Assembly (NCBI RefSeq): GCF_006016075.1 | Contig: NZ_CP040093.1 | Coordinates: 2,893,501-2,957,500, forward strand | Origin: Caloramator sp. E03 | GTDB lineage: Bacteria > Bacillota > Clostridia > Clostridiales > Caloramatoraceae | Length of the DNA: 64,000 nucleotides | Direction: 5' to 3' | Shown: one piece after another, positions 1-64,000 of the stretch | How the letters are laid out: each line of letters starts with the position of its first letter | Numbering within the stretch: the stretch's first letter is position 1 | Notes under the pieces: generated by a model | Database searches by the model: none | What the model saw: the letters and a program-made list of their open reading frames with translations, nothing else | Told to the model about the DNA's origin: nothing | Program-made: the position numbers and the translations under genes

Positions 1-351
1 GCTGCTTTTTCAACTGGACCTGCTGTAAGAGATACTTTATCAAATTTGTTAAGTGAAATTATTGGTACCTTTGTATTGGTATTTGGCATTTTAGCTATTA
101 CATCAAATGAAATTGCTGCTGGATTTGCACCATTTGCAATTGGTGTTTTAGTATGGGCAATAGGTTTATCTTTAGGGGGAACAACAGGTTATGCAATAAA
201 TCCTGCTAGAGACTTAGCTCCAAGAATAGCACATGCAATATTACCAATACCAGAAAAGGGAGATTCAAATTGGGGATATGCATGGATTCCAGTTGTAGGG
301 CCAATTATTGGCGGTATCTTAGGAGCAATGTTGTTTACTATTTTATTTTAA
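1..351 (+). CDS. glpF: Glycerol uptake facilitator / aquaporin family protein, C-terminal part
   Basis: The frame is open from base 1, so the gene starts before the window. The visible 116 residues hold the second Asn-Pro-Ala box in the form INPARDLAPR, where Asp after NPAR is typical of glycerol facilitators rather than strict water channels, and end with a last membrane helix (VVGPIIGGILGAMLF). The family forms a tetrameric inner-membrane channel for glycerol and small polyols. The dhaK gene follows 34 bases after the stop on the same strand, which supports glycerol or dihydroxyacetone as the physiological cargo. The N-terminal NPA box and first helices are not in view. Confidence 0.9.
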   Translation, partial: AAFSTGPAVRDTLSNLLSEIIGTFVLVFGILAITSNEIAAGFAPFAIGVLVWAIGLSLGGTTGYAINPARDLAPRIAHAILPIPEKGDSNWGYAWIPVVGPIIGGILGAMLFTILF

Positions 352-385
352 TTAAATAAAAAGATTTTAGAGGGAGGATAAAGAC

Positions 386-1381
386 ATGAAAAAAATAATA
401 AATAATCCCAATTTAGTAGTTGATGAAATGATACAAGGCTTAGTAAAAGCACATCCTGAATACCTAAGAAAATTAGATGATTTCAATGTAGTGGTTAGAA
501 AAGAATCACCAATTAAGAAAGTTGCTTTAATTAGTGGTGGTGGAAGTGGTCATGAGCCTGCACATGCAGGGTTTGTTGGTAAAGGAATGTTAGATGGGGC
601 AGTGTTAGGAGCTGTATTTACATCACCTACACCAGACCAAGTTTACGAAGCTATAAAAGCTGTAGATGGGGGAGAAGGAGTATTACTTGTAATTAAAAAT
701 TATACAGGAGATGTTATGAATTTTGAAATGGCAAAGGAAATGGCTGAAATGGAAGGGATTAAAGTAGAGAGTGTTGTTGTTAATGATGATGTTGCTGTTG
801 AAAATAGTTTATATACAGCAGGAAGAAGAGGTATTGCTGGAACTGTTTTTGTTCATAAAATAGCAGGTGCAATGGCAGAAAAGGGTGCTTCGCTTGAAGA
901 GGTAAAAAGAGTTGCTCAAAAAACTATTGATAATGTAAGAAGTATGGGAATGGCACTTACACCATGTACAGTACCGGCTGCAGGTAAACCAAATTTTACA
1001 TTATCAGAAAATGAAATGGAAATAGGTATGGGAATTCATGGAGAGCCAGGTACACATAGAGAAACTATTAAACCTGCTAATGAGATTGTTGAGCATTTGT
1101 TAAATATAATATTAAATGATATGCCGTTAAATAATGGCGATGAAGTTGCAATTATGATAAATGGATTATCAGGGACACCATTAATGGAATTGTATATTGT
1201 AAATAATAAAGTAAACGATATTTTAAAATCATTAGGCGTTAATGTTTATAAAACTTTTGTTGGAGAGTTTATGACTTCTCTTGAAATGGCCGGTTTTTCA
1301 ATAACAGTTTTAAAACTTGATAATGAATTAAAGGAATTATTAGATAAAGAGGCAGATACAGCGGCGTTTAAAGTTTTATAA
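386..1381 (+). CDS. dhaK: Dihydroxyacetone kinase, DhaK subunit (PEP/PTS-dependent)
   Basis: DhaK binds dihydroxyacetone covalently through a histidine and receives phosphate from the ADP cofactor held by DhaL, giving DHA phosphate in the cytoplasm. The 331-residue length is normal. Near residue 50 the family signature [15 protein letters not shown] is intact. The substrate-binding His lies in GIHGEPG near residue 219. A strong site (GAGGAGGA) precedes the ATG. It is first of a dhaK-dhaL-dhaM set with 8-base spacing to dhaL. The separate DhaK and DhaL polypeptides plus an adjacent DhaM show the PEP-dependent rather than the ATP-dependent type. Confidence 0.96.
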
Positions 1382-1389
1382 AGGAGAAT

Positions 1390-2034
1390 ATGGCAATGGC
1401 TATAAATGGATTTCAAATAAAGGATATAATTTATAAAATTACTGACGTTATTGAAGAAAATAAGATGTACTTGACTGAATTAGATGCAACAATTGGAGAT
1501 GGAGATCACGGGCTTAATATGAGTAAAGGTTTTCAAACAGTTAAGGAAAAAATAAAAGATGATGAATGCAAGAATATAGGTGATATGCTTAAAAAGGTGA
1601 GTATGGCATTAATATCAAATGTTGGTGGTGCATCAGGTCCATTATATGGAACTGCTTTTTTAAAAGCAAGTAGTGTTGTTATGAATAAAGCAGAAATAGA
1701 AGTTAAAGATTTTGCAAAAATGCTAGAAGAGGCAATAAATGGTATTAAAGCAAGAGGGAAGGCAACTATTGGCGAAAAAACTATGGTTGATACAATAGAA
1801 CCAGCACTAAATGGATTAAAGGAAGCCATAGAAAATAATTTAACTCCTCTAGAGTGTTTAGAAAAAATGCATGATGCTGCATTGAGGGGAAAGGATTCAA
1901 CGAAAGAAATGATAGCAACAAAGGGAAGAGCAAGTTATTTAGGAGAAAGAAGCAAAGGACATTTAGATGCAGGTGCAGTATCTAGTTATTTGATTTTAAA
2001 AACTATATATGAAGAAATAGCTAAAAGTAGGTGA
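1390..2034 (+). CDS. dhaL: Dihydroxyacetone kinase, ADP-binding subunit DhaL
   Basis: DhaL carries a tightly bound ADP that is rephosphorylated by DhaM and passes phosphate to DHA on DhaK. The Mg/nucleotide loop TIGDGDHGLNMSKGF is visible near residue 37, with the expected aspartates, and NVGGASGPLYGTAF lies near residue 78. Length 214 is typical. Two in-frame ATGs compete: 1390, only 3 bases after AGGAG, and 1396, 9 bases after it. The second is the better-spaced start. The stop overlaps the region of the dhaM ribosome site. Confidence 0.95.
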   Translation: MAMAINGFQIKDIIYKITDVIEENKMYLTELDATIGDGDHGLNMSKGFQTVKEKIKDDECKNIGDMLKKVSMALISNVGGASGPLYGTAFLKASSVVMNKAEIEVKDFAKMLEEAINGIKARGKATIGEKTMVDTIEPALNGLKEAIENNLTPLECLEKMHDAALRGKDSTKEMIATKGRASYLGERSKGHLDAGAVSSYLILKTIYEEIAKSR

Positions 2035-2039
2035 TAAAC

Positions 2040-2426
2040 ATGGTAGGAATAGTTGTTGTATCACATAGTGAAAAAATAGCTACAGGAGTTAAGGAACTTG
2101 CATCACAAATGGCTCCTAATGTTAAAATAGAGTGTGCTGGTGGAACATTTGATGGAAGAATAGGAACTGATTGTAACAAAATTATTGAGTCAATTGAGAA
2201 GGTATATTCTGATGATGGAGTATTAATTGTATATGACTTAGGTAGTGCTTTAATGAACTCAGAAATGGCTTTAGAGTTTTTAGATGGATATAATAAAGAA
2301 AAAATAAAAATAGCAATTTGTGCGTTAGTAGAAGGTACAGTAGCAGCCGCTGTAGAGGCAAGTTTAGGTAAAGAGTTGAATAAAATATTAAATAGTATTA
2401 GTAGTTTGAATATTAATAAGGGATAA
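2040..2426 (+). CDS. dhaM: DhaM, PTS EIIA-like phosphocarrier for dihydroxyacetone kinase
   Basis: This is a single-domain EIIA(Man)-like protein of 128 residues that takes phosphate from HPr and passes it to the ADP on DhaL. The phospho-accepting His is in VVSHSEKIATGV near residue 8, and YDLGSALMNSEMA matches the family. An upstream in-frame GTG at 2031 exists, but AGGTG at 2028-2032 places the ribosome best at ATG 2040. Unlike the E. coli protein there are no fused HPr or EI modules, so it depends on general PTS proteins. It is the last gene of the glycerol/DHA unit. Confidence 0.93.
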   Translation: MVGIVVVSHSEKIATGVKELASQMAPNVKIECAGGTFDGRIGTDCNKIIESIEKVYSDDGVLIVYDLGSALMNSEMALEFLDGYNKEKIKIAICALVEGTVAAAVEASLGKELNKILNSISSLNINKG

Positions 2427-2469
2427 TAATGATAAATGGATGTGATTAGTTCACATCCATTTATCATTA
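2427..2469 (+). terminator. Perfect 19-bp hairpin after dhaM
   Basis: TAATGATAAATGGATGTGA at 2427-2445 pairs perfectly with 2451-2469 around a 5-base loop (TTAGT). It begins right after the dhaM stop. There is no run of T after the stem, so it is a weak classical terminator or an mRNA-stabilising hairpin. Confidence 0.6.
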
Positions 2470-2586
2470 GGGACAGCCGCCAATGCCATAAGTGTCACCA
2501 TTAAGGATGAAAACTATTTAGCCACCTAAAGTATTTGGACAATGTATCTTAATATGATATGATATAATTGTCGATGGGGAATAATA

Positions 2587-2889
2587 ATGACACAAAGAAA
2601 AAAGTATACTCAAGAATTTAAAGATTCAATAATCAAAGCAGCAATTGAAACAGGAAATATTGCTTTAGTAGCAAGACAAAATGGGCTATCTAAAGAGTTA
2701 GTTTACAAGTGGGTTAGACAAAATAGAGAATCAAATAGAGAGCCTAAAGCTAATATTAAAAAGTCAGTTGATAATTCTAACGTTAAGAGCCTTGAAGTAG
2801 AGAACGAAACTTTAAAAAAACTTCTTGGCGAAAAAGACCTTGAAATAGCTATACTTAAAGACTTACTAAAGAAAACAAGCCAACTATAG
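2587..2889 (+). CDS. IS3-family transposase OrfA (helix-turn-helix)
   Basis: A 100-residue DNA-binding OrfA. The N-terminal helix-turn-helix reads KYTQEFKDSIIKAAIETGN followed by ALVARQNGLSKELVYKWVRQ. The C-terminal part (EVENETLKKLLGEKDLEIAI) is the leucine-zipper-like coil used for multimerisation. It starts at ATG with GGGGAATAATA just upstream. Its 3' end overlaps orfB in the -1 frame, the usual arrangement for programmed -1 frameshifting to the OrfAB transposase; A-rich stretches near 2814-2820 and 2868-2876 could be the slip site. Confidence 0.88.
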   Translation: MTQRKKYTQEFKDSIIKAAIETGNIALVARQNGLSKELVYKWVRQNRESNREPKANIKKSVDNSNVKSLEVENETLKKLLGEKDLEIAILKDLLKKTSQL

Positions 2890-3820
2890 CAGATAAAGTT
2901 GAAATTGCAAATAAATGGATTGAGGCTGGTTATCCGAAAACAAAAGTATTGAGGATAATTGGGCTTAATCGTTCAACATATTATTATCATTTGTCGGGAT
3001 TAAAAATTATTAAGAATAAATCAACCGGAAGGCCAAAAACTTGTTACTCTTTTACTTCATACGGAGAAAAAATATCAGATGAACAAATAAAGGAATATAT
3101 TATCCAGATATTTGAAGAAGAAAGTATTTATTATGGATATCTAAAAATAACACATGCTCTTAGAAGAAATTTTAAAATTAATATTAACAAGAAGAAAGTC
3201 TACAGACTTTGTAAGGAATTAAATATATTAAAACCTCAAAGAGAAATCAAATCTAGACATCCAAGAAAAATTGCAAGAAATAGAACTGTTACAGCTTCAA
3301 ACAGAAATGGCAAACTGATATAAAATATGGGTATATAAATGGAGAAGATAGATTTTTCTATATACTCAGCATTATCGATGTTGCTGATAGAAATATCATT
3401 TCACATCACATAGGGCTAAGCTGTACAAGCGAAGATGCAGCAAGAACTTTAAAAATTGCGTTATTGAAACGACAAATATACGAAGTTGAAAATAAACCAG
3501 CTATACGTTCAGACAATGGACCACAATTTATAAGTGAAACTTTCGAGAATGCTTGTAAACAGTTAAATATAGAACATGAGAGAATACCTTACAAAACCCC
3601 TAACATGAATGCTCATATTGAATCCTACCATAGAATTTTAGAGGAAGAATGCTTAAGCATAAACGAATTTTCAACCTTTGCTGAGGCCTATAAAACTGTC
3701 AATGAATTTATAAAGAAATACAACACAAAACGAATCCATTCATCAACGAAATACATGCCGCCAGCCGAGTATTTTGAATATCTTAAAATTACTGGAGAGA
3801 GTATAAATGTATATTTGTAG
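2880..3820 (+). pseudogene. IS3-family transposase OrfB (rve integrase core), frameshifted
   Basis: The -1 frame from about 2880 reads PTIADKVEIANKWIEAGYPK and continues through an HTH_21-like region to about 3300. The reading then moves by one base, with WQTDIKYGYING (first catalytic Asp), IRSDNGPQF (second Asp) and IESYHRILEEE (Glu) in the other frame to the TAG at 3820. One extra A in TCAAACAG at about 3298-3305 would restore TASKQKWQTD. All three DDE residues are present, so the break is a single indel, either a recent inactivation or a read error. Confidence 0.82.
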
Positions 3821-3842
3821 TAAAGTAAGGTCTGGCTTGCGA

Positions 3843-3947
3843 CCCTTGACATTGAGGACATGCATGATAGCCTAAAAAATGGCTACACTATTGTTGGTGC
3901 TGCCGCTGGTGCTAGGAATCATGCATGTAGAGGCTCAATGTCAAGGG
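3843..3947. repeat. Long inverted repeat inside the IS3 right end, arms CCCTTGACAT
   Basis: CCCTTGACAT at 3843-3852 pairs with ATGTCAAGGG at 3938-3947, and a second pair ACATGCATGAT / ATCATGCATGT lies inside it. The same decamer pair, in the opposite order, closes a hairpin in the 3' region of the IS30-family element at 6679-6720. Confidence 0.7.
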
Positions 3948-4030
3948 CAGACCGAATAAGTAGAAGTAAAATTTTGAATCTCTAAGATTACCCATGAAAA
4001 CTTAAGATATTGTTCAAAATTAGGGGGTCA

Positions 4031-4268
4031 GTCCGTGAACAACATATTGATACGATATATAGAAGCATTGAGAAATCAGGGCTTTTTTGCTTTTTTGATA
4101 GTAGTCATATCACATATAACTTTTGAGTGCAATAAAGGAGATAAATTGTTGATTGGTATGTATATAAGTTGAAAAAAAGAATTAAATATAATAATATAAA
4201 ATTAAAAAATAAGATAATTTATTACCAGTATTAAATTGATGTAATATAAAAAATTAGTAGGTGAAGAT
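4031..4268. other. Gap between IS3 and the Rpn gene
   Basis: No supported gene. GCATTGAGAAATCAGGGC followed by TTTTTTGCTTTTTTG near 4069-4100 looks like the T-rich end of a terminator that lost its left arm when the IS inserted. From 4140 on it is AT-rich leader for the Rpn gene, with a weak ribosome site (AGTAGGTGA) at 4256-4264. Confidence 0.4.
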
Positions 4269-5276
4269 ATGAAGATACAAAACCCGCATGATAAGTTTTT
4301 CAAAGAAACCTTTTCTGATATAGAGGTAGCAAAGGATTTTATAATAAACTATCTGCCACAGGAAATAGTAAAACTAATAGATTTAGAAACATTGGTACTA
4401 CAGAAGGACAGTTTTATAAATGAAAAGCTGCAGGAAGTATATTCAGATATGCTATTTAAGGTAAATATAAATAAAAGGGAAGGATATATATATTTTCTAT
4501 TTGAACATAAAAGCTATGTGAGTAAACAAACAGCCCTGCAGCTGTTAAGATATATGATAGAGATATGGGAGAAGAACATAAAGAAGGAGGGATTAGGGAA
4601 ATTACCAATAATAATTCCCCTTGTAGTATATCATGGAAGTGAAAAATGGAACATAAGAAATGATTTAGGAGCAATAATAGAAGGATATGATGAGTTAACA
4701 GAAGAAATAAAAAGATATATACCAAACTTTGAATATCTACTATATGACATATCAAGATATAAAGATGAAGATATAAAGGGGCAAGTACAGCTAAGAATAA
4801 TGTTATCAATATTAAGAGATATATTTTCAGATGATGTAAGTAAGATGAAAAAAACCATATTAAATGCAGCAAGGTATTTAGTTGAACTTGAAGATAAACA
4901 AACGGCATTACATTATTTTGAAACATATATGAGATATATTTTTAGTTCATATCAAGAAATAACAGAAAGTGATTTTCGGGAAATAACAAAGGATATAGAG
5001 AAAATATTTATAGAAGGGAGTGAGTATGCTATGACATTGGCAGAAATATTTAGAAGAGAAGGAAGACAAGAAGGAAGACAAGAAGGAAGGCAAGAGGGGG
5101 AAACAATAGCATTAGTAAAAACAGCAATAAAGTTATTAACCAAGAAATTTGGGATAATACCTAATGATTTAAAAATTAGACTACAAGAGTTAGATATAGC
5201 CACATTAGAAATTATAGTTGAAGATATATTAGATATGCAAAGCATAGATGAAATAAATAAGTATTTAAAGAAGTAA
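4269..5276 (+). CDS. Rpn family PD-(D/E)XK nuclease / putative transposase (Transposase_31 type)
   Basis: Rpn proteins are DNA endonucleases that raise RecA-independent recombination; they were first annotated as transposases. The N-terminus MKIQNPHDKFFKETFSD is the family hallmark. The catalytic core is visible as D60 (YSDMLFKV), then E79-H-K81 (FEHKSY), a PD-(D/E)XK pattern, followed by the helix TALQLLRYMIEIWEK. The C-terminus has an Arg-Gln-Glu-Gly repeat near residues 263-279 encoded by three 12-bp DNA units, then a helical tail. Length 335 is normal. It stands alone between two insertion sequences. Confidence 0.88.
   Translation: MKIQNPHDKFFKETFSDIEVAKDFIINYLPQEIVKLIDLETLVLQKDSFINEKLQEVYSDMLFKVNINKREGYIYFLFEHKSYVSKQTALQLLRYMIEIWEKNIKKEGLGKLPIIIPLVVYHGSEKWNIRNDLGAIIEGYDELTEEIKRYIPNFEYLLYDISRYKDEDIKGQVQLRIMLSILRDIFSDDVSKMKKTILNAARYLVELEDKQTALHYFETYMRYIFSSYQEITESDFREITKDIEKIFIEGSEYAMTLAEIFRREGRQEGRQEGRQEGETIALVKTAIKLLTKKFGIIPNDLKIRLQELDIATLEIIVEDILDMQSIDEINKYLKK
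5061..5096 (+). repeat. Three tandem 12-bp units in the Rpn gene
   Basis: GGAAGACAAGAA occurs at 5061-5072 and 5073-5084, followed by the variant GGAAGGCAAGAG at 5085-5096. The units encode the Gly-Arg-Gln-Glu repeat. Unit number can change by slippage without breaking the frame. Confidence 0.85.
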
Positions 5277-5509
5277 TTTTAAATAATAAAGGCTCTTAGT
5301 CAATAGTTGGGGTAGGTATTTGATTAGAATGCCTGCTTAATTGATTTTTGAAAAAATTGAAGGGAAATAAACTTAAATGTAGAAATATTTTGTAGAGGTT
5401 AATGCTATTCTTACAAAAGGTTAGTGTATATATAAATAAGCATGAAGTATTCATAAATTGTATTTCTAATGGAACTTGTAAAATTTTATTTTCGATTCAT
5501 TGTATAATT
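5277..5509. other. Gap with a repeated hairpin element (copy R1)
   Basis: Positions 5298-5336 (AGTCAATAGTTGGGGTAGG...GAATGCCTGC) form a hairpin and resemble 32948-32985 after the lipoprotein gene. The rest up to the IS30 end is AT-rich with no gene seen. Confidence 0.55.
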
Positions 5510-5534
5510 AAATGCAACAGGTAAAAAATATTTA

Positions 5535-6643
<1,109 letters not shown>

Positions 6644-6678
6644 ATCATATTATGAATATTGTAGATGCCACTTGTGGT

Positions 6679-6720
6679 ATGTCAAGGGTAAAGCTACGCC
6701 TGCTACGCAGCCCTTGACAT
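6679..6720. repeat. Hairpin in the IS30 3' region, arms ATGTCAAGGG / CCCTTGACAT
   Basis: ATGTCAAGGG at 6679-6688 pairs with CCCTTGACAT at 6711-6720, extended by the flanking GGT/ACC. It lies just after the transposase stop and may end its transcript. The arm decamer is the same as in the IS3 element at 3843-3947. Confidence 0.65.
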
Positions 6721-6821
6721 ACCCCTGCGTGACATATAGATTGATAATTAAGATGGATTTAAGGCTATTTTGACTATTTTTAGTCCTTATACTACATGAT
6801 TTTTCACAGAGTGTTGCATTT

Positions 6822-7326
6822 ATTATTGCAATTTAAGAAAATTTTATTTTCTTATATTAATGACATTGAGACGAGAACTGGATAATGTTAACTAATAAAG
6901 ACATTTTTACATTAAAGTTGACGGAAGAATTGCAGACGAAACACCTTTAAATCCAAATACTAAAAAAATTAAAAAGAGGGAAAGGGAAATGAAAATTAAA
7001 CAATACAACAACTAATCAAAAGTTTGAAAGTGGTGATAACAGCAGAAATGAAGGAGAAGCTGGAGAAGTATTTTCTTCAGATTATGGAAGAGGAACCACA
7101 AATAGATATGAGGGGTCAGTATTGCTGGCAATCAATACGTTCGAATCAAGAGTGAAAGCGAGGGAGACGGAGGAGAAGTCTTTCAAGGAGATGCAAGACT
7201 GGGTAGACGCTTTCTTATAAGTTATGATTTTACTATGGAACTGCTAGATTGAGCCACGAGGATCTTTACGAAGGCTTTTATTTTGAGGGTAAAAAATAAA
7301 AAGCTAAAAATATAGGGGGTTTTTAT
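6822..7326. other. Gap with degraded coding remnants before the sirtuin gene
   Basis: Two short readable stretches on + suggest decayed genes: one near 6905-7000 (KVDGRIADETPLNPNTKK) and one near 7037-7162 (ITAEMKEKLEKYFLQIMEEE). Neither is recognised, and neither has a full ORF. Composition is slightly less AT-rich than the surroundings. AGGGGG at 7313-7318 is the ribosome site of the sirtuin gene. Confidence 0.35.
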
Positions 7327-7758
7327 ATGAATCTTGTAGCCTTAACAGGTGCTGGAATATCAAAAGCAAGTGGGATTCCAACATTTAATGAAATGGGAAA
7401 CTTAAGAGAAAAGCTGAGCAGATCATTTTTTGAAACTAACCCTGAAGAGTTTTATAAAATTTTAATTGAAATGAAAGAAAAAATAGAAAGAGCAGAGCCT
7501 AACCCTGCTCATATTGCACTTGCGAAATATAATGTACCAATTATTACAATGAACATTGATGGACTGCACAAAAGGGCTGGAAGTAAAGATGTAATTGAAA
7601 TACATGGGAATTTGGAATATGTTGAATGCCCTAACTGCAATGAGTTATATGATTTTAATATAGTAAAAGAAACTATTTATTGTAAGGATTGTAATAGCTT
7701 GTTTCAACCCAATATTGTCCTTTATGGTGATATAATACCTTTGTTCTTTTGCCATTAA
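7327..7758 (+). pseudogene. NAD-dependent protein deacetylase (sirtuin), 3'-truncated
   Basis: The first about 135 residues are a good Sir2 protein: NAD-binding GAGISKASGIPTF at residue 8, TMNIDGLHKRAG near residue 74, the catalytic His in IHGN near residue 93, and the zinc Cys pairs CPNC and CKDC. After PNIVLYGDIIP near residue 138 the similarity stops and the last residues come from the complement of an IS256-like 5' end. The family needs about 100 further residues with the second half of the NAD pocket, so the product should be inactive. Confidence 0.85.
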
Positions 7759-7850
7759 AGACATTTTAAAAGCCTCCTTCTTGATTATATTTCTAATTGT
7801 TGCCAAGAAGGAGTTTTTTAATTAATTTACACAAAATTATTTGCTGTCTC
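7738..7850 (-). mobile_element. Remnant of an IS256-family element (left end plus transposase start)
   Basis: Read on the minus strand, this matches the left end of the intact copies at 27960 and 44371. The outer 25 bases (7826-7850, TTTACACAAAATT core) share about 20 positions with the intact tip. CCAAGAAGGAG is shared, and a start codon at 7764 begins MSLMAKEQ, like MSLLSKAQ of the intact transposase. Only about 9 codons remain before the sirtuin sequence begins. It differs enough from the intact copies to be a related but distinct element. Confidence 0.65.
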
Positions 7851-7988
7851 CTTTCTTATCAAGTAACCAGAAAAATTTGTTTTCTCAGATCTTGTAAATC
7901 GATTCAACAGCATGATATTTTTCTTTGTTTTAGATTTTGCTATCATATTTACGGTTTTTTGCGATATCGCCCACGAACATAATAACTC

Positions 7989-8138
7989 TCAAAAGGATAT
8001 CCGGCAGCAGCATATTTTCTGCTGAAACCGCTTTCCAATATGAAGCAGACCGAATAACAGGCTTGAAATCATTACGAAAGGTAAATTACTTTTCTCGTGT
8101 GCGCCCATCTTTGCATCATACTCGGAAAGATTTTTCAT
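7989..8138 (-). pseudogene. Short ORF coupled to the alpha/beta hydrolase gene, probably a degraded membrane protein
   Basis: The ATG at 8138 overlaps the TGA of the upstream hydrolase gene as ATGA, a translational coupling pattern. The 49-residue product contains MISSLLFGLLHIGK, which resembles part of a CPBP-type intramembrane protease, but the expected Glu-Glu motif and other helices are absent. A second short ORF follows towards 7851. I read 7851-8138 as the decayed rest of a co-transcribed gene. The family call is weak. Confidence 0.3.
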
Positions 8139-9274
8139 AAATTGTTAATTTTCTTTATCCAGTTAAAAATTTCTTCAATAGCGAGATGATGATTTCCTAT
8201 CTGACAATGCTGCTCTCCGCCTTCTGCTTCCGTAAACATCCTTGTAGATAAACTTTTTGCGTATTTTATCTTGCTTGTTAGTCTGTAAAATTGATCTTTA
8301 GGAATATAGTGGTCTTTTTCTCCTGCAAGCAGCAGCACATGGCAATTGAGTTTATCGCATACATCCTGAGAAAGGTTATGCTTTTGCAATTCCTTATAAA
8401 AATCATAAGGGGTATTTGTTCCGGTAATATACATACCTTGCATCATTGCCCAGTCTGCAAGCAAACTTCTCTTTCTTATGTATCCAAGCAGTCTGTTTAT
8501 AATTTTTTCTTTGCCTTTTGCGAAGCAGTATCTTACAAGCGGCTTTAAAGTACCTGGGAATATGTTTGTCATACAGTCAAACCCGTTTTCAAGCACATCA
8601 TATGCAACGACTGCCTTAATGCGTTTTTCAAAAGCTGCGGCTCTAAGTGCAAGATAACCACCCCACGATATGCCAATCATAGTGCATTCTTTTACACCGT
8701 AATAATCCAGTACACATGATGTAGGACGCTCCCAGTTTGCAATAAATTTAAGTCCGTTTTTCAACGTCTTACCTTGTCCATCGCCCTCAAATAGAATAAT
8801 TGTATAGTTCTCTTGTACAAATTTTGTTAATGCCGGCACAAATTCTTCAATAAAGGAATCATAACCTCCACAAACCAGCAAGATTCCTTTTTCGTTTTTA
8901 TTTCTAAAAATTATGCTGTGTATTTCCTTTCCCATGTATGGAATCTCGTGAATTTCATAGTCCAGCTTCATCTGCTGAAAAGAATTATAAAAATTTTTCA
9001 CAGATTTTTCATACATGGTATCTTTCTGTGGATGATCTTCTTTTAGAAAAAATTCAGCCATCCTGTACGCATAAGCCGCACGCATGTATTCGTCTAAACC
9101 TTCATACTTTTCCCCAAGTGCAACCCAAAAATCAAACCACTGTTCAAAATTCTTTATCTTGCCCGCCTTTTCAACAATCTCTTTTTCATCCGCAGCTGCT
9201 TTTCCGTAAGTAAGCACGCGGTTTATCTGGAAATCAAATTGCTGAACTCCAGTTATATCTTTAATATAAGGCAT
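8135..9274 (-). CDS. Alpha/beta hydrolase family protein
   Basis: A 379-residue hydrolase with an N-terminal helical part and a C-terminal alpha/beta fold. The nucleophile elbow is GISWGGYLAL near residue 200, the acid is in LLLAGEKDHYIP near residue 320, and the His is in GEQHCQIGNHH near residue 356. The layout resembles the FrsA / dihydropseudooxynicotine-hydrolase branch, but the substrate is unknown. AAGGAGG with 8-base spacing selects ATG 9274 over the upstream ATG at 9310. The gene is visibly richer in G+C than its neighbours and lies next to an IS remnant, which suggests recent transfer. Confidence 0.8.
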   Translation of the reverse strand: MPYIKDITGVQQFDFQINRVLTYGKAAADEKEIVEKAGKIKNFEQWFDFWVALGEKYEGLDEYMRAAYAYRMAEFFLKEDHPQKDTMYEKSVKNFYNSFQQMKLDYEIHEIPYMGKEIHSIIFRNKNEKGILLVCGGYDSFIEEFVPALTKFVQENYTIILFEGDGQGKTLKNGLKFIANWERPTSCVLDYYGVKECTMIGISWGGYLALRAAAFEKRIKAVVAYDVLENGFDCMTNIFPGTLKPLVRYCFAKGKEKIINRLLGYIRKRSLLADWAMMQGMYITGTNTPYDFYKELQKHNLSQDVCDKLNCHVLLLAGEKDHYIPKDQFYRLTSKIKYAKSLSTRMFTEAEGGEQHCQIGNHHLAIEEIFNWIKKINNL

Positions 9275-10180
9275 TAAGTTTACCCTCCTTAACATGTCAT
9301 CTTTATGCACTTTACGGTTTACATTATACTATGCTTATTGGTGCTTTTCAATTGATTAAGTTATTGTGCTGCGTTATTTAAAAATAGGTATTGAAACAAA
9401 GAGCTTTGCAATAATTTCAATAGAAAGAATACATAAAATTGGAGTTGTGAGAATCTCAGAGGAAAGCAATAGAAAAGAGCATTCAATTCAATTAAAGCTT
9501 TAGACAAATCATAATAATATATATGTATGAGAATAACAAAAGATAAAAACTGGATAGCCTGAGTGCTATCCATATTTTATTATTTAGTAAAAAAACGTGT
9601 TAAGTAAATAAGTGTATAAAAATATATGCTTTATATTTTTTACCATTAAAAAAACAATTTTGTTAGCATGTCATTCATCGCAGGTGCCTAAATCAACATT
9701 TTTAGTAACTCTATTAGCTATACTTAGAAAAATAGGAACAAATTTTTTGCACTAAGATGCAGAGTATATATATTATATTTTGCAACAAAAATATAATTTT
9801 CAAATTGCTTAGAGTTACAAGTATAATGATAATAGTACCCTTAATCATAGTCTAAATAAGTACTATACCAACAAATGGGATAGTGATGGAAACCGTATAA
9901 TAAGTGAGAAGAATAAGTTTTTATAAGCAAAACAAATTTACTATAAAATGTTGATGATAGAAAAATATTGAAAAAGAAAGTAGAAATATAAATAATTTAA
10001 TAGTAAAATATTAAATAATATGCTTATTTTTTAAAAAAGTCTTGTAAAATTAAAGTTAAAAAAATACTACAAAATAGGCATTTTTAATTAGAGAAATAGA
10101 TAAGCAATTAATAAATAAAACCTTTTATATGATAAAATATAAAGATTATTTTTATTGAAATTTATATTGGTGGGAGAGAA
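9275..10180. other. Long non-coding gap upstream of the exopolysaccharide operon
   Basis: No supported gene. A readable stretch near 9390-9500 on + may be a relic. A terminator lies at 9551-9585. From 9586 on the DNA is very AT-rich. I looked for a cyclic-di-GMP riboswitch ahead of the PilZ-containing operon and did not recognise one. A short inverted pair ATAGTAC / GTACTAT occurs near 9832-9866. The ribosome site GGGAGAGAA precedes ATG 10181. Confidence 0.4.
9551..9585 (+). terminator. Rho-independent terminator-like hairpin
   Basis: TGGATAGC at 9551-9558 pairs with GCTATCCA at 9565-9572 around CTGAGT, followed by a T-rich stretch (TATTTTATTATTT). Confidence 0.6.
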
Positions 10181-10990
10181 ATGAATATTATGTGGAAACA
10201 GAATAAAAATAAGGTTATTCTTATTGGAATAGTTATTATAGCAGCTATTATAGGAATAATATATTGGATAAATTTGGACAAACATCAAAAAAAAGCTTTT
10301 AATAAATTAGAAACAAAATATTACTCAGATACTGAAATTAAAGAGGCTCTTATGAAACTCAATGACAATAAAAAGGCTGAATTGATTAGAGATGTCAATA
10401 TTAAGGATAAGAAATTAGCACTTACATTTGATGGTTTAGCAGATACCAAAACAATGAATAAAATATTAGAGATGCTTGACAAATATAAAATGAAAGCAAC
10501 TTTTTTTGTATCAGGAATAGAAAGTGCTGAAGACGAAGAAACGATTATTTCTATTATAAAATCAGGCCAGGAAATAGGGAGTTATGGTCTTTCAGCCCAA
10601 AAACATATGGAAAAGATGTCTGAAGAGGATATTGTAAGAAACTTTGCTAAGGCAAATGCTATATTTAAAAATATAATAGGAAGAAAGCCGGATATTTTAA
10701 AATGTAATGTTACTCAATATACGGATTCAGTTTTAAAGTCTGCCTATGCTACTGGTATTAATAGTGTTGTAGAAAGTAAGCATTTTCTTAACTTTCAAAG
10801 TTTTACTTCTTATGAGATGGCAAAAGGATATGTGAAAAGATTAAAAAATGGAAGTATTATTTCTATAAAATTAATGGATGTATTGTATAAAGAAGAGTGT
10901 CAAGCAAAAGCAAAGGAAGAAAAACCTGCAATAGACAAGCAGGCTGGATTTATTAATGGAAATGAAAATGCAAAAAAGAAGCAAAAATAA
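10181..10990 (+). pseudogene. Membrane-anchored NodB-fold protein, N-terminal part (frameshifted from the next ORF)
   Basis: One signal-anchor helix (residues 11-29) is followed by a NodB-like domain. The fold markers are there (KLALTFDGLAD, KMKATFFVSG, GQEIGSYG), but the metal Asp-His-His set is not: the second Asp of TFDD is Gly and no HxxxH is seen, so this domain is probably not catalytic. The ORF ends at 10990, yet the +1 shifted frame continues smoothly as KEAKIIKVIEWLLMAIHNQG into the next ORF. One more A in the A6 run at 10972-10977 would fuse both into one protein of about 840 residues. Confidence 0.75.
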
Positions 10991-11013
10991 TTAAGGTTAT
11001 AGAATGGCTTTTA

Positions 11014-12702
11014 ATGGCAATTCATAATCAAGGTTATTCAACAGAATTTGTAAAAAATTTTTCGTATTATCAAGCATTAGAGAATAATAACGTTTACGAA
11101 GTATCAGTACAAAAAAACAATATTAATAGCAAAAATGATACTATTAAGAAAAAAGTTATAAGTAATGAAGTGCATCTTACGGATTATAAGCAGCTGAGAA
11201 TAAAAAATAATGGTAAAAAGGCAAAAATCGTTAAAAATCTATATACAACCCAGCCAGCAGTTGGTTATGTTTTTAGGGGAATATCCAACAAGAAAGTGTT
11301 AGATAATGTCCTTGATATATTAGACCGATTAGATGCAAAGGCTACCTTTTTCGTTACTGGAAAGGAGATATTAAAATATCCGGAAAATGTAAGGGAAATT
11401 GTAAAACGTGGGCATCAAATCGGCAATGGTGGGTATGGCATGAATGTAACCAATCCAAGCCAACTAGATTTTAATGACCTCTGTTATGAAATTGAAATGG
11501 GAAGAAAGTGCCTAAAGGATTTTCTGGGAGATTCATATAAAGATGAAATTAATGGATACTATATGCCATTATATGCTGATGTAAACGAAACCGTATTAGA
11601 AGCAGCTTCAGCGTTAGGTTATAAAGAAGTTGTGATATATAATAAAAATCCAATAAAGAAAGAATATAGAGATTTATCAGCAGATGAAATTATCTCAGCT
11701 TATTTTTCAAATACGATTTCCTTGCATAGAGGAGATATAGTTTATATTCGTTTAGATTATCTGACAAAACTAGGTGCAACAGAGGAGTTGGTTGAAAAAA
11801 TTGCAAACCTTTATATTAAGCCATCTAATTACGAAATAACATCTGTAAATAATCTAATAAAAAGCGATTTAGTTTATGAGCCTACCTCACGTTCAGATGC
11901 AATAGATGCTGATTTGGTAAAAAATACTCATAATCTTACAGATGAATATTTGATGAATATGATTTATGAACGCTATATAGGAAATCAAAGTATAGACTCT
12001 GCTGAAAGATTAATTGGCTTTACAGAAGAAGAAATACAAAAAATAGATAAAGCAGGTAAAATTGATACAAAAGGAGAAAAAGTAATATTCTTAACTTTTG
12101 ATGATTGGGGCTCAGATGAAACAGTTGTGCGATTGCTTAATGTACTGGATAAATATGATGTAAAAGCTACATTTTTTGTTCGTGTGGGGAATGATAGTCT
12201 GACTGTGCAAGATGACATGGGGAACCCTAATCTTTTGCGTGCTATTGCTCTAAAGGGTCACGATATTGGAAGCCATACCTTTGCACATTTTAAGATTGAC
12301 ATAAAAACAGAAGAAGAACAAAAACAACTTAGGGAAGATATTGTGGCTGCTCACAGGGAAATGGCAAGGTATATAGGTGATACTGGTGCTTTAAAACTAT
12401 TTTTCAGACCACCAACCTTAGCAGTTAGTAAACTTGGACTTGAGACTATATTTGATTGTGGATATCAATATATTATAAACGGTGATTTCAGCACCCATGA
12501 CTATGAAGCAGAAAGCGCTCAGGAGCTGATTGATAAATTAATAAACGGAATTGGTAAAAGAAGTATCAGCGAAGGGAGCATTGTTGTTATGCATATGTCT
12601 GACACAAGCAAATTTACGGCAGAAGCTTTAGATGTAGTAATACCTTACTATAAATCAAAAGGATATAGTTTTAAAAAATTAAGTGATTATTTAAAATACT
12701 AA
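11014..12702 (+). CDS. Polysaccharide deacetylase (two NodB domains, the last one catalytic)
   Basis: This ORF carries a second degenerate NodB domain (about residues 60-290) and a third, complete one (about 350-560). The third shows all catalytic motifs: TFDDWGS near 361, SHTFAHF near 418, FRPP near 463 and VVMHMSD near 523. That predicts a metal-dependent N- or O-deacetylase of a surface polysaccharide. The natural start is probably in the preceding ORF (10181), which supplies the membrane anchor and the first NodB domain; ATG 11014 has no good ribosome site. The glycosyltransferase gene follows 36 bases downstream. Confidence 0.82.
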   Translation: MAIHNQGYSTEFVKNFSYYQALENNNVYEVSVQKNNINSKNDTIKKKVISNEVHLTDYKQLRIKNNGKKAKIVKNLYTTQPAVGYVFRGISNKKVLDNVLDILDRLDAKATFFVTGKEILKYPENVREIVKRGHQIGNGGYGMNVTNPSQLDFNDLCYEIEMGRKCLKDFLGDSYKDEINGYYMPLYADVNETVLEAASALGYKEVVIYNKNPIKKEYRDLSADEIISAYFSNTISLHRGDIVYIRLDYLTKLGATEELVEKIANLYIKPSNYEITSVNNLIKSDLVYEPTSRSDAIDADLVKNTHNLTDEYLMNMIYERYIGNQSIDSAERLIGFTEEEIQKIDKAGKIDTKGEKVIFLTFDDWGSDETVVRLLNVLDKYDVKATFFVRVGNDSLTVQDDMGNPNLLRAIALKGHDIGSHTFAHFKIDIKTEEEQKQLREDIVAAHREMARYIGDTGALKLFFRPPTLAVSKLGLETIFDCGYQYIINGDFSTHDYEAESAQELIDKLINGIGKRSISEGSIVVMHMSDTSKFTAEALDVVIPYYKSKGYSFKKLSDYLKY

Positions 12703-12738
12703 AATATTGAAAACAAGCACATTGAAAGGTGAAGTTAA

Positions 12739-14595
12739 ATGAATTTTATTAGAAAAAAAAGAGTTGTAGAAGATGTTTTATTGCAACAGCGAACAGATAG
12801 AAGATTGCTTTCTAATGTCTTAGATAAGAAAAAAAGTCGTACTAATATTGACAGAAGAGGTAAAAAGCTTTCAAGAGATTTTCAAGGGAAAATAAAAGAT
12901 ATTATTGATAGTAAAAAAGAAGGTATACGATACCAAGTCTCATATAATGTTAAGGTAATCTGTTTTAATGAAAATGAGAAGAAGACATTTTATTGTAAAG
13001 CAGTAGACATCTCTGCAACGGGAATATTACTTAATCTTTTCCATAAAGAGAGGCTAGAGTATATAAGCAATGCTTCTAAGGTAATACTAAAATTTAAAAT
13101 ATTACCTGGAACTATGCCTGAAGGCTACGAAATGAAGGTTAAGATAGAGGCACAGGTTGTACGTTCCCAAATAAAATCTGAAAATGAGGTTTTTTGTGGA
13201 CTACAATTTAAAGAAACCTTAACACAGTATGTAAATAATAAAAAAGATCGATTTGTTCTTTTAATATCCAGCATATTGTTATTTTTGATTACAGCATTTA
13301 TAGTACTTATGCGTGCAGAAAGTGTTGTGTATTTCCGTTTTAATAAATATTTATATCTTTATAGCATTATAGCAGCAACCTTTTTGCTTAGCAGGTATTT
13401 GTTTGGTGCAATGTATAAAGCAGTTCCTGTGGATATGGATTATACACCTGGTGTCAGTATTATTATTCCGTGCTTTAATGAAGAAAAATGGATACAAAAA
13501 ACCATTTTAAGCTGTATAAATCAGGATTATCCATTGGATAAGCTGGAAGTTATCATTGTTGATGACTGCTCTACTGATGGTTCTGTAGCAAAAATTAAAG
13601 AAATCGTGGAAAAACTTTATCAAGAAGATGAGTACTATGATACAAAAAACAGAGTTCGCTACTTTGTGCAAGAACAAAACAAAGGGAAAAGAGAAGCCTT
13701 AATAAAAGGTGCTTTGGTGGCTAAACATGATTTGCTAGTTTTTGTTGATTCTGATAGTTTTTTAGATTCTTTTGCAATAAGGAATTTAGTTCAACCATTT
13801 AAGGATCCTAAAATGGGTGGTGTTACTGGAAGAACAGATGTAGCAAACACATTTACTAATGGATTGACAAAGATGCAATCTGTACGTTATTATATAGCTT
13901 TTCGTATTATGAAAGCTGCAGAAGCTTATTTTGATGCCGTTACATGCCTTTCTGGTCCTTTGTCCTGCTATAGAAAGAAGATTGTCTTAGAACATAAGGA
14001 TGAATGGCTGAATCAGAGATTTTTAGGCTGTCCTGCAACTTTTGGTGATGATAGAAGTATGACAAATTTTGTTTTAAGAAATCATAGGACAAGCTATCAG
14101 GATACTGCTGTTTGTTCAACAATTGTACCTAATGATTACGGTGTATTTTTAAAACAACAGATGCGTTGGAAGCGTTCATGGCTGAGAGAATCAATAATAG
14201 CATCAAAATTTATGTGGAAAAAAGAGCCTTTTATGGCATTGTTTTTTTACATGGGACTTTTGGTGCCTATAGCAGCACCGATTGTTGTATTATATAATTT
14301 GATTTATGTTCCGTTGGTGTACAAAATATTTCCTACAACCTTTCTTGTTGGCATATTGATGATGTCTTTTTTAATGAGCGCTGCACAAATGTTTTTGAGG
14401 AAAAGCTCCACTTGGATATTTGGCATGTTGTTTTGCTTTTATTATGAAGTTGTTTTATTGTGGCAAATGCCTATTGCTTGGGTAACTTTTTGGAAATCTA
14501 CATGGGGTACGCGACCGACTCCACAGGATATTATAGAGCAGGAGAAAAAGAATAAAAGAAAGCAAAAGAAAATGAAGAAAGTGGAGGAAAATTAA
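12739..14595 (+). CDS. PilZ-domain processive family-2 glycosyltransferase (exopolysaccharide synthase)
   Basis: The N-terminal soluble part (about 50-155) looks like a PilZ domain with RYQVSYNVKV and VDISATGILLNL (D-x-S-x-x-G); a clear RxxxR pair is not visible, so cyclic-di-GMP binding is unproven. Two helices follow (172-220), then a GT2 domain: SIIIPCFNEEKW near 239, VDDCSTDGS near 272, VDSDS near 333, GDDRSMT near 436 and QQMRWKRSW near 473. The DxD and QxxRW motifs mark processive synthases of the cellulose, hyaluronan or poly-GlcNAc type. Three or four C-terminal helices would form the export channel. Polymer identity is not decidable here. Confidence 0.88.
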   Translation: MNFIRKKRVVEDVLLQQRTDRRLLSNVLDKKKSRTNIDRRGKKLSRDFQGKIKDIIDSKKEGIRYQVSYNVKVICFNENEKKTFYCKAVDISATGILLNLFHKERLEYISNASKVILKFKILPGTMPEGYEMKVKIEAQVVRSQIKSENEVFCGLQFKETLTQYVNNKKDRFVLLISSILLFLITAFIVLMRAESVVYFRFNKYLYLYSIIAATFLLSRYLFGAMYKAVPVDMDYTPGVSIIIPCFNEEKWIQKTILSCINQDYPLDKLEVIIVDDCSTDGSVAKIKEIVEKLYQEDEYYDTKNRVRYFVQEQNKGKREALIKGALVAKHDLLVFVDSDSFLDSFAIRNLVQPFKDPKMGGVTGRTDVANTFTNGLTKMQSVRYYIAFRIMKAAEAYFDAVTCLSGPLSCYRKKIVLEHKDEWLNQRFLGCPATFGDDRSMTNFVLRNHRTSYQDTAVCSTIVPNDYGVFLKQQMRWKRSWLRESIIASKFMWKKEPFMALFFYMGLLVPIAAPIVVLYNLIYVPLVYKIFPTTFLVGILMMSFLMSAAQMFLRKSSTWIFGMLFCFYYEVVLLWQMPIAWVTFWKSTWGTRPTPQDIIEQEKKNKRKQKKMKKVEEN

Positions 14596-14600
14596 AAAAT

Positions 14601-16445
14601 ATGAAGGCTTATGAATTTTTTTCAAAAAAAGATTTTAAAAAATTTATAAGGGGTTTCTTTCAAGTTATAATTTTATTATTTATATTCTATAAAATTGTTA
14701 CTGCACTATTAACGTTCAATGAATATAAAGAGTATAGTAATGTAAGTATGGGGTCACAAGGATTTATTGCTATATCTTATTTTGGGGTAGATAGGGGAGA
14801 AAGTGATACACTTATTAGTACAAAACGCCTAGAGGATCATTTAAAAGCATTAAAGGATTCTGGATATGTAACTATAACTCAGCAAGATATAATAGATTAT
14901 TATAAAAAAGGGAAGAAACTTCCACAAAAATCACTTTTTTTAATATTTGAGGATGGAAGACGTGATACAGCAATTTTTGCACAAAAAATTATGGAAAAAT
15001 ATAACTTTAAAGCAACAATGTTAACTTATGCCGATAAATTTGAAAAAAAAGATCCAAAATTTCTTATGCCTGAAGATCTTTTGAATATGGTAAAAACTAC
15101 TTATTGGGAACTTGGCACTAATGGATATCGCCTTGAGTATATCAATGTATTTGATAGATATGGTAACTATATTGGAGAGATTGATTCTTTAGACTTTGCT
15201 CGCCTTGCTTCCTATTTGGACAGAAATTACAATCACTATCTTATGGATTATATTAGGGATAAGGATGGTATACCGAAGGAAAGTTATAATGAAATGAAGA
15301 AAAGAATAGATAATGATTATAAAGCGATGAAAGAAATATATACAAAAGAGATTGGAAAATTACCCGGTATGTATATTTTGATGCATTCTAATACAGGACA
15401 ATTTGGAACAAATGATAGAGTCAGTGCAGTAAATGAAGAAAACATAAAGAAGCTTTTCAGTATGAATTTTAATAGGGAAGGAAACTCTTTTAATTCAAAG
15501 AATAGTTCAATCTACGATCTTACAAGATTACAGCCTCAGTCTTATTGGCCTACAAATCATCTATTAATGAAGATATGGGATGATACAAAACAGGAGGTAA
15601 AGTTTGTTTTAGGAGACATAGAAAAAGCAGATAAATGGGAAATGATAGATGGGAAAGCTGAATTTAGAGATAATACAATTATACTAACATCTATGCCAAA
15701 AGGAAGAAGTATTATTCGACTTAAACAACAGCAGAAAATTAAAGACATAAGGTTGTCGGTATATTTAGATGGGAATAAACTTGGCTCCCAAGCGATTTAT
15801 GTAAGAGCTGATAAAGATTTTAATAACTATATTTTTGTACAGATAAAAAATAATATTTTATATGTAAAGGAAAAAGTTACCGGGGTGGAAAAAGAGATTT
15901 TTAGCCTTAACCTTGATAAATTGGACGGTACAAAATATCAATCGATTGAAGAAAATGAAAAAGAAGCAAGGATAGCTGAATTGAAAGTAGAATTAGATAA
16001 TGCAGAAACAAAAGAAGATAAGAAAGAAAAAATTAAGGCAATTGAAGAAAAAATGAAGGAAAAAACAAGAACGGTTGAAGAAGGAGCAATTGCTTATATA
16101 CCGAAAATTCAGTTAAAAGATCATAAAAGTCGATATCTGGAATTGGATGTAATAAATAATAAAATATCAATTTATGTTGACGGTAAAAAAGTTCCCACCG
16201 ATTTTATAACTAAAAATCTTTTAGAAGGTGCTGTATGTTTAGAATCAGCTTGGGAAGAGTATGGGTACAGTCAAAGAAATTTAGCAGATGATATATATGA
16301 TGGAGTGTTTAAAAATCTTGTTATTACAGATGTATTAAAAGACAAGATAATATTTGATAATAGGCTGAATGGTTTACATTTGATATTATATAGTTTGAAT
16401 GAAAAATGGGAAAACATAATAAATTGGTTTATTAAATCATTATAA
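14601..16445 (+). CDS. NodB-like polysaccharide deacetylase-fold protein with C-terminal lectin-like domain
   Basis: A signal-anchor helix (20-40) precedes a NodB-like region (about 55-300). The first motif is IFEDGRRD near residue 114 rather than TFDD, and the position of the metal His pair reads ELGTNGYRLEY, so normal metal binding is missing. Residues 330-610 look like a beta-sandwich (concanavalin-type) carbohydrate-binding domain interrupted by a charged coil near 445-490. The ribosome site GGAGGAAA sits in the 3' end of the synthase gene, 5 bases before its stop, so the two are tightly coupled. The role is probably polymer binding or processing. Confidence 0.75.
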   Translation: MKAYEFFSKKDFKKFIRGFFQVIILLFIFYKIVTALLTFNEYKEYSNVSMGSQGFIAISYFGVDRGESDTLISTKRLEDHLKALKDSGYVTITQQDIIDYYKKGKKLPQKSLFLIFEDGRRDTAIFAQKIMEKYNFKATMLTYADKFEKKDPKFLMPEDLLNMVKTTYWELGTNGYRLEYINVFDRYGNYIGEIDSLDFARLASYLDRNYNHYLMDYIRDKDGIPKESYNEMKKRIDNDYKAMKEIYTKEIGKLPGMYILMHSNTGQFGTNDRVSAVNEENIKKLFSMNFNREGNSFNSKNSSIYDLTRLQPQSYWPTNHLLMKIWDDTKQEVKFVLGDIEKADKWEMIDGKAEFRDNTIILTSMPKGRSIIRLKQQQKIKDIRLSVYLDGNKLGSQAIYVRADKDFNNYIFVQIKNNILYVKEKVTGVEKEIFSLNLDKLDGTKYQSIEENEKEARIAELKVELDNAETKEDKKEKIKAIEEKMKEKTRTVEEGAIAYIPKIQLKDHKSRYLELDVINNKISIYVDGKKVPTDFITKNLLEGAVCLESAWEEYGYSQRNLADDIYDGVFKNLVITDVLKDKIIFDNRLNGLHLILYSLNEKWENIINWFIKSL

Positions 16446-16464
16446 ACATTAGGGAGTGCAATTG

Positions 16465-17514
16465 ATGATAAGAAAAAGGGTTTTTATAGTTATTGTTCTT
16501 ATTGTGATATTTGGGTTTACGGCTCTGTGTTTTATAAAAATTTTAAATAAAAAAGAAAATGAAATTATAAAGAAAGCAAATAATAATGAAAATAAAAAGG
16601 TTTCTGTTTGGGCAGTATACTGGGATTTAGATAGAGTTCCAAAAGAGGTAAGTGAATTAGAAAAGCATATTGATAATTTCTGCTATTTTGCAGCATATTA
16701 TGACAATAAAAATCAATTAATACTTCCCGAATCAACAGTGAAGATTTTTCAATATATTGAAAAAAAATATGATGATAAAAAATGGAAAAATTATCTTACA
16801 GTTGTGAATGATAAAATGATTAAAGATGGAGTGTTCTCCCATAAAGATACGTCACTTTTATATGAATTATTTAAAAGTGATGAAAGTATTAAAAAGAACA
16901 CAAACCAAATCATTTCTTTGGCTTTATTAGGCGGGTATGATGGTATAGAGATAGATTATGAAGCTATTAAAAAAGATATGCAATTGTGGAGACTTTATGA
17001 AAAATTTTGTAGTTACTTATATAAAAAATCTTCAGAAGCTGGTCTACAATTAAGAGTTTTATTAGAACCAAGTGCACCTATTGAGAAACTTATGTTGCCT
17101 GAAGGCCCCGATTACGTTATTATGTGTTATAATCTGCATGGACCTAATACAAAGCCTGGACCTAAGGCAGATAAAGAATTTATCAGAAAATTAGTAGAAA
17201 AGATGTCAGTAATACCTGGAAAGAAAGAATTTGCCCTTGCAACAGGAGGCTTTGATTGGGATGAAAATGGAGAAGTAAAGGCAGTAACACAATTACAGGC
17301 AAAAGAAATAATAAAGGAATATAATGCAGAAACTATGAGGGATGATGAAAGTTGTGCTATAAAGTTTTCTTATGAAGATGAAAAAGGGAAAAAGCATGAG
17401 GTGTGGTATGCAGACATGGTCACAATCAATTGTTGGATTGATATTATAGAAGAATATGGAAGTTATGGAATATCAATTTGGAGATTAGGTGGAAATTATT
17501 ATGAAGAGTTTTGA
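16465..17514 (+). CDS. GH18-like glycoside hydrolase / chitinase-fold protein, membrane-anchored
   Basis: After an N-terminal signal-anchor (residues 4-24) the protein resembles family 18 hydrolases. GGYDGIEIDYEAI near residue 155 is the DxxDxE active-site strand with Glu as acid, and DYVIMCYNLHG and ISIWRLGG fit later barrel strands. AGGGAG with 8-base spacing picks ATG 16465 over the in-frame GTG at 16456. It is last of four genes for polymer synthesis and modification, so it may trim or release a GlcNAc-containing polymer, as the hydrolase part of PgaB does in other bacteria. That comparison is inference. Confidence 0.78.
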   Translation: MIRKRVFIVIVLIVIFGFTALCFIKILNKKENEIIKKANNNENKKVSVWAVYWDLDRVPKEVSELEKHIDNFCYFAAYYDNKNQLILPESTVKIFQYIEKKYDDKKWKNYLTVVNDKMIKDGVFSHKDTSLLYELFKSDESIKKNTNQIISLALLGGYDGIEIDYEAIKKDMQLWRLYEKFCSYLYKKSSEAGLQLRVLLEPSAPIEKLMLPEGPDYVIMCYNLHGPNTKPGPKADKEFIRKLVEKMSVIPGKKEFALATGGFDWDENGEVKAVTQLQAKEIIKEYNAETMRDDESCAIKFSYEDEKGKKHEVWYADMVTINCWIDIIEEYGSYGISIWRLGGNYYEEF

Positions 17515-18079
17515 AAAACTTTGGGAATTGTATAGTTTGTAATAAGGATTATCTTTTTTGGAGGTTCAATCATTTTAAAAAAATTATTTAAGCCTTCAGG
17601 GATTCTTTCACGCACCTTCTTTTTAAATTTTCTTGATTTAAGAGAGTATCGATGTTTAAAAGTTTGATTATAAATTTGTTTCTTTCTTTTGTTAAGTGAA
17701 ATTTAATGACTGCTTTTAATTTTGACATAGCATTTGCCCTTTCTTTATTAATATATACACGCGGGATTTTGATTGGTTACGGATTGATTAGTAATAAAAC
17801 TAAAAATAAATATTGTTATAGATAAAAATAAATTTATAAAAAATGATGATTTGAAAAAAGCATAATTTTATTATAAAATAAATTGAAAACACAATAAATT
17901 CCTAATTAACTTAGATTTAGCAAGTAATCTTAAGTTCTTTGATATTTTATTTTAAAATATTTTTGTGAAGCTATTTTGCATTATCTATAACTTGATGATT
18001 TTTTGCTAAAGTAAGGTTAATATAAAATTTATAATAGGGCATAATTTACTCTGTTTAAAAATGTTTTGGAGGAATAGAT
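17515..18079. other. Gap with a decayed reading frame on minus
   Basis: On the minus strand 17735-17590 reads MSKLKAVIKFHLTKERNKF and then, after a one-base shift, SLKSRKFKKKVRERIPEGLN. No family is recognised. The rest is AT-rich. GGAGGAATA at 18069-18077 is the ribosome site of the next gene. Confidence 0.3.
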
Positions 18080-19168
18080 ATGTATAACTATGTTATTGTC
18101 GGTGCAGGTTTAGCAGGATGTGTGTTAGCAGAAAGGATAGCAAATGTTTTGAATAAAAAAGTTTTAGTAATTGAAAAAAGAAATCATATAGGTGGAAATG
18201 CTTATGATTATTTTAATGAGGATGGTATTTTAGTTCATAAATATGGTCCACATATTTTTCATACCAATAATAAAAAAGTATGGGATTATATATCCAATTT
18301 TACAGATTGGTATCACTACCAACATAGAGTGTTAGCTTATGTTGATGGACAAACCGTTCCAATTCCAATAAATTTAGATACAATAAATATGCTGTATAAT
18401 GCCAATTTTACACAAAATCAATTAAAGGAGTTCTTTGAAAAAATTAGAGATACTAAGGAAGAAATATTAAATTCAGAGGACATGGTTATTAGTAAGGTTG
18501 GAAAAGAGCTATATGAAAAGTTTTTTAAAGAATATACAAAAAAGCAATGGGACCTATATCCATCAGAATTAGAACCAGAGGTTACAGCAAGAATACCAGT
18601 TAGAACTAATAGAGACGGCAGATATTTTACAGATAAATACCAAGGCATGCCAAAGCATGGTTATACTAAGATTTTTGAAAATATGCTTAATAATAAAAAT
18701 ATACATATAATGTTAAATGTTGATTTTAAAGACGTAATTGATGACATTGAATATGAAAATTTAATTTATACAGGACCTATTGATTATTATTTTGACTATA
18801 AATATGGCAAATTACCTTATAGGTCATTAAGATTTGAATTTGAAACATTAGATTGTGAAAAATATCAAGAGGTTGGAACGGTAAATTATCCAAATGATTA
18901 TGATTTTACAAGGATAACTGAATTTAAGCATTTAACAGGGCAGAAACATTATAAAACAACAATTGTAAGAGAATATCCATCTTCAGAGGGGGAACCATAT
19001 TACCCAATACCTCAAAAGAAAAATATTGAACAATATAAACTCTATGAAGCAGAAGCACAAAAGTTAAAAAATGTATTTTTTATTGGAAGATTGGCCAATT
19101 ATAAATACTATAATATGGATAAGGTGGTTGAAGAATCTTTAAAGCTCTTTTATCAAAACATAAAATAG
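18080..19168 (+). CDS. glf: UDP-galactopyranose mutase
   Basis: A flavoenzyme that converts UDP-galactopyranose to UDP-galactofuranose for surface glycans. The FAD-binding start YVIVGAGLAGCVLAERIA, the IEKRNHIGGNAYDY segment and YGPHIFHTNNKKVW are all classic. Length 362 is normal, and the FAD-contacting end GRLANYKYYNMDKVVEESL is present. It leads a small group with a PAP2 phosphatase and a glycosyltransferase, suggesting a galactofuranose-containing glycan made nearby. The start is set by GGAGGAATAG. Confidence 0.95.
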   Translation: MYNYVIVGAGLAGCVLAERIANVLNKKVLVIEKRNHIGGNAYDYFNEDGILVHKYGPHIFHTNNKKVWDYISNFTDWYHYQHRVLAYVDGQTVPIPINLDTINMLYNANFTQNQLKEFFEKIRDTKEEILNSEDMVISKVGKELYEKFFKEYTKKQWDLYPSELEPEVTARIPVRTNRDGRYFTDKYQGMPKHGYTKIFENMLNNKNIHIMLNVDFKDVIDDIEYENLIYTGPIDYYFDYKYGKLPYRSLRFEFETLDCEKYQEVGTVNYPNDYDFTRITEFKHLTGQKHYKTTIVREYPSSEGEPYYPIPQKKNIEQYKLYEAEAQKLKNVFFIGRLANYKYYNMDKVVEESLKLFYQNIK

Positions 19169-19347
19169 GCTTATTGGACTTTTAATTTAAATTACTAGTA
19201 TTTGTGGGTAAAAATTTAATATTATATTAAAACTGTTGTTGTTATATTGACTATATGGGATATAAAATATATATTTTAAAATGAATACTGGCAATATTTT
19301 AAAAATTTTTCTAGCAATATAATTCTTAAGGAGTAAAGGTAAATAAT

Positions 19348-20007
19348 ATGAAGGTGATTAGAAAAATTTATGATTTTATACCCCAATATGCTATAATGCC
19401 GTTGCTTTTATGTGTAATAATTAATTTTTATGTGTATTCAGGAGCTAGGTTGTTTTATAAAAACAGAGCTTTCCATAATTTAACCACTAATTTAGATAAT
19501 ATGATTCCGGTAGTGCCTGCATTTATAATATTTTATTTTGGAAGCTATCTATTTTGGATTTTTAATTATATATTAATAAGTCGAATAAGCCAAGAAAGTT
19601 GTTACCGACTTGCTATTTCGGACATATTAGGGAAATTAACTTGTTTTATTATTTATGTAGCTTTCCCTACAACCAATATAAGACCTAATATTACTACCTC
19701 TGGAGTTTTTGTGGACATGCTTAAATTTTTATATAATGTAGATGCAGCTAATAATCTTTTTCCATCAATTCATGTTCTAGTTAGCTGGTATTGTTTTATT
19801 GGCCTTAGAAATAATAAAACTATTCCTGCTTGGTATAAGTATTTTTCTTTATTTATGGCGATAATGATAAGTATTTCAACATTAACCACAAAGCAGCATG
19901 TTATAGCTGATGTTATTGCAGGAGTAGTGCTGGCTGAAGCAACATGGCAGCTTTCATTACAGTTACAACAATACAGAGCAAAAAAATTGATAAATCAGGA
20001 GGTATAA
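19348..20007 (+). CDS. PAP2-family membrane phosphatase
   Basis: An integral membrane protein of 219 residues with about five or six helices. The PAP2 catalytic motifs are visible: LFPSIHVLVSW near residue 135 (PSxH) and STLTTKQHVIADVIAG near residue 175 (S-x5-H-x3-D). The family removes phosphate from lipid phosphates such as undecaprenyl-PP or phosphatidate. The branch resembles inositol-phosphoceramide-synthase-like PAP2 proteins. Its stop touches the start of the next glycosyltransferase gene (20008), with the AGGAGG of that gene inside its last codons, so the two are co-translated. Confidence 0.85.
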   Translation: MKVIRKIYDFIPQYAIMPLLLCVIINFYVYSGARLFYKNRAFHNLTTNLDNMIPVVPAFIIFYFGSYLFWIFNYILISRISQESCYRLAISDILGKLTCFIIYVAFPTTNIRPNITTSGVFVDMLKFLYNVDAANNLFPSIHVLVSWYCFIGLRNNKTIPAWYKYFSLFMAIMISISTLTTKQHVIADVIAGVVLAEATWQLSLQLQQYRAKKLINQEV

Positions 20008-21024
20008 ATGAAAGTTCTAACTATAGCAATTCCATGCTACAATTCAGCGGCTTATATGGATAGAGCAATAGAGTCGTTGTTAGTAGGAAGTAATGATATT
20101 GAAATTTTAATTGTTGATGATGGTTCTAATGATAATACTTCAATAATAGCTGATGAATATGAAAAGAAATATCCTAATATAATACGTGCAATTCATAAAG
20201 AAAATGGTGGACATGGTGATGCTGTCAACACAGGACTAAAACATGCAACTGGTATGTATTATAAAGTTTTAGATAGTGATGACTGGTTTGATAAAAATAG
20301 TTTTATTAAAGTACTAGATGTTCTTCGAAACATGATTAATAAATCTGAACCAGTGGATATGCTGATTACAAATTATGTATATGAAAAATTAAGCATTGGC
20401 AAATCAAAAAGCATTAACTATAAAAGTGCTATGCCTGAAGAAAAGATATTTACATGGGATGATATAGGATTTTTAAAAATCAGTCAAAATATATTAATGC
20501 ATTCTGTTATTTATCGTACAGATGTTTTAAGAAATTGTAATTTAGAGCTTCCTAAACATACATTTTATGTTGATAATATTTTTGTGTTTAAACCACTACC
20601 TTATGTAAAAACAATGTATTATGTAAATGTGGACCTGTATAGGTATTTTATTGGAAGAGAAGACCAGTCAGTTAATGAAAAAATAATGATAGGACGTATA
20701 GATCAGCAAATAAAGGTTACAAAGATAATGATTGATATTTTTGACCCTATGCTAATAGAGAGTAAAAAGCTACGTAAATATATGACACAATATTTAACCA
20801 TGATGATGACTGTAAGTACAGTACTTCTATTAAAATCCAATACAGAAAAAAATCTAAATAAGAAAGATGAGCTTTGGAATTATTTGCGTGCAAAAAATAA
20901 GAAGCTATATGAAGAAGTAAATAAATCTTTCCTAGGAAAATTAATGCAAATGAACACTTCTTTGGGAAGAAGGATAATATTATCAGGTTATTCCTTATCA
21001 AGAAAAATATATGCATTTAATTAA
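20008..21024 (+). CDS. Family-2 glycosyltransferase
   Basis: A soluble GT-A glycosyltransferase of 338 residues. TIAIPCYNSAAYMDRAIESL begins the nucleotide-sugar domain, LIVDDGSNDNT gives the first Asp pair, and KVLDSDDWFD gives the DxD metal site. The C-terminal half is helical, with no clear membrane span. It begins directly at the stop of the PAP2 gene, behind AGGAGGTATAA. With glf it probably adds a sugar to a surface glycan; donor and acceptor are not evident. Confidence 0.87.
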   Translation: MKVLTIAIPCYNSAAYMDRAIESLLVGSNDIEILIVDDGSNDNTSIIADEYEKKYPNIIRAIHKENGGHGDAVNTGLKHATGMYYKVLDSDDWFDKNSFIKVLDVLRNMINKSEPVDMLITNYVYEKLSIGKSKSINYKSAMPEEKIFTWDDIGFLKISQNILMHSVIYRTDVLRNCNLELPKHTFYVDNIFVFKPLPYVKTMYYVNVDLYRYFIGREDQSVNEKIMIGRIDQQIKVTKIMIDIFDPMLIESKKLRKYMTQYLTMMMTVSTVLLLKSNTEKNLNKKDELWNYLRAKNKKLYEEVNKSFLGKLMQMNTSLGRRIILSGYSLSRKIYAFN

Positions 21025-21366
21025 TAATTGTACTAAATGAATTATAATAAAGTTTTTTGTTTCAATGAAATTTCAATATAATAATCATTATGGGCAATTT
21101 TTATTAAAAAAATATCTATTAAATTGTAATTTAGCACTTTATTAGATGCCTTATTTCTAGGGTTTTGTGTGGTTAATTTTATTTTAGTGAAGCTGGCATC
21201 GAAATAAAGTGCTTTTTATACTTAAAAATGTTGAGAGTTATATACATTTTTAATTTTTTATTCTTGAGTATATTATTTTTACAATATTATAGAAGAATAT
21301 TGAAGGAAAAGAGATTTTTATGTAGAAATACTAAACATGTAAGAGAATTAAAAAGGAGGCAGTAAA
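21025..21366. other. Gap between the glycan genes and the type I R-M operon
   Basis: Holds the terminator at 21133-21217 and then an AT-rich leader for hsdM. AGGAGGCAGTAAA at 21354-21366 is the hsdM ribosome site. No other gene seen. Confidence 0.5.
21133..21217 (+). terminator. Terminator with a long loop
   Basis: AGCACTTTATT at 21133-21143 pairs with AATAAAGTGCT at 21203-21213, extended by GATGCC/GGCATC, and is followed by TTTTTATACTT. The loop is about 44 bases, longer than usual. Confidence 0.6.
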
Positions 21367-22884
21367 ATGTCAACAGCAAATGTAGGTTTTGAAGAACAGC
21401 TTTGGAAAGCCGCTGATATATTAAGAGGCAGTATGGATGCAGCAGAATATAAGCATGTAGTTTTAGGACTGCTGTTTTTAAAATATATATCTGATAAATT
21501 TGAACAAAAGTATAATGAGCTTCTTGAAGAAGGAGAAGGATTTGAAGAAGATAGAGATGAATATGAAGCAGAAAATATATTCTGGGTGCCAAAAGAGGCA
21601 AGATGGGAAAAAATAAAGAACAATGCAAAGGAGCCAAGGATAGGACAAATAATAGATGATGCTATGCTTTTAATAGAAAAGGAAAATCCTACCTTGAAAG
21701 GTGTGCTTGATAAAAGATATGCAAGACCTGAGCTTGATAAAAGAAGGCTTGGAGAGTTGATAGATGTTATTTCAAATATAAAACTTTATCAAGATGGACA
21801 AAAGGACATTTTAGGAAGAGTATATGAATATTTCTTAAATAAGTTTGCTGAAAAGGAAGGCAAAGGCGGTGGCGAATTCTATACACCTAAAAGTGTTGTT
21901 AAAACATTAGTTGAAATGATTGAGCCTTATAAAGGCAGAATATATGATCCATGTTGTGGTAGCGGTGGTATGTTTATACAAAGTGAAAGGTTTGTTGAAG
22001 AGCATCAAGGAAAGATTGAAGATATATCAATTTATGGTCAAGAACTTAATCCTACAACATGGAAGCTTTGTAAAATGAATCTTGCTATACATGGGCTTGA
22101 TGGTGATTTAGGCCTGCATAATTCAGATACATTTCATAATGATTTGCATAAGAACTTAAAAGCGGATTATATTTTAGCAAACCCTCCCTTTAATATTAGT
22201 GAATGGGGCGGCGAAAAACTTACAGAAGATGCAAGATGGAAATATGGTATTCCTCCAGCAGGAAATGCAAACTATGCATGGCTACAACATATGATATTTC
22301 ACTTAGCACCGAATGGAGTTGCAGGTGTTGTTCTTGCTAATGGCTCATTAAGTTCAAATACATCTAATGAAGGAGAAATAAGAAAGAATTTAATAGAAGA
22401 AGATGTCGTTGATTGTATAGTAGCGTTGCCAGATAAATTATTCTATACAACAGCAATTCCAGCATGCCTATGGATATTAAATAGAAATAAACTAAATAAT
22501 CCAAAATACAGAAGCAGAAGACATGAGTTTTTATTTATAGATGCAAGAAAGCTTGGTCAACTTGTAGACAGAAGGCATAGAGAGCTTATAGATGAAGACA
22601 TAAAAAGAATAGCAGAAACTTATCATAATTGGCGAAATAAAGATGGACAATATGAAGATATAAAAGGCTTTTGCAGATCAGTAACTATAGATGAAATACG
22701 TGAGCATGAATATATCCTAACTCCTGGAAGATATGTAGGAATAGAAGAGGTAGAAGATGATGGAATAGACTTTGAAGAGAAGATGGAGAACTTAACAAGT
22801 GAGCTATCAGAGCTATTTGCCAAATCAAGACACCTTGAGGAAGAGATAAAGAAGAACTTGAGGGGGTTAGGATATGAGTTGTAA
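21367..22884 (+). CDS. hsdM: Type I restriction-modification system, methyltransferase subunit
   Basis: An N6-adenine methyltransferase of 505 residues. The HsdM N-terminal helical domain ([20 protein letters not shown]) precedes the SAM-binding motif [15 protein letters not shown] near residue 195 and the catalytic NPPF in [14 protein letters not shown] near 271. It works as M2S with HsdS for methylation and as R2M2S for restriction. The 3' end overlaps hsdS by 11 bases. Start ATG with AGGAGGCAG upstream. Confidence 0.95.
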
Positions 22885-24166
22885 TGAGTGGAGAGAGATA
22901 AAGCTTGATGAAATAATTGAATTTAATCCAAAAGAAAGCATTTCAAAGGGTAAATATGCAAAAAAAATAAATATGGATATGTTAAAGCCTTTTTATAAAT
23001 ATGTAAATGAATATGCAATGGAAGAATATAAAGGTGGCTCAAAGTTTAGAAACGGCGATACTATAATGGCAAGAATAACACCATGCTTAGAAAATGGTAA
23101 AACAGCAAAAGTAACATTATTGAATAAAAATGAAGTGGGTTTTGGTTCAACTGAATTTATTGTACTTAGAGCTAAAGAAGGATTAACGACAGAAGATTAT
23201 GTCTATTATACGGCAATTTCTCCAGATGTTAGAGATATAGCTATAAAATCAATGACTGGAACATCAGGAAGACAAAGAGCACAAATAAATGTGATTCAAA
23301 ATATTAATATTAATCTCCCCCCTCTCCACGAACAAAAGGCCATAGCTAAAATTTTATCTGACCTTGATGAAAAGATAGAAATAAACAACAGAATAAACAA
23401 AGTGTTAGAGGAAATAGCCCAAACAATATTTAAACGCTGGTTTATAGACTTTGAATTTCCAAACGAAAATGGAGAACCATATAAATCAAGCGGCGGCGAA
23501 ATGGTTGAAAGTGAACTTGGACCTATTCCTAAGGGGTGGGATCTAGTTGAATTAGGTCAATTTATAGAAATAATTAATGGATATTCTTATAAGAGTTCAG
23601 AATTAATGGAATCAAATACTGCTTTGTTGACTATAAAAAACTTTGATGTTACTGGAAATTTTAAAATAAATGGATTTAAAGAAATAAAAATATCTGAGAA
23701 AGTTAAGGAAAAACATTATTTAGAATTATTTGATGTAGTAATCGCTTGTACTGATTTAACTCAAAATGCAGAAATTATTGGTAATGCTATTATGGTTATG
23801 ACTAAATCAAAATATAAAAAGTTAATTGCATCAATGGATATTATAAAAATAGTTCCAAAATCAAAGAAAATAACTCAATACACATTATATATGATACTTA
23901 AGGATAATAGATTTAAAAAATTTGCATTAGGATTAACATCTGGGACAACAGTTTTACATTTAAATAAAAAAGGAATATTAAATTATAAGGTTGCTCTGCC
24001 TATTGATAGTTATTTATTAGAAAAAATTAGTTGTTTTATAGAGCCTTTAATTAAATATATGTCTGAAATTTATAGCGAAAATGAAAGGCTTTCCCAACTC
24101 CGCGACACTCTTCTTCCAAAGCTTATGTCTGGTGAAATTAGGGTGCCTTTAGATGAATCTAAATGA
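22874..24166 (+). CDS. hsdS: Type I restriction-modification system, specificity subunit
   Basis: HsdS sets the recognition sequence through two target-recognition domains joined by conserved helices. TRD1 spans about residues 5-150. The central spacer is [20 protein letters not shown] and [15 protein letters not shown]2 starts at [20 protein letters not shown] near 217, and the C-terminal repeat is [19 protein letters not shown]. The full two-domain structure at 430 residues implies a bipartite target; the target itself cannot be read. It overlaps hsdM by 11 bases. Confidence 0.93.
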
Positions 24167-24198
24167 TAAAAGAAAGGAATATAAAGATAGCTGATGAT

Positions 24199-24438
24199 AT
24201 GAAAAATACAATAAAAGAACTAACTTTAATGCTTATGTATTTAACATCCTGGAAGGAAAAAGTGCTTGGCATGGAATATCTAAGAACATGGAAAGGGTAT
24301 GATTTTGATATTTTAAATGAACTGACTGATTAAGATTTAATAAGCGGCTCATATCGTGCTAAATCAGCTTATATTACAGAAAAAGGGGAAAAGCTTGCAG
24401 AGGAATTATTAAAGAAATATGGAATAGAAAACATTTAA
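24199..24438 (+). pseudogene. Small DUF6429-like protein with an in-frame stop
   Basis: From ATG 24199 the frame reads LTLMLMYLTSWKEK and WKGYDFDILNEL, then meets TAA at 24331, then continues in the same frame as DLISGSYRAKSAYITEKGEK to a second TAA at 24436. Removing the stop gives 79 residues that fit a small protein family with this pattern (DUF6429, from memory). It sits between hsdS and hsdR. A single base change explains the stop. Whether it is dead, read through, or a sequencing error is open. Confidence 0.6.
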
Positions 24439-24450
24439 GGTGGGGATTTA

Positions 24451-27400
24451 ATGGGTTTTTTAATAGATTTTACAGAACAGCAGCTTGAAGAGGCAGCAAT
24501 AGAAATACTTAAAGAACTTGATTATGAACATCTTTATGGCCCTGATATAGCACCAGATAGTGATAATCCTGAGAGGCAAGACTATAGAGAAGTAATATTA
24601 AAAAACAGAGTATTAGATGCAATAAGAAGACTTAATCCTGCTTTGCCAGAGGATGCAATAGAAGAAGCATATAGAAAGATAATAACCTTTAACAGCCCAA
24701 TACTTGAAGAAAACAACAGATGCTTTCATAAACTTATGGTTGAAGGAATAGATGTTACATTTAAAAAGCAGGGGATAATAAAAACAGAAAAGGCATATAT
24801 AATTGACTTTAAAAATGTAGAAAATAATGAATTCTTGGTGGTAAATCAATTTAGAATAGAAGAAATAGAAAAAAGACGACCAGATGTAATAATATTTGTA
24901 AATGGCATTCCACTTATTGTAATGGAACTTAAATCATCAACAGATGAAAATGTAGGAATAGAAAAGGCGTATAATCAATTACAAACATACAAAAGAGACA
25001 TACCAACACTTTTTTACTACAACGCATTTATAGTAATCACAGATGGAATAAATGCAAAGGCAGGAACAATAACAGCAAACTTTGAAAGATTTATGAACTG
25101 GAGAAGTATAGATGGAACAAATGTAGAGCCTCTATCAATTCCACAATATGAAATACTATTAAAAGGTATGCTAAGAAAGGATAGGCTGCTTGATATAATA
25201 GAAAACTTTTTAACATACCAGGAAACAAGTGACACGGATTATGATTCAAAGGATAGAAAAATTGGAGATAAAATAAAACTAAATAAAATACTTGCTGCAT
25301 ACCATCAATACTTTGCTGTAAAAAAAGCAGTAGAAAACACAGAGGAAGCAATAAATTCAACTAATAAAAAAATTGGCGTTGTATGGCATACCCAAGGATC
25401 AGGGAAGAGCTTTACAATGGTATTTTATGCTGGACAGCTTGTTAAAAAGTTCAACAACCCTACAATTGTGGTTATAACCGACAGAAACGACCTTGATGAC
25501 CAGCTGTATGCAACATTTTGTGGGGCTGAAGATATATTAAGGCAAAATCCTATTCAGGCAGATGTTAGAAAACTTTCTGATGAGCAAAAGGAAAATAATA
25601 AAAAAGAAAATACAAAAGTAATACATGGGCTATTTGACCTTTTAAATGAAAGAGAAGCAGGAGGAATAATATTTACTACTATACAAAAGTTTAAACCAGA
25701 GGAAGGCGAAATGCCTGTATTAACAGATAGACACAATGTAATAGTAATTGCAGATGAAGCCCATAGAAGCCAGTATGGATTTGATCCGAAAACTAACATA
25801 AAAACTGGAGATGTAAAATACGGATATGCTAAATATGTAAGAGATGCCCTTCCTAATGCTTCATTTATAGGATTTACAGGAACACCTATTGGAATAGAAG
25901 GTGAAATAGGGGCAAAATCAACGGTAGAAGTATTTGGCGACTATATAGATATATATGATATGACAAGAGCTGTTGAAGACGGAGCAACAGTAAAAATATA
26001 TTATGAAAATAGAATAATAAAGCTTGAGGCAGACGAAGAAGAACTAAAGAAAATAGATGAAGAATTTGAAAATCTAATGGAAGGACAAGAGGAAGAGATT
26101 AAGAATAAATATAAAGGTCAGTGGTCAAGGTTAGAGGCTGTTGTTGGCTCACCAAATAGATTAAAGCTTCTTGCACAGGATATAGTAAATCACTTTGAAG
26201 AAAGAATAAAAACAATAGATGGAAAAGCTATGATTGTTTGTATGAGCAGAAAAGTTTGTGCCGACCTTTATGATGAAATAATCAAGCTAAGACCAGATTG
26301 GCATAGTGATGATTTAAATAAAGGAAAGATTAAGGTTGTAATAACTGGGGATGCATCTGATGATGATAAGCTGCAAAAGCATTTAACAGGCGGCTCACAA
26401 AGAAAAGGAATACTGGCAAAAAGAATGAAGGATGTAAAGGATGAACTTAAAGTAGTTATTGTAAGGGATATGTGGCTAACAGGATTTGATGTCCCATCAA
26501 TGCATACAATGTATATAGACAAGCCAATGAAGGGACACAACCTAATGCAAGCAATAGCAAGAGTAAACAGAGTATTTAAGGATAAGCCAGGTGGAGTAAT
26601 AGTCGACTATATAGGAATATTTGAAAGCCTAAAGAAGGCACTTAAAGTTTATACAGAAAGCGATAAAAAGACAACAGGAATAGATACTTCGGTTGCAGTA
26701 TCAATAATGCTTGAAAAACTTGAAATATTAAAGGGTATGTTCCACAAACTTGACTATTCAGGCTATATGAATGGAACTGAAATGCAAAGAATAAGAGCAA
26801 TAACAGCAGGAATGGATTTTGTGCTTTCAATGAAAGAAAAGGAACAAAAAGAATTTAAAAATACAGTTGTAGAGCTTGCTAAAGCACATTCACTTTGTGC
26901 ATCAACAAAGGAAGGAAGAGCTGCAGCACTTGAGGTTAGCTATTTTAAAGCTGTAAAGGCAAGCCTTGTAAAGCTTGAGAATAAGTCAACAAACAGGCTT
27001 TCAAAAAGAGAGATAGAGTATAGAATAAATCAGCTTCTTCAAAAGACGATAATATCAGAGGAAGTAATAGATGTGTTTGATACATTAGGGCTTGAAAGAC
27101 CTAATATATCCATTTTGTCAGATGAATTTTTAGAAGAAGTAAGGTCAATAAAATATAAAAATCTTGCTGTTGAAATGTTAAAGAAACTCTTAGAAGGAAA
27201 GATAAAATCAATTGAGAAAAGAAACTTAGTAAAATCAGAAAAGTTTTCAGAAAAGCTTGATAAGGCATTAAAAAAATACAAGAATCAAGCAATAACAAAT
27301 TTAGAAGTAATTGAAGAGCTTATAAAACTAGCAAAGGAAATACAAAAGGCAAGAGAGGAAGATATAAACCTTGGCCTTTCAGAAGACGAAATAGCCTTCT

Positions 27401-27726
27401 ATGATGCCTTAACAGCAGATGATGCAGTAAAACTATTTATGAGTGATGATGTTTTAAAGCAAATAGCCCATGAATTAACAGAGGCTATAAGGAGCAATAT
27501 AACCGTTGACTGGAGCAAAAGAACAATGGCAAGGGCAAAAATGAGGACGATTATAAAAAGGCTGCTTAAAAAATACAATTACCCACCAAAGCAGGCAGAA
27601 AAAGCAATGGATATAGTAATGAAGCAGGTTGAAAAGATGTGTGAAAATGAAGTAGAGGAAATGGAGGAAGACGATAATATCGCAGCGGGGTTGGTTGCAG
27701 AAGTTAGAGAGGAATATTTGAGATAG
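24451..27726 (+). CDS. hsdR: Type I restriction-modification system, endonuclease/translocase subunit
   Basis: A 1091-residue HsdR. The N-terminal nuclease domain shows IVMELKSSTDENVGIEKAYN near residue 155 (ExK) followed by QLQTYKRDIPTLFYYNAFIV. The SF2 motor has Walker A HTQGSGKSFT near 312, DEAH in VIADEAHRSQYGF near 433, FIGFTGTPI near 472, and MQAIARVNRVF near 697. The helical C-terminus binds the M2S core. It is intact, so with HsdM and HsdS the system should be able to restrict. GGTGGGGATTTA precedes ATG 24451. Confidence 0.95.
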   Translation: MGFLIDFTEQQLEEAAIEILKELDYEHLYGPDIAPDSDNPERQDYREVILKNRVLDAIRRLNPALPEDAIEEAYRKIITFNSPILEENNRCFHKLMVEGIDVTFKKQGIIKTEKAYIIDFKNVENNEFLVVNQFRIEEIEKRRPDVIIFVNGIPLIVMELKSSTDENVGIEKAYNQLQTYKRDIPTLFYYNAFIVITDGINAKAGTITANFERFMNWRSIDGTNVEPLSIPQYEILLKGMLRKDRLLDIIENFLTYQETSDTDYDSKDRKIGDKIKLNKILAAYHQYFAVKKAVENTEEAINSTNKKIGVVWHTQGSGKSFTMVFYAGQLVKKFNNPTIVVITDRNDLDDQLYATFCGAEDILRQNPIQADVRKLSDEQKENNKKENTKVIHGLFDLLNEREAGGIIFTTIQKFKPEEGEMPVLTDRHNVIVIADEAHRSQYGFDPKTNIKTGDVKYGYAKYVRDALPNASFIGFTGTPIGIEGEIGAKSTVEVFGDYIDIYDMTRAVEDGATVKIYYENRIIKLEADEEELKKIDEEFENLMEGQEEEIKNKYKGQWSRLEAVVGSPNRLKLLAQDIVNHFEERIKTIDGKAMIVCMSRKVCADLYDEIIKLRPDWHSDDLNKGKIKVVITGDASDDDKLQKHLTGGSQRKGILAKRMKDVKDELKVVIVRDMWLTGFDVPSMHTMYIDKPMKGHNLMQAIARVNRVFKDKPGGVIVDYIGIFESLKKALKVYTESDKKTTGIDTSVAVSIMLEKLEILKGMFHKLDYSGYMNGTEMQRIRAITAGMDFVLSMKEKEQKEFKNTVVELAKAHSLCASTKEGRAAALEVSYFKAVKASLVKLENKSTNRLSKREIEYRINQLLQKTIISEEVIDVFDTLGLERPNISILSDEFLEEVRSIKYKNLAVEMLKKLLEGKIKSIEKRNLVKSEKFSEKLDKALKKYKNQAITNLEVIEELIKLAKEIQKAREEDINLGLSEDEIAFYDALTADDAVKLFMSDDVLKQIAHELTEAIRSNITVDWSKRTMARAKMRTIIKRLLKKYNYPPKQAEKAMDIVMKQVEKMCENEVEEMEEDDNIAAGLVAEVREEYLR

Positions 27727-27959
27727 ACAATTTTTGGTTATTATAGCTGGGGAGATAATTCAATGGCTAAACAAATAGTAATAATGTTTCTTTTAAATCT
27801 TCATACAATGAAAAGAAAAAGTTAAATAGTATATAAGTTGGTTTATAATAAATGGGTATTGTTTTCTTATAGCACATCAAAAACAAAAATTAAGTTCACG
27901 CATAAAAGAAGCAATAAATGTAAATTATACTATTTTAATTCTTGCAGACTATATCTTAA
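27727..27959. other. Gap before IS256 copy 1
   Basis: A tiny ORF at 27763-27819 (MAKQIVIMFLLNLHTMKRK) follows GGGGAGATAATTCA. It is probably a fragment. Nothing else recognised. Confidence 0.3.
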
Positions 27960-28045
27960 GAGTATGTAAAAAATTTTGTGTAAAGTGATTTAAGTATCTC
28001 CTTCTTGGCAAGAATTAAGAGAAAAGGACAAGGAGGAGATTTTTA

Positions 28046-29251
28046 ATGTCACTTTTATCAAAAGCACAACTAAAAGAATTTATTAAAGAAAATAACATCA
28101 CAAGTGTAGCTGGAATCCAATCTACCCTTAAAGAATTATTTAAAGATGTCTTAGAAGAAATGCTTCAAGCGGAGCTTGATACAACTTTAGGCTATGAAAA
28201 ATATGATGTAAAAAATAAGCAAACCGATAACAGCAGAAATGGATTTTCTAAAAAAACAATTAAAACTGAATTTGGTGAAATGGAAATCGATGTCCCAAGA
28301 GACAGAAATGGCGAATTTGAGCCTAAAATTGTTCCTAAAAATAAAACAGATATCTCTGGAATTGAAGATAAGATAATATCCCTTTATGCTAGAGGAATGA
28401 GCACAAGAGATATACAGGATCAAATTAAAGATCTCTATGGCATAGATATATCACCAGAGCTTGTTAGTAAAATTACAGATCGTATTATTCCAGAAGTTAA
28501 GGAATGGCAAAGTAGACCTTTAGAAAAAATTTATTCCTTTATATTTATGGATGCTATACACTATAAAGTAAGAGAAGAAGGACGTATTCTTAATCGTGCA
28601 GCTTATGTTGTTCTTGGGGTTAACATTGAGGGATATAAAGAAGTTCTTGGTATATGGATAGGAGAAAATGAATCATCAAGATTCTGGCTTGGAGTCCTTA
28701 ACGACCTTAAGGGCAGGGGTGTAGAAGATGTTCTGGTTTTCTGTGTTGATGGTCTCACTGGAATGAAAGAAGCTATACAAGCAGCTTATCCAAAGTCAGA
28801 AATACAAAGGTGCATAATACATCAATTGAGAAATTCATTTAAATATGTTTCATACAAACATCTTAAAGAGTTTACAAAAGACTTTAAAAATGTATATAAC
28901 GCATTGAATGAGGAGGTAGCTAAAGAAAAACTTAAGGAAGTAGAACAGAAATGGGGCTCTCAATATCCATATGCAATTAAGAGTTGGGAAAACAACTGGG
29001 ATGTAATATCACCTTTCTTTAAATTCCCTGATGAAATAAGAAAAATCATGTATACTACAAACATAATAGAAAGTCTACACAGGCAGTTTAGAAAAGTAAC
29101 TAAGACAAAAACTATATTCCCCACAGATTTGTCATTAGAAAAAATGCTTTATCTATCGGTTAAAAATATAGATAAGAAGTGGACTCAAAGGTATAGAAAC
29201 TGGGATATGGTAATCAATCAGCTTATGATAATATATCCGGGAAGAATATAG
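28046..29251 (+). CDS. IS256-family transposase (copy 1)
   Basis: A 401-residue mutator-type DDE transposase. FIFMDAIHYKVREEGR holds the first Asp, VLVFCVDGLTGMKEAI the second with IQRCIIHQLRNS as the C/D(2)H motif, and TTNIIESLHRQFRKVTK the Glu. AAGGAGGAG lies just before the ATG. Intact and identical in sequence to the copy at 44664, so the family has moved recently in this genome. Confidence 0.96.
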   Translation: MSLLSKAQLKEFIKENNITSVAGIQSTLKELFKDVLEEMLQAELDTTLGYEKYDVKNKQTDNSRNGFSKKTIKTEFGEMEIDVPRDRNGEFEPKIVPKNKTDISGIEDKIISLYARGMSTRDIQDQIKDLYGIDISPELVSKITDRIIPEVKEWQSRPLEKIYSFIFMDAIHYKVREEGRILNRAAYVVLGVNIEGYKEVLGIWIGENESSRFWLGVLNDLKGRGVEDVLVFCVDGLTGMKEAIQAAYPKSEIQRCIIHQLRNSFKYVSYKHLKEFTKDFKNVYNALNEEVAKEKLKEVEQKWGSQYPYAIKSWENNWDVISPFFKFPDEIRKIMYTTNIIESLHRQFRKVTKTKTIFPTDLSLEKMLYLSVKNIDKKWTQRYRNWDMVINQLMIIYPGRI

Positions 29252-29283
29252 CTAATACTAAATATAATTTACAAAAAACAAAA

Positions 29284-29331
29284 AATTTTTGAAGCTTCAG
29301 TCGACCTAGGTCTCCTTTCGCTTCAAAAATT
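29284..29331 (+). terminator. Hairpin inside the IS256 3' non-coding end
   Basis: AATTTTTGAAGC at 29284-29295 pairs with GCTTCAAAAATT at 29320-29331 just after the transposase stop. Present also, inverted, in copy 2. Probably ends transcription in both directions. Confidence 0.55.
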
Positions 29332-29566
29332 ATAACAATGCTCTAATCGCGAGTTTGTTATGCATAGACATAGACCCACTCATTATAAAAATTTTAACCA
29401 AAATTAATCAACATTATGCATAAAAACCTAATTTATGGTAACAATTAGTAGTGAAAGTAAATAAAATATCTTTTTGGATTTAGTCTAAAACTTGTCTTGA
29501 AGGAGTTGCTCCTCAACTAAATACACAGATTTATTTACACTCCCTATCTTAAGGATGGTTATTATT

Positions 29567-30037
29567 ATGTTAGAAACTATATTTAATTTTTTAATTAAAT
29601 ATCTAATAACAAGGATACTCCTATGCATAGCTGTGTTTTATGGCTTGATTTTTATTATTTCAATAGTATCCCATTTAATTGGGGCTATATTTAAAATAGA
29701 TGCAATAGTTGTTAATTTATATGTAAGTCTTTTAATATTTTCTTTCATATTAGTATATTCTGCTATGTATTCTGTTAAATTTATAATTAATTTATATCAA
29801 AAAAATAATGTTGTAAATACTTATCAGGAAGATATTATAGAATATCAAGAGGATAGCAATGAAACAAAATATTACAATGATTCACCAGGAATACATCATG
29901 TAAGACCACACTATGTTAATGGGTATGAAAGGGCAGATGGAACATATATCGATGGTTATTGGAGAGGAGGAGATAATGGCTACTATCGTTCTAATCCAGA
30001 TGGTGACTTATCGAATAATTTAAAAAAGGTCAGATAA
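29567..30037 (+). CDS. Small membrane protein with C-terminal YVNGYERADGTYIDGYWR module
   Basis: A 156-residue protein with two membrane helices (about 14-40 and 48-72) and a soluble tail. The tail HYVNGYERADGTYIDGYWR with SNPDGDLSNNL resembles a short module found in many hypothetical proteins in which the pattern G-T-Y-V-x-G-H-W-R recurs. Function is unknown. IS256 copy 1 inserted about 14 bases upstream of the coding region, so its native promoter is separated; AAGGA at 29551-29555 remains as the ribosome site. ATG 29555 is an alternative start. Confidence 0.6.
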   Translation: MLETIFNFLIKYLITRILLCIAVFYGLIFIISIVSHLIGAIFKIDAIVVNLYVSLLIFSFILVYSAMYSVKFIINLYQKNNVVNTYQEDIIEYQEDSNETKYYNDSPGIHHVRPHYVNGYERADGTYIDGYWRGGDNGYYRSNPDGDLSNNLKKVR

Positions 30038-30041
30038 ATTG

Positions 30042-30108
30042 ATTATATGCTCCTTTTTTGGTTAACGGTTTTATTATTTTATCTGTTTACCTAAGGGGAG
30101 CATATAAT
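30042..30108 (+). terminator. Hairpin after the small membrane protein gene
   Basis: ATTATATGCTCC at 30042-30053 pairs with GGAGCATATAAT at 30097-30108; an inner pair GGTTAAC / GTTTACC adds to it. T-rich sequence lies inside the loop, not after it. Confidence 0.45.
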
Positions 30109-30305
30109 TGTAAATTATATTGAAAAATATATAAAAAGAAAATAAGAGAATAAAGTAACAATCATATTACATAAATAATATATATAGATTGAGTAAATAT
30201 AAATTAAATAGAACATATAAATACTTTAGGGGAAATCATATAAGGGTAGTTTTTATTTATTATAAAAATTTTTTAAGATTAAAAATTAATAAGGGGGATA
30301 AAAGT

Positions 30306-32861
30306 GTGAAGCCATATTATAAAAAGTGTTTTATGTTTTCCCTAGTTTTTTTGTTTGTTTTTACAATTAATTCTTTTTTTATACCTGGATGTACTTCAAA
30401 AATTAAAAAAAATAATGAGGATAATGATAAATCAATAATGGCACAAATAAGCTTAAAGGAACCTAAACCTATATACAATAAAACACCAGAAAATTCACAC
30501 GAAATAAAAGAATTAGATAAAGAAATTGCGGATTTATTTAATGTGCCTGATGATTATGAGGAACTGCCTTTAAATTCTACGGAGCTTATTGAAAAAGCAT
30601 TTAATGACGGCAAGATAACATTAGAAAAAGCTTCTTTATTAAAGGTTTTTGCAGATTATGAACCAGAACGCCTATTAGATGAATATAAATCTAATCAACC
30701 AGCCGATACTTGCGAATATGCTATAAAATATTTAGTAGATAATTGGGATAGCTTATCTAAAGAAATACAAAATCAGGTTTTGCCATATCTTATTCCTTTA
30801 AATGATAATCGCAGTTTTTTTTCACCACATAATAAAAAAGAAAATAAAAATACAGCTTCAAATTTGAATTTTTTTAATGAAGTCTATGCAGCTAATGATG
30901 ATTATGAAGTTTGTGAAGATGAATTTATTTATGATGGACAAAAAATTAAAATTTTATATTATGAAGGGAAAAAATGGTCTGATAAAAAAAGGCAGTCTAT
31001 TAAAAATATGGCTTCACAAGTAAAGGAAGCATTAACTTATTCATGGGAAAAGTTTAAACCATTAATGAAAGTAAAACCTTCAAAGCCTTTAATAATTGAA
31101 ATAATTGATTTGCCAAAAACAAAATTAGGTGAAGAGTTTTATTATGATGGCAAATATAGAATAAGAATAAATATTTTACTATGTGATTTTGAAAAGACTA
31201 TAAAATCTACTGTAGCACATGAGCTTTTTCATGTATTTCAGGATGAACTTAAAATTGGATATAATACGGTTGATGAAAAATGGCTATGTGAAGCAACTGC
31301 TGTTTGGTCCGAAAACTATGCATATCCTGATTATAATGTGGAGCATTGTAGACATCCTGGCTTTTTTAGAACTCTTGATAAGGAAAGGATTGGGTATGGA
31401 AAACTTTTTGAATATGACAGCTATATGTTTTTTTATTATCTTACCGATTATGCAGGTATGAATTTTATTCCTGAAATTATTAAAACTGCTGGAAAAAAAG
31501 GATCAGAATCAATTAGACCTTTTTTGGATGAAAATATAAAAAATATAAAAGAAACTTATTCAAAATTTGCTCTATATAATTGGAACTGGCCTCCTGTAGA
31601 TAAATATTATGATTATGGTAAAATAACAGGAGGTCCTAGTGGAAAAAGCTTTAAAAAGAAAATAATGAAAACTGATGAAGAGGATAAAGCAACTGTTTCC
31701 CTAAAGCCTGGAGCATTAATGTATTATTTGTATATATTTAATCAAAAAGATCCAATGCTTCAACATGTTACAGTTACCTTTGATAAATCTATAGCAGATG
31801 ATAAATATTTAAAAAGGCAAGCTATATTAAGGATAAATGGCAAATGGATAGTAGAGGATTGGTCCGATATAACTGAAAAACAATTTTGTAAAGCAAAAAC
31901 AGATAAAAGTGAAGATATTCAAGCTTTGATTTTAATTTATTCAAATGCAAATTTAAAGGAAGAATTAAAGGATGTAGATAAGTTCACAATACAAACAGGA
32001 AAGTGTTATAAAGAAGTAGATCTTAAATTATCATTTGAATATAATTTAAAATCTTATGATTTTGAGTGGAAGTCAAAGGGTAATATGATTGAAAAGCTAG
32101 AAATAAAAGATCACTATTATTATGTTGTAAAAAACTCCTCTTATAACTTTACTGGGGAAGGATTTAGCGAAGGTAAAAAGATAGTCGAAACATCGGGAAG
32201 CTTTTCGGTGTCAATTAATAATCCAAATATAAATAATTCTATGGTAAGGGTGTTGAAAAAACCTGCGGAAAATATAGAAGGATTAAAAGAAACTTATGAA
32301 AAATACGGAATAAAAGAAAATATTCCTCCCCATGGAATATTTGTAACTGCTCCTGCATTATTGCAAGGAACATCATTAAAAGGAAATACAACGTTTTACT
32401 TTCCCGAACCTATTGGTAAGGTAAGTTTATCCGATCCTCTTCCTTTAGACGGGATAAGTCAAGTTATAGCTATAACTATGGATATGGATGATTGGAATGC
32501 AAAGGGAATAAGTATATCAAAGGAAATTAATGTATTTAATCATAAATGTCCTTTAACTAAGGCTTTTTTAGTGGATTTTGATAAAATTATAAAACAACTA
32601 AACAATATTGAAAGCATGCCTGGTATGGGAAGTCAAATGCCTAATTCTAAAGAAATGCAAGATGCAATGGAATTTTTAAAAGAAAATAATATGGGAAATA
32701 TACTTAATATAGAAAATCAAGGAAATACAAGCAAATTATCCTCATTTACTGCTATAAATTCTATAACAAAGGCAATGATTCCAGGGAATAAAATTACAAA
32801 AGGCTCTGCAACTTTGAAAATAAGGGCTAATGCTGTAAATACAAAATACTATGGAGAATAA
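30306..32861 (+). CDS. Large lipoprotein with a zincin-like HExxH metallopeptidase domain
   Basis: GTG 30306 is preceded by AAGGGGG at the right distance and begins a lipoprotein signal (CFMFSLVFLFVFTINSFF, cleavage before Cys in IPGC; Pro at -2 is unusual). A frame extends up to TTG 30189, but that start would bury the signal. The 851-residue product contains VAHELFHVFQDE near residue 304 (HExxH) and a downstream Glu in WLCEATAVWSE near 328, a gluzincin-like arrangement. C-terminal regions look beta-rich. It is probably an anchored surface protease; its target is unknown. Confidence 0.7.
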   Translation: MKPYYKKCFMFSLVFLFVFTINSFFIPGCTSKIKKNNEDNDKSIMAQISLKEPKPIYNKTPENSHEIKELDKEIADLFNVPDDYEELPLNSTELIEKAFNDGKITLEKASLLKVFADYEPERLLDEYKSNQPADTCEYAIKYLVDNWDSLSKEIQNQVLPYLIPLNDNRSFFSPHNKKENKNTASNLNFFNEVYAANDDYEVCEDEFIYDGQKIKILYYEGKKWSDKKRQSIKNMASQVKEALTYSWEKFKPLMKVKPSKPLIIEIIDLPKTKLGEEFYYDGKYRIRINILLCDFEKTIKSTVAHELFHVFQDELKIGYNTVDEKWLCEATAVWSENYAYPDYNVEHCRHPGFFRTLDKERIGYGKLFEYDSYMFFYYLTDYAGMNFIPEIIKTAGKKGSESIRPFLDENIKNIKETYSKFALYNWNWPPVDKYYDYGKITGGPSGKSFKKKIMKTDEEDKATVSLKPGALMYYLYIFNQKDPMLQHVTVTFDKSIADDKYLKRQAILRINGKWIVEDWSDITEKQFCKAKTDKSEDIQALILIYSNANLKEELKDVDKFTIQTGKCYKEVDLKLSFEYNLKSYDFEWKSKGNMIEKLEIKDHYYYVVKNSSYNFTGEGFSEGKKIVETSGSFSVSINNPNINNSMVRVLKKPAENIEGLKETYEKYGIKENIPPHGIFVTAPALLQGTSLKGNTTFYFPEPIGKVSLSDPLPLDGISQVIAITMDMDDWNAKGISISKEINVFNHKCPLTKAFLVDFDKIIKQLNNIESMPGMGSQMPNSKEMQDAMEFLKENNMGNILNIENQGNTSKLSSFTAINSITKAMIPGNKITKGSATLKIRANAVNTKYYGE

Positions 32862-32888
32862 AAAATCTAATTCTTGAGTTTATTTAAG

Positions 32889-32936
32889 CTAATTAGCGAC
32901 AGAAGTCGCCACTTTGTAAAGTTTTGGGTAGTTCAC
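32889..32936. repeat. Short dispersed repeat, copy a (48 bp)
   Basis: CTAATTAGCGACAGAAGTCG to GTAGTTCAC matches 34758-34804 at about 40 of 47 positions. It contains small hairpins GCGACagaaGTCGC and ACTTTgtAAAGT. Confidence 0.7.
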
Positions 32937-32947
32937 AATAGAGTCAT

Positions 32948-32985
32948 AGTAATAGTTGGGTAGGCATTTTATTTAATGCCTGCCC
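32948..32985. repeat. Repeated hairpin element, copy R2
   Basis: GGGTAGGCATT at 32958-32968 pairs with AATGCCTGCCC at 32975-32985 (one G-U). The sequence AGTAATAGTTGGG before it matches AGTCAATAGTTGGG at 5298-5311. It may act as a terminator for the lipoprotein gene. Confidence 0.6.
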
Positions 32986-33123
32986 TTCATAGCTTTTAAG
33001 GCTTCTAATAATTTAAAAATATATATCTGGCATAATTTATAGATAATACTTTATAAGCTCTCCCATTTGTGATAAACTAAAGAATACAATTTATTGTCTA
33101 AATGTAAAACAGGAGAATGTGTT

Positions 33124-34539
33124 ATGGAAGAAATAGTTAAAGCAGAAACATATAAAGGTCTTTACGGCATGCATAAATATTGGGGTAAAAAGCCTTTTAA
33201 TGTTATTTGTGAATTTATTAAGAAATATTCTAAAGAAGGAGATATAGTTTTAGATTCCTTTTGTGGTTCTGGTATAACGCTAATTGAAGCTTTAAAGTTA
33301 AATAGAAGGGCTGTAGGATTTGATTTAAACCCTATTGCAATAATGTTAACTAAAGCCTCATTAAAAAGAGTTGATATAAAAATACTAAAAAAAGAATTTG
33401 AAGAAATTAAAAAAGAATTAGAACCACTAATTAATTCTTTATATGAAACTACTTGCGAAAAATGTGGAGGTATTGCTTATGAAACCCATGTTATATGGAA
33501 TAAAGGAGAGCCTCAAGAGGTATGGTATAAATGTGATAATTGTAAATTAAAAAAAGTTATTCGAAAAGGAAATGATTATGATAAAGAACAATGTGAGAAT
33601 CCAAGAATAAAACCTTTGTGGTATCCAACTACAGCTATGTTTGAAAACAGCAGGTTAAATGTAAGAGAAGGACAAACCGTTGCTGATTTATTTACTAACA
33701 GAGCAATTGTTGCTCTATCTTATTTACTTGACAGAATTAAAAGAGTTAAAGATCCAATAATAAAAGAAACATTTGAAATAACCTTTACAGGTGCACTTTC
33801 ACAGGCAAGTAAGCTTGTTTTTGTAATACGAAGAAGAAACAAAAATTCAACTTCAGGAAAAGAAGAAACAGGCCGTGCAGAAGTTGGAAGTTGGGTAGTA
33901 GGATATTGGATTCCAGAGGAACACTTTGAGATAAATGTTTGGAACTGCTTTGAAAACAGATTTAAGAAAATTTTAAAAGGAAAAGAAGACGTAAATAAAA
34001 CTTTTAGTAAAGAAATAGCTTTTTACGATGAATTTAATAGTTTGAAATATAGCAAAAGTGGGGCTTTAATATTAAATGCTTCAGCAACTGATATTGATAT
34101 ACCTGATAATTCAATTGACTATGTTTTTATTGACCCTCCTCACGGCAATAGAATTTTATATATGGAAATGAGTTTAATGTGGAATTCATGGTTGGGATTA
34201 GAATTTAATTGTGATTGGGAAAATGAAATTGTTGTATCAGAGGCAAAATATAGAAACAAGAATGTAGATTCTTATTCAAAAATGATGAATTTAGCATTGC
34301 TTGAGATTAAAAGAGTATTAAAATACGGCTGCTATTTTTCCTTAGCCTTTAACAGCCTTGATGATGAAACATGGTTGGAAATGTTAAATATGTGTATAGG
34401 CACAGGATTCAATGTCGTAGATATTAGCCCTCTTGGATATTCAGCTAATTCTGTTGTTCAAGATAACAGAAAAAATGCATTAAAAACTGACTTTGTAATT
34501 ACATGTAAAAAAATATTAAATCAGAAACAGAAAGAATAG
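33124..34539 (+). CDS. DNA methyltransferase (N4/N6 type) with an inserted zinc ribbon
   Basis: The N-terminus GLYGMHKYWGKKPFNV and SAM-binding DSFCGSGITLIEALKL near residue 42 are followed by a Cys4 ribbon (CEKC near 110, CDNC near 139) and, far downstream, the catalytic DPPHGNRILYMEMS near 336. The order SAM site, long target region, DPPx fits an alpha-like arrangement. AGGAG with 8-base spacing selects ATG 33124. A stop at 34537 truncates it: another frame continues the protein (next entry). The convergent gene downstream is a probable restriction partner. Confidence 0.85.
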   Translation: MEEIVKAETYKGLYGMHKYWGKKPFNVICEFIKKYSKEGDIVLDSFCGSGITLIEALKLNRRAVGFDLNPIAIMLTKASLKRVDIKILKKEFEEIKKELEPLINSLYETTCEKCGGIAYETHVIWNKGEPQEVWYKCDNCKLKKVIRKGNDYDKEQCENPRIKPLWYPTTAMFENSRLNVREGQTVADLFTNRAIVALSYLLDRIKRVKDPIIKETFEITFTGALSQASKLVFVIRRRNKNSTSGKEETGRAEVGSWVVGYWIPEEHFEINVWNCFENRFKKILKGKEDVNKTFSKEIAFYDEFNSLKYSKSGALILNASATDIDIPDNSIDYVFIDPPHGNRILYMEMSLMWNSWLGLEFNCDWENEIVVSEAKYRNKNVDSYSKMMNLALLEIKRVLKYGCYFSLAFNSLDDETWLEMLNMCIGTGFNVVDISPLGYSANSVVQDNRKNALKTDFVITCKKILNQKQKE

Positions 34540-34739
34540 AATTAAACAACAATACAGATGAAATTTTAAGGGACTTGAAAAAACTATTAGAAAACAATAG
34601 ATTGGAAACTTATGATATTATAAATAAATTATTTCAAAATAGTATTTATAAAGGATTTATCTATCCACCAACAAAAATACTTTCAGTTTTAGAGAAAGAA
34701 TTTTTATATACCGATGGTAAGTGGTGTTTTAATAAATAG
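34518..34739 (+). pseudogene. C-terminal continuation of the DNA methyltransferase in the -1 frame
   Basis: The -1 frame reads KSETERIELNNNTDEILRDL through IINKLFQNSIYKGFIYPPTK to a TAG at 34737. It has no start or ribosome site of its own. The run of seven A at 34507-34513 is one A short of an uninterrupted frame (CKK-N-I-KSETER). It is most simply the last about 75 residues of the methyltransferase. Confidence 0.65.
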
Positions 34740-34744
34740 AGAGA

Positions 34745-34822
34745 AGGATGATTTAACCTAATTAGTGACAGAAGTCTCCACTTCGTAAAGTTGGGGCAGT
34801 TCACTTAATGTTAAATCATCCT
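34745..34822. terminator. 13-bp stem with a dispersed repeat in its loop
   Basis: AGGATGATTTAAC at 34745-34757 pairs perfectly with GTTAAATCATCCT at 34810-34822, followed by TTAAAAAT. Repeat copy b (34758-34804) occupies almost the whole loop. It lies between convergent genes and could end both. Confidence 0.6.
34758..34804. repeat. Short dispersed repeat, copy b (47 bp)
   Basis: Starts CTAATTAGTGACAGAAGTCT and ends GGCAGTTCAC; matches copy a at 32889-32936. It begins exactly at the inner edge of the terminator stem, which suggests insertion into an existing hairpin loop. Confidence 0.7.
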
Positions 34823-34900
34823 TTAAAAATCAGTTAGAAAATATCACACTATTATACTTGTACATATTTTATTTTAGCTTTTAGTGTAAACAGTATTCTC

Positions 34901-36076
34901 CTATTTTTCACCTTTTATCAGTATTGATACAGATTTTGCTGAGTAATTACCTACTTTAGATGGATCTTTATCATAATGATATTTTATAGTATTTATTTTA
35001 TTCACATTTATTGAATTTAGAAGGTCATTTACGGCACTTTCAATAACATCAAGTTTACCTTTTAAAGGTCTTCCATCTTCGAATGCATTGGTGTATGCCA
35101 GGAAAATAAATAATCGGTTATTGTTTGAAAACAGGCGTTCTCCCTGATATTTATAATTCCACCATTCTAATTTTTTAAGTTCTGAACCAATCTTTTCAAC
35201 TGAATTACGTCTTAAGTCATATATGGATTTAACAAAATTTAAAGTTTTTTCATCATGACGAGAAGATAAAATATCTAATAATTCTTTTCGTGATAAACCG
35301 CCATAATTAGGTAATGACATAATTTGTTTATTTTTTTTATAATAACTTTTAATTATTTCAATTTCGGATTCACCATTCTCATTAATTGAATAGCTGTCTG
35401 AAGAATTTTCATCATTTTCAATAAGACCCTTTGAATAAAGATCAAAAAAATCCTCTGCTACATGAGTAATTTTTAAATCAAAAGGGATTATATTGTTATC
35501 AATTTTTATAAAAAAGTCAATATGATGTATTTTTCTTAAAGTTGGAATAATTTTAGAGTGTTTAATAAAATAGTGTTCAATTAAATCATTTGTAGTTTGG
35601 TTGTAAAAAGACCACAAAATATAATTTCTTATTTTAGGAATAATATCTTTATCTATGCGATTGAGGAGCATATCTATAGATTTAATAGACTTATCCCTTA
35701 CTAAGTCTTTTACAATATCATCAACTTTATCATTTCGAAGACCGCAATTTACAGAACCATAGTTATTAATAATATTATACAATCCTTCTTCAGCTTTTTT
35801 CCTCTCATTATCTATTATTGTACGTTTTGATTCAATATAGGATAATATATCTTCTATTGTAGTGGATGAATTATAGGCCTGTTTTAATATATTTTTAAAA
35901 TCTCCGTTAGTAATGGAATGTTTTTTTAAACCCATTAATTCTATTAGATGAGGTTTATCTAAAGAACGTAATAATAGGAATCGAATACTACAGTTATTTT
36001 CTGAATATTTATTTGTAAAACCAGAAATATCTATAGTTTTTTCAAATTCGGTATATAGTTTATCAAAGTTAATCAT
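34901..36076 (-). CDS. Putative type II restriction endonuclease (PD-(D/E)XK-like)
   Basis: No named family was recognised for this 391-residue protein. It is mostly helical at both ends. The central strand pair HHIDFFIKIDN and IIPFDLKITHVAEDFF (residues about 184-210) gives Asp, 12 residues, then Asp-x-Lys, as in PD-(D/E)XK nucleases. It faces the DNA methyltransferase gene tail to tail with 160 bases between, the usual layout of a type II restriction pair. ATG 36076 has AGGAGGATTAA upstream. The endonuclease role is inference from motif plus neighbour. Confidence 0.6.
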   Translation of the reverse strand: MINFDKLYTEFEKTIDISGFTNKYSENNCSIRFLLLRSLDKPHLIELMGLKKHSITNGDFKNILKQAYNSSTTIEDILSYIESKRTIIDNERKKAEEGLYNIINNYGSVNCGLRNDKVDDIVKDLVRDKSIKSIDMLLNRIDKDIIPKIRNYILWSFYNQTTNDLIEHYFIKHSKIIPTLRKIHHIDFFIKIDNNIIPFDLKITHVAEDFFDLYSKGLIENDENSSDSYSINENGESEIEIIKSYYKKNKQIMSLPNYGGLSRKELLDILSSRHDEKTLNFVKSIYDLRRNSVEKIGSELKKLEWWNYKYQGERLFSNNNRLFIFLAYTNAFEDGRPLKGKLDVIESAVNDLLNSINVNKINTIKYHYDKDPSKVGNYSAKSVSILIKGEK

Positions 36077-36516
36077 TTTAATCCTCCTAAAATTACAAAT
36101 ACATATAGAGCATTTTGGGATTATGGTAATTATATTAATTTTTCTTTATCTTTTCAATATATAAAGTCAGTTTTTTATACTAATTTTATATTTTTTCTGC
36201 AATTTGATAAGTCGAGTATATTTTTGATTTTTATATCATTATTAATTATTTAAGAAAAAATTAACTGTTTCAACAATACATGCAAATTTATTAATAATTG
36301 AAGGTATATATAATGTTAATAAAATAAATATATATTTTGTATTGATGGACTTATAATATATAGGTTTATTGTAAAAAATAAATATATAATTTGCATGTTA
36401 ACGAAAATTAAAAAAATTATTTTAAAAACTATTGATTTCCAAAATAATTACTGATATAATTACAAATAAATTTTATTAATGAAATTAATGGAATTTTTCA
36501 TATTGGAGGAAATATT
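36077..36516. other. Divergent promoter region between the endonuclease gene and the aro operon
   Basis: Very AT-rich; no gene seen. It contains the aro promoter at 36433-36461 and the ribosome site GGAGGA at 36505-36510 for the leader peptide. Confidence 0.6.
36433..36461 (+). promoter_or_regulatory. Sigma-A-type promoter of the aro operon
   Basis: TTGATT at 36433-36438, 17 bases, TATAAT at 36456-36461. A transcript from about 36468 would carry the leader peptide and attenuator. Confidence 0.7.
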
Positions 36517-36672
36517 ATGTTAAACTCAATTAGAAATATTTTTGTAGGACAATTTTATTTTAGCTTTTATTTTTACTGGGGCTTTTACTTTAGCGCTGGT
36601 TTTTTGTCTTGCAAAAATATAAAATATCCAATTTCTAATGAGTTTAAGAAGATTAATTTAGCTTATATATAA
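36517..36672 (+). CDS. Aromatic leader peptide of the aro operon (51 aa)
   Basis: ATG 36517 follows GGAGGA by 6 bases. Codons 13-25 read FYFSFYFYWGFYF: in that run 11 of 13 codons are Phe, Tyr or Trp. Such a run is the hallmark of translation-coupled attenuation: with scarce charged aromatic tRNAs the ribosome stalls there and the RNA ahead refolds. The ORF continues over the antiterminator strand (36635-36643) and ends at TAA 36670, 39 bases before the terminator. Confidence 0.88.
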   Translation: MLNSIRNIFVGQFYFSFYFYWGFYFSAGFLSCKNIKYPISNEFKKINLAYI

Positions 36673-36740
36673 AATAGCTCTATATAATTTTAATCTTATA
36701 TAGCTATATCAAAGAAGACTCATTAGAGTCTTCTTTTTTT
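36635..36740 (+). promoter_or_regulatory. Attenuator: antiterminator and intrinsic terminator of the aro operon
   Basis: Terminator: AAAGAAGACTC at 36711-36721 pairs with GAGTCTTCTTT at 36726-36736, loop ATTA, then a T run to 36740. Antiterminator: CTAATGAGT at 36635-36643 is complementary to ACTCATTAG at 36718-36726, which covers the terminator's left arm and loop. A third hairpin, ATAGCT..ATATAA at 36674-36687 with TTATATAGCTAT at 36696-36707, lies between. Stalling in the aromatic codons would free the antiterminator and let transcription run into aroF. Confidence 0.85.
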
Positions 36741-36767
36741 ATAAATAAAATGAAGGAGGCTAAATAT

Positions 36768-37781
36768 ATGATTATCATTATGAAACCAGGAGCTTCTGAA
36801 GAAGCAATCGAAAAACTTAAATTAAAAGTTGAAAGTTTGGGGGTTAGAGTTAGCATGACTAAGGGAGAAAATTGTACTATATTAGGATTAATAGGCGACA
36901 CAAGTAATATTGAACCCAGCAGGTTTTTAGTAAATGAAAATGTTGAAAAAATTTTGAGGGTACAAGAGCCTTTTAAATTAGCCAATAGATATTTTCATCC
37001 TCAGGATACTGTAATAAAAGTTGGAGATAGCACAATAGGAGGAAATAAAATAGCAGTTATAGCTGGTCCGTGTTCTGTAGAAAGCGAAGAACAGATTTTA
37101 ACTATAGCAAAGCAAGTAAAAGAGTCAGGAGCAACTTTTTTAAGAGGCGGTGCTTATAAGCCAAGAACATCTCCTTATAGTTTCCAAGGTTTAAAGGAAG
37201 ATGGCCTTGAACTTTTAAAATTAGCAAAAGAAGAAACAGGACTTCCAGTTGTAACAGAAGTCATGTCAGCAGCACTGATTGAAAAGGTTAGTGAATATGC
37301 AGATATACTCCAAATAGGTGCAAGGAATATGCAAAACTTCGATTTACTGAAAGAAGTAGGAAGAACTAATAAACCAGTTCTTTTAAAGAGAGGCTTATCT
37401 GCTACCATAGAAGAGTTTTTGATGTCAGCAGAATATATAATGGCAGAAGGAAACCAAAATGTAATACTTTGTGAAAGAGGTATTAGAACTTTTGAAACCT
37501 ATACAAGAAATACTTTAGATTTAAGTGCTGTGCCTGCTCTAAAAAAATTAAGTCATCTGCCTGTCATTGTTGATCCAAGTCATGCAACGGGAATGTGGTG
37601 GATGGTAGAGCCATTAGCAAAAGCTGCTATAGCCGTTGGTGCAGATGGTCTTATAATAGAAGTTCATAATGATCCAGCAAATGCAAAGTGTGATGGTGAA
37701 CAGTCAATTAAACCTGAGAGGTTTGATTCCCTTATGAAATCTTTAAAAGAGATAGCACGTATAAATAATAGAAGTTTATAA
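36768..37781 (+). CDS. aroF: 3-deoxy-7-phosphoheptulonate (DAHP) synthase
   Basis: First enzyme of the shikimate pathway: PEP plus erythrose-4-phosphate to DAHP. AAGGAGG with 8-base spacing selects ATG 36768, not 36750. The N-terminal ferredoxin-like regulatory domain (about 1-70, [14 protein letters not shown]) precedes the barrel with [46 protein letters not shown] and [13 protein letters not shown]. This is the type I-beta form (Thermotoga-like), usually inhibited by Phe or Tyr through the N-domain. First gene after the attenuator. Confidence 0.96.
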
Positions 37782-37798
37782 ATTACGAGGTGATACTG

Positions 37799-38653
37799 TT
37801 GGAGGATTTAGACTTTAATATTACGGTTGTAGGTTTAGGATTAATAGGTGGTTCTTATGCAATGGCTCTAAAAGATTTAAACCCCAAAAAACTGTGGGCA
37901 GTAGATGTAGATGAGAATGTTTTAAAAACAGCTGAGGAAATGAAAATAATCGATAAAGGATATAAAAATCCAGAGATTCCACTAAAGGAATCTGACATAG
38001 TAATTATTGCATTATATCCTAAGCTTGCGATTAAGTTTATTAAAGAAAATATTAATAATTTCAAGATAAATGCTATTATAACTGACGTAGGTGGCATTAA
38101 AGAAGAAATTGTTAAGGAAATCAATTCATTTCTTCCAGAAAACTTAGATTTTATAGGTGGCCATCCTATGGCTGGGAAAGAAAAGCAAGGTATAGCTTAT
38201 GCATCGAAAGATATTTTTAAAGGTGCAAGTTACATCTTTACCCCTACAGAAAGAAATAAAGAAGAGAATATTCAGATTTTGGAAAGCATTGCAAAAAAAA
38301 TTGGATGTAAAACTACTGTGAGGATAAGCCCAAAGCAGCATGATGAAATAATTGCTTTTACAAGCCATCTTCCACATATATTAGCAGTTGCTCTAATAAA
38401 TTGTGACTTAATAAATTTACAAACCTCTTTGTTTGTTGGAGGAAGTTTTAAGGATAGTACAAGAGTGGCAGAAATAAACACATCTTTATGGATAGAACTT
38501 TTAACTTCAAATAAAGAAAATATAATCAATAAATTAGAAAATTTTGAAAACAAAATCAAACTTATAAAAAATGCTATCAAAGAGAATAATTATAGTCTTA
38601 TTAAATCTGAATTTGAAAAAGCAAGTTTAAGAAGAAAGGAGTTAGAATTATAA
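37799..38653 (+). CDS. tyrA: Prephenate dehydrogenase
   Basis: Converts prephenate to 4-hydroxyphenylpyruvate for tyrosine. The NAD-binding start ITVVGLGLIGGSYAMAL, the GGHPMAGKEKQG substrate loop and FTSHLPHILAVALIN (catalytic His) are present. GAGGTG at 37787-37792 points to TTG 37799; GTG 37790 is an alternative that would add three residues. No ACT domain follows, so feedback control by Tyr may rest elsewhere. Spaced 17 bases from aroF. Confidence 0.92.
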   Translation: MEDLDFNITVVGLGLIGGSYAMALKDLNPKKLWAVDVDENVLKTAEEMKIIDKGYKNPEIPLKESDIVIIALYPKLAIKFIKENINNFKINAIITDVGGIKEEIVKEINSFLPENLDFIGGHPMAGKEKQGIAYASKDIFKGASYIFTPTERNKEENIQILESIAKKIGCKTTVRISPKQHDEIIAFTSHLPHILAVALINCDLINLQTSLFVGGSFKDSTRVAEINTSLWIELLTSNKENIINKLENFENKIKLIKNAIKENNYSLIKSEFEKASLRRKELEL

Positions 38654-38654
38654 G

Positions 38655-39722
38655 GTGCTTAAGCTTGAGGTAAATATTCCTGATAGGAAGTATCCAATAT
38701 ATATAGATAAAGGAATTATAAATCGTATTGGGGAAGAGATAAGAAAAATATACAATAATAAAAAAATAGCCATAATAACTGATTCAAATGTTGAAAAGTT
38801 ATATGGCCCCCAAATAGAAAATAACCTTAAAAAAGCAGATTTTTTAACCAAGAAAATTATAATTGAACCAGGTGAAAAAAGCAAATCTTTTATAGTTTTA
38901 CAAAGTGTTTGTGATGAACTTTTAAAGTTTGGTTTAAATAGAGGTGATTTAGTTATTGCCTTTGGTGGAGGAGTTGTTGGCGATTTAGGAGGATTTGCTG
39001 CTTCTATAATTTTAAGAGGAATTCCCTATATTCAAATTCCTACCACATTACTATCTCAGATTGATAGTAGTATAGGTGGGAAAGTTGCTATAAATACAAT
39101 ACATGGGAAAAACCTTATTGGAAGCTTTTATCAGCCTCTTGCTGTATTTATTGATCCAGATTTGCTAAAAAGTTTAGATGATAAATTTTTATATGACGGT
39201 ATGGCAGAGGTTATAAAATATGGAGCAATAAGAGATGAAAAACTCTTTTATAACTTATTAAAATATGAATCTAAAGAGGAATTGTTTGAAAATATAGAAG
39301 AAGTTATTTACAAAAGCTGTAGCATTAAAAAAGATATTGTAGAGAAAGATGAGAAAGATAAAGGGGAAAGGATGTTGCTTAATTTTGGACATACAATAGG
39401 GCATGGAATTGAAAAATATTTTAAATATGAAAGATATACTCATGGTGAGGCAGTAGCAATTGGTATGGCTGTAATTACTGAAAGAAGTGAAGAACTTGGG
39501 ATTACTGAAAAAGGTACTTTTAACTTACTAAAAAATGCTATAAACAAATATAATCTGCCCCATAGGATGCCACCAGTTAATAAAAATGAACTAATAAATG
39601 CTATAGGCTTGGATAAAAAAAATATTGGAAAAGATATGCATATTATCTTGATAGAAAAGATAGGAAAAAGCTTTGTTAAAAAAATAAAAATAGATGATAT
39701 AGAAAAATATATTAATATTTAA
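38655..39722 (+). CDS. aroB: 3-dehydroquinate synthase
   Basis: Turns DAHP into 3-dehydroquinate using NAD and a divalent metal. GDLVIAFGGGVVGDLGGFAA, RGIPYIQIPTTLLSQIDSSI and GGKVAINTIHGKNLIGSFYQ are signature segments, and the metal ligands lie in LNFGHTIGHGIE and RYTHGEAVAIGM. 355 residues. Start GTG 38655 lies one base after the tyrA stop, with AAGGAG about 12 bases upstream. Confidence 0.95.
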   Translation: MLKLEVNIPDRKYPIYIDKGIINRIGEEIRKIYNNKKIAIITDSNVEKLYGPQIENNLKKADFLTKKIIIEPGEKSKSFIVLQSVCDELLKFGLNRGDLVIAFGGGVVGDLGGFAASIILRGIPYIQIPTTLLSQIDSSIGGKVAINTIHGKNLIGSFYQPLAVFIDPDLLKSLDDKFLYDGMAEVIKYGAIRDEKLFYNLLKYESKEELFENIEEVIYKSCSIKKDIVEKDEKDKGERMLLNFGHTIGHGIEKYFKYERYTHGEAVAIGMAVITERSEELGITEKGTFNLLKNAINKYNLPHRMPPVNKNELINAIGLDKKNIGKDMHIILIEKIGKSFVKKIKIDDIEKYINI

Positions 39723-39736
39723 AGGGGAGTTCGGTT

Positions 39737-41020
39737 TTGAGTAGCATACAAATTATACCTTCAAAGCTTAAAGGCCATGTTAAAATACCACCATCAAAAA
39801 GTCTTTGCCATAGAGCAATCATAGCTGCAGGCCTTTCTGATGGTGTTAGCAATATAGAAAATATTATACTTTCTGATGATATTATAGCTACCTGTTCTGG
39901 TATGGAAGCATTAGGGGCAAAAATTGAAAAGGAAGATAATAGATTTATTATTAAAGGTTCTAAAGAGTTACGTCCAAAAAGAAGGGAAATAGATTGTATT
40001 GAGTCTGGGTCTACTTTGCGTTTTTTAATACCAATTGCTCTTTTAACAGGAGAGAAAATTACTTTTGATGGAAGAGGAAGATTAAAAAGCCGTCCACTTA
40101 CACCTTATTATAAAATATTTAAGAACCAGAATATCTATTATAGCAGTGAAGAAGGGTTGCCACTTACTTTGCAAGGAAGGCTAAAGCCAGGGAATTATGA
40201 AATAGAAGGTAATATCAGTTCTCAATTTATTACTGGACTATTATTTACACTACCTTTATTAGATGGAGACTCTAAGATTATTATTACAACAGAATTGGAA
40301 TCTAAAGGATATGTGGATTTAACTTTAGATATTTTAAACAGTTTTTCTATTAAAATTGAAAATAATAACTATAAGGAATTTTTTATAAATGGAAATCAAA
40401 AGTATAAAGCAATAAACTATTACGTTGAAGGAGACTTTTCTCAAGCAGCTTTCTGGCTAACAGCTGGAATACTTGGTGAAGAAGTTGAATGTACTAATTT
40501 AAATATTAATTCACTTCAAGGTGATAAGGTAATCGTAGATATTATAAGAGAAATGGGTGGAAATGTAGCTATAGATGGGAATATAATAACTGCAAAAACT
40601 TCTAAAACGAAAGGAATTGTAATAGATGCTTCTCAGATTCCGGATATTGTTCCAATTTTAGCAGTATTAGGAGCGTTAAGCAGTGGAACTACACGAATAA
40701 TAAATGCAGGAAGGCTTCGAATAAAAGAGTCTGACAGATTAAAAGCTATTACTACAGAGTTGAGTAAGTTAGGTGCGGATATAAAGGAACAGTCAGATGG
40801 GTTAACAATTCATGGAAAAGAAAAGCTTAAAGGAGGAACAGTTAGCAGTTGGAATGATCATAGAATAGCAATGGCACTTGCTATTGCTTCTATTAAATGT
40901 ACTGAACCTGTAATCATTACAGGTAGTGATGCGGTAAAGAAATCTTATCCAGAATTTTTTAAAGACTTTTCTATGTTAGGAGGAATAACAAATGAGTGGA
41001 GTCTGGGGAGAGAATATTAA
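39737..41020 (+). CDS. aroA: 3-phosphoshikimate 1-carboxyvinyltransferase (EPSP synthase)
   Basis: Joins PEP to shikimate-3-phosphate. PPSKSLCHRAIIAAGLSDG is the phosphate-binding start, ESGSTLRFLIPIAL the PEP-site segment, and SWNDHRIAMALAIASI the C-terminal domain signature. 427 residues. Start is TTG 39737 with GGGGAG 10 bases upstream. The 3' end overlaps aroC by 29 bases. Confidence 0.95.
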   Translation: MSSIQIIPSKLKGHVKIPPSKSLCHRAIIAAGLSDGVSNIENIILSDDIIATCSGMEALGAKIEKEDNRFIIKGSKELRPKRREIDCIESGSTLRFLIPIALLTGEKITFDGRGRLKSRPLTPYYKIFKNQNIYYSSEEGLPLTLQGRLKPGNYEIEGNISSQFITGLLFTLPLLDGDSKIIITTELESKGYVDLTLDILNSFSIKIENNNYKEFFINGNQKYKAINYYVEGDFSQAAFWLTAGILGEEVECTNLNINSLQGDKVIVDIIREMGGNVAIDGNIITAKTSKTKGIVIDASQIPDIVPILAVLGALSSGTTRIINAGRLRIKESDRLKAITTELSKLGADIKEQSDGLTIHGKEKLKGGTVSSWNDHRIAMALAIASIKCTEPVIITGSDAVKKSYPEFFKDFSMLGGITNEWSLGREY

Positions 41021-42071
41021 ATTTTCTATTTTTGGAGAATCCCACGGGAAAGCTATAGGAATAACAATCGACGGGCTTCCGCCTGGAATCAATCTTAATA
41101 TAGAAGAAATTGAATATGAAATGAGAAGGAGGGCTCCAGGACAAAATGAGTTCTCAACTCCAAGAAAGGAAACAGATAGTTTTGAAATATTAAGTGGGTA
41201 TTTTAATAATTACACTACAGGTACACCACTTTGTGCTATTATATGGAATAAAAATCAAGAATCAAAGGATTATAATGAATTAAGAAATATTTTACGTCCT
41301 GGACATGCAGATTATACAGGCTATGTTAAGTATGAAGGATTCAATGATTATAGAGGAGGAGGGCATTTTTCAGGCCGTTTAACAGCTCCACTGGTTTTTG
41401 CAGGAGCTGTTGCAAAACAAATTTTAGCACTAAAGAGAATTTTGATTGGAAGCCACATTTATCAAATTGGGAATATAAAAGATGTGCCTTTTGATAAAGT
41501 TAAGATTAATGAAGACTGCATAAAAAATTTGAATAAAAGTACTTTCCCTGTATTAGATGAAGAAAAAGGAGAAGAAATGAAAAGGCTCATTTTAGAAGCA
41601 AAAAATGATTTGGATTCTGTTGGAGGGGTTATAGAAGCTGCAGCAATAAATCTGCCTAAAGGCTTAGGCTCTCCCTTCTTTGATTCTGTTGAGAGCAAAA
41701 TATCGCATCTTTTATTTTCAATTCCTGCAGTAAAGGGAGTAGAATTCGGGATGGGATTTGAAATTTCAAAATTAAAAGGCTCAGAGGCTAATGATGAGTT
41801 TTACATAGAAAATGAAGAAATAAAAACTCGTACTAATAACAATGGAGGTATATTAGGTGGAATAACAAATGGAATGCCTTTAATATTTAGAGCAGCTTTT
41901 AAGCCAACGCCATCTATTGCTAAAACTCAAAAAACTGTAGATGTATTGAAAAAAGAAAATGTAGAATTAAAAATTAAAGGACGTCATGATCCTTGTATTG
42001 TACAAAGAGCTGTTCCTGTGGTAGAGGCAGTAACTGCAATGGCTATTTTAGACTTATTATATTCTAAATAA
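40992..42071 (+). CDS. aroC: Chorismate synthase
   Basis: Uses reduced FMN to make chorismate from EPSP. SIFGESHGKAIGITIDGLPPG, the RRAPGQNEFSTPRKE segment, RPGHADYTGYVKY, YRGGGHFSGRLTAPLVFAG and KGRHDPCIVQRAVPVVEAV are all family signatures. 359 residues. The AGGAGG site and start lie inside the aroA 3' end, giving tight coupling. Chorismate from here feeds Phe, Tyr and Trp, and also menaquinone, which the EET genes at 50-58 kb need. Confidence 0.96.
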   Translation: MSGVWGENIKFSIFGESHGKAIGITIDGLPPGINLNIEEIEYEMRRRAPGQNEFSTPRKETDSFEILSGYFNNYTTGTPLCAIIWNKNQESKDYNELRNILRPGHADYTGYVKYEGFNDYRGGGHFSGRLTAPLVFAGAVAKQILALKRILIGSHIYQIGNIKDVPFDKVKINEDCIKNLNKSTFPVLDEEKGEEMKRLILEAKNDLDSVGGVIEAAAINLPKGLGSPFFDSVESKISHLLFSIPAVKGVEFGMGFEISKLKGSEANDEFYIENEEIKTRTNNNGGILGGITNGMPLIFRAAFKPTPSIAKTQKTVDVLKKENVELKIKGRHDPCIVQRAVPVVEAVTAMAILDLLYSK

Positions 42072-42086
42072 AATTTCGGATGGTGA

Positions 42087-43199
42087 ATGGAAATGAATGA
42101 TTTATTAGAAATAAGACGTCAAATAGATAATGTAGATAAAGAAATTGTAAGATTATTTGAAGAACGTATGAAACTGGTATTAAAAGTAGTTGAATATAAA
42201 AAATTAAATAATATTGATATATTTCAAAGTTCAAGGGAAGATGAGGTTATTAAAAATGGTATAGAAAATCTAAAAGATAAAAGGTTCCAACCTTATCTTG
42301 AAAAATATTTAAATTTTATTATGAAATTAAGCAAAGAATTACAATCAGAAGTAATTTCTTCTTATGAGAAAAACAGTATAATTGTAGGTTTTCAGGGAGT
42401 TTCTGGTTCTTTTAGTGAACAAGCTTTGTTTGAGTATTTTGGGGAAAATACTCAAACAAGAGCTGTTGAATACTTTGAGGATATATTTATTGATTTAAAA
42501 AATAATAAAATTGATTATGGGATACTTCCTATAGAAAATTCTTCTACAGGGGCTATTTCTGAAGTCTATGATTTATTAAATAAATATGATTTTTACATTA
42601 CTGGAGAAATATGTTTGAAGGTCGACCAAAACTTACTTGGTATTCCTGGTGCAACAATTGAGGATATAAAAGAAATATATTCTCATCCTCAAGCATTTAG
42701 TCAATCCAGTGAGTTTTTAAAAGATCATCCGAACTGGAAGCTTATCCCTTATCATAATACTGCAAAAAGTGCAGAGTATGTAAAAAATCAAAACAATAAA
42801 GCTTTAGCAGCAATTGGAAGTAAAAGGGCTGCAAAAATATATGGGTTAGATATTATTAGAGCTAACATAAATTTTAATAGCAATAATAGTACAAGATTTG
42901 TAGTTATATCAAAAATTATGAAAGAAGATAATAATAACAATAAAATTAGTATAGTGTTTTCTATTCCTCATAAAGTTGGATGTTTATATAACGTATTAAG
43001 ATGTTTTGCTGAAAACAATTTAAATTTGCTTAAAATAGAGTCAAGACCAATTCTTAACAAACCTTGGGAATACTTTTTCTATGTTGATTTTGAAGGGAAC
43101 ATTAAAGATGAAAAGGTGCAAAATGCTATAGATGCAGTTAAAAATAATAGTCTATATTTAAAGATTTTAGGAAATTACAAAAAACATAATGATAATTAA
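42087..43199 (+). CDS. pheA: Bifunctional chorismate mutase / prephenate dehydratase (P-protein)
   Basis: Residues 1-90 are an AroQ chorismate mutase (LLEIRRQIDNVDKEIVRLFE). Residues about 98-275 are the dehydratase (VGFQGVSGSFSEQALFEYFG, LPIENSSTGAISEVYDLL, NSNNSTRFVVISK). The C-terminal ACT domain (285-365) has the Phe-binding IESRPILNKPWEYFFYVDFE. Together they make phenylpyruvate under Phe feedback. ATG 42087 abuts GGTGA; ATG 42093 has better spacing and may be the true start. Confidence 0.95.
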   Translation: MEMNDLLEIRRQIDNVDKEIVRLFEERMKLVLKVVEYKKLNNIDIFQSSREDEVIKNGIENLKDKRFQPYLEKYLNFIMKLSKELQSEVISSYEKNSIIVGFQGVSGSFSEQALFEYFGENTQTRAVEYFEDIFIDLKNNKIDYGILPIENSSTGAISEVYDLLNKYDFYITGEICLKVDQNLLGIPGATIEDIKEIYSHPQAFSQSSEFLKDHPNWKLIPYHNTAKSAEYVKNQNNKALAAIGSKRAAKIYGLDIIRANINFNSNNSTRFVVISKIMKEDNNNNKISIVFSIPHKVGCLYNVLRCFAENNLNLLKIESRPILNKPWEYFFYVDFEGNIKDEKVQNAIDAVKNNSLYLKILGNYKKHNDN

Positions 43200-43252
43200 A
43201 AAATAAAAATTCATACTATTTATGCAGAATATGGTAAGGGTGGAGGTTAAAT

Positions 43253-43768
43253 ATGAATGATAAAATTAATATAAATAAAAATATAGTTTTTATCGGGATG
43301 CCTGGTGCAGGAAAAACAAGTGTAGGGAAAGCAGTTTCCCAAAGGCTTCAGCTTCCATTTTATGATGTAGATACTTATATTGAGAATAAAGAAGGACAAT
43401 TAATAAAAGATATTTTTCAACAATATGGAGAGGAACACTTTAGAAGACTAGAAAGTGAAGCAATAATAGAAGTTAGTAAAAATTGCCCTTCTATAATATC
43501 AACAGGTGGGGGCACAGTAAAGATTTCTTCTAATATGGAAGTTTTAAAATCAAATTCAATAATAATATTTTTAAATAGACCGATTGAGAATATAATAAAG
43601 GATATTGATATATCTGTTCGCCCTCTTTTAGCTGGAGATGTTTCAAAAATTTATAATCTTTTTAAAGAAAGATATCCTTTATATAAAAAATATTGCGATA
43701 TTGAAATAATAAACGATATGGATTTTAATAGCCTTATTGATGAAATAATTAAATGTATAAGAAGTTAA
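43253..43768 (+). CDS. aroK: Shikimate kinase
   Basis: Phosphorylates shikimate with ATP. Walker A is GMPGAGKTSVGKAV near residue 15; the shikimate-binding YDVDTYIE, FRRLESEAI and ISTGGGTV follow. 171 residues, normal. Last gene of the operon, 53 bases after pheA, with GTGGAGGTT as ribosome site. aroD and aroE, needed between AroB and AroK, are not in the window. Confidence 0.95.
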   Translation: MNDKININKNIVFIGMPGAGKTSVGKAVSQRLQLPFYDVDTYIENKEGQLIKDIFQQYGEEHFRRLESEAIIEVSKNCPSIISTGGGTVKISSNMEVLKSNSIIIFLNRPIENIIKDIDISVRPLLAGDVSKIYNLFKERYPLYKKYCDIEIINDMDFNSLIDEIIKCIRS

Positions 43769-43782
43769 TAGAGTATAAATTA

Positions 43783-43827
43783 AAAAAACTCCTTTTGGTT
43801 AAAAATTAGAAACCGGAGGAGTTTTTT
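43783..43827 (+). terminator. Intrinsic terminator of the aro operon
   Basis: AAAAAACTCC at 43783-43792 pairs with GGAGTTTTTT at 43818-43827; an inner pair GGTT/AACC extends it. The right arm ends in the T run. Confidence 0.85.
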
Positions 43828-43847
43828 GTATAAATATGAAGTTTTTG

Positions 43848-43912
43848 TTGATAATGAAAAATTGTTGTGTTAAACTTTTAATAGTTAGATATCTAATAAT
43901 TAGATATCTAAC
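43848..43912 (+). promoter_or_regulatory. marR promoter with a 29-bp palindromic operator
   Basis: TTGATA at 43848-43853, 17 bases, TAAACT at 43871-43876. Just downstream, 43884-43912 is a perfect palindrome of two TTAGATATCTAA units (43885-43896 and 43900-43911) joined by TAA. Twin palindromes at the transcription start are typical MarR operators, so autorepression is likely. Confidence 0.82.
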
Positions 43913-43948
43913 ATTTATGAAAATTAATATGTTATTGGAGATGAGAAA

Positions 43949-44371
43949 ATGAAAGATAATTTACTTGATATAAGAGAGGGAACATTACATATATCTCTTA
44001 TGAAGTTAATTAAAGCACATCGTCAAAGAGCAACTGAGGAATTTGGGAAAATAGGACTTACAAAGGGACAGCCTAAAATACTTGACTATCTCTCTAAAAA
44101 TAATGGCTGTATTCAAAGGGAACTTGCTGAGAACTGTCATATTGAACCAGCAACAGTAACAAGTTTACTTTCAAATATGGAAAAGGCAAATTTAATCTAC
44201 AGAATAGCAAATTCAAAGGATAGGCGTGTTTATAATGTTTTCTTAACTGAAAAAGGAATGGAAGTACAAAAGCAGGTTGAAAGAATATTTTACTTAATAG
44301 ATGAAGAATGCTTTTATGGGTTTTCTGAAGAAGAGAGAAAAGAGGCAATAGATATTTTAAATAGGCTCTAG
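43949..44371 (+). CDS. MarR-family regulator, 3' end cut by IS256 copy 2
   Basis: A winged-helix repressor, 140 residues as it stands. QPKILDYLSKNNGCIQRELA and EPATVTSLLSNMEKANLIYR form the HTH, and DRRVYNVFLTEKGME the wing. The stop TAG (44369-44371) takes its last base from the IS. Rejoining the target site gives a further 12 residues (YENIKNRGGKNV) and a TAA that overlaps the ABC exporter start, so regulator and exporter were one coupled operon. The DNA-binding part is intact; dimer helix 6 may be shortened. Confidence 0.9.
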   Translation: MKDNLLDIREGTLHISLMKLIKAHRQRATEEFGKIGLTKGQPKILDYLSKNNGCIQRELAENCHIEPATVTSLLSNMEKANLIYRIANSKDRRVYNVFLTEKGMEVQKQVERIFYLIDEECFYGFSEEERKEAIDILNRL

Positions 44372-45955
44372 GGAGTGTAAATAAATCTGTGTATTTAGTT
44401 GAGGAGCAACTCCTTCAAGACAAGTTTTAGACTAAATCCAAAAAGATATTTTATTTACTTTCACTACTAATTGTTACCATAAATTAGGTTTTTATGCATA
44501 ATGTTGATTAATTTTGGTTAAAATTTTTATAATGAGTGGGTCTATGTCTATGCATAACAAACTCGCGATTAGAGCATTGTTATAATTTTTGAAGCGAAAG
44601 GAGACCTAGGTCGACTGAAGCTTCAAAAATTTTTTGTTTTTTGTAAATTATATTTAGTATTAGCTATATTCTTCCCGGATATATTATCATAAGCTGATTG
44701 ATTACCATATCCCAGTTTCTATACCTTTGAGTCCACTTCTTATCTATATTTTTAACCGATAGATAAAGCATTTTTTCTAATGACAAATCTGTGGGGAATA
44801 TAGTTTTTGTCTTAGTTACTTTTCTAAACTGCCTGTGTAGACTTTCTATTATGTTTGTAGTATACATGATTTTTCTTATTTCATCAGGGAATTTAAAGAA
44901 AGGTGATATTACATCCCAGTTGTTTTCCCAACTCTTAATTGCATATGGATATTGAGAGCCCCATTTCTGTTCTACTTCCTTAAGTTTTTCTTTAGCTACC
45001 TCCTCATTCAATGCGTTATATACATTTTTAAAGTCTTTTGTAAACTCTTTAAGATGTTTGTATGAAACATATTTAAATGAATTTCTCAATTGATGTATTA
45101 TGCACCTTTGTATTTCTGACTTTGGATAAGCTGCTTGTATAGCTTCTTTCATTCCAGTGAGACCATCAACACAGAAAACCAGAACATCTTCTACACCCCT
45201 GCCCTTAAGGTCGTTAAGGACTCCAAGCCAGAATCTTGATGATTCATTTTCTCCTATCCATATACCAAGAACTTCTTTATATCCCTCAATGTTAACCCCA
45301 AGAACAACATAAGCTGCACGATTAAGAATACGTCCTTCTTCTCTTACTTTATAGTGTATAGCATCCATAAATATAAAGGAATAAATTTTTTCTAAAGGTC
45401 TACTTTGCCATTCCTTAACTTCTGGAATAATACGATCTGTAATTTTACTAACAAGCTCTGGTGATATATCTATGCCATAGAGATCTTTAATTTGATCCTG
45501 TATATCTCTTGTGCTCATTCCTCTAGCATAAAGGGATATTATCTTATCTTCAATTCCAGAGATATCTGTTTTATTTTTAGGAACAATTTTAGGCTCAAAT
45601 TCGCCATTTCTGTCTCTTGGGACATCGATTTCCATTTCACCAAATTCAGTTTTAATTGTTTTTTTAGAAAATCCATTTCTGCTGTTATCGGTTTGCTTAT
45701 TTTTTACATCATATTTTTCATAGCCTAAAGTTGTATCAAGCTCCGCTTGAAGCATTTCTTCTAAGACATCTTTAAATAATTCTTTAAGGGTAGATTGGAT
45801 TCCAGCTACACTTGTGATGTTATTTTCTTTAATAAATTCTTTTAGTTGTGCTTTTGATAAAAGTGACATTAAAAATCTCCTCCTTGTCCTTTTCTCTTAA
45901 TTCTTGCCAAGAAGGAGATACTTAAATCACTTTACACAAAATTTTTTACATACTC
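44371..45955 (-). mobile_element. IS256-family insertion sequence, copy 2
   Basis: 1585 bp, same ends and length as copy 1 but inverted. It is flanked by the direct 8-base repeat AGGCTCTA at 44363-44370 and 45956-45963. It sits at the very end of marR and separates it from the exporter genes. Confidence 0.95.
44664..45869 (-). CDS. IS256-family transposase (copy 2)
   Basis: The 401-residue product is identical to that at 28046. Same DDE residues (FMDAIHYKV, FCVDGLTGM, NIIESLHRQF). Its transcription runs towards marR, opposite to the host genes, so transposon promoters would not drive the exporter. The ABC gene downstream keeps its own GAGGTGG site but has lost the marR promoter unless read-through occurs across the element. 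Confidence 0.96.
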   Translation of the reverse strand: MSLLSKAQLKEFIKENNITSVAGIQSTLKELFKDVLEEMLQAELDTTLGYEKYDVKNKQTDNSRNGFSKKTIKTEFGEMEIDVPRDRNGEFEPKIVPKNKTDISGIEDKIISLYARGMSTRDIQDQIKDLYGIDISPELVSKITDRIIPEVKEWQSRPLEKIYSFIFMDAIHYKVREEGRILNRAAYVVLGVNIEGYKEVLGIWIGENESSRFWLGVLNDLKGRGVEDVLVFCVDGLTGMKEAIQAAYPKSEIQRCIIHQLRNSFKYVSYKHLKEFTKDFKNVYNALNEEVAKEKLKEVEQKWGSQYPYAIKSWENNWDVISPFFKFPDEIRKIMYTTNIIESLHRQFRKVTKTKTIFPTDLSLEKMLYLSVKNIDKKWTQRYRNWDMVINQLMIIYPGRI

Positions 45956-45992
45956 AGGCTCTATGAAAATATAAAAAATAGAGGTGGTAAAA

Positions 45993-47723
45993 ATGTTTAA
46001 ACTTTTAAAATATTTAAAGGGTTCAGCAATAATTTGTGCTATTATAGCTCCTATTATGATGTTTGTTGAAGTAGCGATGGATCTTATGCAGCCTAAAATT
46101 ATGGCAGATATTATTGATATAGGAGTTGGTAACAAAAATATTGCTTATGTTTTATCATCTGGATGGAAAATGATTTTGGTAGCATTAATTGGTCTTATAG
46201 GCGGTGCTGGATGTTCCGTGTTTTCATCAATAGCAGCTATGAATTTAGGAGAAAAATTAAGACAAAGCCTTTTTGAAAAAATACAAACCTTTTCTTTTTT
46301 AGAGATAGATAAATTTAAGACTTCCTCCCTTATTACGCGTCTAACAAATGATGTTACTCAATTCCAGACTATGTTTCTTATGGCGTTAAGAATTGCAGTT
46401 AGAGCACCACTTTTATGTATAGGTGGTATTATAATGGCTATATCCTTAAGTAGAAAGCTGTCAATTATTTTTTTAATTGTAATTCCACTGATTATATTAT
46501 CGGTTATAGTTATATTTGCAAAATCCTTTCCTCTATTTTCAGCTGTTCAGGAAAAGATTGATAAGATAAATACTGTTATGCGTGAGAGTATTTTGGGAGT
46601 GCGTGTAATAAAAGCATTTACTATTGAAGAAAGTCAAGAAAAAAGATTTAGCAATGCCAATTATGATTTAATGCAAACGTCTATTAAAGCTCAGAATATG
46701 AATATGATGCTTTGGCCTATTGTAACTATTTTAATGAACTTAAGTGTTATTGCTGTATTATGGTTTGGAGGTCATTTAGTAAATAACGGGACGTTAGAAA
46801 TAGGAAAGATAATGGCTTTTATTAACTATCTTATTCAGATTATGAATTCATTAATTATGGTAGTTATGCTTGTATTAAATTTTTCACGTGCAAAGGCATC
46901 AGCTGATAGAATAAATGAAGTATTAAATACTGTACCATCTATACAAGATAGCAACTCTGCTGCTGATATGAAAAGTTTTGATATTGAATTTAAAAATGTT
47001 TCTTTTAAATATAGTGAACATAGTGAATATGTATTGACAGATATTTCTTTTAAGATAAAACAGGGAGAAAAAGTTGGAATAATAGGAGCGACTGGAGCAG
47101 GAAAAAGTTCTCTTGTTAGTTTAATCCCTCGTCTATATGATGCAACTGAAGGGCAGATTTTAATTGGAGGTATTGATGTAAAAAATATTAAACTAAAAGA
47201 TTTGAGAAAAAACATAGGGGTTGTATTACAAGATAGTATATTGTTTTCGGGAACCATTGAGGATAATTTGAAATTCGGAAACAGTAATGCAGACTTTGAA
47301 ACAATTGAAAATGCAGCTATGGATGCTCAGGCCTTTGAATTTATAAAAGAAAAGGAGAATGGCTATCAAAGCATTGTAGAACAAAGAGGGAAAAATTTTT
47401 CAGGAGGGCAAAAACAGCGTTTATCTATTGCAAGGACTTTGATAAGAAATCCAAAAATATTAATTTTGGATGATTCATCAAGTGCCCTTGATATGGCAAC
47501 AGAAGCAAAGCTTCAGAATGCCATAAAGAAAAGGATGAGAGACAATACTGTAATTATAATTGCCCAAAGAATCTCAGCAGTATGTGATGCTGATAAAATT
47601 ATTGTTCTTGATAATGGAAAGGTATCAGCTATTGGAACTCATAAAGAACTATTAAAAGAAAATGAGATATATAGAAGTATTGCCGTTTCACAGTTAGGAG
47701 AGGAGGTACTTTTAAATGCCTAA
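45993..47723 (+). CDS. ABC exporter half-transporter A (degenerate nucleotide site)
   Basis: An N-terminal six-helix domain (about 10-310) is fused to an ATPase domain. Walker A is GATGAGKSS near residue 365 and the signature NFSGGQKQRLS is intact. After Walker B the catalytic Glu is Asp (LILDDSSSALD), and the switch His is Gln (IIIAQRIS). This matches the non-hydrolysing partner in heterodimeric multidrug exporters such as BmrCD or TM287/288. ATG 45993 follows GAGGTGG by 5 bases; GTG 45984 is unlikely. Overlaps the next gene by 8 bases. Confidence 0.93.
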   Translation: MFKLLKYLKGSAIICAIIAPIMMFVEVAMDLMQPKIMADIIDIGVGNKNIAYVLSSGWKMILVALIGLIGGAGCSVFSSIAAMNLGEKLRQSLFEKIQTFSFLEIDKFKTSSLITRLTNDVTQFQTMFLMALRIAVRAPLLCIGGIIMAISLSRKLSIIFLIVIPLIILSVIVIFAKSFPLFSAVQEKIDKINTVMRESILGVRVIKAFTIEESQEKRFSNANYDLMQTSIKAQNMNMMLWPIVTILMNLSVIAVLWFGGHLVNNGTLEIGKIMAFINYLIQIMNSLIMVVMLVLNFSRAKASADRINEVLNTVPSIQDSNSAADMKSFDIEFKNVSFKYSEHSEYVLTDISFKIKQGEKVGIIGATGAGKSSLVSLIPRLYDATEGQILIGGIDVKNIKLKDLRKNIGVVLQDSILFSGTIEDNLKFGNSNADFETIENAAMDAQAFEFIKEKENGYQSIVEQRGKNFSGGQKQRLSIARTLIRNPKILILDDSSSALDMATEAKLQNAIKKRMRDNTVIIIAQRISAVCDADKIIVLDNGKVSAIGTHKELLKENEIYRSIAVSQLGEEVLLNA

Positions 47724-49557
47724 TGAAAGGATTATGCCCAATGTAAGGCCTGGTGAACATGGACCTGGTCAAGGCGGACCTATGGCAAGGTTTCAAAATA
47801 AAGCTGAGAAGCTTAAGAATCCAAAAGGTACATTAAAAAGACTGTTAAAATATCTAAATGGTAAAGAAAAGATATTGATATTTGTTTTTTTTCTTAATAT
47901 AATAACAACAATTATAAATATTTTAGGTACAAGGTTAAATGGATATACAGTAGATAATTTTATAGAAAAAGGCGATATGGCAGGACTTTATAGAATTTGT
48001 ATCATATTAATGTTCATGTATATTTTAAGTGTTGTTTGCATGTATATTCAAAATAAATTAATGGTAAATATAGCTCAAAAAACTTCAGCAGACATAAGAA
48101 AAGATTTATACAAAAACATACAATTGTTACCTATTAAATATTTTGATACTCATTCCAGTGGAGATATAATGAGCAGGCTTACCAATGATGTAGACAATAT
48201 AAATATGACGTTATCACAGAATATAACGCAGTTCTTTTCTGGAGTTATAAATATTATTGGAATGCTTATAGCAATGATTCTTTTAAGTGTAAAGCTTACA
48301 ATAATAGGATTAACTACTGTTCCTCTTATGTTTATATTAACAAGGATTATTGTTAATAAAACCCAGCCTTTTTTTATAAAACAGCAAAAAGAGCTTGGAA
48401 AGTTAAATGGATATATAGAAGAGATAATATCAGGTCAGAAAGTTATACTACTGTTTAACAAGGAGGACTATGTTAAAAAGGAGTTTTCGAAGATAAATAA
48501 AAGGCTTACTAAAAGTTCTATATTTGCACAGGCTCTATCTGGGGTTATGGGACCGGTAAATAATCTGGTTAATAATCTTGCGTATTTGATTATTGCTGTT
48601 AGTGGAGCATATTTTATACTCTCTGGGATGGATATAACTGTTGGAGTAGTGTTTTCATTTATACTTTATATGAGAAATTTTACTCGTCCTATAAATGAAC
48701 TTTTAAATACTTTTAATACAATACAGTCAGCATTAGCAGGTGCAGAAAGAGTATTTGAAGTAATGGATGAGCCTAAAGAAAGTGATAGCGAAAAGGCCCT
48801 GGAATTAGAAAACATAAAAGGAGAAGTTGAGTTTAGGCATGTCAACTTTTCGTATTCTAAGGATAGAGAAATACTAAAGGATATATGTTTAAAGGCAAAT
48901 AAAGGTGAAACCGTTGCTATTGTAGGCCCAACGGGTTCTGGAAAGACTACTATAATAAGTTTATTAACAAAGTTTTATGATATTGACAGTGGAAAGATAA
49001 TTATTGATGAAAAAGATATAAATGATATAAAAAGAAAAAGTTTAAGGAAATCAATTTCAATGGTATTACAGGATACGTTCCTTTTTTCTGAAAGTGTAAG
49101 GGAAAATATAAGATATGGCAGATTGACAGCTACTGATGAAGAAGTAGAACAGGCTGCTAAAATAGCAAATGCTCATAGATTTATAATGCAGCTTCCTGAT
49201 GGCTATGATACTATTTTATCAGATAATGGGAGCAACTTATCACATGGACAGAGACAATTGCTTGCAATTGCAAGGGCTGTATTATCACAATCATCAATTC
49301 TTATTTTAGACGAGGCAACTTCATCAATAGATACACGTACAGAGATAGCAATACAAAAAGCAATGCTTAATCTAATGAAAGGAAAAACTACTTTTATTAT
49401 AGCACACAGGTTAAGTACAATTAAAAATGCAGACGAAATAATAGCAATAAAGGACGGAAGGATAATAGAAAGAGGTACCCATGAAAAACTTTTGCAAAAA
49501 TGTGGGTTTTATGCTGAAATATATAATACACAGTTTAAAAAGGGCATTGAGATATAA
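47716..49557 (+). CDS. ABC exporter half-transporter B (catalytic nucleotide site)
   Basis: 613 residues with an N-terminal Gly/Pro-rich extension of about 45 residues, a six-helix domain, and an ATPase domain. Walker A is GPTGSGKTT near residue 412, Walker B with Glu is LILDEATSSID, and the switch His is present (IIAHRLSTI). The signature is NLSHGQRQ, with His for the second residue of SGGQ. The canonical Walker B/His with an altered signature complements protein A, so one composite site is active. Probable drug or lipid efflux. Confidence 0.93.
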   Translation: MPNERIMPNVRPGEHGPGQGGPMARFQNKAEKLKNPKGTLKRLLKYLNGKEKILIFVFFLNIITTIINILGTRLNGYTVDNFIEKGDMAGLYRICIILMFMYILSVVCMYIQNKLMVNIAQKTSADIRKDLYKNIQLLPIKYFDTHSSGDIMSRLTNDVDNINMTLSQNITQFFSGVINIIGMLIAMILLSVKLTIIGLTTVPLMFILTRIIVNKTQPFFIKQQKELGKLNGYIEEIISGQKVILLFNKEDYVKKEFSKINKRLTKSSIFAQALSGVMGPVNNLVNNLAYLIIAVSGAYFILSGMDITVGVVFSFILYMRNFTRPINELLNTFNTIQSALAGAERVFEVMDEPKESDSEKALELENIKGEVEFRHVNFSYSKDREILKDICLKANKGETVAIVGPTGSGKTTIISLLTKFYDIDSGKIIIDEKDINDIKRKSLRKSISMVLQDTFLFSESVRENIRYGRLTATDEEVEQAAKIANAHRFIMQLPDGYDTILSDNGSNLSHGQRQLLAIARAVLSQSSILILDEATSSIDTRTEIAIQKAMLNLMKGKTTFIIAHRLSTIKNADEIIAIKDGRIIERGTHEKLLQKCGFYAEIYNTQFKKGIEI

Positions 49558-49589
49558 AGAATAAAAATATTAAAAAAGGGGAGATTTGC

Positions 49590-50435
49590 ATGAAGTTTGT
49601 TAATTTTAAATTGGAAGAGAAGGTTCGACTGGGAATTAAAACTGAAAAAGGAATAATTGATGTAGAAAAAGCTGCTGCAGATTTTTCTATGGATGTTCCG
49701 TTAACTATTGAAGAGGTTATTTCTGCTGGGGAAGATGCTTTAAAGAAGTTAAAGGAATTAGCACAAAAAACTAATAAAATAATTTCTGAGGAAGAAATTA
49801 CTTATGCACCATGTGTTACAAATCCAGAAAAGATTATTTGTGTTGGTTTAAACTATTTAAGCCATACTTCAGAATCAAAAATGAATGTTCCAACAGTACC
49901 TGTTCTTTTTAGTAAATTTAATAATGCTTTAGCAGCACATAATCAAATCATTCCTCTTCCGAAGTATGCATCAAAGTTTGATTACGAAGCTGAACTTGTT
50001 ATTGTTATAGGGAAAGAAGGAAAAGACATTTCTAAAGAAGAGGCTTTATCTTATGTATTCGGCTATACAGCTGGAAATGACATATCAGCAAGGGATCTTC
50101 AATTTTTAACAGGACAGTGGCTTTTAGGTAAAACTAGTGACTTTTTTGCTCCAATTGGGCCATATTTGACAACAAAAGATGAAATAGATCCTAAAAATCT
50201 AAAAATTGAATGCAAAGTTAACGGTGTAATCCGTCAATCTGCAAATACACGTGATATGATTTTTGATTGTGCTGAAATTGTTAGCTACGTATCAAGATAT
50301 ATGACGTTAAAGAAAGGAGATATTATATTTACTGGTACCCCAGGAGGAGTGATTTTAGGATATCCTGAAGAAAAGCAGATTTGGTTAAAGTCAGGTGATA
50401 GAATTGAAATTTCAATAGAAAACATTGGACATTAG
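49590..50435 (+). CDS. Fumarylacetoacetate hydrolase family protein
   Basis: 281 residues with the FAH catalytic fold in the C-terminal 200. IICVGLNYLSHTSESKMNVP, the metal ligand Glu pair in FDYEAELVIVIG and Asp in GYTAGNDISARDLQ, and IIFTGTPGGVILGY match 2-hydroxyhepta-2,4-diene-1,7-dioate isomerase/oxaloacetate decarboxylase-like members. The exact substrate is unknown. Follows the ABC genes by 32 bases with GGGGAGATTTGC; whether co-transcribed is unclear. Confidence 0.87.
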   Translation: MKFVNFKLEEKVRLGIKTEKGIIDVEKAAADFSMDVPLTIEEVISAGEDALKKLKELAQKTNKIISEEEITYAPCVTNPEKIICVGLNYLSHTSESKMNVPTVPVLFSKFNNALAAHNQIIPLPKYASKFDYEAELVIVIGKEGKDISKEEALSYVFGYTAGNDISARDLQFLTGQWLLGKTSDFFAPIGPYLTTKDEIDPKNLKIECKVNGVIRQSANTRDMIFDCAEIVSYVSRYMTLKKGDIIFTGTPGGVILGYPEEKQIWLKSGDRIEISIENIGH

Positions 50436-50497
50436 TAAATACCTTAAAATAGATAATTTGATTGAGAATTTTTAAATTTAAAAATAAAAAGACCAAA

Positions 50498-50548
50498 ATG
50501 AACAAAAAAGCTCTATTCATTGACATAATTTTAACAACAAAATAAAAT
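50498..50548 (+). promoter_or_regulatory. pplA promoter overlapped by a candidate operator
   Basis: TTGACA at 50520-50525, 17 bases, TAAAAT at 50543-50548, close to consensus. ATGAACAAAAAAG then CTCTATTCAT (50498-50520) lies directly upstream and overlaps the -35. A similar block, ATGAACAATAATAA to CTATTCAT, lies at 51551-51578 before the ndh2-like gene. Confidence 0.6.
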
Positions 50549-50592
50549 GGAATTGTGGACATTAATTATAAACAAAAAATGGGGGGAATATT

Positions 50593-51495
50593 ATGAAGAA
50601 AAGAATTATGTCAATTGTTCTAACTTTGGTCTTTTTAGTAGGTTTGTTGTCAGGATGTGGTTCTAATACTACAAGTGGTAATACAAATAATAACACAAGT
50701 AGCAACACAAGTTCCAACACTCAAGAAACATCTAAACCTAAATATGCAGATGGTATTTATTTTGCTCAAGCAGATGATTTTGATAAAGAGAGCGGATGGA
50801 AGGATGTTGTTACACTTGAAGTTAAAGATGGTAAAATAGTTTCAGCTGACTGGAATGCAGCAAATAAAAATGCAGGTCCTGACAAAAAAACTCTATCAAA
50901 AGAAGGAAAATATAAAATGAAGGAATTAGGAAAAGCTCAAGCAGAATGGCATGAGCAGGCAGCAAAAGTAGAAGCATATTTAATAGAAAAACAGGATCCA
51001 AAGGCCATTACATATAAAGATGCAGAAGGGCATACCGATGCAATATCAGGAGTATCAATTCATGTTATGAATTTCTTTAAATTAGCTGAAAAAGCTTTAG
51101 CTAATGGCCCTGTGCAAAAAGGACCATATAAAGATGGAGCATATCATGCTGAACAAGCAAATTTTGATGCTCAAGGATGGAAAGAAACAGTAGATATTAC
51201 TGTTATAAACGGCTATATTGTTGCAGCGAACTGGAATGCAGTAAATAAAGCAGGTGGAGATGATAAGAAGACTCAATCAGTAAAGGGTACTTATGGTATG
51301 AAGGAAAAAGGAAAAGCTCAAGCAGAATGGCATGAGCAGGCAGCAAAAGTAGAAGCATATTTAATAGAAAAACAGGATCCAAAGGCTATAACTTATAAAG
51401 ATGCAGAAGGACATACTGATGCAATATCAGGAGTATCAATTCATGTTATGAATTTCTTTAAATTAGCTGAACAAGCTTTAAGTCAGGCTAAGTAA
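50593..51495 (+). CDS. pplA: PplA-like flavinylated lipoprotein with two FMN-binding domains
   Basis: Signal peptide with lipobox LLSGC (Cys near residue 22), a Ser/Thr/Asn-rich tether, then two FMN-binding repeats (about 48-170 and 175-300). Each ends in TDAISGVSIHVMNF, which corresponds to the D-x-x-S/T-G-A-S/T flavinylation motif with Val for Ala. Two-domain lipoproteins of this type (PplA of Listeria) carry electrons from the membrane to flavins and iron outside the cell. The repeats share 160 bp at near identity. A terminator follows at 51499. Confidence 0.85.
   Translation: MKKRIMSIVLTLVFLVGLLSGCGSNTTSGNTNNNTSSNTSSNTQETSKPKYADGIYFAQADDFDKESGWKDVVTLEVKDGKIVSADWNAANKNAGPDKKTLSKEGKYKMKELGKAQAEWHEQAAKVEAYLIEKQDPKAITYKDAEGHTDAISGVSIHVMNFFKLAEKALANGPVQKGPYKDGAYHAEQANFDAQGWKETVDITVINGYIVAANWNAVNKAGGDDKKTQSVKGTYGMKEKGKAQAEWHEQAAKVEAYLIEKQDPKAITYKDAEGHTDAISGVSIHVMNFFKLAEQALSQAK
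50931..51471 (+). repeat. Internal 160-bp duplication within the pplA-like gene
   Basis: 50931-51090 and 51312-51471 differ at about 5 of 160 positions, all third-codon and silent, so the encoded stretch is identical. Confidence 0.85.
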
Positions 51496-51498
51496 GTA

Positions 51499-51532
51499 TA
51501 AAAGGGTGTACTGTAATCAGTATACCCTTTTA
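51499..51532 (+). terminator. Terminator after the pplA-like gene
   Basis: TAAAAGGGTGTACT at 51499-51512 pairs with AGTATACCCTTTTA at 51519-51532 (one G-U). Symmetric A/T arms allow use in both directions. Confidence 0.7.
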
Positions 51533-51733
51533 AAGTATAAATTTAATGTTATGAACAATAATAACAAAATCTATTCATAATGAACAAAAGAAGTAAAAAA
51601 ATAGATTTTGATGTACTCTATGATAAAATTTTAACTAAGAGGACATGCATATCTCGCCAATTTTTAGACGTAAACATTAAAATCATTAAATTGCAATTGC
51701 ATTGATATATATCAAATAAAAGGAGGACAAGAT

Positions 51734-53629
51734 ATGGAAGAGAAAAAAAGGATTGTTGTATTAGGTGGAGGGTATGGTGGAGTTTTGACAGCCAAAAAGC
51801 TTGCTAAAAAATTTAAGAAAGATGAAAATGTTGAGATTGCTTTAATTGATAAAAAACCATATCATACTATGCTTACTGAGCTACATGAAGTTGCTGCAGG
51901 AAGAGTTCCTGAAGACTCAATAAGAATTGACTTGAAAAAAATATTTACAAAAAGAAAAGTAGATGTAGTTCTTGATGAAATAGCTGAAATAGATTTTAAA
52001 AATAAATTATTAAAGTCAAATAATAGTTCATACAAATATGATTATTTGGTAATAGGAACTGGATCTAAACCAACGACTTTTGGGATACCAGGAGTAGAAG
52101 AATATACCCATAAGCTTTGGTCTTATGAAGATGCTGTAAATTTGCGTGAGCATATATTGAACATGTTTAGAATGGCAGCCAAAGAAAATAATAAGGTAAA
52201 AAGACAGAAATTGCTAACATTTGTTGTTGTTGGTGCAGGTTTTACAGGTGTTGAAATGATAGGTGAATTAGGGGAATGGAAGGATAGACTTTGTAAAGAT
52301 TTTTATATAGATAAAAATGAAGTTAAACTCTATATTGTAGATGCTCTTCCTAAAATACTTCCTATTTTCCCTGATAAACTAATTAAAAAAGCAGAAAAAA
52401 GGTTAAAAAAATTAGGTGTTGATATAATAACAGGTGCAGCAATTACAGAAGTAACAAAGGATGCAGTTAAATTATCAGAAAATAGGGCTATTGAATCTAA
52501 TACTGTTATTTGGGCTGCAGGTATTGAAGGTTCTGATATTGTTGGAAAAATGGGAATAGAGCAAAAGGGAAGAAAAAGAATAGTTACAAATGATAAGCTT
52601 CAATCTGTAGATTTTGAAAATGTTTATGTGGTTGGTGATAATATATTTTATATCCCTGAAGGTGAAGAAAAGCCTGTTCCCCAGATGGTAGAGAATGCTG
52701 AACACTCTGCAGACCTTGTTGCACATAATATATATGCAGATATAAAGGGCAATCACAAGAAATCTTATAAACCTAAATTCCATGGTGCCATGGTTTGTAT
52801 TGGAGGACGATACGGTGTAGCTCACATAGGAACACCTAATAATTTCTTTATGCTTTCAGGTTTCTTTGCTATGTTTGTTAAACATTTTATAAATATTGTA
52901 TATTTCTTCCAAGTTGCTGGATTTAATAAATGCTGGTCATATATGCTACATGAATTTTTCCATGTAAAAGATAAAAGAAGTTTTGTTGGAGGGCATTTTG
53001 CAAAATCATCTCCAAACTTTTGGCTTGTAGTATTGAGAGTGTTTGTTGGTTATAAGTGGTTAGAAGAAGGATTAAATAAGTTACCAAAGATAATAAATGA
53101 TCCAGGAAAAATTTTCTTAATTCCAGCACCAGTGGCAGATGCATCTTCAGCAGCTTCTGTACAGGCAGCAACAAATACAGCAGTACAAGCAACATCTGCA
53201 GCGTCAGCGGCAGCTTCTAAAGCAGCAGAAGCAGCTTCACAATGGGGGACAGCATTACCAGTTCCTGAGTTTATTCAAAAGATTGTAAAATGGTCCATGA
53301 ATACTTTCTTCTATACTGGAGATGGTGGTTTTACAACCTTAGCACATATTTTCCAAACATGTATGGTTATAGGTGAAATACTAGTAGGATTATGTTTAAT
53401 TGTAGGATTATTTACTGCATTAGCATCGATTATTTCTATTGCAATGGGTACAATGATTTGGGCATCTGGTATGGCACCTTCTGAAATGCTTTGGTATCTA
53501 AGTGCAGGAATTGCTTTGATTGGAGGTTCAGGAAGTACTTTTGGTTTAGATTATTATGTACTTCCAGTTTTAAAGAATTGGTGGAAGAATATTGGATTTG
53601 TGAGGAAGTTATACCTATATGTAGATTAA
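51734..53629 (+). CDS. ndh2: Ndh2-like type II NADH dehydrogenase with C-terminal membrane domain
   Basis: Residues 1-390 form an NDH-2: FAD-binding VVLGGGYGGVLTAKKL, NADH-binding FVVVGAGFTGVEMIGEL near 161, and VYVVGDN near 298. Unlike ordinary NDH-2, about 240 residues follow: a helix-containing part (HFINIVYFFQVAGFNKCWSY, WLVVLRVFVGYKWLEEGLNK), an Ala/Ser-rich linker (about 470-505), and DoxX-like helices (VIGEILVGLCLIVGLFTALA). This layout matches Ndh2 of the Listeria EET system, which reduces demethylmenaquinone for extracellular transfer. AGGAGG site; strong terminator follows. Confidence 0.87.
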   Translation: MEEKKRIVVLGGGYGGVLTAKKLAKKFKKDENVEIALIDKKPYHTMLTELHEVAAGRVPEDSIRIDLKKIFTKRKVDVVLDEIAEIDFKNKLLKSNNSSYKYDYLVIGTGSKPTTFGIPGVEEYTHKLWSYEDAVNLREHILNMFRMAAKENNKVKRQKLLTFVVVGAGFTGVEMIGELGEWKDRLCKDFYIDKNEVKLYIVDALPKILPIFPDKLIKKAEKRLKKLGVDIITGAAITEVTKDAVKLSENRAIESNTVIWAAGIEGSDIVGKMGIEQKGRKRIVTNDKLQSVDFENVYVVGDNIFYIPEGEEKPVPQMVENAEHSADLVAHNIYADIKGNHKKSYKPKFHGAMVCIGGRYGVAHIGTPNNFFMLSGFFAMFVKHFINIVYFFQVAGFNKCWSYMLHEFFHVKDKRSFVGGHFAKSSPNFWLVVLRVFVGYKWLEEGLNKLPKIINDPGKIFLIPAPVADASSAASVQAATNTAVQATSAASAAASKAAEAASQWGTALPVPEFIQKIVKWSMNTFFYTGDGGFTTLAHIFQTCMVIGEILVGLCLIVGLFTALASIISIAMGTMIWASGMAPSEMLWYLSAGIALIGGSGSTFGLDYYVLPVLKNWWKNIGFVRKLYLYVD

Positions 53630-53632
53630 AAA

Positions 53633-53680
53633 TAAAATCAAATATCCTTTTAATAAATTTTAAAAGGATATTTGATTTTA
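53633..53680 (+). terminator. 20-bp perfect terminator hairpin after ndh2
   Basis: TAAAATCAAATATCCTTTTA at 53633-53652 pairs perfectly with 53661-53680 around an 8-base loop; the right arm ends in TTTTA. Confidence 0.8.
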
Positions 53681-53805
53681 ATATTGAATTGATATTTATG
53701 AGAAAAACTTTTTTTGATGTTTAATAAATTATTTAGTAAAATTATATATTGGTTAATGTATAGTCTATTAAAAAAATTTTATGAAGAATTGGTATAGGTG
53801 ATAAA

Positions 53806-54775
53806 ATGAATAAATTTTGGACAAGATATCCTGAAATCGCTGAAGAACTCGAATCTGTAAAAAATATTATTAAAAGCAATTTAAAATCAAGTGACAAATA
53901 TTTCGAACAGTCTATTTTCCCATTGATTGATGCGGGAGGGAAAATGCTAAGACCAGGATTAATGCTAATAGCAGGTAAATTTGGACATTATGATATGGAA
54001 AAAATGCATAATTTAGCTGCTGCAGTTGAAAATGATGCATACTGCAACACTATATACATGATGATGTTATAGATGAATCAAAATTAAGAAGAGGTATAGA
54101 AACGTTGCAGTCAAAATACGGAAAAGCTTATGCAGTTTATTTGTGGGTGATTTTTTATTTTGCAAATGTTTTATAATGCTTTCAAAGTACAATTATTTCA
54201 ACAGAGAATTTAAGAGATATATCTAATGCTATATCAAAAATATGCATGGGTGAAATAAGGCAATATAACATTAGATATTTCTACCCAAGGGAGTATAAAA
54301 AATTATTTAAAAATTATATCAGGAAAGACTGCAGCTTTATTTGCTAATATCTTTATATGTAGGTTCAAAGGAATCAGATTGTAATGAAGATATTTGTAAT
54401 TTATTAGGCAAAATAGGATATTATATTGGAATGGCCTTTCAATAATAGATGACTTGCTGGATTATAATGGAATACTCTGCAGATGGGTAAAAATGCTCAA
54501 AGATGATTTAATTAAAGGTTATTATACACTACCTATTATCTATGCAATGAATGAGGATAAAGAAGGTAAAATTAAAGAATATTAGAAAATTCGGCATTAA
54601 AGGAAAAAACGTAAAAGAAATTATTGGATTAGTTATGAATACAAAGGTATTGGAAAAGGCAAAAAAATTAGCTGATAAATATACAAAAAAAGCCTTTAAT
54701 AATATAGAAAAATTACCAGATTGCGATGCAAAAGAAATACTTAAAGAAGTCACCCAAAAAACTATTAATTCGTAA
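53806..54775 (+). pseudogene. Polyprenyl diphosphate synthase (HepT/DmkB-like), multiply frameshifted
   Basis: Read across frames, the protein is a trans-prenyltransferase of about 323 residues: FPLIDAGGKMLRPGLMLIAG at the N-terminus, first Asp-rich motif HDDVID near 54060, GEIRQYNIRY, then SGKTAALFA, YYIGMAFQ and the second motif DDLLDY near 54445, ending VTQKTINS. At least five indels of both signs break it (near 54010, 54045, 54150, 54215 and 54437). In Listeria EET loci DmkB makes the prenyl tail for the dedicated demethylmenaquinone. Intact motifs despite indels favour sequence error. Confidence 0.78.
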
Positions 54776-54803
54776 TTATTAGTTTAAATGGGGTGGTTTA
54801 ATA

Positions 54804-55166
54804 TTGAAAAGGTTATATATTGTTATTATAATTGTACTTTCTATGCAATTTGCTTCATGTGGAAGTAAAAAAGTTATTTACAAAGAAGGCACTTATTACG
54901 GTGTAGGAGAAGGACATGTTGGCAAAATAAAAATTGAATTAGCAACAGATAAATACCACATAAAAGAAATTAGAGTAATAGAAGATGAGGAAATACCAAT
55001 AATTGCAAAGAAAGTATATGAAATAATACCTAAAAAGGTTATTAAGGCAAATAGTACTGATGTTGAGGTTGTTACTGGAGCAACCTATACAAGTAAAGGT
55101 TTAATAGATGCAATAAATGATGCATTAAAAAAAGCAAGAATTAATAAAGAAAGTGGGCAAAACTAA
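54804..55166 (+). CDS. Small FMN-binding domain lipoprotein
   Basis: 120 residues from TTG 54804 (GGGGTGG about 8 bases upstream). Signal peptide RLYIVIIIVLSMQFASC with lipobox FASC, then a single FMN-binding domain (YKEGTYYGVGEGHVGKIKIE) that ends in a canonical flavinylation site, VVTGATYTSKGLIDAI, where the Thr of GAT would carry FMN. It lies between the polyprenyl synthase and the two-component genes of the EET locus and is probably a second extracytoplasmic electron carrier. Intact. Confidence 0.85.
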   Translation: MKRLYIVIIIVLSMQFASCGSKKVIYKEGTYYGVGEGHVGKIKIELATDKYHIKEIRVIEDEEIPIIAKKVYEIIPKKVIKANSTDVEVVTGATYTSKGLIDAINDALKKARINKESGQN

Positions 55167-55197
55167 TCCATTATTGTAATTTATGGAGTTGAGGAAA

Positions 55198-56771
55198 TTG
55201 AAACTACAGTATAATTAACAATATTTATAAGTTCCATAATTATTTTATATAATTAGTGTATTAGGGGCTTCTTCATATTACATGATTAAACGTTCCATTG
55301 AAACACAAATGGGGAATAATGCTATGGATATAGCTGTTACTATTGCATCTATGGAGAAAATACAAGAGGCATTAGCATACAAAAAGGACTATAATATAGT
55401 ACAAAATACTATAGATTGTTTTTGTGACAAAACGAGGTTTCAATATATAATTGTAATGGATATGAATGGAATAAAATATTCATACCCACGAGGGAAATCA
55501 TTAGGGAAAAATATAATGATGGAGGAGAAGAAAGGGTATTAAAATATGGTGAATCTTATATTTCAAAGGATAAGAATGCTTTAATATCTGCAATAAGAGC
55601 TTTTGTACCTATTTATTATAATGGACAACAGGTTGGAGCAGTTTTAGTTGGACTATTAACAGATACTGTTTATAATGAACTTGCTGCACATATACTATGG
55701 TTTAAAATAACATTAATTGTAGGTTTACTTATTGGAATTATAAGTGCTGCAATCTTAGCCAATTTAATTAAAAAAACTATTTTTGGGCTAGAACCAAGCG
55801 AGATTGCATTATTACTAGGACAAAGAGATTTAATATTACAAAGCATTAAAAATGGTATATTAGCAGTAGATAAAAATGGGAATATATTATTTTTCAATAA
55901 AGTTGCAAAAGATATTTTTAATTTTAAAAATGAGGATATAGGAAAAACATAAATAGTATGAATTTAAAATATGCAGATGAAATGATGAAAGCTTTAATTT
56001 ATGAAGAACCAATATATAATCAGGAAATTAAGATATGTAAGGATAATACATTGATGTGCAGCCATACTTTATTAAAAAATCATAAAAACGAAATTATTGG
56101 AGTAGTTTCAATATTGAAGATTTAACAGATATTTAAAAAGATGGCTGAAGAACTAACAGGAATAAAGAAATGACCTCTGCTTAAGAGCTCAAAATCATGA
56201 ATTTATGAATAAATTACACACAATTTCGGGACTTATACAATTAGAGGAATATGACAAAGCACTTGAGTATATTACGAATATATATATCATCAAAGACAGG
56301 CTGTTTCAGAGATTTTAATAAATAAAATTAAAAACCCCACATGTAGCAGGGTTACTTTTAGCAAAGTATAATAAAGCAATTGAGGCAAAAATATCTTTAG
56401 AAATTGATAAGGATTTAACTTAGAAGAGTTGCCTAAAAACATAAATCCTGATGACCTTTGTTCAATTATAGGAAATTTAGTTGAAAATTCAATAGAGGAG
56501 TTAGTAAAATATGAAAATGGGAAATAATTGTTAAAATAAATTCTGATAGTGAAGGACTAAAAATTAGAGTTCAAGATAACGGCCCTGGAATTGATGATGC
56601 AATAATTGATAAGATTTTTGTAAGAGGTTTTACAACAAAACCTGGTAATAGGGAATAGGACTTAGTATTGTAAAAGAGATAGTTGATTTTGCACAAGGAA
56701 ATATTAACATCATACAGGAAAATGGAGTTATATGGGATATATTTATACCAATGAAAGGAAAATGCCTATGA
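55198..56771 (+). pseudogene. CitA/DcuS-family sensor histidine kinase, multiply frameshifted
   Basis: The pieces, in order: N-terminal helix (ASSYYMIKRSIETQ), an extracytoplasmic PAS-like sensor (QYIIVMDMNGIKYSYPRGKS, SAIRAFVPIYYNGQQVGAVL), second helix (ITLIVGLLIGIISAAILANL), cytoplasmic PAS (LILQSIKNGILAVDKNGNIL), H-box [15 protein letters not shown]-box IIGNLVENSIEEL, and G-box DNGPGIDD / GLSIVKEIVDFAQGN. Many single-base indels interrupt it (for example near 55525, 55950, 56170, 56425, 56655). The stop overlaps the regulator start. The family senses citrate or C4-dicarboxylates; the ligand here is unknown. Confidence 0.75.
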
Positions 56772-57479
56772 TAAAAGTGTTAATTGTGGAAGACGATCCT
56801 ATGGTCATGGAAATTAACTCTAAATTTTTAGAAAAATAGATGGATTTAAGCTACAGGCTTGTGCTAATTCTTTAGAAAAAGCAAAGGAGATACTTTTAAA
56901 GGATGCTCCAGATTTAGTGTTGTTGGATGTTTTTTTCCCACAGGGAAAAGGTATTGATTTATTAAAATGGATACGTTCTGAAAACATAAAATGTGATGTA
57001 ATTTTGATTACTGCAGATAGAAATACTGAAACAGTTGAAGAAGCATTTCGCTATGGTGCAGTTGATTATTTAGTAAAACCGTTTATGTTTAATAGATTTA
57101 AAGAAGCTTTATTGTTATATAAAGATAGAAAAAATAACTTTGAAAACATTGGAAATATTGAGCAAAAGATAATTGATAGATATACTATAAAAGATAGTAG
57201 ACATTTTGAAAATGAAGAAAGCAGTGATATTGAAATATATGATGATATTGATATAAAGGGATTTAATAAACATACTTACGAAAGAATATTACAAGGTATA
57301 AATCAAATGAAGGGAAAGCATTCACATCACAGCAAATTGCAAAGTTAGTAGGGGTATCAAGAATTACTGCAAGAAGATATTTAGATTATTTGGAAAAAGA
57401 AAATAAGCTGGAGATTGAAATGGAATATGGAAAAATAGGAAGGCCAAGAAACAAATATAGAGTAAAAGTTGACAAATAA
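56768..57479 (+). pseudogene. CitB/DcuR-family response regulator, frameshifted
   Basis: ATG 56768 overlaps the kinase stop (ATGA). Receiver: IKVLIVEDDPMVMEINSKFL, phospho-Asp in LVLLDVFFPQGKG near 56925, Thr in VILITADRN, Lys in DYLVKPF. The C-terminal HTH is FTSQQIAKLVGVSRITARRY and GRPRNKYRV. Two indels, near 56838 and 57318, break the frame. The CitB class binds DNA as an activator, so a promoter in this cluster is a likely target; the ATGAACAA..CTATTCAT blocks before pplA and ndh2 are candidates. Confidence 0.78.
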
Positions 57480-57501
57480 AAAATAGAAAGAGGCGATTGA
57501 A

Positions 57502-58437
57502 TTGAAAGTTAGAAGTTTCCTTAAACTAGTTGAAATACAAACAAAAATAGCCAGTGTAATACCTTTTACACTCGGCACTGTTTATGCGTTATATAGATTT
57601 AATACTTTCAATTTAAAAAACTTCCTTTTAATGTTTGTTTCACTATTAACTTTTGATATGGCAACTACTGCGATAAACAATTATTGTGATTATAAAAGAG
57701 CTGTAAAAAAGCACGGATACAACTATGAAATGCATAATGGCATAGTAAAATACAATTTATCAGAGATATATGTTAAAGCTATTATATGTATACTTCTTAT
57801 AATTGCGACAACCTTTGGAGTACTATTGTATTTAAATACAAATATTATTGTTTTAATAATTGGTATAATATCCTTTTCGGTTGGGATATTTTATTCCTTT
57901 GGCCCTATACCAATATCAAGAATGCCTTTAGGTGAGATGTTCTCAGGAATATTTATGGGGTTTATAATAGTATTTCTTGCAGTATATATACATGTAAATG
58001 AAAGCATTATAAGTCTAATGTATAATAATGGGTTTTTAACTTTACAGATGAATTTAAAAGAAGTAATATATATATTTTTACTATCTATTCCAACTATTAA
58101 TTGTATTGCAAATGTTATGCTTGCTAATAATATATGTGATATTGATGATGACAAAGAAAACAAAAGATATACGCTTCCAATATATCTGGGTAAAGAAAAT
58201 AGCTTGGCTATTTTTAAAGCCATGTATTATATAGCATATATTGATATTATATTATTGATTGTATTAAGAATAACTCCTGCTATCTCAATAATAACGTTAT
58301 TAACATTTATTATTATAAATAAAAATATATCTCTTTTCTTTGAAAAACAAACAAAAAGGGATACCTTTGTACTTTCCGTTAAGAATTTAATAATAATGAA
58401 TTTAGTTCAAATAATATTATTAAGTATAATGATATAA
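57502..58437 (+). CDS. UbiA-family prenyltransferase (MenA/DmkA-like)
   Basis: An intact 311-residue protein with about eight membrane helices. First Asp-rich site: AINNYCDYKRAVKK near residue 53; second: NNICDIDDDKENKRYTLPIY near 211, as in enzymes that attach a prenyl chain to 1,4-dihydroxy-2-naphthoate. In Listeria, DmkA is a second MenA used only for EET. Adjacency to Ndh2, polyprenyl synthase and FMN lipoproteins supports that role here; a housekeeping MenA function cannot be excluded. TTG start with GAGGCGATTGAA upstream. Confidence 0.85.
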   Translation: MKVRSFLKLVEIQTKIASVIPFTLGTVYALYRFNTFNLKNFLLMFVSLLTFDMATTAINNYCDYKRAVKKHGYNYEMHNGIVKYNLSEIYVKAIICILLIIATTFGVLLYLNTNIIVLIIGIISFSVGIFYSFGPIPISRMPLGEMFSGIFMGFIIVFLAVYIHVNESIISLMYNNGFLTLQMNLKEVIYIFLLSIPTINCIANVMLANNICDIDDDKENKRYTLPIYLGKENSLAIFKAMYYIAYIDIILLIVLRITPAISIITLLTFIIINKNISLFFEKQTKRDTFVLSVKNLIIMNLVQIILLSIMI

Positions 58438-58439
58438 AA

Positions 58440-59363
58440 TTAGAATATATTTTCATTATTTACTTCTTCGATTCTTTTTTCAATTGTTTCTACTGGTGTA
58501 ATTGAAGTTGTTGTTAAGTATCTATAGTTTGCAGCAGCAGCCTCAATAATTACTGCTATATTGCGTCCTGGTCTTATTGGTATCCTGACCTTTTTAACCG
58601 GAACTCCAAGAATTTCAATAGTTTCATTGCTATTACCAAGCCTATCAAAGTTGTCATGTTCATCGTTCCAGGGCTCTAATTCAATAACAAAATCTATAAT
58701 TTTTTCTTTTATAACTGAGCTAAGTCCATAAAGTGCAGTAACATTTATAATGCCAAGTCCTCTTACCTCTATCATTCCATTTGTGCTATAGGGGCTGCTG
58801 CCATATAATATTCCGCCAACGCATTTTATTTCAACTGCATCATCAGATACTAAAATATGACCTCTTTTTATTAGCTCAAGAGCTGTTTCGCTTTTTCCTA
58901 TTCCACTTTTCCCCTGTATTAATATGCCTACTCCATATACATCAACAAGTTCCCCATGAAGAGAAGTAGTTTCAGCAAGTTCTTTTTCCAAGTAAGTAAT
59001 CAATTCTTTTACAAGGCGTGTAGTTTGAAGAGAACTTCTCAAAACCCATATATTATGTTCCTTTGCTGTATCAATGATTTCCTTATGAGGCTCTAAATTT
59101 CTTGAAATTACAATAGCTGTAATATCAAACTCAAAAAAGTCTTTAATCCTTCTGTAACGTAAATTAGGATCCATTTTTTCAAGGTAGCTCCACTCAGCCA
59201 TTCCTATTACTTGAACTCTATCTTCGCCAAAGTAGTCATAGTACCCTGAGAACTGCAAGCCTGGTCTATTTATATCACTGGTAGCGATTCTTTTGTTTTT
59301 ATCACCACTTACAATAATCTCTAAATTTAAATCCTTTATTAATTTTTCAATGCTTATGGACAT
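58440..59363 (-). CDS. hprK: HPr kinase/phosphorylase
   Basis: Phosphorylates or dephosphorylates Ser46 of HPr to signal carbon state through CcpA. The N-terminal half is the HprK N-domain; the P-loop is ILIQGKSGIGKSETALELIK near residue 148, followed by RGHILVSDDAVEIK and the signature IEVRGLGIINV. 307 residues, normal. It converges with the UbiA gene with 2 bases between stops. Functionally it may tie the PTS-linked DhaKLM flux to carbon control. Confidence 0.95.
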   Translation of the reverse strand: MSISIEKLIKDLNLEIIVSGDKNKRIATSDINRPGLQFSGYYDYFGEDRVQVIGMAEWSYLEKMDPNLRYRRIKDFFEFDITAIVISRNLEPHKEIIDTAKEHNIWVLRSSLQTTRLVKELITYLEKELAETTSLHGELVDVYGVGILIQGKSGIGKSETALELIKRGHILVSDDAVEIKCVGGILYGSSPYSTNGMIEVRGLGIINVTALYGLSSVIKEKIIDFVIELEPWNDEHDNFDRLGNSNETIEILGVPVKKVRIPIRPGRNIAVIIEAAAANYRYLTTTSITPVETIEKRIEEVNNENIF

Positions 59364-59522
59364 AATAATCTTCCTTTCAAATTATGATAGATTATTATAT
59401 CATATATTTTTATGCTTTGTAATTAAAAAAACAATGATTGATTATTATAAAATTAAAAGAAAAGGTTTACACTATATTTGTAATTTAAGGATAAAGATTT
59501 TTTAAAATATGAAATTTTTATA

Positions 59523-59551
59523 TTGACAAATTGCATTTGTATAAATATAAT
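59523..59551 (+). promoter_or_regulatory. Consensus promoter of amtB-glnK
   Basis: TTGACA at 59523-59528, 17 bases, TATAAT at 59546-59551: a perfect sigma-A match. Such a strong promoter fits control at the attenuator that follows. Confidence 0.85.
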
Positions 59552-59568
59552 TATAATAAATTAATAAA

Positions 59569-59656
59569 TGAAATGTATGCATACGTTTCAAATTGTGTAG
59601 GCAATGGGGCCTACAGGTATTCCTTAAAGGGAATGTCTGTAGGCCTCTTTAATTTT
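59569..59656 (+). promoter_or_regulatory. ANTAR-like antiterminator overlapping an intrinsic terminator
   Basis: Hairpin P1: 59569-59590 (TGAAATGTAT/GCATACGTTTCA). Hairpin P2: TGTAGGC at 59596-59602 and GCCTACA at 59609-59615 with hexaloop AATGGG (A at 1, G at 4, as in ANTAR targets). Terminator: GGCCTACAG at 59608-59616 with CTGTAGGCC at 59637-59645, inner ATTCC/GGAAT, then TCTTTAATTTT. P2 and the terminator share 59609-59615, so only one can form. The P1 hexaloop ATGCAT keeps A1 but not G4. Confidence 0.65.
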
Positions 59657-59676
59657 AAGATATTGGAGGGGATTAT

Positions 59677-60926
59677 ATGGATTATAAAATATCTATTGAT
59701 ACAGTATGGGTTCTTATTGCTACAACATTAGTCTTTTTTATGCAGGCTGGCTTTGCTATGGTCGAAGCTGGTTTTACAAGGGCTAAAAACGCTGGAAATA
59801 TAGTTATGAAAAATTTAATGGACTTTGTTGTTGGTTCTTTAATATATTGGATACTTGGATTTGGGTTAATGTTTGGAGAGGATATAGGAGGTTTTATAGG
59901 AAAAATCGATTTGTTAACTAAAGCTGGGTATGCGCATTTGCAACTTGGCATTCCAAAACTTGCATTTTTCATGTTCCAAACAGTATTTTGTGCAACATCA
60001 GCTACGATTGTTTCAGGAGCTATGGCAGAAAGAACAAAATTTAGTGCGTATATTTTGTATAGCTTTGTTATTAGTGCTATAATTTATCCAATTGTAGGTC
60101 ATTGGATTTGGGGTGGTGGTTGGCTATCAAAGTTAGGTTTCCATGATTTTGCAGGCTCAACTGTTGTACATTCATTAGGTGGCTGGACAGCACTTGTTGG
60201 GGCAAGTATTATAGGACCGAGAATAGGCAAATATACAAAGGATGGAAAGGTAAATGCTATTCCAGGACACAGCATAACTTTAGGTGCATTAGGAGTATTT
60301 ATACTTTGGTTTGGATGGTTTGGATTTAATCCTGGATCTACTCTATCGGGAACTAATGTAGAAAGCATTTCAACAATATTTGTTACGACTAACTTAGCTG
60401 CAGCTGCTGCAACATTTGTTACAATGATTATTACGTGGATTAAGTATAAAAAGCCTGATGTTAGTATGACTTTAAACGGATCTCTTGGAGGATTAGTTGC
60501 AATTACTGCAGGATGTGATGTTGTTACTCCTTTAGGATCAGTTATAATAGGTATTATCGCAGGATTTGCAATTGTTTATGGAATAGAATTTATTGATAAA
60601 GTACTAAAGGTAGATGACCCAGTTGGTGCTATTGGGGTTCATGCTTTATGTGGTTCGATTGGAACTATACTTGTTGGAGTTTTTGCAGTTAAAGGGGAAT
60701 CTTATATGGTGGAGGTGTAAAGCTTTTAGGGATACAGCTATTAGGGGTTTTAACAGTTATGGTATGGACGTTTATTACAACAACTTTATTATTTAGGTTA
60801 ATTAAGGTAACAACTGGTTTAAGAGTTAGTGCGGAAGAAGAAATAGAAGGATTAGATATACACGAACATGGATTAGAAAGCAGTTATGCAGATTTTGAAA
60901 TAAAGTCAATAAGTATAAACTATTAA
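59677..60926 (+). pseudogene. amtB: Ammonium transporter, frameshifted near the 3' end
   Basis: Reads as an Amt protein with eleven helices: FFMQAGFAMVEAGFTRAKNA, the conserved pore region FDFAGSTVVHSLGGWTALVG-type segment (HDFAGSTVVHSLGGW), ILWFGWFGFNPGSTLSG, and the second pore His in AIGVHALCGSIGTI. At about 60704 (TCTTATATGGTGG) the frame shifts; the correct frame continues GGGVKLLGIQLLGVLTVMVW through a cytosolic tail to TAA 60924. Net error is +2 or -1. Without the shift the length would be about 415. Very probably functional. Confidence 0.85.
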
Positions 60927-60940
60927 AAGGGGGTAAAATT

Positions 60941-61291
60941 TTGCATAAGATATCAAAGATAGATATTATAACACGCCCAAGTAAATTTGAAGAATTAAAA
61001 AAGGCACTTAATGATATCGGTATTACTGGTATGACAGTCTCCCAAGTTTTGGGTTGTGGAATGCAAAAAGGAGTTACAGAATATTATAGGGGAGTTCCAA
61101 TGGAAGTTAACCTTTTGCCAAAGGTTAAAGTAGAAATAGTTGTTTGTGAAGTTCCTGTTGAATTAGTTGTTGAAACAGCAAAAAAAGTTTTAAATACAGG
61201 AAATGTAGGGGATGGAAAGATATTTATATATGATGTTGCAAATGTTGTTAGAATAAGAACAGGCCAAGAAGGTAAAGAGGCATTAGTATAA
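60941..61291 (+). CDS. glnK: PII nitrogen regulatory protein
   Basis: 116 residues. SKIDIITRPSKFEELKKALN opens the fold; the T-loop has TEYYRGVPMEVN with the usual Tyr near residue 51; the B-loop and C-terminus are NTGNVGDGKIFIYDV and VRIRTGQEGKEAL. GlnK trimers bind ATP, ADP and 2-oxoglutarate and plug AmtB when nitrogen is ample. Start TTG 60941, about 8 bases after AAAGGGGGT, 14 bases after amtB. Confidence 0.95.
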   Translation: MHKISKIDIITRPSKFEELKKALNDIGITGMTVSQVLGCGMQKGVTEYYRGVPMEVNLLPKVKVEIVVCEVPVELVVETAKKVLNTGNVGDGKIFIYDVANVVRIRTGQEGKEALV

Positions 61292-61313
61292 AATAATATG
61301 GTTGAAAGTTTTT

Positions 61314-61380
61314 AAAAATAGCAAAAGCTCCTTTGAAAATAGTATTTAAATGCTGTTGCATTGGAGCTTTTGCTATTTTT
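61314..61380 (+). terminator. Terminator of amtB-glnK
   Basis: AAAAATAGCAAAAGCTCC at 61314-61331 pairs perfectly with 61363-61380 (18 bp); the right arm ends in TTTTT. Confidence 0.85.
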
Positions 61381-61426
61381 ATATTTGTTAAATAATATTT
61401 TAAATATTGTAGAACAATTTTAAAGA

Positions 61427-61455
61427 TTGATAAAAATATAACAATATGATAAAAT
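61427..61455 (+). promoter_or_regulatory. Possible promoter of gldA
   Basis: TTGATA at 61427-61432, 17 bases, TAAAAT at 61450-61455. Moderate match in AT-rich DNA. Confidence 0.45.
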
Positions 61456-61513
61456 AGATATATCAAGTTATGTCGATAATTTAGAATTTATATTTTGAAA
61501 AAGAGGTGTTAAT

Positions 61514-62607
61514 ATGGGGAAAATAATAATGTCGCCAAGTAAGTACATACAAGGAAGTGGGGAACTTGAAAAAATAAGGAGCTATGTTGAAAACTTTGGT
61601 AAGACTTTCTTAGTCCTCGCTACTGAATCAGGAATGAAAAAGAACAAAATCAATTGTTGAAAAAAGTTTTGATGGTTCAAACTCAGGATTAGTATTTGAG
61701 GTATTTAATAAAGAATGTTGTAAAAAAGAGATAAAATAGATTGGTAAAACGTTGTTAAAGAAAATGGATGTGAATGTGTTATAGGAATTGGAGGAGGAAA
61801 CTACTTGATACAGCAAAGGCGGTTGCTTATTATGCAGAGGTACCTGTTGTTATAGTTCCGTCAATTGCATCAACCGATGCACCTTGTAGTGCTTTATCTG
61901 TTATTTATACTGAAGATGGTGTCTTTGAAGAGTATCTAATACTTCCTAAAAATCCTGAAATCGTAATTATGGATACTAAAATTATTGCCAATGCTCCTTC
62001 AAGGCTGCTTGTAGCTGGTATGGGTGATGCATTAGCTACATATTTTGAGGCAAGGGCTTGTAAAAAATCAAATGCAACAAATATGGCAGGTCTTCATCCT
62101 TCTAAATCAGCTTTTGCTTTGGCAAAATTATGCTACGAAACGCTTCTTGAGGATGGGCTAAAAGCCAAACTTGCAGTTGAAAACAAAGTAGTTACACCAG
62201 CAGTTGAAAATATTATTGAAGCAAATACATATTTAAGTGGTGTAGGCTTTGAAAGCGGTGGATTGGCAGCAGCACATGCTATTCATAATGGATTTACTGT
62301 ATTAAAACAATGTCATCACTTATATCATGGTGAGAAGGTAGCTTTTGGGACTCTTGTTCAATTAGTAATGGAAAACAGTCCAATTGAAGAGATAGAAGAA
62401 GTTATAGATTTTTGTATTTCTGTTGGACTACCTGTTACATTAGAACAAATGGGAGTAAAAGAAATTATACCAGAGGAAATCATGGAAGTTGCTAAGGCTT
62501 CATGTGCAAAAGGAGAAACAATATATAATATGCCCTTTGAAGTTACTGTAGAATCTGTTTATGCAGCTATACTTACTGCAGATGCAATAGGAAGACAATA
62601 TATATAA
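61514..62607 (+). pseudogene. gldA: Glycerol dehydrogenase, frameshifted in the N-terminal third
   Basis: An iron/zinc-type dehydrogenase that oxidises glycerol to dihydroxyacetone with NAD. The start reads MSPSKYIQGSGELEKI; the NAD loop [16 protein letters not shown] is spread over a shift near 61800; then [33 protein letters not shown] (metal Asp), [13 protein letters not shown] and [12 protein letters not shown] (metal His). Indels near 61640, 61737 and 61798 break it; the net length is one base short of a normal 364-residue gene. It would feed DhaKLM at the other end of the window. Confidence 0.85.
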
Positions 62608-62657
62608 TTATTAAAATGACAACCACCCGAAAAGGGTGGTTGTCATTTTAATAATTA
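62605..62657. terminator. 24-bp bidirectional terminator containing both stop codons
   Basis: 62605-62628 (TAATTATTAAAATGAC then AACCACCC) pairs perfectly with 62634-62657 around GAAAA. The gldA stop (62605-62607) and the trpB stop (62648-62650 on minus) both lie in the stem. Each arm ends in an A/T run for its own direction. Confidence 0.88.
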
Positions 62658-63850
62658 GTAACTGTTTCAAAAGCAGCTTCTTTAAGGCTTAGAAAACGAT
62701 TAATTTGATCAACGTCTTTATCTCCACGACCAGATATATTTATAACAATAATTTTATCTTTTGATAATGTCGGTGCTAATTTCATTGCATAAGCAACTGC
62801 ATGTGCACTTTCAATTGCAGGTATTATGCCTTCTACTTTACTTAAAAATAGGAAAGCATCTACTGCCTCGTCATCGATTATAGGGACATATTTTGCCCTA
62901 TTTATATCTTTAAGATAAGAATGTTCAGGACCGACACCAGGATAATCAAGACCTGCAGAAATTGAGTAAACAGGTTTTATTGAGCCATCTTCCTCTGAAA
63001 GATAGTAGGTCTTCATACCGTGAATTATACCGACCTTTCCAAGGCTTAAGGTTGCAGCATTAAATTCTGTATCAATTCCTTTTCCACCAGCTTCTACTCC
63101 AATTAGATTAACTTCTTTATGAGGAATAAATTCACAAAAAGCACCTATAGCATTGCTTCCTCCACCACAACAAGCAATAACGTAATCAGGTAGACGGTTT
63201 TCTTTCTCTAAAATTTGTTTTTTTATCTCTTCGCTTATTATTTTTTGAAATTCTCTAACTATTGTAGGATAGGGATGAGGTCCTACTGCTGAGCCTAAAA
63301 GATAAAAAGTATCATCTATTCTTTCAACCCATTTTTCTATTGCTTCATCAACAGCATCGCTTAAAGTTTTGCTACCTCTTGTAACTTCTGTAACTTTAGC
63401 ACCTAAAAGCTGCATTTTAAATACATTAAGTTTCTGTCTTTCAATATCTTCGCTTCCCATGAATATTTCACATTCCATACCAAACATAGCTGCACCTGTT
63501 GCAGTTGCAACACCATGTTGACCTGCTCCGGTTTCAGCTATAATCTTTTTCTTTCCCATTCTTTTAGCTAAAAGAATCTGTCCAATTACATTATTTATCT
63601 TATGAGCACCAGTATGGTTTAAATCTTCACGCTTTAAATAGATTTTAGCACCTTTAAGTTTTTCAGTCATGTTTTTAGCATAATAAAGTGGTGTAGGCCT
63701 TCCACAATATTCTTTCAAATAATACAAATATTCCTCTTTAAATTGTTTATCATTTATTGCTTCATAAAAAGCTTTTTCAAGTTCGTTAAGTGCATTTAAT
63801 ACTTTTTCAGGTACAAATTGCCCACCGTAGGAACCAAATTGAAATTTCAT
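62648..63850 (-). CDS. trpB: Tryptophan synthase beta chain
   Basis: Condenses indole and serine with [20 protein letters not shown] at the N-terminus, the PLP Lys in [20 protein letters not shown] near residue 86, [20 protein letters not shown], the phosphate loop [12 protein letters not shown], and [15 protein letters not shown] all fit TrpB1, the type that pairs with TrpA. 400 residues. It lies next to gldA, not among other trp genes; upstream sequence (outside the window) may hold the rest. AAGGAGTTGATAATTT precedes ATG. Confidence 0.96.
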
Positions 63851-63956
63851 AAATTATCAACTCCTTATAAAATATTTCAATTAGATTTATTTTGTTTATC
63901 AAAAGTAGCTTTTTGCGCCAGCGATATAATCCGTATATTGAAAAATAGTTTAACAT
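63807..63956 (-). CDS. Short leader ORF overlapping the start of trpB (49 aa)
   Basis: ATG 63956 on minus follows GGAGG by 7 bases, a strong site. It encodes [20 protein letters not shown] and ends at TGA 63807, running across the trpB ribosome site and start in another frame. The peptide has one early Trp after several Tyr and two more Trp codons (residues 41 and 45) inside the trpB overlap. A T-run (63971-63977) just upstream resembles the end of a terminator whose hairpin lies at or beyond the window edge. Leader or coupling ORF; role inferred. Confidence 0.45.
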
Positions 63957-64000
63957 ATAAACACCTCCATAAAAAAATAACAGCACTTTGTCCTATAAAA

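Follow-up and report, generated by a model that had tools for sequence, protein, structure and literature searches.

A putative split extracellular electron transfer system in Caloramator sp. E03 with candidate quinone-precursor import and a candidate 9-bp direct-repeat regulator site

The analysed stretch of DNA (64,000 nucleotides, hereafter the window) carries a locus of the extracellular electron transfer (EET) type on the plus strand, four genes of which are intact ORFs. The PplA-like lipoprotein (50593..51495, +) has two FMN-bind-like domains and scores below the cut-offs of both the FMN_bind family (18.6 bits, cut-off 22) and the NCBIfam PplA model (68 bits, cut-off 325). Its closest solved chain is 2kzx (E 4e-49), which has SGAT where the window protein has SGVS; both domains carry SGVS and not SGA[ST], and this makes flavinylation of the protein doubtful. 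The type II NADH dehydrogenase Ndh2 (51734..53629, +) matches the YjlD-type NDH-2 9pxk over residues 5-397 (E 8e-76). Its long C-terminal extension is predicted to lie in the membrane, judging from its sequence and from a DoxD-like match at residues 541-619 that stays below the cut-off (19.3 bits, cut-off 22.7). The small single-domain FMN_bind lipoprotein (54804..55166, +; PF04205, 48.8 bits, cut-off 22) contains the motif VTGATYTS (GATYTS). The last intact gene encodes a MenA/DmkA-type UbiA prenyltransferase of the 1,4-dihydroxy-2-naphthoate type (57502..58437, +; NF004752, 392 bits, cut-off 289). The preliminary description had recognised these four genes and the canonical TGAT site of the small lipoprotein, and both observations stand; its assignment of the locus to the EET type agrees with the presence of Ndh2, DmkA and a recognisable DmkB here and of EetA, EetB and ApbE elsewhere in the genome. 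A search of the window and of loci L022, L002 and L004 against Rfam gave no match reaching the gathering score.

The polyprenyl synthase, kinase and regulator that had been described as further members of the locus are recognisable, but they are present only as frame-broken pieces, which had been missed. They are a hepT/dmkB-type polyprenyl diphosphate synthase (53806..54779, +; 14 out-of-frame gaps against L002), a CitA-like sensor kinase (55183..56759, +; 13 gaps) and a CitB-like response regulator (56768..57476, +; 2 gaps). The family scan matched sCache, PAS and SPOB_a pieces in the kinase and Response_reg in the regulator, and the intact relative L002 has sCache, PAS, SPOB_a and HATPase in the kinase and Response_reg with HTH_64 in the regulator. 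The longest stop-to-stop pieces measure 95 aa (hepT), 174 aa (kinase) and 174 aa (regulator), compared with full lengths of 323, 528 and 235 aa in Caloramator quimbayensis; all three genes are intact in relatives. In the alignment, the 29 out-of-frame gaps span 54029-57319 and measure one base in 27 cases and two bases in the other two.

These breaks could mark true recent pseudogenes, in which case quinone-tail synthesis and the sensor would be lost and the EET locus would be decaying. Their dense packing is consistent with this: a scan of coding frames over 294 kb from other parts of the genome left 7 switches unexplained, a rough figure only, as the scan is insensitive to dense breaks (4 switches in 53.7-57.5 kb, against 29 breaks by alignment) and gives false positives (9 other flags in the window, at 2862, 3310, 10974, 14561, 19957, 20014, 49551, 60707 and 61800, most near ORF ends). 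Changes at codon positions 1 and 2 are also somewhat raised on the window branch, both in hepT (22, 13 and 35 at positions 1, 2 and 3, against 17, 11 and 64) and in the regulator (14, 12 and 30, against 9, 2 and 42). However, the three genes contain no substitution stop in 1089 codons, and the kinase maintains the third-position bias of a functional gene (29, 16 and 78 on the window branch; 33, 14 and 90 on the relative's branch). Gaps of one or two bases could arise from read errors, and 12 of the 29 touch runs of at least four identical bases; the enrichment is weak against the 24% of all columns obtained when the control is measured in the same way as the breaks (P 0.047; 17% from one sequence only). 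Finally, pplA, ndh2 and the small lipoprotein gene show no out-of-frame gaps in the alignment. A local consensus (assembly) error is the likelier cause, above old decay or loss, and we consider recent pseudogenes unlikely.

EetA, EetB and ApbE are encoded in the same genome at a second locus, approximately 373 kb from the window locus (G000:C1:2,562,075-2,564,359). The locus contains eetB, eetA, apbE, mqnL, mqnP, ubiX, genes for a binding protein, an ATPase and a permease, and a gene for a PG-binding FMN-bind-like protein, a cell-wall-binding surface protein. EetA (PF07009) and EetB (PF07456) score 120.5 and 174.6 bits, and ApbE (309.6 bits) is the single copy in the genome. The earlier statement that eetA, eetB and ApbE are absent thus holds for the window locus and fails for the genome, and the system is not compact but split; a single locus holds the EET genes in Fervidicella (L004). 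The UbiD, UbiA and UbiX homologues of the second locus form an MqnL/MqnP/MqnM-like quinone-tail cassette, in which MqnL passes its equivalog model (TIGR03701, 669.7 bits, cut-off 495.9) and the MqnP-like UbiA falls below the MqnP-model cut-off (332 bits, cut-off 430). The concern that the prenyltransferase and the polyprenyl synthase of the window might be the only copies in the genome does not apply to the UbiA protein; for the synthase, the only other PF00348 gene (L025:5404-6276), with neighbours that we take to be xseB and dxs, probably encodes a housekeeping FPP synthase.

The gene neighbourhood is conserved in relatives. Two findings that would have counted against the earlier reading, a genome without ApbE and an unconserved neighbourhood, thus do not apply. 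Across the 18 clusters read that contain the kinase, one of them in the window, the gene of the small lipoprotein always ends at most 72 bases from the kinase start, which bears out the view that the CitA/CitB-type pair belongs to the locus. A 9-bp direct-repeat element occurs upstream of pplA, ndh2, apbE/eetA and the surface FMN-bind-like gene. In the window, the candidate regulator site upstream of pplA (50489..50506, +) consists of tandem 9-bp half-sites (consensus ATGAMCAAA, twice) with one mismatch. The candidate site upstream of ndh2 (51551..51588, +) has three 9-bp half-sites at offsets 0, 9 and 29, with one mismatch in the spacing-29 pair and three in the spacing-9 pair, and is conserved in relatives with the same lipoprotein-kinase-regulator module. 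L002 and L004 have exact tandem copies ahead of pplA, and L022 and L070 have them ahead of the pgFMN gene.

Within the window alone, three copies with up to three mismatches are not clearly above chance (shuffle mean 1.30; 16 of 100 shuffles reach three). Spacing-9 pairs with at most two mismatches number 18 (some overlapping) in 316 kb from 14 loci of module-bearing genomes, against none in 245 kb from 13 loci without the module and none in 274 kb taken from the rest of this genome; one of the 18 (in L003) does not adjoin an EET gene. The element precedes ndh2 in 17 of 20 members of the close clade and in 0 of 11 of the distant clade, and of the remaining three close-clade members, two have a pair upstream of ndh2 at a spacing of 30 and one has it at 27. 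It is present in all eight close-clade genomes left out of its definition. We regard it as a candidate site for the CitB-like regulator, a pairing suggested by this distribution. The two separate EET clusters are apparently co-regulated, and the signal control proposed earlier gains support from their common element.

The search for early steps of quinone synthesis covered MenD and MqnA/MqnD (PF02621). The best MenD match in this genome reaches 64 bits (cut-off 244), and PF02621 has no match at E≤0.001. In a survey of 225 genomes of the order, in which presence counts take no account of shared ancestry, MqnL over cut-off was found in 36 genomes and Ndh2 (E≤1e-60) in 79. All but one of the MqnL genomes have Ndh2 of this kind (35/36), and in 18 of these 35 mqnL lies within 15 kb of ndh2. 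MenD over cut-off and any PF02621 match are both missing from 32 of the 36; of the exceptions, two have MenD and two match PF02621 weakly, at 37 and 41 bits. Because MenD, MqnA and MqnD matches are missing here while last-step genes are kept, and given these MqnL co-occurrence counts, we infer that naphthoate precursors are scavenged from the surroundings.

A candidate importer lies in the second locus. Its binding protein matches the NMT1 family (PF09084, 84 bits, cut-off 20.5) and has named relatives of the SsuA/NMT1/THI5 type; ORFs that read as an ATPase and a permease come after it in L022. At 200 bits or more, a line fixed after the list had been seen, the binding protein is found in 44 of the 225 genomes, including 35 of the 36 with MqnL. 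Nine of the 44 are without MqnL over cut-off, and two of these (G107, G121) have a broken MqnL. Among Ndh2 genomes, it is present in 34 of 35 with MqnL versus 7 of 44 without (Fisher P 4e-14, relatedness uncorrected). A structure for this protein, predicted from three relatives, had a pLDDT of 42 and was set aside.

We propose, with a probability of roughly 0.55, a clostridial EET system in two parts, of which the window contains the regulated half, with quinone-precursor import and a regulator acting at the 9-bp repeats. The proposal builds on the observed gene content and linkage, the missing MenD, MqnA and MqnD matches and the conserved element. Electrons would pass from NADH through Ndh2 and a membrane demethylmenaquinone-type quinol to EetA/EetB and the FMN proteins (the PplA-like protein, the small lipoprotein and the cell-wall-binding protein of the second locus), and on to an outside acceptor. 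FMN would be attached by the single ApbE. Neither of the known ways to make the naphthoate nucleus seems to be present, and the last steps would be provided by the MenA-type prenyltransferase and HepT of the window and by the UbiA, UbiD and UbiX set of the second locus. Soluble naphthoates would be imported, at least one of them through the ABC transporter beside that set, and then prenylated. The small lipoprotein, the CitA-like kinase and the CitB-like regulator may constitute one sensing module, with the lipoprotein as a co-sensor, and the regulator could link both loci by acting upstream of the four targets named above.

Other readings of the same genes were weighed. The small lipoprotein was earlier suggested to stand in for EetA/EetB in a compact version of the system. 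The window locus indeed is without eetA and eetB, and neither was seen within the stretch read in L005, L007, L008 and L077. However, both genes lie beside apbE in this genome, and eetA accompanies the lipoprotein gene, sometimes together with eetB, in 4 of the 18 clusters that have the kinase (L071, L073, L075, L076). Its neighbours include both eetA and eetB in Fervidicella L004 and L076, and only eetA in L006/L073 and L075. We therefore reject this replacement as highly improbable: the lipoprotein accompanies the kinase, not the absence of EetA/B. Binding proteins of the NMT1 type handle precursors of several vitamins, and the ABC importer may carry flavin or another vitamin-like compound, with naphthoate coming from an unknown internal route. 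Flavin transport proteins are part of the FLEET locus of other Gram-positives, according to the accessible text of PMC9888254. We find this rather unlikely, because a flavin importer should track Ndh2 or ApbE, whereas the binding protein tracks MqnL and in many places read is directly behind ubiX. The chain might also serve respiration, with a soluble fumarate- or urocanate-like compound as the acceptor instead of minerals or electrodes. A putative FMN-plus-FAD reductase-like gene follows the regulator in L006, L075 and L076 and is preceded by element-like pairs (two mismatches in L075/L076, three in L006), but the window, L002 and L004 have none behind the regulator, and the cell-wall FMN-bind-like protein points outward. 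A dissolved acceptor seems improbable to us, and it would be compatible with the split system proposed above.

Extended to the order, the proposal becomes more tentative, and we hold it at somewhat less than even odds: many Clostridiales would run EET on a quinone that they cannot make de novo, using a kit of their own, an NMT1-type ABC importer with MqnP/MqnL/MqnM-like tail enzymes, that imports and finishes naphthoate from other microbes. In one clade, an FMN-lipoprotein/CitAB-type sensor would control the entire set at the 9-bp element. The compound released by other microbes and imported is perhaps 1,4-dihydroxy-6-naphthoate. Exchange of quinone precursors between microbes is expected, and the available portions of three papers treat the importers as unknown: PMC4746308 calls for their prediction and testing, PMC5738691 gives none as described by 2017, and PMC10746273 expects uptake pathways, yet to be identified, in an EET quinone auxotroph. 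The binding protein is a direct candidate because it is linked to quinone-tail enzymes in genomes where early steps are missing; if the proposal is true, the NMT1-type ABC importer would be a long-sought quinone-precursor transporter. Among the literature matches listed, mostly from outside the subscription literature, no title or abstract opening pointed to work on naphthoate importers of EET loci in clostridia. The common promoter element offers a handle on the control of Gram-positive electron export.

The kinase and regulator, as read in L002, have the domains of CitA/CitB systems (DcuS/DcuR, DpiBA), but here the pair accompanies an FMN lipoprotein and EET genes, with no citrate genes seen alongside. 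The second locus resembles the MqnP/MqnL/MqnM part of the futalosine pathway (PMC4746308) in having homologues of UbiA, UbiD and UbiX side by side, with MqnL over the equivalog cut-off. In contrast to that pathway, of the 36 genomes in the order with MqnL, 34 have no MqnA/MqnD match and two have weak ones; in the gut genomes of PMC4746308, as far as its accessible text goes, these genes were found only together with the Mqn pathway. FLEET of Listeria and Lactiplantibacillus comprises Ndh2, PplA, EetA, EetB, DmkA, DmkB and FmnA/B (PMC9888254, accessible text). The system described here shares with it Ndh2 with a C-terminal extension, a PplA-like protein, MenA-type DmkA, HepT-type DmkB and EetA/EetB/ApbE in the genome. 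It differs in its two loci, in a PplA-like protein without SGA[ST], and in the added lipoprotein-kinase-regulator module, MqnL/P/M-like cassette and NMT1-type ABC importer. L. plantarum, a quinone auxotroph that uses outside DHNA for EET (PMC10746273, accessible text), is similar in that late prenylation genes are kept where no complete naphthoate route was found; unlike in L. plantarum, the EET genes of the system described here are linked to a candidate importer and to another tail route, of the UbiA/UbiD/UbiX type.

The window (G000:C1:2893501-2957500) lies in the 2.98-Mb, one-contig genome of Caloramator sp. E03. Its extracellular electron transfer (EET) locus, at 50,489-58,437 on the plus strand, includes genes for a PplA-like lipoprotein, Ndh2, a polyprenyl synthase (hepT), a small FMN_bind lipoprotein, a CitA-like kinase, a CitB-like regulator and a MenA-type UbiA. 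This gene content upholds the EET identity given to the locus in the preliminary description. For the window Ndh2, sequence identity is 85% with the Caloramator quimbayensis protein and 80% with the one from Fervidicella metallireducens. Elsewhere in the window, two 401-aa ORFs (28046-29251 and 44664-45869), presumably transposase-like, share identical first 50 residues and are on opposite strands about 15 kb apart.

A second locus of the same genome (stretch L022, G000:C1:2555001-2575000) is located about 373 kb away. It contains eetB (7075-7590) and eetA (7602-7982) on the minus strand and apbE (8292-9359) on the plus strand, the latter with a lipoprotein N-terminus as judged by eye. Further members are a UbiD homologue (MqnL; 9363-10817), which scores 670 bits with the TIGR03701 menaquinone decarboxylase model (cut-off 496); a UbiA homologue (10783-11664), above the cut-off of TIGR01475, with a top MqnP model at 332 bits, under its cut-off of 430; and UbiX (MqnM; 11669-12241). 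After them come an NMT1-type binding protein (12207-13172), ATPase and permease genes, and finally pgFMN (464 aa), which combines a PG_binding_1 domain with two FMN-bind-like repeats; both repeats carry SGAT and match FMN_bind at 13 bits each, under the cut-off. The same ten genes are found in the C. quimbayensis genome (G012, stretch L070). EetA, EetB and ApbE are thus absent from the window locus, as had been reported, but not from the genome, and a second UbiA besides the MenA-type one is also provided by L022. A NapH-like protein with Fer4_5 and FMN_bind (63 bits) domains at L024:6181-7449 (G000:C1:743000-755000) is likely a further ApbE target. A 190-aa ORF with an FMN_bind match (5540-6112) belongs to the run at L023:3412-8439 (G000:C1:225000-236000), which we take to resemble a complete Rnf operon.

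The neighbourhood is conserved in relatives. All seven window genes occur in unchanged order in C. quimbayensis (L002). Fervidicella (L004/L071) has a single cluster of pplA, apbE, ndh2, eetA, eetB, hepT, the lipoprotein, kinase and regulator genes, and menA, and several Clostridium genomes combine ndh2, hepT, mqnL, mqnP, mqnM, ABC, lipoprotein, kinase and regulator genes in one cluster. The proposal that the small lipoprotein replaces EetA/EetB is contradicted by eetA and eetB in L022 and by the joined clusters, the lipoprotein standing beside both in Fervidicella; nor is the system compact, being divided between two distant loci.

The polyprenyl synthase, kinase and regulator described for the window are present, but their frames are not open. 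Compared with the intact genes of L002, out-of-frame gaps number 14 in the synthase, 13 in the kinase and 2 in the regulator (1 base in 27 of the 29, 2 bases in the other two); none was found in pplA, ndh2 or the small lipoprotein gene, and window ubiA has two 4-base gaps of opposite sign. Read in the L002 frame, the 1089 codons of the three broken genes contain no substitution stops. We favour local consensus error over real recent gene loss by about 4 to 1, since long-standing decay would give many more changes at codon positions 1 and 2. Kinase substitutions at positions 1, 2 and 3 are similar on the window branch (29, 16, 78) and the relative's branch (33, 14, 90). The window pattern is flatter for hepT (22, 13, 35 versus 17, 11, 64) and the regulator (14, 12, 30 versus 9, 2, 42), part of which may come from misalignment next to gaps. 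Of the 29 gaps, 12 touch a run of at least 4 bases, compared with 24% for the alignment columns as a whole (P 0.047); this lends weak support to read error.

A coding-frame scan of 294 kb elsewhere in the genome gave seven unexplained switches, and nine were flagged in the remainder of the window, mostly near ORF ends. One of the seven, at L023 position 9468, falls in two same-strand ORFs (8992-10280) that look like one gene, presumably of sulfhydrylase type, split by a frame break; the EET region is therefore not the sole break in the assembly. The Fervidicella draft assembly also has interrupted pplA and ndh2 frames (L004:6665-7569 and 8995-10886).

The small lipoprotein, kinase and regulator form a putative sensor module. 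Among 20 close genomes (Ndh2 identity at least 70%, including the window and Petroclostridium L003), the kinase was found on the read stretches of 18: on the ndh2 stretch in 17 and on another contig in G110. In the remaining two (G103, G106) the stretch stops at a contig end. In 18/18, no more than 72 bases lie between the end of the FMN lipoprotein match and the kinase start. No kinase of this kind was seen in the stretches read from 11 distant genomes (Ndh2 identity at most 52%). GA[TS]xTS is kept in all 12 aligned small lipoproteins; three (L006, L075, L076) are without the lipobox cysteine.

A search for shared upstream words yielded a 9-bp half-site, ATGAMCAAA, repeated in tandem. The tandem is exact upstream of pgFMN (L022, L070) and pplA (L002, L004), has one mismatch upstream of window pplA and two between eetA and apbE (L022, L070). 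Upstream of ndh2 it becomes a triple with offsets 0, 9 and 29, exact in 18 of 89 loci, a set in which some genomes recur. With at most two mismatches, 18 spacing-9 pairs (overlaps counted) occur in 316 kb from 14 loci of module-bearing genomes, all but one (in L003) adjoining an EET gene, versus none in 245 kb from 13 loci without the module or in 274 kb elsewhere in the Caloramator sp. E03 genome. Pairs at spacing 29/30 precede ndh2 in 17/20 close and 0/11 distant genomes at the same threshold, and on the opposite strand in none of the 31. Of the other three close genomes, G161 and G164 carry an exact spacing-30 pair just outside the measured 320 bases; in G162 the pair is at spacing 27. The pattern was present in 8/8 close-clade genomes kept out of its definition (G096, G098, G103, G106, G107, G110, G111, G214). 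At up to three mismatches, L022 has 4 matches (0.32 expected) and the window 3 (1.30 expected). The CitB-like regulator would be the natural candidate to bind this predicted element. Element-like pairs also precede genes following the regulator at L006:15459-17213, L075:18486-19501 and L076:18840-19501 (the last two cut by the stretch end); these read like FMN-plus-FAD reductases of the fumarate/urocanate reductase kind, for which a dissolved acceptor is possible.

Early steps of quinone synthesis seem to be missing from the Caloramator sp. E03 genome: MqnA/MqnD (PF02621) gave no match and MenD none above its cut-off (top match 64 bits, cut-off 244). Seven relatives' genomes tested alongside had no MenD above cut-off and one weak PF02621 match. 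Across 225 genomes of the order, Ndh2 (E<=1e-60, identity from 31% up) was found in 79, the binding protein (E<=1e-20) in 65, 44 of them with at least 200 bits (a line set after the list was seen), MqnL above cut-off in 36, PF02621 in 15 (highest 41.3 bits) and MenD above cut-off in nine. MqnL genomes have Ndh2 in 35/36 cases and the binding protein in 35/36, the exception being G067, where a contig end cuts it (90 bits); in 32/36, MenD above cut-off and PF02621 are each absent. Among Ndh2 genomes, the binding protein accompanies 34/35 with MqnL versus 7/44 without it, a co-occurrence whose P values ignore ancestry. Near MqnL, mqnP is found in 35/36 places, ubiX in 33/36 and the ATPase and permease in 33/36 (34, 32 and 32 by script, which in G108 took its distances from another UbiD; the gene order there shows all three). 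Misses are at contig ends in G106 (all three), G017 and G067 (ABC) and at the end of the stretch taken in G118 (ubiX); the lack of ubiX in G095 is real at the sensitivity used. The binding protein is within 12 kb of MqnL in 32/36, while G016, G213, G017 and G110 encode it in another part of the genome; ndh2 is within 15 kb in 18/36.

We infer that MqnL genomes finish a naphthoate made elsewhere. A 6-carboxylate for the UbiD/UbiX step and DHNA for the MenA step fit pathway knowledge and PMC4746308. From linkage, our guess for the importer ligand is naphthoate. Dependence of the EET system on imported quinone precursors is likely, and is the least proven part of the scheme. A second Ndh2 match (71% identity) is found near MenD in G214 (C4:365440-370603) and G215 (C1:5745438-5750577), so it may be that, in some relatives, one Ndh2 copy works with quinone made by the cell and another with imported quinone.

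Both domains of the PplA-like protein contain DAISGVSIHV, where the nearest solved chain (2kzx) has DAISGATIKV. Covalent FMN on this protein is uncertain, because SGVS, a variant common to L002 and L004, departs from the [S/T]GA[S/T]-like ApbE motif reported in PMC8238504. The C-terminal halves of the two domains (window 50593-51495) are nearly identical, suggesting recent duplication or gene conversion.

The EET system of Caloramator sp. E03 is genuine and split, with a conserved sensor module. Given the genes of L022 and the joined clusters of its relatives, the window holds one half of a system whose kind is already known.
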